Source: a virus
Length of the DNA stretch: 20,464 nt
Reading direction: 5' to 3' (one strand)
IMG/VR virus record: IMGVR_UViG_3300037140_000055
Coordinates: 1-20,464 of that record
Shown: one piece after another, positions 1 through 20,464 of the stretch
Position numbering within the stretch: position 1 is the first letter of the stretch
How the letters are laid out: each line of letters starts with the position of its first letter
Position numbers and translations under genes: made by a program
The notes under the pieces: model-generated
What the model saw: the letters and a program-made list of their open reading frames with translations, nothing else
What the model was told of the DNA's origin: nothing
The model's database searches: none

Positions 1-174
1 TCGCCTCCGATTGATTGGGGGTATCTAAAGACCATGTTTCCGTCGTCTGTTCGCGCCGAAAGGTAGAACGGCGATGAATAAGGTCCATTTCGGTGGATCG
101 CGCAGAGTGCTCTGCGTCCTGTAGAGGGAGAGCCGGGTTCGTGTCGTCCATTGGGCGTCAACCGGATAAGCACG
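1..174. mobile_element. MITE copy 1, right-hand part (left end outside window)
   Basis: Bases 1-174 are identical to 2356-2529, the right-hand 174 bases of the complete 242-bp element at 2288-2529. Identity stops exactly after base 174, the same boundary as the right end of the complete copy. It ends in the right terminal inverted repeat (149-174). Inside it is a small hairpin, CGCAGAG-TG-CTCTGCG at 101-116. No coding frame is convincing. If the boundary is right, the target duplication of this copy should be GGTTATAA (175-182), repeated upstream of the window. Confidence 0.8.
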
Positions 175-202
175 GGTTATAATCCGGCCCAAAGTTTATA
201 AT

Positions 203-237
203 ACCGGATTGCGGTTCGCGAGCGTTCGTGCGAAAGT
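203..237 (+). promoter_or_regulatory. Possible promoter, degenerate member of the ACCGGGTTGC set
   Basis: ACCGGATTGC (203-212) differs by one base from the motif ahead of three later genes. A -35-like TTGCGG is followed 17 bases later by GAAAGT, a poor -10. Two TATAAT hexamers (178-183 and 197-202) lie just upstream and could serve instead. It lies directly ahead of the gene at 265. Confidence 0.3.
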
Positions 238-264
238 CTCGGTCGAAACACAGGAGGCAATCAC

Positions 265-480
265 ATGGCGACTGTTCGAAAACTTTTGAAGCGCGTGAAA
301 AAGACGATCAGACAAGCGCAAATGGCAACGGCCGATGCGAGATTTGCTACGCAGGAAATTCACGATCTCATCGATGCGATGAATGCTACGCCCCCTCTTA
401 CAGACCCGGAGTCGGAAAGCCCGGCGACTCCGGCGGAAGATGAGACACAAAGCCCGGCGGCGTATTCGGGCGGCTGCTGA
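265..480 (+). CDS. Small hypothetical protein, 71 aa
   Basis: I do not recognise a family. The first 45 residues are basic and predicted helical (RKLLKRVKKTIRQAQ), possibly a short coiled coil. The tail from about residue 42 is rich in Pro, Glu, Ser and Thr and probably disordered (DPESESPATPAEDETQS). The start is supported by a strong ribosome binding site, AGGAGG at 252-257, eight bases ahead of the ATG. It is the first gene after the partial MITE copy and probably has its own promoter in the TATAAT-rich stretch at 175-237. No membrane segment or catalytic motif is visible. Confidence 0.7.
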   Translation: MATVRKLLKRVKKTIRQAQMATADARFATQEIHDLIDAMNATPPLTDPESESPATPAEDETQSPAAYSGGC

Positions 481-549
481 GAGAGTGGTTTACGAAGATA
501 CGCTCGATAATCCGTTCTCGACGTAACTGCAAAAAAGGAAGTCCCCAAA

Positions 550-819
550 ATGAGCAACACATCTGGAAGATGCTTTCGAGCTTTCCGCCGAACAAAGAAA
601 CGGCTGAATAGTCAGGGCCGTCCTTGGGCGCGACCGATCAGAACCAAAATCCCGCTCTCCCTCCGAATGTTCATGCTCCCTGGTCATGGACAAGCGAGTC
701 AGAAATCAGTCACGCGTGACGTGCTGGCTGGTATCGTTCAGCGATATACGGCGGCGTGGATGGCTTACGTCAAGAAAATGCAGGCTGAGAAAGCTGCCGC
801 TGCGAAAGCCGCCAACTAA
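550..819 (+). CDS. Small hypothetical protein, 89 aa; N-terminal half doubtful
   Basis: The C-terminal third (RDVLAGIVQRYTAAWMAYVKK, then Lys/Ala-rich) looks like a genuine amphipathic helix ending in an Ala/Lys tail. A ribosome binding site (GGAAG, 538-542) precedes the ATG. The first 55 residues are oddly Arg-, Cys- and Lys-rich for this genome. A different frame over about 552-715 reads much more like protein (IWKMLSSFPPNKETAE, one stop, then GPSLGATDQNQNPALPP) but has no start of its own. Either the true N-terminus lies in that frame and the region carries indels, or the gene starts internally at ATG 667 or 673. The function is unknown. Confidence 0.4.
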   Translation: MSNTSGRCFRAFRRTKKRLNSQGRPWARPIRTKIPLSLRMFMLPGHGQASQKSVTRDVLAGIVQRYTAAWMAYVKKMQAEKAAAAKAAN

Positions 820-823
820 ATTT

Positions 824-858
824 ACCGGGTTGCGCCGCTTTCCGGTCTGCGCTAAACC
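824..858 (+). promoter_or_regulatory. Promoter-like motif ACCGGGTTGC-N19-TAAACC
   Basis: ACCGGGTTGC (824-833) carries a -35-like TTGCGC (830-835). It is followed after exactly 17 bases by TAAACC (853-858). The same ten bases and the same 17-base spacing recur at 4235 and 4493, each time straight after a stop codon and ahead of a well-formed start. It should drive the gene at 900, with transcription starting near 865. Confidence 0.55.
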
Positions 859-873
859 ATGGCTGGTCCCCCT

Positions 874-890
874 TCCTGAATTTTTCAGGA
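874..890 (+). promoter_or_regulatory. Hairpin masking the ribosome binding site of the gene at 900
   Basis: TCCTGA (874-879) pairs perfectly with TCAGGA (885-890) around the loop ATTTT. The right arm contains most of the Shine-Dalgarno AGGAG (887-891), nine bases ahead of the ATG at 900. In RNA the site would be occluded unless the stem is melted. Confidence 0.55.
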
Positions 891-899
891 GAAATCGCC

Positions 900-1124
900 A
901 TGGCTACACTTACCACGAAAGCCCGCAAGGCAATCCCCGCAAGCAAATTTGCTTTGTCCGATGGACGCTTTCCGGTGGAGAACAAAGCTCACGCGGTCGC
1001 TGCCAAGCGCCTCGTCGGGCGATCCTTATCGAAGGGCAACATCACGCCACCGGAAGCCGCCAAGGTTCGGCACCGCGCCGACGTTGTGCTCGGTGAGAAC
1101 GACTCGAATTACCACAACAAGTAA
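900..1124 (+). CDS. DUF6582-like small phage protein, 74 aa
   Basis: The pattern RKAIPASKFALSDGRFPVEN followed by KAHAVAAKRLVGRS and a helix with KVRHRADVVLG matches my memory of a short, widespread phage and bacterial domain (DUF6582). That family begins 'RkkLpkskFalp..r.yPi.dkaHA' and ends in a helix shortly after. The molecular function of the family is unknown to me. The whole protein is one domain of about the expected length. The start at 900 is fixed by AGGAG at 887-891, which sits in a hairpin, and a promoter-like motif lies at 824-858. It is probably expressed as its own unit. Confidence 0.75.
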   Translation: MATLTTKARKAIPASKFALSDGRFPVENKAHAVAAKRLVGRSLSKGNITPPEAAKVRHRADVVLGENDSNYHNK

Positions 1125-1143
1125 CGCCCCTTTAACCTCATAA

Positions 1144-1180
1144 CTATCGCGTACTTTGTAGGACACGAAAGTTGTGATAG
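1144..1180 (+). promoter_or_regulatory. Leader hairpin ahead of the first GHGS gene
   Basis: CTATC (1144-1148) pairs with GATAG (1176-1180) and ACTTT (1153-1157) with AAAGT (1168-1172), separated by a small internal loop and closed by ten unpaired bases. The lower stem abuts AGGAG (1179-1183), so it may influence translation from ATG 1190. No polyT tract follows, so it is not a terminator. Confidence 0.35.
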
Positions 1181-1189
1181 GAGATGGTC

Positions 1190-1444
1190 ATGGCAAAAGA
1201 TGCACGCGGACACGGTAGCGAAGGCGGTCGCGGCGGCGTAAGTCGGCCGGTCGGATCAGGTTTGCAATTCGGCGTTGCGTCAAAATTCAAATCAAAGGGC
1301 GGCGCGGGCATGAAGTCGGATCGAGATCACACCTCCGATGCGGCGCGCACCGTTTCCGATCTGCGCTCGCGCATGGCGACCACTGGCGCAGGCCACAAAA
1401 CCGGACTCATGCAGGGTATCAAGAATTTTCTCGGAGGCAGGTGA
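1190..1444 (+). CDS. GHGS-family small protein 1, 84 aa
   Basis: It begins MAKDARGHGSEGGRGG, the N-terminal KDAxGHGS module shared with the proteins at 1444, 1904, 2850, 5261 and 5877 and with the disrupted gene at 2235-2853. The rest is Gly-, Ser- and Lys-rich and polar, ending in a short hydrophobic stretch near GIKNFLGGR. I see no catalytic motif or membrane segment. ATG 1190 is chosen over ATG 1184 because AGGAG (1179-1183) lies six bases ahead of it but touches the earlier ATG. The stop overlaps the next start (TGATG, 1442-1446), so the two genes are translationally coupled. The function is unknown. Confidence 0.75.
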   Translation: MAKDARGHGSEGGRGGVSRPVGSGLQFGVASKFKSKGGAGMKSDRDHTSDAARTVSDLRSRMATTGAGHKTGLMQGIKNFLGGR

Positions 1445-1815
1445 TGGCAAAGGATGCAAAAGGTCACGGTTCGGAAGGTCGCAGTGGCGGTCAAAAGCAA
1501 AGCTGGGATGCGAAGCGCGGAAGCTATGCCAAAGGATTTGCAGGGCCTACGCCGGATGGCGGTCATGGAGTATCTGGTTCACAGATAAAGCAATTCATGG
1601 CTGCTAGGCAAGCCGCAGTTACCGCCCCGGATTTAGGTGCCCCATCTGATCCGGCCGCGCATCAAACTGGCGTAGAAGCCGCGCGCAACACGCCGCGCGA
1701 GTCGCTTCGCGGTAGCATCAACAGCAATCCAATCGATGCCTCGGGTGAAGGCGGCGAAGGCCAGCCTACCGCACGCAATCCGCACGGCATTCATATGGGC
1801 TACACGAAGGCGTGA
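1444..1815 (+). CDS. GHGS-family small protein 2, 123 aa
   Basis: It starts MAKDAKGHGSEGRSGG, nearly the same as the preceding protein, and GGAGG at 1434-1438 supports ATG 1444. Residues around 80 carry the second family module, AAHQTG. The last 22 residues (starting GEGGEGQPTARNPHG) are identical to the end of the protein at 1904-2185, because the DNA at 1746-1840 is duplicated at 2116-2210. Composition is polar and low in aromatics, suggesting a largely disordered protein. A Rho-independent terminator follows at 1823-1852, so 1190-1815 is a two-gene unit. The function is not recognised. Confidence 0.75.
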   Translation: MAKDAKGHGSEGRSGGQKQSWDAKRGSYAKGFAGPTPDGGHGVSGSQIKQFMAARQAAVTAPDLGAPSDPAAHQTGVEAARNTPRESLRGSINSNPIDASGEGGEGQPTARNPHGIHMGYTKA

Positions 1816-1840
1816 TTAGACAAGGCGCGCAAATGCGCCT
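1746..1840 (+). repeat. 95-bp direct repeat, copy A
   Basis: This copy is identical to 2116-2210 (offset 370). It covers the last 23 codons of the gene at 1444, its stop and the hairpin arms of the terminator, ending just before the T tract. Confidence 0.95.
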
Positions 1841-1852
1841 AATCTTTTTTCT
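1823..1852 (+). terminator. Rho-independent terminator
   Basis: The stem AGGCGC (1823-1828) / GCGCCT (1835-1840) has a six-base loop and is followed by AATCTTTTTTCT. It ends the unit of the genes at 1190 and 1444. The duplicated copy at 2193-2210 keeps the stem but has lost the T tract. Confidence 0.8.
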
Positions 1853-1903
1853 AACAACGAAAGCGAAAACACCTCCACAACAAAGCGGCATCGGAGTAAA
1901 GTC

Positions 1904-2185
1904 ATGGCGAAGGACAAAGGCGGACACGGTTCAGAAAGTCGCGGCGGCAGCGCACTCACCGCGTCTGTCTCTCGCGGTACTCCGATTGCAGGTATTCCAG
2001 CGTCCGGTGGCCAGCCGGTCGCATCCAACGAGCACGCGGCGGCAACGCTCGCGAGCGGCCCGAAGTCGGCACCGGTCGCGACGCACGACATGATGGGGCG
2101 CTCTCAGGAGTCGATTGAAGGCGGCGAAGGCCAGCCTACCGCACGCAATCCGCACGGCATTCATATGGGCTACACGAAGGCGTGA
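1904..2185 (+). CDS. GHGS-family small protein 3, 93 aa
   Basis: The modules in order are MAKDKGGHGSESRGG at the N-terminus, then GGQPVASNEHAAATLASGPK followed by SAPVATHDMMGR (about residues 34-66), then the 22-residue tail copied from the protein at 1444. The middle block recurs in the proteins at 4293 and 6655 and in shorter form at 5261 and 5446. GGAG about eight bases upstream supports the start. The hairpin after the stop lacks its T tract, so transcription may run on into the disrupted gene downstream. No enzymatic motif is seen. The gene appears to be a chimera whose 3' end was acquired by the 95-bp duplication. Confidence 0.75.
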   Translation: MAKDKGGHGSESRGGSALTASVSRGTPIAGIPASGGQPVASNEHAAATLASGPKSAPVATHDMMGRSQESIEGGEGQPTARNPHGIHMGYTKA

Positions 2186-2210
2186 TTAGACAAGGCGCGC
2201 AAATGCGCCT
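2116..2210 (+). repeat. 95-bp direct repeat, copy B
   Basis: This is the second copy of 1746-1840. It supplies the C-terminal 23 codons of the gene at 1904 and a hairpin without a T tract. The bases just after it (2211 on) read as the 5'-truncated part of the next gene, so this duplication probably also removed that gene's start. Confidence 0.95.
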
Positions 2211-2234
2211 TCCAGCGTCGAGGCCGTGCGTGAT

Positions 2235-2853
2235 ATGCCGCGCGCCGCGCTAGCTTGGCGGGATCGTCAAAACAGTATCCAACAAAGCATGCTTATCCGG
2301 TTGACGCCCAATGCTTGACAGCCACCTGGAATTTTGCTTTTCTCCGTTCCGACAATCGCCTCCGATTGATTGGGGGTATCTAAAGACCATGTTTCCGTCG
2401 TCTGTTCGCGCCGAAAGGTAGAACGGCGATGAATAAGGTCCATTTCGGTGGATCGCGCAGAGTGCTCTGCGTCCTGTAGAGGGAGAGCCGGGTTCGTGTC
2501 GTCCATTGGGCGTCAACCGGATAAGCACGCAACAAAGGACGCTAGGGAAAGCTGCGTCGTCCCGAGAGGTTCGCAGCAAAGCCGATCTCACTGGACGCGC
2601 GAGCTATTGGGGGCAATTGAAGGACGCAGGCGGTCACGGTAGCGAAGCACACGCGGCGCATCAGGCGGGCACGCTTGACGCGCTTCCTCGGATAATTCGG
2701 AATGCCGACGACGATACCTTGCTTGACATATCCCGCTGGGAGCGGCAAACATTGCAGGGTGCTATGTTAGCGCATGGTAAAACTCAGTGGGACGAGAACC
2801 AGGACAGTGGGAGCCTGGACCCGAACCGCCCAGCAAAGGCAGCGAGCAAATGA
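2235..2853 (+). pseudogene. GHGS-family gene split by the MITE
   Basis: If 2288-2529 and one copy of CAACAAAG are removed, the flanks join in a single open frame. The left side ends RDRQNSIQQ, and the right side continues QRTLGKAASS and on through GQLKDAGGHGSEAHAAHQAG to the stop at 2853. The right part carries both family modules (KDAxGHGS and AHQxG) and the segment LDISRWERQTLQGAMLAHGK. As it stands, the 3' part is open from TTG 2506, inside the MITE. A second in-frame TTG at 2617 would give a KDAGGHGS start like the paralogs, so a 78-115 aa product may still be made. The ATG at 2235 is only the first available start, and the true 5' end may have been lost to the 95-bp duplication. The stop overlaps the next start (ATGA at 2850). 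Confidence 0.7.
2288..2529. mobile_element. Complete MITE, 242 bp, with 26-bp TIRs and 8-bp target duplication
   Basis: The ends are inverted repeats: 2288-2313 matches the reverse complement of 2504-2529 at 25 of 26 positions, with 24 contiguous (core CATTGGGCGTCAACCGGATA at 2504-2523). The element is flanked by the perfect direct repeat CAACAAAG at 2280-2287 and 2530-2537. Its right 174 bases recur exactly at 1-174. No transposase frame fits inside 242 bp, so it must be mobilised in trans by an element with matching ends. Eight-base duplications occur in several IS families (for example ISL3, IS1595, IS256 and IS66), and I cannot assign one from the ends alone. Confidence 0.88.
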
Positions 2854-3323
2854 GCAAAGATGCAAAAGGTCACGGCAGCAACGCACGCGGCGCACATTCT
2901 AGTGGAGTCGATCAGGTCGGCAAGCCTGCGCCCCGGGTCAACGACGCGGCGATGAAAGTCATCAGTAGCACGAAGCCCGGCGAAGGCTTCTCTATCACAC
3001 CGGGCGGCAGTCAACCGACAGACGGTCACATGGTTGCCCTGCCAAGCCGTACACAGGATGTCGATCCCGCTGCGTTATCCGGGCCCGGCGGTCGTGCCAT
3101 CATTGACGCGTTCACCGCGAAGAACGCGGACGTTTTCAGTGGCAACCCGAATATGCATGTCGGTGGCTGGCTCGATCCCGACACGCACAAGCTTTCACTC
3201 GATCCGTCCGAGAATATCAAGGATCGCAAGACAGCGATTGCCTCTGGCATAGCGCGCAATCAAAAAGAGATTTGGGATGTGAAGAATAAGACCGGGATAA
3301 AGACAGGTGGCAGTGGTACATGA
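2850..3323 (+). CDS. GHGS leader fused to a phage GGWxDP-type conserved domain, 157 aa
   Basis: The N-terminus is MSKDAKGHGSNARG. From about residue 45 the protein changes to a compact domain with EGFSITPGGSQPTDGHMVAL, then NADVFSGNPNMHVGGWLDPD, LSLDPSENIKDRKTA and a final NQKEIWDVKN with IKTGG. I recall this pattern (GFS...P.GYMVA, GGW.DP.T, LD.S....DR..A...G..NQ..I.D, TGG) from uncharacterised proteins and C-terminal domains in actinobacterial phages and polymorphic proteins. Its biochemical role is unknown to me. ATG 2850 is chosen because it overlaps the previous stop (ATGA) and aligns with the paralogous starts. An in-frame upstream start at 2787 is less likely. Confidence 0.7.
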   Translation: MSKDAKGHGSNARGAHSSGVDQVGKPAPRVNDAAMKVISSTKPGEGFSITPGGSQPTDGHMVALPSRTQDVDPAALSGPGGRAIIDAFTAKNADVFSGNPNMHVGGWLDPDTHKLSLDPSENIKDRKTAIASGIARNQKEIWDVKNKTGIKTGGSGT

Positions 3324-3468
3324 CGCGGACTGCCGGCTGCATTTCACGGACGCGCCCCAACGGTTAAACATGAAGCGGCGCATCACGACGGAAAGAAACT
3401 AAAACAACTCAGCGCGTAACCTGTCTTGGAAAACGCCGGTTGAAAATGAACAAGATAAGGCGCAGCAT

Positions 3469-3643
3469 GGTACATACCGACGCGGAATACGAAAAGCAGG
3501 AGCGGATCATCCGTTGTCAAAATTGACCGAAGTCCAGCGACGGCAGATTAGAACGGCTACCGGGATTACAGCGCGAGATAGCAGCGGAATTCGGGATCAC
3601 TCAGCCACTTGTTTCGATGATAAAGGCAGGGCTATACACATGA
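3469..3643 (+). pseudogene. Frameshifted small helix-turn-helix protein
   Basis: Three frames together read as one protein. ATG 3469 gives MVHTDAEYEKQERIIRCQ, which stops. The next frame gives KLTEVQRRQIRTATG. The third gives REIAAEFGITQPLVSMIKAG then LYT and a stop at 3641-3643. That last part is a typical helix-turn-helix of the 'IAxEFGVSxxxVSxIKxG' kind found in small DNA-binding phage proteins, but its frame has no start codon. One extra A in the AAAA at 3522-3525 region and one fewer G in the GGG near 3560 would join all three. The stop overlaps ATG 3640 (ATGA), as expected for an intact upstream neighbour. It is either a sequencing indel artefact or a decayed regulator gene. Confidence 0.6.
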
Positions 3644-3981
3644 AGAAAGAATTGAAGCCGGGCGAAGTCGGCGAACACCATATCCCGATCTACGACCACA
3701 AAGGCCACATGCGGGGCAGAGTCGGGCCGCGCGCTTCAAGCGTGACGGTCGCTCGCTTCATTGGCCTGCACGGCGCGAAGCTCGGGACCAAAGACGGCCG
3801 CACCGCATGGATCGGTCCGAAGCCGCCACCGCCGAAATTGCCGACTGCCGTCGCCGTCGCCGAGCAACAGGCTAAGGCGAAACCGCAGAATAACACGCTC
3901 GAAATCTCGCTCAAGGCCGATAAGGGCAGCGTGACAAAGACGCCGAGTGCGCCAAAGACGAGCGCCCGGCCGAAGAGGTAG
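3640..3981 (+). CDS. Hypothetical protein with basic Pro-rich tail, 113 aa
   Basis: The first 65 residues look folded: MKKELKPGEVGEHHIPIYDH, then GHMRGRVGPRASSVTVARFI and GLHGAKLGTKDGRTAWIGPK. From about residue 66 there is a Pro/Ala/Lys-rich disordered tail ending KTSARPKR. An in-frame TTG at 3514 would extend it to 155 aa. That extension belongs to the frameshifted helix-turn-helix gene, and ATG 3640 overlaps that gene's stop, so I take 3640. I do not recognise the fold. Overall charge is basic, which would suit nucleic-acid or head contact, but nothing proves it. usg follows seven bases later. Confidence 0.65.
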   Translation: MKKELKPGEVGEHHIPIYDHKGHMRGRVGPRASSVTVARFIGLHGAKLGTKDGRTAWIGPKPPPPKLPTAVAVAEQQAKAKPQNNTLEISLKADKGSVTKTPSAPKTSARPKR

Positions 3982-3987
3982 AGGCTA

Positions 3988-4233
3988 ATGAAGGATGGCT
4001 ACGGACTGACTACGGCCAGCATTCTCTATCGTCGGCCTGACCATCTTTGGTTGCTTCAAAGCTATATCTGGCAAGAGTATGATTTCTGTCCAGTGTTTCC
4101 TCAGTTACACAAGTTCCTGGATTTTTGGTTGGCCAAGCTCGACGGTCCATTACACTCGGTCACGGTCGCGCATGAGCGCTTGATAAAACCTACCGAAATC
4201 CGCGCCATAAGTAGCGAGTTTCGGCTTCACTAA
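3988..4233 (+). CDS. usg: Usg-like family protein, 81 aa
   Basis: It is full length for the family. GYGLTTASILYRRPDHLWLL, QSYIWQEYDFCPVFPQL, HKFLDFWLAKLDGPLHSVTV, AHERLIKPTEIRA and a terminal FRLH match, nearly word for word, what I remember of the Usg family (Pfam Usg-like). In alphaproteobacteria these are small cytosolic proteins of undefined function, historically linked by name only to a phosphoribosylanthranilate isomerase subunit. No catalytic residues are established. A ribosome binding site (AGAGG) precedes ATG 3988. It ends two bases before a promoter-like motif. Presence among phage genes suggests a captured host gene and points to an alphaproteobacterial host. Confidence 0.9.
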   Translation: MKDGYGLTTASILYRRPDHLWLLQSYIWQEYDFCPVFPQLHKFLDFWLAKLDGPLHSVTVAHERLIKPTEIRAISSEFRLH

Positions 4234-4234
4234 C

Positions 4235-4269
4235 ACCGGGTTGCTTTCATAATGCAATCGATGTTATCA
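4235..4269 (+). promoter_or_regulatory. Promoter-like motif ACCGGGTTGC-N19-TTATCA
   Basis: ACCGGG (4235-4240) runs straight into TTGCTT (4241-4246), then 17 bases, then TTATCA(T) at 4264-4270. A start near 4276 gives a short leader with GGGAGAG ahead of ATG 4293. It begins right behind the usg stop. Confidence 0.6.
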
Positions 4270-4292
4270 TGTAAAAATCCTGGGAGAGTGCT

Positions 4293-4481
4293 ATGATCAA
4301 AGACAAATTCGATTGCGATTGCTCGGGCGGCCAGCCGGTCGAGAACGATCAGCATGCGGCGACCGTGCTCGCGCAGGGCGGCCCGAAATCAAAGCGCGTC
4401 CCGGTCAAGTGGGGCATGAAGGATCAAGATAGCGGGGCCGAAGGGCTCGCGCGCAAAGGCGGTTCCGACCCCTACGCGTAA
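4293..4481 (+). CDS. Small modular-family protein, 62 aa
   Basis: It starts MIKDKFDCDCSGG, with a Cys-x-Cys where the paralogs have GHGS. It then carries the shared block GGQPVENDQHAATVLAQGGP followed by KSKRVPVKWGMKDQ (about residues 12-46), closest to the middle of the protein at 1904. The WGMKDQ ending recurs in variant form in the neighbours at 4563 (TMKDQ, WGMK) and 6218 (YGLKDE). GGGAGAG at 4282-4288 supports the start. It is probably a single-gene unit, with promoter-like motifs on both sides (4235-4269 and 4493-4527). The function is unknown. Confidence 0.7.
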   Translation: MIKDKFDCDCSGGQPVENDQHAATVLAQGGPKSKRVPVKWGMKDQDSGAEGLARKGGSDPYA

Positions 4482-4492
4482 GCTCGAAATTT

Positions 4493-4527
4493 ACCGGGTT
4501 GCTTTGGTTAACGGACGCGGCTAAGGT
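4493..4527 (+). promoter_or_regulatory. Promoter-like motif ACCGGGTTGC-N19-TAAGGT
   Basis: ACCGGGTTGC (4493-4502) has TTGCTT at 4499-4504, a 17-base spacer and TAAGGT at 4522-4527. The bases ahead of it (AAATTT) also match those ahead of the copy at 824. A start near 4534 would fall inside the left arm of the hairpin at 4529-4554. Confidence 0.55.
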
Positions 4528-4528
4528 G

Positions 4529-4554
4529 CCTCCGAAGAATTTCATTCTCGGAGG
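4529..4554 (+). promoter_or_regulatory. Strong hairpin over the ribosome binding site of the gene at 4563
   Basis: CCTCCGA (4529-4535) pairs with TCGGAGG (4548-4554) and GAAT (4537-4540) with ATTC (4544-4547). This gives eleven pairs with one bulged A and a three-base loop. The right arm is the Shine-Dalgarno GGAGG, eight bases before ATG 4563. Read-through transcripts would have it buried. Transcripts starting inside the left arm would not. Confidence 0.65.
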
Positions 4555-4562
4555 ATATTCCC

Positions 4563-4997
4563 ATGGCAGTCAAGGGCAGTGGATTAGGCGCGGGTCCTGA
4601 TGGATCGCGGGTTGATCAAACGAAGTTCGACGCCCGGAGCGGCGCTGCCAAGCGCACGCAAACCAAATTTCCGATCAAGGATACCATGAAGGATCAGACC
4701 AGCCTTTCGTATGCTGGTCCAGCCAATCCTGGTACGGGTCCCGATGCCGATCCGGCCGACGTTATGTCGCCGGAGCCGAAGGGTAAGACTTTGCATCGTC
4801 AGTCGCAAATTCTCTTCAATCGTTGGGGTATGAAGGGTGCTGCGCCCGACATGACCGACTCAGCCAAGACAGGCAAGACGCTCGACGCCAATATCGGTGG
4901 CAAGGTCCTGGGCGAAGCGATCCTTTCAGGTTCGAGCAATCTCCCCGCGAAGGGAACTGCACTTACCGATAGCGGCAAAGCGCCGTCCCGGAGCTAA
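4563..4997 (+). CDS. Hypothetical modular-family protein, 144 aa
   Basis: This is a polar, Gly/Pro/Asp-rich protein with two similar internal segments, KFPIKDTMKDQTSLSYAGP (about 37-55) and ILFNRWGMKGAAPDMTDSAK (about 82-102). Both resemble the VKWGMKDQ end of the protein at 4293. No membrane segment, signal or catalytic motif is visible, and much of it is likely disordered. GGAGG at 4550-4554 gives a firm start but is sequestered in a hairpin. The next gene starts seven bases after the stop, so 4563 to about 6643 is likely one unit. I do not know the function. Confidence 0.7.
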   Translation: MAVKGSGLGAGPDGSRVDQTKFDARSGAAKRTQTKFPIKDTMKDQTSLSYAGPANPGTGPDADPADVMSPEPKGKTLHRQSQILFNRWGMKGAAPDMTDSAKTGKTLDANIGGKVLGEAILSGSSNLPAKGTALTDSGKAPSRS

Positions 4998-5003
4998 CGT
5001 GCT

Positions 5004-5261
5004 ATGCGCGCCTTCCATGGTGCGCGTGAAAATACGCTCGGTGCGGAGACTAATCTCGCGCCGGGCTTCAATCTTGTCTCACCGAAAGTCGCTGCGGCTA
5101 CAATGCACAACGATCTTGCGGATGACGTGAAACAAATTGCCGACGGAACGAAGAACGTTCCTATTCATCCGGCGCAAGTCGCTACCGAAGGATCAGATAA
5201 ACAGGGATACGGCGGCGACGCTGCGCAACACGATCCGACGGGGATTGGACGAGGCATGTGA
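5004..5261 (+). CDS. Hypothetical protein, 85 aa
   Basis: The first half reads like a folded segment (LGAETNLAPGFNLVSPKVAA then ATMHNDLADDVKQIADG). The second half is Gly/Asp-rich and includes NVPIHPAQVATEGSDKQGY. The VPxHP string recurs in the protein at 6218 (DVPVHPGLAPG). The start is ATG 5004 with a weak GGAG ten bases upstream. The stop overlaps the next start (TGATG, 5259-5263), arguing for coupled translation. No family is recognised. Confidence 0.65.
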   Translation: MRAFHGARENTLGAETNLAPGFNLVSPKVAAATMHNDLADDVKQIADGTKNVPIHPAQVATEGSDKQGYGGDAAQHDPTGIGRGM

Positions 5262-5446
5262 TGAAAGACGCAAGAGGGCACGGCAGCAACGGCAACGGTG
5301 GTGGAATTGCGCATCAAACCGGCGTCTACCAAATTGATTCGATGCTGACGCCGCTCGGTAATCGCACGCTGCAACATCCACGCGACAATGTTCAAAAAGG
5401 TGGGAACGCAGCCGGGCAATACTTGGCGCAAGGCGGAGATGATTGA
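5261..5446 (+). CDS. GHGS-family small protein 5, 61 aa
   Basis: It starts MKDARGHGSNGNGGG and is followed directly by the second family module GIAHQTGVYQIDSMLTPLG. It ends with a shortened form of the third block, NAAGQYLAQGG. The three modules are thus present in minimal form within 61 residues, which makes it a useful reference for defining the family. GAGG at 5251-5254 supports ATG 5261, while an in-frame GTG at 5258 is less likely. The stop overlaps the next start (TGATG at 5444). The function is unknown. Confidence 0.7.
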   Translation: MKDARGHGSNGNGGGIAHQTGVYQIDSMLTPLGNRTLQHPRDNVQKGGNAAGQYLAQGGDD

Positions 5447-5625
5447 TGGCCAACGTGGCAAGTGGCTCGACGACGGTCGCGGACGTGATCGTTCCGAAGG
5501 GAAATTTCGGACCATACCCCTCCAAGCGCCGAAAGCGGCGCGGGGGCTATGGCCAACAGATCACTGATGAAAGTGCTGCACTTACATTGGGGCAGGGGCA
5601 TCCGAAAAGTAGGGCATCAAAATGA
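5446..5625 (+). CDS. Small modular-family protein, 59 aa
   Basis: The N-terminus is MANVASGSTTVADVIVPKGN, followed by a very basic patch PSKRRKRRGG. The C-terminus, GYGQQITDESAALTLGQGHP then KSRASK, is a variant of the shared HAAxxLAxGxxKS block. ATG 5446 overlaps the preceding stop, and GGAG lies about eight bases upstream. The stop overlaps the next start (ATGA, 5622-5625). No fold is recognised. Confidence 0.65.
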   Translation: MANVASGSTTVADVIVPKGNFGPYPSKRRKRRGGYGQQITDESAALTLGQGHPKSRASK

Positions 5626-5741
5626 CAGCGCGCGCACCCCGTAAAAAAGTGATTAAAGTGAAACCGACGAAACCGACGAAGCCGGTGACGAAGCCGACGA
5701 AGTTGGCGAAGTTTATGAAGTGGTGGCTGACATGGGCTTGA
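5622..5741 (+). CDS. Tiny basic PTKP-repeat protein, 39 aa
   Basis: ATG 5622 overlaps the previous stop (ATGA). The product begins MTARAPRKKVIKVK and continues with four PTK(P) repeats (PTKPTKPVTKPTK) before an amphipathic end, LAKFMKWWLTWA. About a third of its residues are Lys or Arg, and the C-terminal Trp cluster could touch a membrane. Its frame overlaps the next gene by ten bases. Similar tiny Pro/Lys proteins exist in many genomes without a known role, so a repeat-driven chance frame cannot be excluded. Confidence 0.5.
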   Translation: MTARAPRKKVIKVKPTKPTKPVTKPTKLAKFMKWWLTWA

Positions 5742-5875
5742 TCCTTTTGATTATCGTACTTGTTCTGTTGTTCGGCGGCGGTGGATTTTACGCTGGCGGC
5801 GGTCGCGGTCTTGGTGGGGGTCTCGGTCTTATTCTGATCATCCTCTTGATCGTGTTTGTGCTCGGCGGGATTTGA
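5732..5875 (+). CDS. DUF3309-like small membrane protein, 47 aa
   Basis: There are two hydrophobic segments, MGLILLIIVLVLLFG (1-15) and GLILIILLIVFVLGG (about 31-46). Between them lies a Gly-rich loop with a Tyr and an Arg (GGGFYAGGGRGLGGG). The hydrophobic-GGG loop-hydrophobic plan and length fit DUF3309-like proteins, common in Rhizobiales genomes and of unknown function. It acts in the inner membrane. Two short membrane helices also suit a small holin, but no lysis enzyme is visible nearby. The start ATG 5732 has only a weak GGTGG ahead, and coupling to the overlapping gene at 5622 is likely. Confidence 0.65.
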   Translation: MGLILLIIVLVLLFGGGGFYAGGGRGLGGGLGLILIILLIVFVLGGI

Positions 5876-5876
5876 A

Positions 5877-6221
5877 ATGAAAGACGCGCAAGGTCACGGT
5901 AGCAATTCTAAAGGCGGCCAAGCGGCTGTCACATCGTGGCGGGCGGCACATCAAGAAGGAATTCGGCAATCGGTCCCCAGCTTGATTAAAGCGTTCGTGA
6001 AGAACGAAAGCGGCGAAGGCCGCTCTCTCGGGGAGCTTAAGAGCTACGATCCGGAGCCCACATCACGGCTTATCGGTGAAGGCATCGGCGCGGCGGCTTC
6101 GGGCGAACACGCAGGATTAGCAGAAGTCGGAAAAACGCTTATTCATCTGGCGCATTTCCTCGGGGTCTTGGGTGCGCTCGCATTAGTCGATCTGATGGCT
6201 CATTTGGTGGGGATAGCATGA
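5877..6221 (+). CDS. GHGS-family protein with hydrophobic C-terminus, 114 aa
   Basis: It starts MKDAQGHGSNSKGG, followed by the second module in the form WRAAHQEGIRQSVPSLIKAF. The last 35 residues are hydrophobic (LIHLAHFLGVLGALALVDLM), probably one membrane helix or a buried helical hairpin, unlike its paralogs. ATG 5877 lies one base after the previous stop. An upstream in-frame ATG at 5856 would overlap the membrane protein gene and break the family alignment, so I reject it. The stop overlaps the next start (ATGA, 6218). The function is unknown. Confidence 0.7.
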   Translation: MKDAQGHGSNSKGGQAAVTSWRAAHQEGIRQSVPSLIKAFVKNESGEGRSLGELKSYDPEPTSRLIGEGIGAAASGEHAGLAEVGKTLIHLAHFLGVLGALALVDLMAHLVGIA

Positions 6222-6643
6222 CACGTGGAACCGGATATTCTGGACCCAACTCGACGAAGCCAACTCAGCCGCAAGAGGACGATCTCGCCAATGAGGGCGG
6301 CACCGCTCCAGGCGGCACTGTAGCCTTCATGGGAGCGGCCTCGCAATGGTCAAGCTCGAACGCGGCGAACCGGAACAACTTTCCAGACCCGATCAAATCG
6401 GCGAAGATGATGCACTACGGACTCAAGGATGAAGCGCCCGCCGAAAAGGGTGATGTCCCGGTCCACCCAGGTCTCGCGCCCGGCTTGTTTCGAACCGCAC
6501 GCGACGCCAACTATGCCGCGCCGGACGGCGAGACAAACGTGAACGCCGCTGAAACTGGCGGTCATCCACTGTCGGCCAGCGGCAAGTCTCGCGGTGAGTC
6601 GCCCGAGATCGAAAATCAAGAAAGAGGTATGTACAAACCTTAA
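6218..6643 (+). CDS. Hypothetical protein, 141 aa
   Basis: This is a polar protein rich in Gly, Ala, Asn and Pro, with no membrane segment. Family-like pieces are IKSAKMMHYGLKDEAPAEKG (compare WGMKDQ at 4293) and DVPVHPGLAPG (compare VPIHPAQVA at 5004). The C-terminal end is rich in charged residues (GESPEIENQERGMYKP). GGGGA at 6209-6213 and the ATGA overlap support ATG 6218. It likely ends the coupled run that began at 4563. No known domain is recognised. Confidence 0.65.
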   Translation: MTRGTGYSGPNSTKPTQPQEDDLANEGGTAPGGTVAFMGAASQWSSSNAANRNNFPDPIKSAKMMHYGLKDEAPAEKGDVPVHPGLAPGLFRTARDANYAAPDGETNVNAAETGGHPLSASGKSRGESPEIENQERGMYKP

Positions 6644-6654
6644 AGGAGGCTAAG

Positions 6655-6879
6655 ATGTGGTCTGACGCAGCACGAGAGGCGGCTATAGCCGCGCGAAAGG
6701 GTGGTGGAATGGCAACGGAGCCACAGACTGCCGCAGAATTTGGTCAGCAGGTGTCTGATAAAAACGCCGCTGGCGCGCTCGCGCAAGGTGGCGCGAAGTC
6801 GGTTCCGGTCGCTGTTCATTCCGGCGCAACCGGGCGCAATCCCGCAACGGAAACGGGTTCGAGCGAATACCCGTGGTAA
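6655..6879 (+). CDS. Small modular-family protein, 74 aa
   Basis: It has a near-consensus ribosome binding site, AAAGGAGG (6642-6649), six bases ahead of ATG 6655. After a short helical start (MWSDAAREAAIAARKGGG), residues 27-60 hold the shared block as FGQQVSDKNAAGALAQGGAK then SVPVAVHSGATGR. That makes it the closest relative of the middle of the protein at 1904, though it lacks the GHGS leader. This shows the block can exist without the leader. The function is unknown. Confidence 0.75.
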   Translation: MWSDAAREAAIAARKGGGMATEPQTAAEFGQQVSDKNAAGALAQGGAKSVPVAVHSGATGRNPATETGSSEYPW

Positions 6880-6895
6880 TTTGAGGAGGCTTAAA

Positions 6896-7183
6896 ATGGC
6901 AGTTGATATCATTGGTTCAAAGATGCCGTCGTTTGCGTCTGATGTGAAGGCGCCTTCGGACAACAGGAAAACCGGCTACGGTCAGAACGGCTACATGGGC
7001 GCAAGTTCGGACACGGACTTGGGCAACCCAACCCGTAGCGCACTGAGCGTCGATCTTTTCCCCAACCCGCAAGTGGTCGTGGTCGATCAAACGCGAATAC
7101 TTCCGTCAGGGAATGTTCCTGATGCCGTTGGCATGGCGTCGGCGCGCGCCCGGCAACCCACTGCTCGCAAGGTAGGAATATGA
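6896..7183 (+). CDS. Hypothetical protein, 95 aa
   Basis: GAGGAGG (6883-6889) sits six bases ahead of ATG 6896, fixing the start. A much longer in-frame extension to 6701 overlaps the previous gene and is rejected. The sequence includes MAVDIIGSKMPSFASDVKAP, GYGQNGYMGASSDTDLGNPT and VDLFPNPQVVVVDQTRILPS. The last of these is probably beta-structured. The composition would suit a minor virion component, but there is no recognised domain. The stop overlaps the lipoprotein start (ATGA, 7180). Confidence 0.7.
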   Translation: MAVDIIGSKMPSFASDVKAPSDNRKTGYGQNGYMGASSDTDLGNPTRSALSVDLFPNPQVVVVDQTRILPSGNVPDAVGMASARARQPTARKVGI

Positions 7184-7293
7184 GGGCCGTCGCGCTCGTG
7201 ATCTTGGCCCTAATGCTCGGGGCATGTGGACCAGTGCGCCACTTCCCAATGTCGCCAGCATCGGAGTCGAACCATGTCGTTCGGAATGCCTGA
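7180..7293 (+). CDS. Tiny lipoprotein, 37 aa
   Basis: MRAVALVILALMLGACGPVR is a classic lipoprotein signal: one Arg, a hydrophobic stretch of ten residues and the lipobox LGAC with the acylated Cys at residue 16. After cleavage only 22 residues remain. Entry by ATGA overlap (7180-7183), with AGGA (7173-7176) four bases upstream, and a 20-base overlap with the next gene, suggests it is translated. Phage lipoproteins this short include Rz1-type spanins and superinfection-exclusion factors. There is no Rz partner here, so I leave the role open. Confidence 0.6.
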   Translation: MRAVALVILALMLGACGPVRHFPMSPASESNHVVRNA

Positions 7294-7570
7294 TCAGACC
7301 GGCGGCGACGCCCCGCCGTCTGCCCCCGCAGCTCCCATGCCAGGGGCCCTGACGCTTGGGAGTGCGAGTGCCAAGGGTACAGCAGTCGGAGCCGCTCCGC
7401 CTCCTGGTGGGGCTCCGCCGCCTCCTGCGGCCCCAGCGAGCCCGCCGGTCGGCGGACCATGGCAGGCTAACCCGGTTGTTGCGCCGCACATGGGCCAGCC
7501 ATCAATCGGTACGCACGCTTCCGCTTCGCCTCTTTTAAGGGGCAATCCGACCTTTGAGGTCGCCAGATGA
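7274..7570 (+). CDS. Pro/Ala-rich hypothetical protein, 98 aa
   Basis: A low-complexity middle (AAPPPGGAPPPPAAPASPPV, about 38-57) joins two less biased ends. The C-terminus reads NPVVAPHMGQPSIGTHASAS and then PLLRGNPTFEVAR. ATG 7274 is preceded by GGAG and overlaps the end of the lipoprotein gene by 20 bases. An in-frame GTG at 7226 is less likely. The protein is probably an extended, disordered linker or tether. No family is recognised. Confidence 0.6.
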   Translation: MSFGMPDQTGGDAPPSAPAAPMPGALTLGSASAKGTAVGAAPPPGGAPPPPAAPASPPVGGPWQANPVVAPHMGQPSIGTHASASPLLRGNPTFEVAR

Positions 7571-7589
7571 CTAACTTTACGAGGCATTC

Positions 7590-7778
7590 ATGGTGTTTGC
7601 TCCGATGGTTGTCCTGCACGATCTCACAGGCAAACCTTATTTTATTCAGATCGTTCACATCGCCGGTCGGCGCGCGGTGCCGCCGTTCGGGCATACCCTT
7701 GTGAGCTTCGACAATTGTGAGCCTTTGGAAGTTCGCGAGACCCTTGCGGAGATCGCGCAATTGATAAAAGACGCCTAG
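7590..7778 (+). CDS. Hypothetical protein, 62 aa
   Basis: This is a compact, well-mixed sequence unlike its low-complexity neighbours: MVFAPMVVLHDLTGKPYFIQ, IVHIAGRRAVPPFGHTLVSF, then ETLAEIAQLIKDA. It suggests a small alpha/beta domain of three strands and a terminal helix. GAGG seven bases upstream supports the ATG. Two hairpins follow the stop. I do not recognise the family. Confidence 0.65.
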   Translation: MVFAPMVVLHDLTGKPYFIQIVHIAGRRAVPPFGHTLVSFDNCEPLEVRETLAEIAQLIKDA

Positions 7779-7810
7779 CTCGAATGATCGAGCACACAAG
7801 CTGGCTTGTG
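7778..7810 (+). promoter_or_regulatory. Two back-to-back hairpins between the 62-aa gene and terS
   Basis: GCTCGA (7778-7783) / TCGAGC (7788-7793) with loop ATGA is followed at once by CACAAGC (7795-7801) / GCTTGTG (7804-7810). There is no T tract, so Rho-independent termination is unlikely. They could be an mRNA stabilising or processing site ahead of the packaging genes. Confidence 0.45.
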
Positions 7811-7832
7811 AGGTGCAAAAAGGAGACGCGGC

Positions 7833-8597
7833 ATGGCTGCGAATAAACCGAGTTGGCCGAAGTGCGGATGCATCGAGCGATGCGAACGTCTCAAGTGTCA
7901 GATGGCTGGAGGTCGAGACGCCTACAAACGCGCCGCCACGGCAGATAACAATCCGAAGCAAGGTATCGCCACTCGGAAATACTCCCCTCAATACCTCAAA
8001 AGTATCATCGCTGCCGCAGCAGATGTTCCGGCGGAGGCCGTCATCTGTAGGAAAGTGGGCATATCCCGTACCATGCTCCGGTATTGCCTAAAACGCAGCC
8101 AAGAGGGGCGCGCGGGGGATATGTTTGATGTTGAAGTCAAAGATGGCCACGCCGAACGCTTCCACATTCTATATGAGGACGCGATTGACGCGGGCTACGA
8201 CAGGCATCAACAACATGCTAACGATCTCGCTCTTGGCGCGGCACGCGAAGTTCTCGAACATCACGGTCGAGTCGTATATAAATCTGATCCGGTTCTTCTA
8301 TCCTTTGGGCTGAAAGGAGCAGACGCATATCTGTTGGATAAGGATGGAAGCCCTGTTCCTGAAACACGGCCTGTTGGTGGGGCAGTGCAAGCTGAGATGA
8401 CACGCTGGATTTTAACGCATGTTCGTCCGAAGCAGTACGGCACCAAGGTACAGGTCGAGCACGAGCATAAGGGAGGAATTGTTGTCGTCAGCGCGCCACT
8501 GACTCCTGACCAACTCGAAAAAACTTTCGGTGGCGGCCAGAAAATAGTCGATGTGGAGTTTGAAGCGCTGCCGCCACCCCCGGAGAAGAAGTCATGA
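7833..8597 (+). CDS. terS: Terminase small subunit, 254 aa
   Basis: It recognises the phage genome for packaging and hands it to the large subunit. It sits just ahead of terL with an ATGA overlap (8594-8597), the standard arrangement. A helix-turn-helix-like segment lies at about 67-87 (EAVICRKVGISRTMLRYCLK), followed by a helical oligomerisation region. The ending RWILTHVRPKQYGTKVQVEH (191-210) matches the 'RxPxxYGxxVxVEH' motif common near the C-terminus of such small subunits. Odd points are four Cys in the first 22 residues (C11, C13, C17, C22), a possible metal site, and an acidic/Pro-rich tail. An AAAGGAG site supports ATG 7833. Confidence 0.75.
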   Translation: MAANKPSWPKCGCIERCERLKCQMAGGRDAYKRAATADNNPKQGIATRKYSPQYLKSIIAAAADVPAEAVICRKVGISRTMLRYCLKRSQEGRAGDMFDVEVKDGHAERFHILYEDAIDAGYDRHQQHANDLALGAAREVLEHHGRVVYKSDPVLLSFGLKGADAYLLDKDGSPVPETRPVGGAVQAEMTRWILTHVRPKQYGTKVQVEHEHKGGIVVVSAPLTPDQLEKTFGGGQKIVDVEFEALPPPPEKKS

Positions 8598-11011
8598 GTT
8601 TCCCGACAGTCTATCGATGGCGGTTCAATGGCACTGAATACGTTCCAATTATTCTCGACGCATTCGGGAACGAGATGGAGTGTATTTGGGCCCCGCAAGC
8701 CGGGTCGCAAGCTGCGTTTCTATCGGCTACCGAGCTTGAAGTCATATTTGTCGGGACGCGCGGTGGATGCGGCAAGTCGGATGCTTTGCTTTTTTCATAT
8801 TTACAGCATGTCGGTCGCGGATGGGGCGGAGCCTGGAAAGGTATCATTCTGCGGCAGACGCATCCGATGTTGCGGGAATTCATTGACCGGACGAAGCGTT
8901 GGATACCCCGGATTTGGCCCAGCTCCGAATACAACGAAGTAAAATATCGTTGGACGTTTCCTAGCGGGGAGACACTCTATCTATCGCATCTCTCCGAACC
9001 TGTTGATTTCCATGAGTACCAAGGCCAGGAGTTCACATTCATTGGATTTGAAGAACTTGTGACGTGGCCAAATTTGGATTGCTACAAGCTCATGTTCTCT
9101 TGCTTGCGATCTCCGGTCCCTGGTATTCCTTTGATGATACGTTCGACGACCAACCCCTACGGACCCTCTCACAATCTCATCAAGAGCCGGTTCAATTTGC
9201 CAATCCCAAATGCGAAGTCCATGGCAAATCCAGACGGCGCGGTCATGGGGCCGCTCATCCCAGGCGAGGTCGATGAGAACGGTATTCAAGAACCGGATCG
9301 CCGTGTATTCCATGGACACATCCTGGAAAATAAACTCCTACTCAGGAGCAATCCAAGATATGTGGACAATCTGAAAGCCAGCGCCAAGAGCAAAGATTTG
9401 GAGCGGGCGTGGCTCGATGGTGATTGGGACATCACGGCAGGCGGCCTTCTCGATAACGTTTGGGCGAAGGCGAAGAAATTTGCTGTTCTGGAAGGGCTGT
9501 CGCCGCAAACGATCCCAGATGATTGGACAATTTTCAGAGCTTATGATCACGGGTATTCAGCACCGTTCGTTGTCCAGTGGTACGCTTTGAGCAATGGCAA
9601 CGATATTACCTTGGTAAATGGTAAGGTAAGATCGACTCGACGGGGCGATCTTTTTTTGGTCCGGGAATGGTATGGTTCGTCGGGCAAACCAAACGAAGGC
9701 ATGGAAATTCTAGCGCCCGAAATTGCCAAGGGTATTGTCGCACGCGAGATCGAGTGGGGCTGGCAACCCCCCGCCGGGGGTAAAAGCCGTGTCAAATCAG
9801 GACCGGCGGATACCGGAATTTTTGACGATGTGAATGGAGTCCACATCTCGGCGGACTTTGAAAAACCCGTTCACTTGAACAGCCGCAAATATCGAGGGAT
9901 CATATGGGAGCACGCGGATAAAGGAAAAAATTCTCGCGCGCTGGGTTGGGATCAGTTGCGGGAACGTTTGGACGCTACGGTGCCGCTTGAAGGCGTTGGT
10001 CGCGAGCGGCCGGGGCTTTTCGTTTCATCTGAATGCCACGCATGGCTGCGGACAGTCCCGGTCTTGCCGCGCGACGAAGCGCAGGTGGACGACTGTCCAA
10101 AGAATTGTGAGGACCATTGTTTTGTTGCCGGGACTATGGTGGATACAGAAGAGGGCTCTATTGCAATCGAGAAGTTACCTGTATCGGGGCGGCTACATTC
10201 ATTAGACCGTATTGAGCCATACTGTAACCCCCGACTAATTCAGCGAGAAGCACACGTTGTGCGATTGACGTTTAATGATGGACGGACTGTGGAATGCACA
10301 CCGGATCATAAATTCCTTGTAGATTTAGATGAATGGTGGTACGCAAAAGACTTACTCGGAAAGGAAGTCCTGTGCAGCCGATCATTATCAGCCAAACGAT
10401 CCAGGAATTTGAAGGAGTCCGCTACTACCTCTGCGGCAAATACTTTCAGCACAAAGGCAGTCGCCTCCATATTCGCGTGTGGGAGTATCACAAGGGACCT
10501 ATACCAGCGGGCCACCACATTCACCACAAACATACTCGCGCCCAAAATGGACCAAATGATCTGGAATGCCTCACCGCTGTTGAGCATGGCAGGGATCGGC
10601 ATGGGGCGGAGTCTGGAGAAAGAGGGCGGCAATATCTCCCACTTGCTCAGGCCGCTGCCGCAGCTTGGCACAGAACCGACGAGGGCCGTCAATGGCACTC
10701 GGAGCATTCTAAAAAGTTCATGCGGGAGCGTGTTGCAGATTGCGTATCGCTTAATTGCCAGCATTGCGGAGCGACCTTTTCCACGCCTCGATACGCCAGT
10801 GGTTTTGCAAAATTTTGCCACCCGAATTGTAAAGCGCGTGCGTTGCGTCGGCGTCGAAAACTTGCAAGAGCGACGTGACGTATATTGCTTGACTGTTCCG
10901 ACCAATCACACATTTTCGATTGAGGGCGGCATCCTCGTCGCGAATTGTGGGGATTGTTGCAGATATGCCTTGCGGTTCGAATATCAGCCAATGGTCAGCC
11001 GTCGAATTTGA
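8594..11011 (+). CDS. terL: Terminase large subunit precursor containing an intein, 805 aa (529 after splicing)
   Basis: This is the packaging motor ATPase and nuclease. The ATPase domain has Walker A GTRGGCGKS (54-62), Walker B FTFIGFEEL (about 147-155) and a coupling motif RSTTNPYG (183-190). The RNase-H-like nuclease has acidic residues at D318 (FRAYDHG) and D406 (ADTGIFDD). The third, D787, lies in CEDH|CGDCCRY, which is interrupted by the intein (residues 509-784). Mature exteins of 508 and 21 residues sum to 529, normal for this family. The portal follows at 11530. Splicing must occur for the nuclease to form, so packaging depends on it. Confidence 0.92.
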   Translation: MSFPTVYRWRFNGTEYVPIILDAFGNEMECIWAPQAGSQAAFLSATELEVIFVGTRGGCGKSDALLFSYLQHVGRGWGGAWKGIILRQTHPMLREFIDRTKRWIPRIWPSSEYNEVKYRWTFPSGETLYLSHLSEPVDFHEYQGQEFTFIGFEELVTWPNLDCYKLMFSCLRSPVPGIPLMIRSTTNPYGPSHNLIKSRFNLPIPNAKSMANPDGAVMGPLIPGEVDENGIQEPDRRVFHGHILENKLLLRSNPRYVDNLKASAKSKDLERAWLDGDWDITAGGLLDNVWAKAKKFAVLEGLSPQTIPDDWTIFRAYDHGYSAPFVVQWYALSNGNDITLVNGKVRSTRRGDLFLVREWYGSSGKPNEGMEILAPEIAKGIVAREIEWGWQPPAGGKSRVKSGPADTGIFDDVNGVHISADFEKPVHLNSRKYRGIIWEHADKGKNSRALGWDQLRERLDATVPLEGVGRERPGLFVSSECHAWLRTVPVLPRDEAQVDDCPKNCEDHCFVAGTMVDTEEGSIAIEKLPVSGRLHSLDRIEPYCNPRLIQREAHVVRLTFNDGRTVECTPDHKFLVDLDEWWYAKDLLGKEVLCSRSLSAKRSRNLKESATTSAANTFSTKAVASIFACGSITRDLYQRATTFTTNILAPKMDQMIWNASPLLSMAGIGMGRSLEKEGGNISHLLRPLPQLGTEPTRAVNGTRSILKSSCGSVLQIAYRLIASIAERPFPRLDTPVVLQNFATRIVKRVRCVGVENLQERRDVYCLTVPTNHTFSIEGGILVANCGDCCRYALRFEYQPMVSRRI
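10118..10945 (+). other. Intein in TerL, 276 residues
   Basis: The N-terminal block is CFVAGTMVDTEEGSIAIEKL beginning with the nucleophile C509 of the precursor. Block B has T61 and H64 (intein numbering) in GRTVECTPDHKFLV. The C-terminal block F/G reads DVYCLTVPTNHTF and GGILVAN before +1 Cys (C785). The penultimate residue is Ala rather than the usual His, as seen in some active inteins. Roughly intein residues 86-237 (10376-10828) have no Hint-fold features: this stretch is the shadow of an HNH endonuclease read in the -1 frame. The splicing part is thus about 125 residues, the size of a mini-intein. Confidence 0.9.
10372..10878 (+). CDS. HNH homing endonuclease nested out of frame in the intein, 168 aa
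   Basis: In the -1 frame relative to terL, the HNH module YYLCGKYFQHKGSRLHIRVW is followed by GPIPAGHHIHHKHTRAQNGP and NDLECLTAVEHGRDRH. This is the usual 'HHI...N....LE.LT..EH' core of homing nucleases. A Cys4-type zinc finger follows (CQHCGATF, then FCHPNC) with a basic tail RALRRRRKLARAT. The start is most likely GTG 10372, with AAGGAAG at 10361-10367. ATG 10333 in the same frame gives 181 aa but no ribosome site. The last 50 bases overlap the C-terminal splicing block. It would cut intein-less terL alleles and so spread the intein. Confidence 0.85.
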   Translation: MQPIIISQTIQEFEGVRYYLCGKYFQHKGSRLHIRVWEYHKGPIPAGHHIHHKHTRAQNGPNDLECLTAVEHGRDRHGAESGERGRQYLPLAQAAAAAWHRTDEGRQWHSEHSKKFMRERVADCVSLNCQHCGATFSTPRYASGFAKFCHPNCKARALRRRRKLARAT

Positions 11012-11065
11012 ACCTGTTGCGGCTGAGGCATAGATGTGGTTAATAGCCGTTTTTGGGGAACCGCC

Positions 11066-11287
11066 ATGGGCGAGAGAATTCACACAATTCGAATTGGCGA
11101 GGACGGCTATCCGGAGCCTGCACAAGCAAGGATGAACTACGGACCTAAGCGTAGTGCGTCCGAGCGGTATGATAGTGAAAATATAGGAACTGGCCCTAAT
11201 CCAGAAAAGCAAAGTGGCGGAGTTGAAGCCGTCTCGTGGAATGGGGTGCTCAGCGGCGAAGGTCGCCGAGGCTTCAAACAAAGCTAA
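11066..11287 (+). CDS. Hypothetical protein, 73 aa
   Basis: It starts MGERIHTIRIGEDGYPEPAQ and continues with polar, charged sequence to WNGVLSGEGRRGFKQS. GGGGAA (11056-11061) four bases ahead supports ATG 11066 over an in-frame GTG at 11036. Its place between terL and the portal gene, where many phages keep small head-assembly proteins, is the only functional hint. No domain is recognised. Confidence 0.6.
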   Translation: MGERIHTIRIGEDGYPEPAQARMNYGPKRSASERYDSENIGTGPNPEKQSGGVEAVSWNGVLSGEGRRGFKQS

Positions 11288-11301
11288 AGAGGGCGGTGTC
11301 G

Positions 11302-11530
11302 ATGGCGTATTCGCCTAAAATCAACAGGGAAGGTACCATCTTGCGAGTAGGCGTGTTGCTAATCCAGAAAGAATGCTCCTGATACCGCGACTCTTGATCG
11401 TATAAAGAACGAACTTGGATATGTTATCGGGAATGTTTTTATTGTGAGTGCCCGAGCGAACGTGTTGAAGCGAGACGCGACGCCGGATGAACTTCGGAAG
11501 CTCGCAGACTTCTATGATAGGAGGCTCTAG
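11302..11530 (+). pseudogene. Small gene with a single apparent frameshift ahead of the portal
   Basis: ATG 11302 reads MAYSPKINREGTILRVGVLL then IQKECS and stops at 11382. Another frame, without any start codon, reads KNAPDTATLDRIKNELGYVI, GNVFIVSARANVLKRDATPD and ELRKLADFYDRRL, stopping at 11528-11530 inside the portal's start (TAGTG). Dropping one A from the AAA in CAGAAAGAA (about 11367-11370) fuses them into one protein of about 75 residues whose stop overlaps the GTG of the portal. The sequence looks well formed and helical. Either it is a sequencing indel or a recent inactivation. No family is recognised. Confidence 0.55.
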
Positions 11531-13149
11531 TGGGAATAGATGATAAGCACCCCGATTTCATTTCTCAGCTAGGGAATTGGATACAGCTTCATGATGTCTA
11601 TGAAGGGGAAAAAGAAATCAAGAGAAAAAGATTGGATTACCTCCCAGCTACCGAAGCTATGTTACAAGATGGAATGACTACACCGAGTGCACCCGGCTGG
11701 AAGGACTACGAAGGCTATCTCACACGCGCATATTTCCACGATCATTTCCGCGACGCTGTTAAAGCGATGGTGGGAATGCTCCACATGAAACCCGCCGTTA
11801 TCAAGTTGCCGCCGAAGCTTGCCCCGATGGTGGATAAAGCCACCATTCAAGGTGAGGGGCTGCAAATGCTCATGCGTCGCATCAATGAGGCACAACTTGT
11901 TTATGGGCGTTGCGGTTTGTTGGTGGACGCACCGACCGGCGCTGACCCCTATACGGCGCTACCATATCTCTCGTTCTATGATCCCCAGCGGATCATCAAT
12001 TGGGATGCTGGGCGTGAGGACGAGGGCCGCAATCAGCTTGAACTTGTCGTGCTCGACGAGAGCGGTTTTCAGCGCGAGGGTTTCACCTGGGTGTCAGAAA
12101 GGAAGCATAGAATTCTGACACGGGGTATCCCTGAGTCACTCGAAAGTGGTTGGACGCGGCCGAGCCCCGAGGACAATTTCTCGGTCTGCGTAAAAGTCAA
12201 CGATATGTCGATGCCGATCCCGAGCGATTTTATTTTCCCGCAGATCGCTGGCCGACAGCTTAATGAAGTCCCGTTCGTTTTTATCGGCTGCAACGATCTC
12301 GTGCCGCAACCAGACATGCCACCGTTGCTTGGGCTCAGCAACTTGTGTCTCACGATCTACCGGGCCGAAGCGGATTACCGGCAGACACTTTTCATGCAGG
12401 GCCAGAATACTCTCGTCGTCGTCGGCCCCGCTGGCGATACGGATACGCAATTGCGTGTTGGGGCCAAGGGCCTCATCTGGTTGAAAATAGGTAGCAGCGC
12501 GGAGTACATCGGTGTATCTGCTACGGGCTTGGGCGAGATGCGGCAATCACTCAAGACCGACATGGACGCCGCCGCCGCCGCAGGTGTCGCGTTCATGGAC
12601 GTAGGCAATGCCCGTGGTGAGTCAGGCGAAGCGCTGCGCATTCGTGTCGCCGCGCGCACGACCACGATCTCGGCAGTCGCGCAATCGGCTGGTGCGGGAT
12701 TGGAGCAAGCGCTCAAACTGTGCGCTACATGGGTCGGCGAGGACCCGGATGAAGTATCAGTTACGCCGCAGACAGATTTTGCGGATCAGAATGTCGCTGG
12801 TGCCGCGCTGCTTGCCTTCATGCAAGCCAAGCAGCTTGGTCTCCCATTATCGCTCAAGTCAATGCATCGCATGATGCAATTGAACGACATGACCGAGATG
12901 ACCTTCGATGAGGAAAATGACCAAATCGAGGAAGAGGCTGAGACTACAATCGGCTCGATGGTCATGGGCGCGAACGTAGGCGATACAGATAACTCGTATC
13001 TCGATACCGAGGCGGGCGGCAATAGCGATCCTATACCGCCAACGCCGACTGTGCCACCCGCCGGTAATCAACCCGTCCCGGTCACACCTCATCGGCGCGG
13101 CTCGCCTGTGCCCTTAAAGCGCAAGCTTGGCAAAGGGTCTAGTACCTGA
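11530..13149 (+). CDS. Portal protein, DUF4055-type, 539 aa
   Basis: It forms the dodecameric ring at the capsid vertex through which DNA enters and to which the tail attaches. The opening (HPDFISQLGNWIQLHDVYEG then YLPATEAML), YFHDHFRDAVKAMVGMLHMK, the central YGRCGLLVDAPTG and YLSFYDPQRIINWD all match my recollection of the DUF4055 portal group. The later helical wing region is SLKTDMDAAAAAGVAFMDVG, and the acidic and Pro-rich tail from about 470 is normal. The start is GTG 11530, with AGGAGG at 11519-11524. It follows terL as expected for the head gene order. Confidence 0.82.
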   Translation: MGIDDKHPDFISQLGNWIQLHDVYEGEKEIKRKRLDYLPATEAMLQDGMTTPSAPGWKDYEGYLTRAYFHDHFRDAVKAMVGMLHMKPAVIKLPPKLAPMVDKATIQGEGLQMLMRRINEAQLVYGRCGLLVDAPTGADPYTALPYLSFYDPQRIINWDAGREDEGRNQLELVVLDESGFQREGFTWVSERKHRILTRGIPESLESGWTRPSPEDNFSVCVKVNDMSMPIPSDFIFPQIAGRQLNEVPFVFIGCNDLVPQPDMPPLLGLSNLCLTIYRAEADYRQTLFMQGQNTLVVVGPAGDTDTQLRVGAKGLIWLKIGSSAEYIGVSATGLGEMRQSLKTDMDAAAAAGVAFMDVGNARGESGEALRIRVAARTTTISAVAQSAGAGLEQALKLCATWVGEDPDEVSVTPQTDFADQNVAGAALLAFMQAKQLGLPLSLKSMHRMMQLNDMTEMTFDEENDQIEEEAETTIGSMVMGANVGDTDNSYLDTEAGGNSDPIPPTPTVPPAGNQPVPVTPHRRGSPVPLKRKLGKGSST

Positions 13150-13162
13150 TACGGAGGGCCGC

Positions 13163-13201
13163 ATGACCCAAGATAAAGGGGCTGTGTATCCCGGAAAGTA
13201 A
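13163..13201 (+). CDS. Possible 12-aa leader peptide
   Basis: ATG 13163 behind GGAGGG opens the frame MTQDKGAVYPGK, ending five bases before ATG 13207. Its last codons contain the GGAAAG that serves the next gene. It may be a translational-coupling leader, or merely the remnant of a longer gene. Confidence 0.3.
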   Translation: MTQDKGAVYPGK

Positions 13202-13206
13202 GTCAC

Positions 13207-15972
13207 ATGCCCTTTGACGAAAGCCAGCATCCGCGTGGTGAGCACGGCCGGTGGGCAGTCAGCGCGGGCGGCACTGTCGAGCCGCTCGTCGATCCGCGCG
13301 TGCTCGATGTCGGCGGCGATCAATGGAACAAGGATACTGCGGCCCGACTCGAAAACGAGTATGAGGCAGCGCGTCCGGCACTGAACGCTCTTGTCGAGAC
13401 GGCGGCCAAAGCACCGTCGCCTTCGGATGATGCCGAAGTAAGCGCCGCAGTAAAAGCAAACACTACAGCTAATTTTCACGACTTAGAAAATAGCTTGTCC
13501 GATACTGAGTCGGCTGCGCTTATCAGCAAGTATGGCTCAATTCAAGCGGCATCCACAGCATTGTACGGTAAAGATGCGCCTGGTTTCAAAGGTACGGACG
13601 AACCCGAGGACGAGGAGAGTCCGGAGTCCTGGGATGAGATGAATAACGATCTACAAGAACAGGCAGGGGATAAATACAAAGAGTCAAACTATGAACAAGC
13701 CCTAGAAAGCGAGCAAAATAACTGGTCAGAAAATGGCGCGCCTGCGGAGGCAGCAGCCAAGGTCGCAGAAGATGACGACTGGAAAGCGGAATTCTTGACA
13801 GATTATCTCGCGCAGCGGATCGAGGACGGCGAGCCCGCCATCCCTTACACCGCACAAGAATTGCTCGACTCAATCACATTGAATTTCGATCATGACTCAG
13901 CCTCTGGCTCGGGCTATGGTTCAAAAAGTCTAGCCGAAAAATATCTGGAAGTCGGATTTGACGACAGTCAATTGCAGCACCCTCACAACAATTTCAATCC
14001 CGATCAAATGACGCTTCCTGGTATTGAAGAGGTGAAACCAGAAAGCTCGCTCACTGAGGATATGCGCAAAGACATCACCGAAGCCATCACTGACGCATTC
14101 ATAGAAAAAACAGATAAAGAGACAAGCAATATGGAGGCTCCCGATTATCTTTCGGAAAGCGCTAATGACCTGGTAGCTGAAGATTGGGACCAAATGGGCG
14201 ACAAGGATAAGTTTCAATGGGTCAAAAATAATACTGATCTCGTGGATGATGAGAAGCCGGGGAAGCCTGAACCGAAGGACGAGGGGCCACTTTTAATACC
14301 CACGACCTGGAACCCGATGCAAGACAACGATAAGGGCGCAGGAAATTACACTCGCACGCAACGAATGGCGAAATATCTCGCCAATAACCGCGCCGTTCAA
14401 GTCATGGCGCAGCGTGGCGTACAGACTCTAAATCAAAGGGGCGATCCGGTTCTCACACATGCGGCGGTGCCGGGGACTGATACCAAGTATAGTGAGGAAG
14501 CACATCCTCTTACCCCGACGCTTGAGGCTATTGAGCAATCAGATGAACGATTATGGTCCGGCTGGAAGGGAAGCTCTACCGGAGCGGAGGGGCGGCTCCT
14601 ACAGGTTGCATCGGCTGACGAGCTTGGCGGCCGACTCAGGGAAGCGATAAAAAATCCTGATATGGCGGTGGAGTATAGCGCATTTGCGAAAAGCGATATC
14701 GCAAAAACAGGTACCTTAGAGGAATTTTCAGCGGGACTAAAGGCAAGCAGCAATCCAGTCGAGATGGCAAAGGCGGCAAAATCTGATCCTGATACATCAT
14801 TCGAACAAAAACAAAAAGCTCAGGAAATTATAGAGAACCCCCCTACTTGGAAGCAGCCGCCGCTCGGCGAAAAGGTTACGTTATTCAGTGGGACTGAAAT
14901 ATCGCTGGATAGTAACCCCATGTTGCATGCTTTAGGCAGCAAATTAAAACTTCACGACGGCACGGAAATTCAGAAGCAGCCAGACGGCAAATGGAAAGCA
15001 ACAACAGGTCCACAACCGAGTACGTTGCCGACTCAGGGTAATCCGGCGAAGCTGAAAAGTGAAACCGTATCTCGATACCCCGCAGTAGGCGCGAGTGGTG
15101 CGGGCGCTCCCAGCTATCAGAGACTTCCTGAAATGAACGTCGTGCGTAACGGAGCTACTTCAACTACCACTGATCTAGGTGTCGCAAACGGTTGGGGCGG
15201 TACGGCGAACAATGCATCCAACGGTATCAGCCGGGACGAAGCTATCGAATACGCCAACATGAACTTTGCCAGCATTGGCGGCTACGAGGGTGTCAAAGCA
15301 GCGGTCCGGGCGAAATGGGAAACTACACAATACATGCTCGATAAGGCCGACACACCGATTGTCCAGGTCTATCGCGGCATGAGCTACCCGCACACGCGTT
15401 CAGAAGATGTGATACCTGCCGGAGCCGCAGGTAAAAAATTGGCTGCTGCGGATTTAGAAACTGGGGTTTCTTTTATAAAAGCGCAACCTAAAATGGAAGT
15501 CTCCACGCTTCTGGATAAATCAGGAGAGCCACAACAAAAAGCTCTCATCGCTGAATATGGAAGCCTCTACAACGCAATTGGTGCTATTCATGGTCACGAT
15601 GCCAACGCGATCAAACTACACGACGTGATCCAAAAAGTGCAGGCGGTTCCTACACCTCATGAAGCCGTATCGTATTTGAGTGGGACGGAAATGGAAGCCC
15701 TTACAAAACAGTATGGCTCTTTTGCCAAAGCGTGGGTGGAGATACATCCCGCAGAAGAAACTCCGACTCGCGGGCGCGTTGTGCTACGCGCTGAGGTACC
15801 GCGCACGGCCGTCCTGTCAGTTCCAGCCTACGGCGTAAATGTCCATAGCGAGCACGAAGTTGTTGTCACTGGCACATCCTGGCGTGGCTGGGATGCATGG
15901 TCTGACAAGGCACCGTCGTTTGAGGATGTACCAATGGGTACGAAGACGTCTCCACCAAGGGGCCGCTTATAG
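13207..15972 (+). CDS. Large head-associated protein with C-terminal ADP-ribosyltransferase-like domain, 921 aa
   Basis: The N-terminus MPFDESQHPRGEHGRWAVS is a leader of the 'FDExxHPRGxxGxF' type, shared with the protein at 18023. Residues 40-700 are mostly acidic, helical and low in recognisable motifs. From about 715 the sequence fits an ART fold: VYRGMS with R723, a strand GRVVLRAEVPRTAVLS, then SEHEVVV with an ExE pair at E882/E884. R-S-E type ARTs transfer ADP-ribose from NAD to arginines, and phages fuse such domains to head proteins for injection. Between R723 and ExE lie two copies of a helical repeat (cores YGS at 784 and 836). A third copy is at 109. No Mu F domain is evident. The catalytic call is by pattern only. 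Confidence 0.65.
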   Translation: MPFDESQHPRGEHGRWAVSAGGTVEPLVDPRVLDVGGDQWNKDTAARLENEYEAARPALNALVETAAKAPSPSDDAEVSAAVKANTTANFHDLENSLSDTESAALISKYGSIQAASTALYGKDAPGFKGTDEPEDEESPESWDEMNNDLQEQAGDKYKESNYEQALESEQNNWSENGAPAEAAAKVAEDDDWKAEFLTDYLAQRIEDGEPAIPYTAQELLDSITLNFDHDSASGSGYGSKSLAEKYLEVGFDDSQLQHPHNNFNPDQMTLPGIEEVKPESSLTEDMRKDITEAITDAFIEKTDKETSNMEAPDYLSESANDLVAEDWDQMGDKDKFQWVKNNTDLVDDEKPGKPEPKDEGPLLIPTTWNPMQDNDKGAGNYTRTQRMAKYLANNRAVQVMAQRGVQTLNQRGDPVLTHAAVPGTDTKYSEEAHPLTPTLEAIEQSDERLWSGWKGSSTGAEGRLLQVASADELGGRLREAIKNPDMAVEYSAFAKSDIAKTGTLEEFSAGLKASSNPVEMAKAAKSDPDTSFEQKQKAQEIIENPPTWKQPPLGEKVTLFSGTEISLDSNPMLHALGSKLKLHDGTEIQKQPDGKWKATTGPQPSTLPTQGNPAKLKSETVSRYPAVGASGAGAPSYQRLPEMNVVRNGATSTTTDLGVANGWGGTANNASNGISRDEAIEYANMNFASIGGYEGVKAAVRAKWETTQYMLDKADTPIVQVYRGMSYPHTRSEDVIPAGAAGKKLAAADLETGVSFIKAQPKMEVSTLLDKSGEPQQKALIAEYGSLYNAIGAIHGHDANAIKLHDVIQKVQAVPTPHEAVSYLSGTEMEALTKQYGSFAKAWVEIHPAEETPTRGRVVLRAEVPRTAVLSVPAYGVNVHSEHEVVVTGTSWRGWDAWSDKAPSFEDVPMGTKTSPPRGRL

Positions 15973-16024
15973 GGGAGATTTCTTCTGCGGACTATGTTAA
16001 GCTGCAAAAAGAGGCATACCCGGT

Positions 16025-16462
16025 ATGATCGATGTAGATTTGAATGATCATAGTGGCGGACCGCATTGGCTCACAAAAGCAGGCGGTCATGACCACGCCA
16101 AAAATATCCGCGCCAAGCACCGCGCTGCGTGGGTAGCGAAGCATCCGCGCGTGCCTAATCCCGTGCGCCCGGAGACGATGGCGAAGTTGGAAGCTGTCAG
16201 CGCCTATGCGCAGAAAGTTCACGCTGCCAAAGTCCTGGCTCGAATAACCAAAACCTGGAATACCGCGCTCGCGATCATCGATAAATCAGAGCTTGTATTG
16301 CGCGACGTGATCGAGCGCGGGCTTTTGAATACCGCCGGACTTGATCATCAGCGCTACAATGATGCGATGCGGGTCGCTGACCGACTCATGAAAAAGATCA
16401 CACGCATTCGGACCAAAGCCATCAAAGCTGCCTTCCGCCTTTTGCGGGATCAATCCTATTAA
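16025..16462 (+). CDS. Hypothetical helical protein, 145 aa
   Basis: The start is polar (MIDVDLNDHSGGPHWLTKAG), followed by long basic helices (AKLEAVSAYAQKVHAAKVLA; DRLMKKITRIRTKAIKAAFR). AGAGG (16009-16013) lies eleven bases upstream of the ATG. The stop TAA (16460-16462) falls at the expected right end of the IS200/IS605 element, so the native C-terminus may be longer and cut by the insertion. The function is not recognised. Confidence 0.6.
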   Translation: MIDVDLNDHSGGPHWLTKAGGHDHAKNIRAKHRAAWVAKHPRVPNPVRPETMAKLEAVSAYAQKVHAAKVLARITKTWNTALAIIDKSELVLRDVIERGLLNTAGLDHQRYNDAMRVADRLMKKITRIRTKAIKAAFRLLRDQSY

Positions 16463-16475
16463 CGTCTTCCCCGGT

Positions 16476-17552
16476 CTAAAGGCCAGGGATTTCCACTACC
16501 GGAGGCGGACGTTCCCGCCCGACACGGAGAATGTTTAGCGCTGCGTTCACATCCCGATCGTGAGAAGTGCCGCAGTCTGAACAAACCCAATGTCTTATTT
16601 CAAGCGCGCCCATACCTTTCGGACTGCTGTCGGGAATACACCCGCAGCACGAGCACGTCTGAGAAGTCCATCGCTCGTCGGCTTCTACATACCGAGCCCC
16701 GTGCCTGCTGGCTTTGTAGCGGAGCTGATTGCGGAACGTCGTCCATCCTGCATCGAGTACGGATTTAGCCATCCGCGTCTTTACAAGTTTGGCGGCGCTC
16801 ACATTGCCGACAACGATAAGCCGATTTTGGCGAACTATCGAAGTAGTCGCCTTGTGGTGTTGATCCTTTCGGACGTTCGCAATCTTTGCGTGGATGGCTT
16901 TGACGCGACACTTGTTGCCGGCGCGCTGTTGAACGGCGAGCGCGACCTCGTACTTGCGATAGTGCTGAAGCGCCGGAACAGTGTTGCCATTGCTGCACGT
17001 CGCCAGCGTCCTCAATCCAAGGTCGATCCCTATCTCTCCGTTGCCGGTCGGCAGGTCATCGGTAACCTCACACTGGAAACAGACATACCAGCGCCCGCGA
17101 GCGTCCTGAGTAAAGCAGCCGGCCTTGATGTCGTCGGGAATATCCCGCGATTTCCAGAAGTGGAATTTCCGTTTGAGGTAGACGACATGTGCGCCTTCGA
17201 GACGTACAGCGCGCTTGATAAATGGCAGCCAACCGAGTGCGCGCTTCGACCCACCGCTGGCGCGAAAGCGCGGGGCGTGGCGGGCGGCGTTGCGCGAGAT
17301 TACAAACTGCTTGCAAATCTGACTGACCGTATCGGAGTGCAGCCCAAGTTCCGCAGCACATCCAGTAGTCAGCTTGACAAGATCGAAGTGCGACGGCCAA
17401 CGACGCTTAGGCGCGCCGTCCCTGTAATTGGACATCGCCCTGCGCTGTATCTCGCAACAGTAATTCCACACGAAGTTGCACGCCCGCGAGTGCCGCCCGA
17501 GGTACTTACCGACCATTGCGTCTTTGATGCGGAACTTATATGTAAGGATCAT
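16476..17552 (-). CDS. tnpB: TnpB, RNA-guided endonuclease of the IS element, 358 aa
   Basis: TnpB cuts DNA at the element's donor site using an RNA from the element's right end. The N-terminus MILTYKFRIKDAMVGKYLGR is typical. The RuvC parts are D177 (IGIDLGLRT), the segment IVVGNVSAAKLVKTRMAKSV and D332/D334 in HDRDVNAALNIL. A zinc ribbon has CSCC at 300-303 and CSDC at 324-327. The usual glutamate of the second RuvC motif ('vvENL') is replaced by Gly249. E290 and E293, in VEADERWTSQTC, could substitute, as in TnpB/Fanzor proteins with a rearranged active site. The ATG at 17552 is preferred to a TTG at 17579. Length is normal, with no frameshift. Confidence 0.88.
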   Translation of the reverse strand: MILTYKFRIKDAMVGKYLGRHSRACNFVWNYCCEIQRRAMSNYRDGAPKRRWPSHFDLVKLTTGCAAELGLHSDTVSQICKQFVISRNAARHAPRFRASGGSKRALGWLPFIKRAVRLEGAHVVYLKRKFHFWKSRDIPDDIKAGCFTQDARGRWYVCFQCEVTDDLPTGNGEIGIDLGLRTLATCSNGNTVPALQHYRKYEVALAVQQRAGNKCRVKAIHAKIANVRKDQHHKATTSIVRQNRLIVVGNVSAAKLVKTRMAKSVLDAGWTTFRNQLRYKASRHGARYVEADERWTSQTCSCCGCIPDSSPKGMGALEIRHWVCSDCGTSHDRDVNAALNILRVGRERPPPVVEIPGL

Positions 17553-17581
17553 ACGCAGGAAGTATTGGTCGGTGGTCAAAA

Positions 17582-17992
17582 ATGCAAGGCTTCAGGCGCG
17601 AACGACATAGCGTTTCCCGGCTCACGGTCCACTTGGTCTGCGTCACGAAATACCGACGCAAAATCCTCGATGGCCGGGCGCTTGACTGGCTCAAGGCGCA
17701 CTTTGCCAAGGTTTGCCAGACAATGGATTGTGTACTTCTCGCCTGCGACGGTGAGAACGACCATGTCCATTTGCTGGTCGAGTACCCACCGAAACACTCG
17801 ATCTCTGTCTTGGTTAATGCCATCAAGGGTACGTCCAGCCGGCTACTGCGCGCCGAAAGGCCAGACGTCGCCAAGCGCTACTGGAAGGGTGTTCTGTGGT
17901 CCCCGGCCTATTTTGCCGCCTCGACCGGCGGAGCCACGCTTGAAACGGTTAAGCGGTACGTCGAACAGCAGCGCGCCTCCTCCTCGCCCTGA
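17582..17992 (+). CDS. tnpA: TnpA, Y1 (HUH) transposase of IS200/IS605, 136 aa
   Basis: This is a single-strand transposase that cuts and joins the hairpin ends of the element. The family opening is VHLVCVTKYRRKIL (16-29). The metal-binding HUH is HVH at 61-63 (GENDHVHLLVEYPPK), and the nucleophile is Y126 in ETVKRYVEQQ. YWKGVLWSPAYFAAS (100-114) is also characteristic. Length is normal, so it appears intact and potentially active. It starts 30 bases from tnpB on the opposite strand, so the two promoters must overlap in 17553-17581. Confidence 0.92.
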   Translation: MQGFRRERHSVSRLTVHLVCVTKYRRKILDGRALDWLKAHFAKVCQTMDCVLLACDGENDHVHLLVEYPPKHSISVLVNAIKGTSSRLLRAERPDVAKRYWKGVLWSPAYFAASTGGATLETVKRYVEQQRASSSP

Positions 17993-18022
17993 AGGGCAAG
18001 GTTTCCGGCTTGGAGATTTACG

Positions 18023-19615
18023 ATGACCGAATTCGACGAGGGCGCGCATCCACGTGGCAAGGGCGGCAAGTTCGCGCTCAAAGGTAGCGCGGGTGGTCAT
18101 GAAGGACAGATCGCGACTGCCATCGCAACAAGTGTGGACGCGGACACCGATCAATATAAACAGCCGAGCGTCGCAGCAATGGCGGGCGACGGCGCAACCG
18201 ATCCGAAAGTCATCGCGGCTACTGAGAAAAATTTCGAACATGATATCGGGCTATTCCACGATGCTTCGATCTATCCAAATTTTCGATCAGATGAATTGAA
18301 AGGCACTGTGCGCGAGCAAGCTACCGCCATCGTCAAGAACCTGACGAGCAATCTCGTGTTCCTCTATAATCAGGCGAGCGACGAAGTAAAGCACGCTGGG
18401 AGTATCTGGTACGAGAGCGCGCACAAGGTTGGTGAGAAAGCCACCGCTGATAGCGTAAATGCGGACTTCCCGAAGGGGCTACCACAGATCGGCGTATTTG
18501 GCACAATCGCAATTTTGTCGCCGAACAAAGAATGGGACCAGAACGTCGATATGGCTCGCCGTGTCGTGGACACTTATGCGACGAAACAACATTATCAGTT
18601 CGACGAGGCTATGCGAGCGCAATTCGCGAAAACTTGGGACGCCAATAAAGCCGGTAGTTCTGGAAAGCCAGACCCGGACTCGCAGAAGTACAAAGACAAG
18701 GTGAAGCTTTTTGAGTCGTATCGCCGGGACGTGGAGGGTAAAAAGCTTGGTGAGTTATCCAGTCCATTGCTCAAGGCAGTATGGATCAGAACCTATGATG
18801 AGGCGCACAATCCGCAAACATACCACACGTTTTTGCCTAACGGCGATATTGGCCCGCTCGCGCGCAATCTTCCAAATAGGAAATTCCCGGAGGGTGCACC
18901 CACGACGATGGTGTGGCAATCGACCAAGTTCGTTGCTAATGCTGTTCGTTGTTTAGAGTCCAATGGCGACCGACAAATCATCTCAGATAATATGGGCGGC
19001 AACCATAAAGTGCGATCATTTTTCAACAACATCCTAGACCCCCATTCACCAAACCAAGACACAACCATTGACACGCACCAAGTCGGTGCGGCATTGTTAC
19101 GGGGACTCGGTGCAAAGTCGGCTCCAGTGACCCAAAACTTTGGGTTGGCACCGCCGAAAGGCGTCGAAGCTGCGAGCGGATCGGAGGTCACTGGCCTATC
19201 CGGTACCTACGGCGTTTACGCCGACGCCACACGCGCCGCCGCGAAAGAAACGGGCGTGCCCTACGCTCAGGTGATGCAAGCGATCACTTGGGTCACGAAA
19301 CGAAACGTACTCGGGGAGACTTCTGACGCAGCCAACGCGCTGATAGAAAAAGCCTGGGGCCGCTATCACGACGGCCGACTGACGCAACCGCAGACGCAAA
19401 AGTTGGTTTGGAATATCGCTATGCAAGATGTGGCGCGCCAAGCCGTGGCGCGTAAAACGAAACTCGATTGGGATTTAGCAGCGCCTGCTCGGGTTGCGGC
19501 ACGAGCGGTCGCAAGAGCGCAAACGGACTCGGACAAGGCCGCGCGAGCGACTGCGCGAGCGAAGAAGAAAGTGAAGAGTGCTACACAAGCAAAGAAAGTG
19601 AAGTTGCTATTATGA
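18023..19615 (+). CDS. DUF7178-like phage protein with HPRG leader, 530 aa
   Basis: It starts MTEFDEGAHPRGKGGKFALK, the same leader type as the 921-aa protein at 13207. The core matches a phage family I remember as DUF7178. It has FGTIAILSPNKEWDQNVDMA (159-178), NHKVRSFFNNILDP (327-340), TTIDTHQVGAALL (347-359) and, near 400-430, YGVYADATRAAAKETGVPYA then QAITWVTKR. The 'K..sF..NI..P' and 'vTID.H' spacing recalls helical DNA-binding or glycosylase-like folds, but no activity is established. The C-terminal 50 residues are Ala/Arg/Lys-rich and may bind nucleic acid. GGAG (18012-18015) supports ATG 18023. The next gene overlaps by ATGA. Confidence 0.7.
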   Translation: MTEFDEGAHPRGKGGKFALKGSAGGHEGQIATAIATSVDADTDQYKQPSVAAMAGDGATDPKVIAATEKNFEHDIGLFHDASIYPNFRSDELKGTVREQATAIVKNLTSNLVFLYNQASDEVKHAGSIWYESAHKVGEKATADSVNADFPKGLPQIGVFGTIAILSPNKEWDQNVDMARRVVDTYATKQHYQFDEAMRAQFAKTWDANKAGSSGKPDPDSQKYKDKVKLFESYRRDVEGKKLGELSSPLLKAVWIRTYDEAHNPQTYHTFLPNGDIGPLARNLPNRKFPEGAPTTMVWQSTKFVANAVRCLESNGDRQIISDNMGGNHKVRSFFNNILDPHSPNQDTTIDTHQVGAALLRGLGAKSAPVTQNFGLAPPKGVEAASGSEVTGLSGTYGVYADATRAAAKETGVPYAQVMQAITWVTKRNVLGETSDAANALIEKAWGRYHDGRLTQPQTQKLVWNIAMQDVARQAVARKTKLDWDLAAPARVAARAVARAQTDSDKAARATARAKKKVKSATQAKKVKLLL

Positions 19616-20028
19616 CCACCACCTACGTTGATCCTATAGTTGAGTATTGCCGGGAGAGAGGGCTCAATCTCACTCGCGATTTATACATCGATAGCTGTTA
19701 TCCGACCGGAGTGCCGGACCCCTGGACCCCTGAAATGGAGGCGGAGCTTCCGCCGCAGCTTCAATGGCGTGACGCTGATGAACCGCCACCGAAGGAATTG
19801 CGGGGCTACACTTACGCGCAATGGGCTGTCCATTTCATCACGACCGATCTCGCGCGGATCGATAATGCCGTCCGCTCGGGATTGATTGCTGGTCAGGATA
19901 GCGCGGAAATCGGCCGTAGGGTCATCGGCTCCATGAGCAAAAACGGCGTGGATGGAGTTACAGAAATAACGCGGCGGCAGATCGCGCAACTCGGGCGCTT
20001 GGCGCTTAAAGCGGCCAAGGGCAAATAA
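19612..20028 (+). CDS. Small protein resembling a Mu F-like minor head segment, 138 aa
   Basis: The second half, ARIDNAVRSGLIAGQDSAEI then GRRVIGSMSKNGVDGVTEIT and RRQIAQLGRLAL, follows the pattern of the helical linker in phage Mu gpF-like proteins ('aI..Gi..Ges...i.RrI.G......dG...ttRrqa.alvRTav'). The rest of that domain is missing. The first half (YVDPIVEYCRERGLNLTRDL, then a Pro-rich stretch with WTPEMEAELPPQ) is not recognised. ATG 19612 overlaps the previous stop (ATGA). It could be a cut-down minor head protein or an unrelated helical protein. Confidence 0.55.
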   Translation: MTTTYVDPIVEYCRERGLNLTRDLYIDSCYPTGVPDPWTPEMEAELPPQLQWRDADEPPPKELRGYTYAQWAVHFITTDLARIDNAVRSGLIAGQDSAEIGRRVIGSMSKNGVDGVTEITRRQIAQLGRLALKAAKGK

Positions 20029-20032
20029 CCCC

Positions 20033-20061
20033 TTGCATCTGCGCCAGATATATGGTTAATG
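20033..20061 (+). promoter_or_regulatory. Promoter-like pair TTGCAT-N17-TTAATG
   Basis: TTGCAT (20033-20038), 17 bases, then TTAATG (20056-20061), right after the stop of the previous gene. It keeps the spacing and the TTGC of the ACCGGGTTGC set but has AACCCC in place of ACCGGG. The predicted start near 20068 lies in the left arm of the next hairpin. Confidence 0.45.
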
Positions 20062-20062
20062 C

Positions 20063-20081
20063 GACCCTCAATTAGAGGGTC
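20063..20081 (+). promoter_or_regulatory. Hairpin masking the ribosome binding site of the last gene
   Basis: GACCCTC (20063-20069) pairs perfectly with GAGGGTC (20075-20081) around AATTA. The right arm includes the only candidate Shine-Dalgarno (GAGGG) ahead of ATG 20087. Confidence 0.55.
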
Positions 20082-20086
20082 CCCAA

Positions 20087-20464
20087 ATGTGGAATGTAAT
20101 TGGTGCGCTAGTCGCCGTGGTCGTGCTCGCCGCGATTTTCTTTTTTGCACCTTCACAAGTCTATTCTGTTGCACCGGCACAAGTTTCGCGCGTCATTCCC
20201 TGCGATCCAAAAGTAGGTGACGAGGAAGGGAACGATTGCCCTTGCGCTTTTTTGGGCAACTGTAAAGGCTACGACAAGCACAACAAGCCGCTGGCCGCGC
20301 GTCCTCATTTCAACTGTGACCCGCAAGAGGGCGAGAGCCTTGGAGGCGACTGCCCCCAGGCACAACCCGCCAAAGAAGCGGCCAAGCCCGCAGCGCCGCA
20401 CAAGCCAATCTATCGCCGGGTTTTGAAAAGCGGACATTTAGACGGCGAGATTGATTGCAAATCT
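20087..20464 (+). CDS. Cys-rich exported or membrane-anchored protein, partial (3' end outside window)
   Basis: It is open from ATG 20087 to the last base, 126 codons without a stop. Residues 1-22 (MWNVIGALVAVVVLAAIFFF) form a signal anchor or uncleaved signal peptide. The following part carries at least seven Cys (PCDPKVGDEEGNDCPCAFLG, NCKGYD, FNCDPQEG, DCPQ) in spacing that suggests disulfide bonds in the periplasm or on a surface. An Ala/Pro/Lys-rich linker (QPAKEAAKPAAPHKP) and IYRRVLKSGHLDGEIDCKS follow. The segments CDPKVGDEEGNDCP and CDPQEGESLGGDCP look like an internal repeat. No family is recognised. Confidence 0.65.
   Translation, partial: MWNVIGALVAVVVLAAIFFFAPSQVYSVAPAQVSRVIPCDPKVGDEEGNDCPCAFLGNCKGYDKHNKPLAARPHFNCDPQEGESLGGDCPQAQPAKEAAKPAAPHKPIYRRVLKSGHLDGEIDCKS

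Follow-up and report, generated by a model that had tools for sequence, protein, structure and literature searches.

Among the described systems closest to the gene family reported here, the internal proteins of phage T4 are packaged and injected according to PMC3012670 and PMC5694885, and in phage P1 the N-terminal 30 residues of DarB send a reporter to the capsid, as reported in PMC9024508. Polyvalent proteins, in the account of Iyer et al. (2017), place 2 to 15 domains on one chain and are encoded near late genes (PMC5512222). Short targeting peptides have also been described for encapsulins, which are cellular compartments that lack DNA, portal and scaffold; there, one such peptide brings different enzymes into a shell of HK97 fold.

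The locus compared here lies in the viral record IMGVR_UViG_3300037140_000055, of which positions 1–20,464 form the window, the whole stretch of DNA that was analysed (20,464 nt). As with the CTS of T4 IPI–III and Alt, a short N-terminal tag is carried by diverse proteins: a KDxxGHGS motif that begins no more than 5 residues from the start codon in 235/235 ORF rows. The T4 case differs from this phage, which has an SPP1-type capsid, another tag, a second exchangeable tag, as many as 12 tagged genes in a record, no detected S78 protease and a packaging step that we infer. P1 DarB is one large protein, whereas here a family of small tagged proteins is seen. With polyvalent proteins the likeness lies in the domains (ART-PolyVal and GNAT above the Pfam cut-off, ParB-like and zincin-like below it) and in a position near phage late genes. 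However, each domain here forms its own small tagged protein, with cluster representatives of 50–205 aa bearing a single tail each, and not one multidomain chain.

Seven leader sites were found in the window, all on the plus strand, and each site that the first-pass annotation had listed for a KDAxGHGS leader proved genuine, in frame and N-terminal. Protein 1 (84 aa, MAKDARGHGSEGGRGG, 1190–1444; KDARGHGS) has a tail family present in 6 further loci. Protein 2 (123 aa, 1444–1815; KDAKGHGS), with an AHQTGV module, overlaps the preceding stop by 1 nt and has, via a 100-nt direct repeat, a C-terminus in common with protein 3 (93 aa, 1904–2185; KDKGGHGS), which also carries a KS module. Protein 4 (78 aa, 2617–2853; KDAGGHGS, AHQAGT) had been annotated as disrupted, but its frame is open from a TTG start behind a GGGGG stretch. 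The MITE-like inverted-repeat element (2288–2531, unstranded), which has flanking CAACAAAG direct repeats, an 8-bp target duplication and many copies in the parent genome, sits just 5′ of it. Protein 5 (157 aa, 2850–3323; KDAKGHGS) combines the leader with AHSSGV, in place of the AHQ[TAE]G of others, and with a folded GGWxDP domain (residues ~31–157). Proteins 6 (61 aa, 5261–5446; KDARGHGS, AHQTGV) and 7 (114 aa, 5877–6221; KDAQGHGS, AHQEGI) complete the set, and AHQ[TAE]G was verified at 1444, 2617, 5261 and 5877. At the DNA level, a KDAxGHG pattern gave 6 matches on the plus strand of the window and 0 on the minus strand, and the reversed control gave 0.

Further plus-strand genes of the array lack the GHGS leader and share its other modules. 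A profile of the long KS block retrieved the proposed members at 1904, 4293, 6655 and 5446, but not the shorter form claimed at 5261, which reads AGQYLAQGG without KS. The 62-aa protein at 4293–4481 joins the KS module to WGMKDQ. Two other members had been assigned to that motif, and the assignment is weak because the motif is clear at 4293 alone: the array protein at 4563–4997 carries TMKDQ and RWGMKG as separate stretches, and that at 6218–6643 only HYGLKDE. The gene at 6655–6879 (74 aa) couples a second leader, MWSDAAREAAIAARKGGG, to a KS module. Downstream, on the same strand, lie the terminase small subunit (7833–8597; phrog_1482, E 7.6e-6), immediately 3′ of the array, the terminase large subunit with an intein (8594–11011; phrog_979, E 1.3e-29; Intein_splicing, E 9.5e-11) and the portal protein (11530–13149; phrog_145, E 9.2e-107), by which the phage clade was defined. 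Two large window proteins begin HPRG..G[RK][FW]; as a possible further form of leader, this start was found among 8,172 ORFs only in those two. Module profiles did retrieve the paralogs, and the shuffled-module family suggested from the window is confirmed and far larger than the window shows.

Across 36 virus records, the leader is strictly N-terminal on 149 distinct small proteins. Within each record all leader sites fall on one strand (reversed control, 0/36). The seed DNA pattern missed 100 of the 149 proteins, yet these have kept KD and GHGS while drawing on every synonymous codon. Tagged genes stand in arrays of as many as 12, all read in one direction, 5′ of terminase and portal, the latter found in 27/36 records, and most are located with these two genes. 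A second group lies beside the tape-measure gene: where this gene was found (12 records), tagged genes follow downstream within 50 nt in seven and within 1.1 kb in three, with none nearby in the other two (G004, G013). Four single-leader records (G010, G021, G026, G029), which lack the clade's portal, tape measure and capsid, were kept in the 36. When close relatives were picked by portal alone, with at least 7 kb upstream in view, 18/19 had two or more leaders, compared to 0/12 distant ones. The leader-seeded set already contained twelve of these 19, and leaders were present in six of the seven new ones. The strand bias, the reversed controls, this portal-only sample and a scan of genome_contigs rule out chance or artefact. 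That scan (84,980 species) gave 11 pattern matches, none in an array, and a prophage or bacterial gene family was rejected. The cultured relatives RDJL3 and 9g, which have the same head genes, show no array by annotation, and strings such as KDAKGHG were absent from the mainly open-access literature searched. A tblastn search of cultured phages with a 30-residue leader gave no match, a result of little weight for so short a query.

The tails that follow this leader are unrelated: 148 of them fall into 42 clusters. The curated Pfam cut-off was reached by 4/34 tail representatives, namely the ADP-ribosyltransferase family ART-PolyVal (PF18760) twice (8.7e-14 and 1.5e-9), Arr-ms and the acetyltransferase family GNAT (7.3e-8), and matches to ParB_N and M57 remained below it. 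For ten window proteins tested, Pfam yielded nothing at E up to 1 and PHROG just two matches (E 0.1 and 0.13), so that no known family was assigned to them by profile. In the predicted structure of the protein at 2850, residues 1–17 have pLDDT <50 and the chain is folded from about residue 31. The first-pass annotation had taken its GGWxDP domain to be fused once, but the domain is the tail of 16/149 distinct leader proteins. It aligns (97.7%, E 2e-12) to residues 772–904 of an internal virion protein from a cyanophage, 1,807 aa in length, and also to domains predicted in phage proteins of 811–1,102 aa. With a best Foldseek E of 0.42 and a best VIA-align Z of 2.7, the domain has no clear match in the PDB, which does not show that its fold is new. 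The predicted structure of the tail family next to the tape measure (A4) has a pLDDT of only 30.5 and was set aside.

The leader can also be exchanged. In one relative (L109), an MW[ST]DEAR leader, wholly different from the GHGS leader in peptide and DNA, stands on 4/4 tails that are otherwise found with GHGS; window gene 6655 likewise bears a leader of this type. Leader variants also differ by genome, being closer on different tails within one genome than on one tail between genomes. The within-genome similarity was reached by 0/500 shuffles, and over all variable leader positions the difference is small (0.444 versus 0.429). Such similarity can stem from duplication or gene conversion, without any receptor. 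Taken together, the predicted disorder of the leader, unrelated tails, exchangeability and genome-wise variation support well the earlier suggestion of an address tag and not an enzymatic domain.

The clade's major capsid protein is homologous to SPP1 gp13, matching PDB 4an5 (E 5.6e-52) and 6r3a (E 6.2e-52), the latter of which we take to be the SPP1 capsid structure. The companion protein at 5446–5625 (59 aa, small and basic, plus strand, no GHGS leader) consists of a copy of the N-arm found in the major capsid protein of this phage itself (STTVADVIVPKGNFGPY ... GQQIT) and a KS module. Such copies were seen in four genome groups. The possibility that the KS module is itself a relic of this arm gained no support, as the KS profile finds no match in the capsid protein. 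In SPP1, the N-terminus of the capsid protein is described as binding scaffold (PMC6813328). The N-arm there contacts scaffold and neighbouring capsomeres.

We consider it probable that the KDxxGHGS leader is an exchangeable cargo-loading tag for an SPP1-type head, comparable to those of T4 and P1. Of the roles proposed for it earlier (capsid packaging, decoration or proteolytic release), packaging is our best guess, drawn from where the genes lie, from the domains in their tails and from the copied capsid N-arm. Late in infection, each of these uncultured phages would produce ~5–12 small proteins with a common, disordered N-terminal tag, some of them bearing MW[ST]DEAR in its place. Their unrelated tails would include several enzyme domains of the types that polyvalent proteins deliver. 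The tag may bind a part of the assembling head, most likely the scaffold, the capsid interior or the portal, while the N-arm would give protein 5446 an alternative route into the particle. Tagged proteins would then be built into the procapsid, leave it alongside the DNA when the next host is infected, and act there on host targets or defences.

A less probable reading gives the leader a partner on the tail or the particle surface, namely the tape measure, an adhesin or a decoration lattice, and its proteins would be carried there and not as head cargo. The second group of tagged genes does adjoin the tape-measure gene, and in the chi-like phage YSD1 the N-terminus of an auxiliary protein is described as augmenting the sheet of capsid N-arm and E-loop (PMC7385642), a site at which the N-arm copy of 5446 could bind. 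By contrast, most tagged genes lie beside terminase and portal. ART and GNAT domains are moreover expected to work inside cells. An intracellular tag, with a single partner in the infected cell (a host or phage protein, or nucleic acid) and no place in the virion, we likewise regard as unlikely. The RGG-like and charged residues after GHGS and the obscure function of most tails are consistent with such a tag, and a common partner would also explain the within-genome likeness of leaders. However, the late-gene position and strand, next to packaging and tape-measure genes, the companion with a capsid N-arm and the homology of the 2850 tail to an internal virion protein argue against it.

That the shared 5′ end acts as DNA or RNA, as a recombination handle or translation-initiation element with a functionless peptide, is improbable. 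Modules are clearly shuffled, arrays are tightly packed (of 151 pairs of neighbours, 44 overlap, in 39 cases by 4 nt) and codon use is biased at some leader positions (GGA at Gly, AGC/AGT at Ser). Yet the peptide is constant while synonymous codons vary, including all four Gly and six Ser codons, every copy of the motif is in frame at the N-terminus, and the same tails are also found behind a leader whose peptide and DNA are wholly different. Least probable of all is a propeptide removed by a prohead protease, as are the 10–20-residue N-terminal tags of T4 (PMC5694885), since Peptidase_S78, the protease family searched for, was found in 0/9 records with control genomes positive, the head modules of RDJL3 and 9g list no protease by annotation, and proteolytic release is thus without support.

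If the leader is a loading signal for the head, every tagged protein could be read as a virion-carried effector, and a simple sequence rule would be available to find dozens of injected, uncharacterised phage proteins. The tag would be a short, portable means of loading chosen proteins into an SPP1-type capsid, and capsid-targeting tags, as in T4, giant phages and P1, would extend to a further head lineage, for which no such tag was described in the literature searched, largely outside subscription journals. More tentatively, the clade may load its cargo by a code in which three or more short addresses (GHGS, MW[ST]DEAR and the capsid N-arm) can replace one another, KS and AH serve as second elements that exclude each other, and heads carry a changing dozen of small effectors. 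Such a code would be a phage version of encapsulin loading, in which polyvalent proteins are split into individually addressed parts.

The leader, an N-terminal KDxxGHGS on small phage proteins, was followed from a seed DNA pattern for M-x-KDAxGHG[ST], which retrieved 40 stretches from viral contigs, and through relatives of gene 2850, which gave 6 further loci. A looser motif then identified 235 ORFs (149 distinct proteins) in loci L007–L052, all with the motif no more than 5 residues from the start codon and none with an internal occurrence. KD and GHGS were invariant in the 149 proteins, though the search expression allowed R, Q, E or N for K and T or A for S; 100 of the 149 do not match the seed pattern. 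A leader profile run against 4,277 distinct ORFs added one N-terminal form, MKDAKGRGS (L025:2505). Within the window, all seven leaders named in the first-pass annotation were present, N-terminal and in frame. Scans of 36 whole virus records found leader sites in every one, on a single strand in each, and a reversed control pattern in none, while the seed pattern had 11 scattered matches and no arrays in the genomes of 84,980 bacterial and archaeal species. All records are from uncultured phages, many being fragments, and counts take in near-duplicate records, except in the non-redundant set used for tails and leader agreement (133 proteins, 23 genome groups). Four records (G010, G021, G026 and G029; loci L016, L027, L033 and L039) have one leader gene each, and the portal, tape measure and capsid protein of the window's clade were not found in them; these may reflect transfer of the tag or belong to a different phage lineage.

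To take out seeding bias, a second sample of 68 loci was gathered by portal protein only. Portal identity was at least 61% in 39 loci, and at least 7 kb upstream was in view in 19 of these. Two or more leaders lay upstream on the same strand in 18 of the 19; the remaining one was L109, with one GHGS gene and four genes bearing a second leader. The leader-seeded set already included twelve of the 19; leaders were present in 6 of the 7 new ones. Seven records absent from the seeded set (L084, L090, L091, L092, L106, L112 and L114), which include near-duplicates, held 33 leaders, and every one of these comes immediately behind the start codon. At portal identities of 46% or below (29 loci), a leader array was seen in none of the 12 loci with 7 kb in view. 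The 68 loci contained no antisense leader match and one internal match, in L140.

Tagged genes are tightly packed: among 151 neighbouring pairs, 44 overlap, by 4 nt in 39 cases and by 1 nt in 5, another 58 have gaps of 0–20 nt, and none changes strand. In the window, itself a complete IMG/VR record (20,464 bases), the array is followed 3' by the terminase small subunit, terminase large subunit and portal genes. The parent record G003 (IMGVR_UViG_3300050119_000104, 117,459 bases), part of which is 99.96–100% identical to the window, continues after the portal with scaffold (phrog_206, 2.4e-35), major capsid protein (phrog_247, 5.1e-98) and tape measure (phrog_3547, 5.1e-18), and at 68.5–69.4 kb has three tagged genes flanked by the tape measure on one side and more late genes on the other. 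A portal was found in 27 of the 36 records and a tape-measure gene in 12, several of them near-duplicates. A tagged gene follows the tape measure within 50 nt in seven (G007, G012, G022, G025, G027, G030, G034) and within 1.1 kb in three (G003, G023, G032); none lies close after it in G004 and G013.

Several other features of this region were observed. The terminase large subunit (window 8594–11011) is split by an intein (Intein_splicing, E 9.5e-11), and between the G003 scaffold and capsid genes sits a protein of 1,152 aa (L066:12114–15569) with matches to tail-fibre and collagen-like minor-tail families. Two large portal-adjoining proteins (window 13207–15972 and 18023–19615, the second matching DUF7178) both start FDExxHPRGxxG[RK][WF], possibly another kind of N-terminal signal, which occurred nowhere else among 8,172 ORFs. 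An IS200/IS605-type element with TnpA and TnpB lies in the late region (window 16476–17992), and G003 has more ORFs with TnpB-like starts, judged by eye, at 15747–16805, 93268–94323 and 116385–117440. An inverted-repeat element with an 8-bp flanking repeat, CAACAAAG, stands upstream of gene 2617 (window 2288–2531). This gene had been described as disrupted but is not necessarily dead, given that its frame is open from a TTG start. The ~244-nt element recurs at window 1–174 and in many copies, mostly 92–100% identical, in G003 (pieces L064, L065, L068 and L069); such MITE-like copies scattered through a phage genome are unusual. A 100-nt repeat (window 1741–1840 and 2111–2210, 98% identical) gives genes 1444 and 1904 a shared C-terminus, GGEGQPTARNPHGIHMGYTKA.

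The constant leader precedes unrelated tails. Single linkage sorted 148 tails into 42 clusters, and the stricter set of 133 non-redundant proteins from 23 genome groups gave 58. In a Pfam scan of 34 tail representatives, four reached the curated cut-off: two ART-PolyVal (8.7e-14, 1.5e-9), one Arr-ms (7.4e-7) and one GNAT (7.3e-8). A ParB_N match and a metallopeptidase M57 match fell below it, and the 10 window proteins scanned had no match at E up to 1. The tagged proteins carry domains like those of polyvalent proteins (PMC5512222), a class to which they are likened rather than assigned; the multidomain chain that defines it is not seen in GHGS-leader proteins. The commonest well-defined tail (16 proteins) is the GGWxDP domain of 2850. 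AlphaFold gave pLDDT under 50 for residues 1–17 of this protein and 84–97 per ten-residue block from residue 31. The domain aligns to residues 772–904 of an internal virion protein (1,807 aa) from cyanophage SS120-1 (97.7%, E 2e-12; tblastn, 3e-4). It had 21 matches at E up to 1e-3 among predicted domains of viral proteins, some in proteins of 811–1,102 aa and others solo domains of 104–139 aa, and no clear match in a PDB structural search.

Many leader proteins also carry a candidate second element. Profiles for KS (like GQxVxxxHAAxxLAxGGxKSxPV) and AH (AHQ[TAE]G-like; loose cut-off, E up to 1) matched 71 and 54 ORFs, of which 40 and 50 were leader-bearing. Only one of 140 leader ORFs has both (KS in 40, AH in 50; Fisher p 1.5e-8); KS and AH look like alternative second elements. 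The AHQ motif was present at the four window genes where it had been noted, 2850 having AHSSG; the KS profile recovered 1904, 4293, 6655 and 5446 and missed 5261, and the WGMKDQ-like motif claimed at 4293, 4563 and 6218 was clear at 4293 only.

The leader itself is exchanged. L109 (portal 67%) combines a single MRDAKGHGS gene with four that start MW[ST]DEAR-x-A, one with an extra residue (MAWSDEAR), and all four of these tails have GHGS-leader homologues elsewhere (2.7e-49, 3.7e-15, 1.1e-12, 8.1e-9). In the window, gene 6655 has this second leader together with a KS module. Across the entire viral collection, a pattern scan for the second leader yielded 5 stretches, of which L148 appears by eye to be unrelated. 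An exchangeable tag would be expected to leave just this pattern: a conserved tail whose first 15–18 residues are swapped for a different shared start.

Leaders also vary by genome. Between different tails of one genome group, the agreement is 0.653 at leader positions 3–4 and 0.456 at position 9; comparing one tail across groups gives 0.583 and 0.293, and over all variable positions the two comparisons give 0.444 versus 0.429. Shuffling genome labels 500 times never reached the observed within-genome agreement. This likeness fits adaptation of all tags of a genome to one partner; it could also arise by gene conversion or recent duplication.

The 5446 protein begins with a copy of the capsid N-arm: it starts MANVASGSTTVADVIVPKGNFGPY and continues to GQQIT, and the phage's capsid protein starts MTNVSTTIADVIVPEVFTPYTQQLT (BLASTP E 2e-5, both from residue 1). 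By eye, the two genes differ at many synonymous sites, so the copying is not recent. Small basic proteins of this sort occur in four genome groups (G002, G003, G005/G008 and G032), that of G032 coming from a search with the capsid protein (residues 3–34, E 9.4e-6). The capsid protein belongs to the SPP1 gp13 type (E 5.6e-52), in which the N-arm motif DVIVPELFNPY is present. In SPP1 (PMC6813328), the N-terminus of the capsid protein binds scaffold in the procapsid, and capsomeres are joined through N-arm residues Ile10, Pro12, Phe15 and Tyr18. By analogy with a system described in PMC7385642, a decoration-like site is possible for the N-arm-copy protein.

An S78 prohead protease was found in none of nine records, which makes an uncleaved tag more likely than a T4-like propeptide. 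In mode of working, the leader may be likened to the capsid-targeting sequences of T4 and P1. The leader would be a cargo-loading tag recognised during head assembly and the tails would be effectors, which may leave the particle together with the DNA.

What the first reader, a model, noticed from the sequence alone, without database searches (positions are those of the whole stretch)
2280..2537. MITE with perfect 8-bp target duplication inside a phage gene cluster
The 242-bp element has 26-bp terminal inverted repeats (25/26), CAACAAAG on both sides, no coding capacity and a 174-base identical partner at 1-174. All expected hallmarks of a recently transposed non-autonomous element are visible. 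MITEs are seldom reported from phage genomes, and two copies within 2.4 kb suggest local hopping or a burst.
Basis: seen in the sequence. Interest (0 to 1): 0.72.

Follow-up and report, generated by a model that had tools for sequence, protein, structure and literature searches.

The report
Hopping guide-RNA relic in soil phage
A short jumping element that has multiplied about a dozen times in one uncultured phage appears to be moved by an IS1595-type transposase and carries the leftover (possibly still working) guide-RNA part of a TnpB nuclease gene, so guide-RNA genes may be spreading through phage genomes as tiny transposons.

Summary
The element is real: window 2288-2529 (242 b), 26-b TIRs (25/26), perfect 8-b duplication CAACAAAG. 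Copy 1 is cut by the contig end, but a 117-kb contig of the same phage (G002; 4 mismatches in 20,464 b) holds it whole, without a duplication. G002 has 13 related copies: 8 with both TIRs intact (5 with perfect 8-b duplications), 2 with damaged left ends, 2 fragments, 1 diverged.

The parent type is there too: a 2,250-b IS1595-family transposon with matching ends and a perfect duplication, inside a TIGR-Tas nuclease gene. In other contigs, 50 of 71 distinct elements with paired ends of this type have perfect 8-b duplications.

The new point: the right third of the MITE is homologous to the 3' end of tnpB, the omega-RNA (guide RNA) scaffold. Covariance models built only from tnpB ends, one without the TIR part, find all 12 G002 copies that keep this region and almost nothing else. 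G002 also has tnpB genes inside the same TIRs. So it is best read as an IS1595-moved, non-coding derivative of a TnpB cassette that kept its guide-RNA scaffold. Transcription and guiding are not shown. My literature searches found no report of this combination.

The parts
2288..2529 (+). MITE copy 2, complete (oriented so that the omega-RNA-like part is at the right end)
1..174 (+). MITE copy 1, right 174 b only (the record begins inside it; complete at G002 29656-29897)
2280..2287 (.). left copy of 8-b target duplication CAACAAAG
2530..2537 (.). right copy of 8-b target duplication CAACAAAG
2288..2313 (+). left terminal inverted repeat (terminus CATG)
2504..2529 (-). right terminal inverted repeat (terminus CACG)
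2315..2343 (+). conserved box TTGACA-N14-TGC-TTTTCT, perhaps a promoter (inference; the sigma-70 scan found none)
   Evidence: for conservation; negative
2450..2517 (+). tnpB omega-RNA scaffold homologue, ending in GTCAAC
95..162 (+). the same scaffold in copy 1
2518..2537 (+). stretch that would be the guide if the RNA is used: 12 b of TIR plus the 8-b duplication
   Evidence: inference
16476..17579 (-). tnpB of an ordinary-looking IS200/IS605 pair; closest kin here of the TIR-borne TnpBs
17582..17992 (+). tnpA (Y1/IS200-like transposase)
16458..16537 (-). omega-RNA scaffold of the window's own tnpB (part of the model's training set)

Best explanation
The element is a non-autonomous IS1595-family transposon (a MITE) that descends from a TnpB-carrying cassette. 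An IS1595-type transposase acts on its 26-b inverted ends and duplicates 8 b of target (inferred from anatomy). The body has lost the tnpB coding sequence but kept, next to its right end, the omega-RNA scaffold: hairpin, linker, hairpin and terminal GTCAAC (shown as homology). Most likely working (inferred): transcription from a conserved box near the left end yields an RNA of roughly 170-200 nt whose scaffold ends at GTCAAC and whose 3' tail is 12 constant bases of the TIR (CGGATAAGCACG) plus the target duplication; a TnpB encoded elsewhere in the phage could bind it. Steps shown: TIRs, duplications, copy number, parent transposon, scaffold homology. Steps inferred: transposition in trans, transcription, TnpB binding, guiding.
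For: 13 related copies in one 117-kb phage contig, 5 of the 8 with intact ends having perfect 8-b duplications. IS1595 transposase with both family domains in a 2,250-b element with matching ends and duplication ATCGGGAT in the same contig. 50 of 71 distinct paired elements with these ends elsewhere have 8/8 duplications. tnpB genes inside the same TIRs in G002. MITE interior without TIRs matches the TnpB1 gene 3' end above all 200 shuffles, in register and orientation, for 4 of 4 MITE variants tested. Model R1 from 11 tnpB ends finds 12 of 12 scaffold-bearing G002 copies and the G010 copy (29.6-44.4 bits); the only other hit outside tnpB in 157,923 b has E 1.2. Model R2, with the last 10 nt (TIR part) removed, finds the same ones at E 6e-6 to 0.009 and nothing else outside tnpB at E <= 5. 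In 91 other sources, mostly with the same ends, only tnpB-bearing ones score (E 1e-10; next 0.29). tnpB scaffold pairs covary: 36 cells against 12.0 shuffled. MITE helices 97.5% paired, 3 pairs changed on both sides. Scaffold core is the longest unchanged run (30 b) between MITE variants 71% alike; 21 of 20,000 shuffles reach it.
Against: No RNA data. The window MITE does not match some tnpB genes above shuffles (TnpB2, L164b, AciHFM1, winTnpB), so the homology is to a subclade. The upstream-box model R3 does not find MITEs. No promoter by the consensus scan, no Rfam family. No conserved TAM-like motif is visible by eye left of the five duplications. 3 of 8 intact copies, and the TnpB-bearing elements with two recognisable ends (TnpB1 in G002, TnpB1 in G010, TnpB2 with a damaged left end, L125), lack duplications. 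The RuvC-II glutamate position aligns to glycine, so cleavage activity is unproven.
Confidence: 0.8

Rival explanations
1. Same origin, but the guide-RNA part is only a dead relic: an ordinary internal-deletion MITE of a TnpB cassette, spread purely by the IS1595 transposase, with no RNA function.
For: MITEs usually arise by internal deletion (established knowledge). The supposed guide would be 12 constant TIR bases, for which no target outside element ends is evident in G002. No promoter or TAM support.
Against: Scaffold core unchanged over 30 b between variants otherwise 71% alike; compensatory changes in MITE helices, though few: 3 pairs, 4 cells; conserved box in every variant that keeps the left part.
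Confidence: 0.5
2. A plain IS1595 MITE unrelated to TnpB; the resemblance to tnpB ends is chance or comes only from the shared TIR.
For: The inner TIR (GTCAAC) happens to equal the end of tnpB scaffolds; many cassettes with the same TIR have no TnpB.
Against: TIR-free model R2 still finds all of them; elements with the same TIR but no TnpB do not score; interior match above all shuffles.
Confidence: 0.05
3. A non-autonomous IS200/IS605 element moved by TnpA (window 17582-17992) rather than by an IS1595 transposase.
For: A TnpA/TnpB pair lies in the window and the scaffold is of IS605 type.
Against: Perfect 26-b TIRs and 8-b duplications, which IS200/IS605 elements do not make (established knowledge); ends equal those of IS1595 transposons.
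Confidence: 0.04
4. Copies were spread by recombination or TnpB-driven repair (homing) more than by transposition.
For: 3 of 8 intact MITEs and the TnpB elements with two recognisable ends lack duplications; MITE and TnpB1 are more alike between two phages (90.7%, 94.7%) than their backbones (about 70-80%).
Against: 5 of 8 intact copies have perfect duplications of unrelated sequences, which is the mark of a transposase.
Confidence: 0.1

Closest known systems
IS1595 family (ISXO2-like) insertion sequences and their MITEs
   Same: Zn-ribbon plus DDE transposase, 8-b duplication (family traits as stated in passages of PMC8101967), TIRs shared with the MITE.
   Different: Lives and multiplies in a phage; carries a tnpB guide-RNA scaffold. 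Two phage records matched the transposase, both at about 25% identity.
TnpB omega-RNA / reRNA of IS200/IS605 elements (e.g. ISDra2, PMC8612924)
   Same: Scaffold from the 3' end of tnpB, at the element's right end, with flanking DNA directly beyond (passages of PMC8612924).
   Different: No tnpB in the element; DDE-type TIRs and duplications; the expected scaffold end lies 12 b inside the element end, so the guide would start with TIR sequence.
IS200/IS605_NA elements with TnpB-only partners in baculo- and ascoviruses (PMC6004678)
   Same: MITE-like elements in viruses whose longer partners encode TnpB and share their TIRs (section read).
   Different: Eukaryotic viruses, 10-b TIRs, no TnpA and no other transposase named; that paper's text holds the word phage 0 times.
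Phage-encoded TldR (TnpB-derived RNA-guided repressors, PMC13418256)
   Same: TnpB descendants with guide RNAs used by phages (search listing and start of abstract only).
   Different: Protein-coding domesticated systems, not dispersed non-coding transposons.

Membership tests
IS1595-family MITE | 8-b target duplication | tested here: met
   5 of 8 copies with both TIRs intact, including the window's
IS1595-family MITE | TIRs shared with an autonomous element of the family | tested here: met
   Right end shares the 18 outermost bases (but for CACG/CATG) with the IS1595 element at G002 8172-10421, left end the first 15
IS1595-family MITE | Autonomous partner encodes Zn_ribbon_IS1595 and DDE_Tnp_IS1595 | tested here: met
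   PF12760 45.0 bits, PF12762 119.8 bits, NF033547 190.6 bits, all above cut-offs
IS1595-family MITE | Short, no transposase gene, several copies | tested here: met
   235-256 b, 8 intact copies in one contig
IS1595-family MITE | Mobilised in trans by that transposase | not testable with these tools
   Needs an experiment
TnpB omega-RNA gene | Scaffold homologous to tnpB 3' end, at the element's right end, same orientation | tested here: met
   R1 and R2 hits on 12 of 12 scaffold-bearing G002 copies; interior alignment above shuffles
TnpB omega-RNA gene | Upstream segment of the omega-RNA also kept | tested here: not met
   Model R3 does not reach any MITE at E <= 5, though CCGAAAGGTA..GAATAAG looks alike by eye
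TnpB omega-RNA gene | Conserved RNA pairing | tested here: met
   tnpB scaffold: 36 both-side changes against 12.0 shuffled; MITEs: 97.5% paired but only 4 such cells
TnpB omega-RNA gene | Guide equals DNA just beyond the element, with a TAM at the empty site | tested here: inconclusive
   Homology puts the scaffold end 12 b inside the element; no shared motif seen by eye left of five duplications
TnpB omega-RNA gene | Transcribed and bound by TnpB | not testable with these tools
   No RNA data
IS200/IS605 non-autonomous element | No target duplication, no TIRs; hairpins recognised by TnpA | tested here: not met
   8-b duplications and 26-b TIRs present

The most novel reading that the evidence does not exclude
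The MITEs are active, mobile guide-RNA genes: each insertion makes an omega-RNA with the constant seed CGGATAAGCACG plus its own duplication, loaded by TnpB encoded elsewhere in the phage. Phages of this group thus spread guide RNAs by an unrelated DDE transposase, and the fixed T-to-C change at the omega-side terminus (CACG 16 of 17, other terminus CATG 9 of 9) may keep TnpB from cutting ordinary IS1595 ends while leaving it able to attack ends that read CACG.
Probability: 0.28. Interest if true: 0.87.

Novelty: new variant of a known kind. Interest (0 to 1): 0.68.

Why it matters
TnpB guide RNAs are known from elements that carry tnpB and move by TnpA-type or serine recombinase enzymes. Here a DDE transposase system has taken up tnpB together with its guide-RNA region and then shed the protein, and the remainder has multiplied in a phage. 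That gives a concrete route by which guide RNAs could become independent of their nuclease and be distributed through genomes, a step often discussed for the origin of CRISPR-like systems. It also shows that transposon bursts happen in phage genomes, and points to a wider group of IS1595-ended cassettes carrying single small genes in uncultured phages.

Tried and rejected
No relative of the MITE in the phage or plasmid collections. Exact 24-b TIR in genome contigs: 0; the looser end motif gave 25 stretches there and 91 in viral contigs. Exact empty site of the window insertion in viral contigs: 0. Rfam: nothing at the MITE. Sigma-70 promoter and terminator scan of 2200-2700: none. Upstream-box model R3: no MITE hit. 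Search for targets of the right flanks in held loci: the 15472 flank hits other TIRs because it lies next to one; otherwise only two 16-b matches with one mismatch, judged chance. A TAM-like motif left of the duplications: none seen by eye. Inversion or recombination between copies as the source of missing duplications: flanks of the three copies compared by eye, no match found. IS605-type movement rejected (8-b duplications). AlphaFold was not used: sequence families already settle TnpB and the transposase.

Dropped before counts: the TSD count leaves out G002 loci, right ends without a left partner within 3.5 kb (35 of 129 hits) and pairs over 3.2 kb, and removes identical copies. The 91 sources leave out G002 pieces, L083, L089 and L116 (covered through L163), and 20 of the 25 genome-contig loci. 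Of the cassette ORFs printed, 10 were scanned.

Full report
Observation. The window is itself a whole virus record (G000, 20,464 b) and begins inside copy 1.

The same phage at greater length. A scan with a window protein found contig IMGVR_UViG_3300050119_000104 (G002, 117,459 b). It equals the window over 20,464 b with 4 mismatches. Window genes match terminase large subunit, portal and head morphogenesis families. In G002 the MITE has 13 related copies: eight with both TIRs (13769, 14637, 15472, 26074, 29656, 32011, 95814, 102018), two with damaged left ends (18449, 18974), fragments at 111442 and 115893, and a diverged copy at 6528. Perfect 8-b duplications flank five of the eight: CACTGGAG, GAAGGCTT, CAACAAAG, AAGAGACC and TTATGTTT. 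Three lack them (13769, 26074, 29656). Copies 29656 and 32011, the two in the window, are identical; the first has flanks GATAGGTT / GGTTATAA, so no duplication.

Parent. An ORF of 347 aa in G002 is an IS1595-family transposase (NF033547 190.6 bits; PF12762 and PF12760 above cut-off). It lies between ends of the MITE type at 8172 and 10421 with the duplication ATCGGGAT. The element splits a TIGR-Tas endonuclease gene: model positions 2-152 lie on one side, 151-214 on the other, and the frame runs on when the flanks are placed side by side. Passages of PMC8101967 state that IS1595-family members usually have 8-b duplications, a zinc finger and the DDE domain. The end motif GYGTCAACCGGATAAGCAYG occurs in 91 stretches of viral contigs and 25 of genome contigs. 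Outside G002, 129 such ends in 110 loci gave 71 distinct elements with both ends; 50 have 8/8 duplications and one 7/8. Of the 51 with 7/8 or 8/8, 16 hold an IS1595 transposase. So TIR and duplication identify the mobility system with high confidence; movement of the MITE by this transposase is inferred.

TnpB inside the same ends. Three loci in G002 carry tnpB within TIRs of this kind: 93227-94362, 15708-16846 and 116344 to the contig end; the first two proteins match NF040570 at 213.6 and 201.6 bits. G010, a related phage record, has another (94.7% alike). A tree of 11 TnpBs puts the four TIR-borne ones and the window's own IS605 TnpB in one group with full support (one row is only 43% filled); a single capture into IS1595 ends is neither shown nor excluded.

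The MITE holds a tnpB guide-RNA scaffold. In six ordinary relatives on plasmids and in Acinetobacter phage HFM1, the tnpB 3' end reads hairpin, linker, hairpin, then GTCAAY or close to it. The MITE's right end has the same order. Four tests. (1) With TIRs cut off, four of four MITE variants match the TnpB1 gene just inside the TIR, in the same orientation, above all 200 dinucleotide shuffles; the first strip of the L164 TnpB locus also matches, whereas TnpB2 matches only the 6528 and G010 variants, and L164b, HFM1 and the window tnpB do not match above shuffles. (2) Model R1, from 11 tnpB ends and no MITE, scanned over 157,923 b gave 23 hits: 7 on tnpB ends, 15 on MITEs (12 in G002, 1 in G010, the 2 window copies again) and one at E 1.2. 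The one G002 copy not found, 111442, lacks that part. (3) R2, without the last 10 nt and so free of the TIR part, gave 22 hits: the same 7 and 15. (4) Over 91 other sources, mostly loci with the same end motif, R1 found only the tnpB-bearing ones at E about 1e-10; the next four rows have E 0.29-0.69. Some R1 and R2 training rows are TIR-borne tnpB, so the models are not independent of that subclade. A model of an upstream piece (R3) does not find MITEs.

Signs of constraint. The tnpB scaffold covaries: 10 of 13 pairs changed on both sides in at least one sequence, 36 cells against 12.0 in shuffles. In the MITEs 97.5% of cells pair, with 3 pairs changed on both sides, a weak sample of 9 distinct rows. 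Between MITEs 71% alike outside the right TIR, a 30-b unchanged run covers the scaffold core; 21 of 20,000 column shuffles do as well. TTGACA-N14-TGC-TTTTCT is kept in the 12 G002 copies that hold the left part (12 of 13 places in G002), but it is not called as a promoter. The scaffold-side terminus is CACG in 16 of 17 ends (the other TACG), the opposite terminus CATG in 9 of 9 examined.

How it might work. PMC8612924 (passages) reports that the TnpB RNA spans the end of tnpB and the right end of the element, its last ~16 nt coming from flanking DNA. By homology the MITE scaffold ends at GTCAAC (2517), so the guide would be CGGATAAGCACG, the outer TIR, plus the duplication. All copies would share the first 12 nt. 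In G002 no other exact CGGATAAGCA occurs outside element ends, so no natural target is evident. A role in recognising IS1595 ends is possible but untested; a dead relic is as likely. The RuvC-II glutamate position of TnpB1 aligns to glycine, and the canonical relatives also lack glutamate there; other glutamates may serve (recalled, not tested).

Mobility between phages. G010 is collinear with the window region at about 70-80% DNA identity in the matching pieces, yet its TnpB1 element is 94.7% and its MITE up to 90.7% like those of G002. At the place of the window insertion it has the neighbouring genes in order and no MITE, which serves as an empty locus by gene order, not by junction.

Literature. 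Searches for IS1595 with TnpB, IS1595 with phage and MITE, MITE with bacteriophage and TnpB, MITE in phage genomes, non-autonomous TnpB elements and RNA-only TnpB elements found no such system. PMC6004678 (passages and one section) surveyed 5,170 viral genomes; its ten classified MITEs lie in viruses of insects or amoebas.

Verdict. Confirmed as a phage MITE; parent assigned to the IS1595 family; the finding grows in interest because the element is a guide-RNA-bearing derivative of a TnpB cassette. Function remains open.

Noticed in passing
L053, L058, L064, L066, L098, L104, L113, L128 and others: IS1595-ended cassettes with perfect 8-b duplications in viral contigs: of 50 such elements, 22 are 320-1250 b long and mostly hold one small ORF (2 of 10 ORFs scanned are DNA methylases). 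They look like single-gene transposable cassettes of phages.
   Followed up: partly
L041 7386-10988 (G002): A TIGR-Tas endonuclease gene of the phage is split by the IS1595 element; beside it lies a 36-b repeat array of about 9 copies, probably the TIGR array.
   Followed up: partly
window 8594-11011: Terminase large subunit with an intein (PF14890); ORF 10333-10878 in another frame reads like an HNH nuclease (by eye, not tested).
   Followed up: partly
window 1184-6221: A run of small proteins beginning (M)xKDAxGHGS; a 100-b near-identical duplication lies at 1741-1840 and 2111-2210.
   Followed up: no
L041 15445-15468 (G002): Something like the 5' half of a tRNA lies directly left of the MITE nested in the TnpB2 element end (by eye; no tRNA scan made there).
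   Followed up: no
L134, L141, L143, L146-L148, L151, L155: A Desulfobacteraceae bin (Eth-SRB2) has several elements of about 220 b with the same ends, most with perfect 8-b duplications: a bacterial MITE family of this group.
   Followed up: no
L041 11346-11470 (G002): Long ATG/CAT trinucleotide run that gives a histidine-rich ORF.
   Followed up: no
L041 19626-19672 (G002): A lone right end of TnpB type (terminus TACG) without a recognisable left partner or tnpB.
   Followed up: no

What the first reader, a model, noticed from the sequence alone, without database searches (positions are those of the whole stretch)
10118..10945. Intein whose HNH endonuclease is encoded in a different, nested reading frame
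The splicing blocks sit in the terL frame, yet the HNH core and zinc finger are read only in the -1 frame (10372-10878). The terL frame across 10376-10828 has no stop for about 150 codons although its translation looks like shadow sequence. Inteins normally carry their endonuclease fused in frame. Here endonuclease and splicing protein would be separate products from the same DNA: the host protein needs the frame open, the nuclease needs its own start (GTG 10372 with AAGGAAG). Alternatively a -1 slip on A-AAG at 10360-10363 lands exactly in the HNH frame, making a TerL-nuclease fusion from part of the transcripts. I do not know of a described family with this layout.
Basis: partly seen in the sequence, partly recalled or inferred. 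Interest (0 to 1): 0.85.

Follow-up and report, generated by a model that had tools for sequence, protein, structure and literature searches.

The report
TerL intein with nested out-of-frame nuclease
A self-splicing insert (intein) in a phage DNA-packaging gene carries a second gene, for an HNH DNA-cutting enzyme, hidden in another reading frame of the same DNA; the same double-coding layout recurs in 127 distinct relatives across many phages, so it is a real and widespread type of mobile element and not a sequencing error.

Summary
TerL (8594-11011) holds an intein at 10118-10945, just before the last nuclease Asp motif. An HNH endonuclease with a zinc finger (10372-10878) lies wholly in the -1 frame, while the TerL frame stays open. 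AlphaFold gives a confident Hint fold from residues 1-88 and 240-276; the nested part, read in the TerL frame, is disordered. The layout is conserved. Of 152 non-redundant HNH relatives, 127 are nested in an open TerL-intein frame, always the same relative frame and never in frame. In a 94-member subset the intein frame has 0 stops against 143-225 expected. Substitutions show selection on the HNH frame. The nearest relative (L162) has ATG where the window has GTG10372, behind the same Shine-Dalgarno sequence; slippery heptamers are not enriched. Best reading: a mini-intein that tolerates an independently translated homing-endonuclease gene nested out of frame. Eight relatives, including Lactobacillus phage CL2, are "fractured": the HNH gene separates two intein halves, so the element may bridge contiguous and split inteins. 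Out-of-frame HNH inserts without an intein are published (ShiLan domain). A preprint on non-canonical intein architecture could not be read, so priority is open. Splicing, HNH expression and homing are inferred, not shown.

The parts
8594..10117 (+). TerL N-extein (508 aa)
   Evidence: PHROG terminase large subunit matches; aligned with intein-less TerL proteins up to the insertion point ...EDH|
10118..10945 (+). Intein, 276 aa in the TerL frame, Cys1 to Asn276
   Evidence: Pfam Intein_splicing 6.9e-12; TIGR01445/TIGR01443 above cut-off; empty-site homologues
10118..10381 (+). N-terminal splicing half of the intein (residues 1-88)
   Evidence: AlphaFold pLDDT about 95-98 for residues 1-80, 84 for 81-90; C1, T61 and H64 conserved
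10361..10367 (+). Shine-Dalgarno-like AAGGAAG for the nested HNH gene
   Evidence: Sequence; duplex energy -5.6 with the 16S tail; identical in L162
10372..10878 (+). Nested HNH homing-endonuclease gene in the -1 frame, GTG start, stop 10876-10878 (168 aa)
   Evidence: HNH_3 1.2e-7; phrog_15471 8.8e-24 for the longer ORF; profile match to I-HmuI 1u3e E 2.4e-4; AlphaFold mean pLDDT 93; catalytic His/Asn and four zinc Cys invariant in relatives
10385..10822 (+). Part of the intein frame that overlaps the HNH gene: disordered linker (residues 90-235)
   Evidence: Mostly pLDDT below 50; no extra constraint on hydropathy; stop-free by selection
10835..10945 (+). C-terminal splicing half of the intein (residues 240-276); first about 40 nt overlap the HNH 3' end
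   Evidence: pLDDT 94-98; 80% identical to L162
10946..11011 (+). TerL C-extein CGDCCRYALRF..., with the last nuclease Asp motif (D-x-x-RY)
   Evidence: Alignment A2; empty-site homologues ...EDH|IADETRYR...

Best explanation
The element is a class-1 mini-intein at the last catalytic Asp motif of TerL whose loop contains a complete HNH homing-endonuclease gene in the -1 frame. Ribosomes that read TerL pass through the HNH DNA in the intein frame and make a disordered linker of about 150 residues; the two Hint halves still fold and should splice TerL. Other ribosomes start inside the gene (GTG10372 behind AAGGAAG) and make free HNH nuclease, which should cut intein-less terL genes so that the whole intein is copied in. 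Selection keeps the HNH protein and removes stops from the intein frame. SHOWN by computation: layout, conservation, stop avoidance, selection on the HNH frame, Hint fold, empty sites, element more similar than host TerL in many pairs. INFERRED: splicing, translation of the HNH gene, cleavage of the empty site.
For: Same nested layout and same relative frame in 127 non-redundant relatives, 0 in frame. 0 intein-frame stops against 143-225 expected; unused frame at expectation; free-standing HNH genes mostly at expectation. Leu, Val and Ile NTA codons never precede A or G in nested genes but make up 18-30% of these residues' codons before C or T; Met never precedes A (0 of 107, against 207 of 744 in TerL). 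Differences per HNH codon position 0.31/0.25/0.58 over 313 pairs; identity 64% in the HNH frame, 33% in the intein frame of the same DNA, 66% in the N splicing half. Confident Hint fold with disordered middle, Foldseek to DnaE/DnaB/gp41-1 inteins. Start codon and Shine-Dalgarno shared with L162; strong internal Shine-Dalgarno plus ATG in other members, e.g. L004, L142, L143, L148. Mobility: 67 of 70 nearest TerL relatives not carrying it; HNH 70% against TerL 22% identity for L092/L103, HNH more similar in 87% of 220 pairs selected for HNH identity of 60% or more.
Against: No splicing, expression or cleavage data. The penultimate intein residue in the window is Ala, not His. Strong Shine-Dalgarno sites are found in only 13% of members (control frames 3%), so how the HNH gene is started in many members is open. 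The 'open' class was defined partly by openness, although only 8 broken cases stand against 127 open ones. HNH identity above TerL identity can partly reflect different rates and the selection of pairs by HNH identity.
Confidence: 0.82

Rival explanations
1. Programmed -1 frameshifting: some ribosomes slip near 10360 and make a TerL-IntN-HNH fusion.
For: The HNH is always in the -1 frame of TerL in the open forms, as such slippage would need.
Against: Slippery X XXY YYZ heptamers are not enriched (6 of 94, control 10.5); every member has an ATG or GTG in the HNH frame upstream of the core, though over an interval that is often long. The window site lacks a proper heptamer. L162 has ATG at the window's GTG. 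The constant frame has another explanation: in this frame a HNH gene meets about 1.5 stops by chance, in the other about 14.
Confidence: 0.06
2. Sequencing or assembly indels have thrown an in-frame HNH intein out of frame.
For: Metagenomic assemblies can carry indels.
Against: Two indels would be needed in each of 127 distinct relatives, always to the same frame. The same sequence is in further IMG/VR records, and cultured or separately deposited phages TJE1, MD07 and Highwayman share the layout.
Confidence: 0.01
3. The HNH frame is a decayed or fortuitous ORF; only the intein matters.
For: Free-standing HNH genes decay often, and L029 has a broken HNH inside an open intein frame.
Against: Strong third-position bias in the HNH frame, invariant HNH and zinc residues, and selection against stops is in the intein frame, not merely an open HNH frame.
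Confidence: 0.02
4. RNA-level removal: a group I or other intron with an intron-encoded HNH, the intein motifs being coincidental.
For: HNH genes are common inside phage introns, and the closest solved HNH is I-HmuI.
Against: No Rfam match in 10000-11100; all 48 members scanned match Intein_splicing; confident Hint fold; the frame is kept open, which an intron does not need.
Confidence: 0.01
5. An ShiLan-like insertion that is retained in TerL and not spliced out.
For: [quoted passage not shown]
Against: Here Cys1, TxxH, terminal Asn and Cys/Ser+1 are conserved, the Hint fold is predicted, and a 276-residue insert next to the last catalytic Asp would be expected to spoil TerL if kept.
Confidence: 0.05

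Closest known systems
ShiLan domain and Pacc40 gp60 insertion (Arsenault, Gosselin and Gogarten 2025, PMC11855218)
   Same: An HNH endonuclease hidden out of frame inside a phage gene whose own frame stays open; GTG start near the insert's beginning; related free-standing HNH genes next to the host gene.
   Different: That paper finds no intein or intron parts and thinks the insert stays in the methylase. Here the HNH is nested in a complete intein, in TerL, in 127 distinct relatives.
Inteins with an in-frame homing endonuclease (LAGLIDADG, or HNH as in cyanobacterial GyrB; the latter from own knowledge)
   Same: Hint splicing domain with the endonuclease placed in the same loop; insertion at a conserved catalytic motif.
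   Different: Here the endonuclease is a separate product from another frame. The SPbeta BnrdE intein, checked as a possible precedent, is in-frame LAGLIDADG.
Fractured genes with split inteins such as gp41-1 and NrdJ-1 (Dassa et al. 2009; from own knowledge)
   Same: The intein profile matches gp41-1 best of all solved structures (6qaz, 6.5e-16) and also NrdJ-1. Eight relatives are fractured, with the HNH gene between the two intein halves.
   Different: The window's gene is contiguous, the HNH is nested out of frame, and the nuclease is HNH rather than the Vsr-like type that I recall for the published set.
Group I introns with HNH genes (I-HmuI of SPO1)
   Same: A self-removing insert with an HNH gene that may be read from its own start.
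   Different: Removal is by protein splicing, and the host frame must stay open through the HNH gene.
Mycobacteriophage TerL inteins (PMC5050341)
   Same: Inteins in TerL.
   Different: That survey puts terminase inteins in the N-terminal ATPase domain; these sit at the last nuclease Asp motif.

Membership tests
Class 1 intein | Nucleophilic first residue and block B TxxH | tested here: met
   Cys1 and T61 invariant, H64 in at least 90% of 48 members
Class 1 intein | C-terminal Asn followed by Cys/Ser/Thr | tested here: met
   Asn276 then Cys in the window; HN/SN then C, S or T in relatives
Class 1 intein | Penultimate His before the terminal Asn | tested here: not met
   Ala in the window, His in most relatives; not strictly required in all inteins (own knowledge)
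Class 1 intein | Hint fold | tested here: met
Class 1 intein | Intein-less homologues at a conserved host site | tested here: met
   67 of 70 nearest TerL relatives scored empty
Class 1 intein | Protein splicing activity | not testable with these tools
   Needs expression
Intein with in-frame homing endonuclease domain | Endonuclease in the same frame as the splicing blocks | tested here: not met
   HNH in the -1 frame in the window and in all 127 open relatives
HNH homing endonuclease | HNH motif and zinc-binding residues | tested here: met
HNH homing endonuclease | Cleavage of the empty allele and homing | not testable with these tools
   Only indirect: sporadic distribution and transfer between TerL lineages
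ShiLan-type insertion | Out-of-frame HNH with open host frame | tested here: met
ShiLan-type insertion | No self-splicing domain | tested here: not met
   Intein splicing domain present
Split intein / fractured gene | Intein halves on separate ORFs with the nuclease gene between | tested here: not met
   Not in the window; met in L006, L149, L083, L076 and CL2
Group I intron with HNH gene | Intron RNA core | tested here: not met
   No Rfam match at E up to 1

The most novel reading that the evidence does not exclude
Out-of-frame nesting is the bridge between contiguous and split inteins. Once the nuclease is translated on its own, the intein frame needs only to stay stop-free; a stop in the linker plus a start before the C-half then turns the host gene into a fractured gene with a trans-splicing intein, in one or two steps. 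The TerL family shows free-standing, nested and fractured forms side by side, and the relative frame is fixed in the nested form and free in the fractured form.
Probability: 0.45. Interest if true: 0.87.

Novelty: new variant of a known kind. Interest (0 to 1): 0.78.

Why it matters
Inteins are taught as one polypeptide with splicing and nuclease domains in one frame. Here the two activities share DNA but not protein, in a large conserved family at a catalytic motif of an essential phage gene. It is an unusually clean case of dual coding: one frame is constrained as protein, the other is selected only to lack stops. The fractured relatives make the origin of split inteins, which are widely used tools, directly testable. 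Standard annotation misses the layout: the nuclease is swallowed by 'terminase' in TJE1, MD07 and Highwayman, and the TerL C-terminus is left unannotated in phage CL2.

Tried and rejected
Frameshift translation: no enrichment of slippery heptamers. Sequencing error: refuted by relatives. Group I intron: no Rfam match. SPbeta BnrdE intein as a precedent (from a vague memory): it is in-frame LAGLIDADG. A first explanation of the fixed frame, that NNT to NNC changes keep it open, was wrong: I had the frame offset reversed. The stops at risk come from NTA before A/G and NTG before A, shown. Selection for a hydrophilic linker: observed hydropathy equals expectation. Foldseek of the HNH model against PDB gave no significant match. 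Plasmids hold no relative at the sensitivity used. The first genome-contig scan confirmed none, the second gave seven loci. The wide HNH alignment A1 was too diverse for scans. The Gosselin et al. preprint (10.1101/2025.01.02.630785) is known only from a reference list and could not be read; Gorbalenya 1998 is not held. Transition counts on the tree are weak: 50 of 110 inner branches are unsupported.

Full report
OBSERVATION. The TerL ORF 8594-11011 contains an intein at 10118-10945: Cys1 at 10118, Asn276 at 10943-10945, Cys+1 at 10946. The whole-protein match to Intein_splicing and the N- and C-terminal intein domains pass curated cut-offs. A HNH endonuclease with a zinc finger is read only in the -1 frame, 10372-10878. 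The TerL frame is open through it and the third frame is not. The sequence occurs in further IMG/VR records (L002 in a 117 kb contig, L003).

RELATIVES. A scan of IMG/VR with the HNH protein gave 48 relatives. In most of them the HNH is also -1 relative to an open TerL-intein ORF. Further scans gave 249 loci with the HNH, 152 after removing near-copies above 90% identity of the HNH core. Of these 127 are nested in an open intein frame, all in the same relative frame; 8 have the two intein halves in separate ORFs; 14 are labelled without an intein (13 HNH genes of this family, most of them beside terL, and one distant HNH in SPbeta, L234); 3 show one half only. None is in frame. Phage records with the nested form are Tetrasphaera phage TJE1, Rhodobacteraceae phage MD07, Acinetobacter phage Highwayman and the faecal contig MT838676; bacterial contigs include Frankia sp. 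AgB32 and a Selenomonadaceae MAG.

HOST AND SITE. All 32 aligned members match the terminase large subunit family phrog_2. The intein always sits just before, or within a few residues of, the D-A-x-R-Y motif near the TerL C-terminus, which I take as the last catalytic Asp of the TerL nuclease (established knowledge of TerL). Of the 70 nearest TerL relatives of the window, 67 showed no intein by the profile scan (...EDH|IADETRYR...), and L162, 52% identical, has the nested form.

TWO FRAMES UNDER DIFFERENT RULES. In 94 non-redundant nested members the intein frame has no stop over 14,297 HNH codons; permuting each gene's own synonymous codons predicts 143 and TerL codon usage predicts 225. The unused frame has 1267 against 1294 expected. 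Most free-standing HNH relatives match expectation. The codons show how: the intein codon is made of HNH positions 2, 3 and 1', so stops arise from NTA before A or G and NTG before A. In nested genes these combinations are absent for Leu, Val and Ile, while NTA makes up 18-30% of these residues' codons before C or T; Met never precedes A (0 of 107) although in TerL it does in 207 of 744 cases. Because membership was defined partly by an open frame, the fair comparison is 127 open against 8 broken, when few would be open by chance (geometric mean about 0.1 per member). Over 313 pairs with at least 60% HNH identity the differences per HNH position are 0.31, 0.25 and 0.58; protein identity is 64% in the HNH frame and 33% in the intein frame of the same DNA, while the N splicing half keeps 66%. 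Linker hydropathy equals expectation. So the HNH is selected as a protein; the overlapping intein stretch seems selected only to lack stops. The expected counts also explain the constant frame: about 1.5 stops per gene in this frame against about 14 in the other.

STRUCTURE. AlphaFold of the intein in the TerL frame gives pLDDT of about 95-98 for most of residues 1-88 and for 240-276 and mostly below 50 for 90-235. Foldseek finds DnaE, DnaB and gp41-1 inteins with target TM-scores up to 0.83. By sequence profile the best solved relative is the split intein gp41-1 (6qaz, 6.5e-16), with NrdJ-1 also matched. The HNH model has pLDDT 93 and its profile matches I-HmuI; structure search gave nothing significant.

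HOW THE HNH IS MADE. The window has AAGGAAG-TCCT-GTG. L162 has the same upstream sequence with ATG in place of GTG and no earlier start in its HNH frame. Other members have strong internal Shine-Dalgarno sites with ATG (L004, L129, L142, L143, L148), but strong sites occur in only 13% of members against 3% in control frames. All 94 have ATG or GTG upstream of the core in frame, and slippery heptamers are rarer than in control phases. Internal initiation is the better-supported route, shown for none.

MOBILITY. The element is often more alike than its host: L092 and L103 share 70% of the HNH but 22% of TerL; the HNH is more similar in 87% of 220 pairs chosen for HNH identity of 60% or more. With the empty sites this supports transfer, presumably by homing.

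FRACTURED AND FREE FORMS. In L149, L006, L083, L076, L070 and Lactobacillus phage CL2 the intein frame is interrupted. In most of these the TerL-N-IntN ORF ends at a stop near the HNH start, and IntC has its own ATG or GTG near the HNH end (ATGA overlap in L006, GTGA in L149). In these broken forms the relative frames vary, as expected if frame no longer matters. In Yuavirus PAE1, SN1 and FBPa53, and in Poludnitsa, the HNH gene lies just downstream of an intein-less terL. The HNH tree mixes the three states, 14 changes at least, but its backbone is weak. A route from free-standing to nested to fractured, or back, is plausible and not shown.

NOVELTY. Published and close: the ShiLan domain, an out-of-frame HNH in a phage methylase without splicing domains (PMC11855218). 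That paper cites a preprint on actinobacteriophage inteins with 'non-canonical architecture' and Gorbalenya 1998 for overlapping frames; neither could be read, so earlier description of nested inteins cannot be excluded. I therefore rate it a new variant of a known kind.

VERDICT. Observation confirmed, main interpretation supported, frameshift alternative disfavoured. Splicing, HNH translation and homing remain inferences.

Noticed in passing
L230 (Lactobacillus phage CL2, KR905067) 506-2650: A cultured phage with a fractured TerL: the annotated TerL (506-1954) ends in the intein N-half, then an HNH gene, then an unannotated IntC with the TerL C-terminus. Looks like a natural split intein.
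   Followed up: partly
L014 441-4718: A TerL ORF of 1426 aa with two further intein-like inserts besides the nested one, one of them at the Walker A region; L099 and L139 also have unusually long TerL N-parts.
   Followed up: no
L071 about 2750-3750: A HNH gene without intein flanked by two similar copies of a terL 3' end (...RYGxxxFDLxPxxVTYYxNIWR stop), as if the gene had inserted with a copied end of terL.
   Followed up: no
L029 1067-1621: The HNH frame is broken while the intein frame stays open, as expected for a decayed homing endonuclease in a still functional intein.
   Followed up: partly
L050 (Brevundimonas phage Poludnitsa) about 4010-4555: An unannotated HNH gene overlaps the 3' end of an intein-less terL.
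   Followed up: partly
window 13207-15972 and 16590-18026: Large ORFs (921 and 478 aa) next to the portal gene with no Pfam or PHROG match.
   Followed up: no
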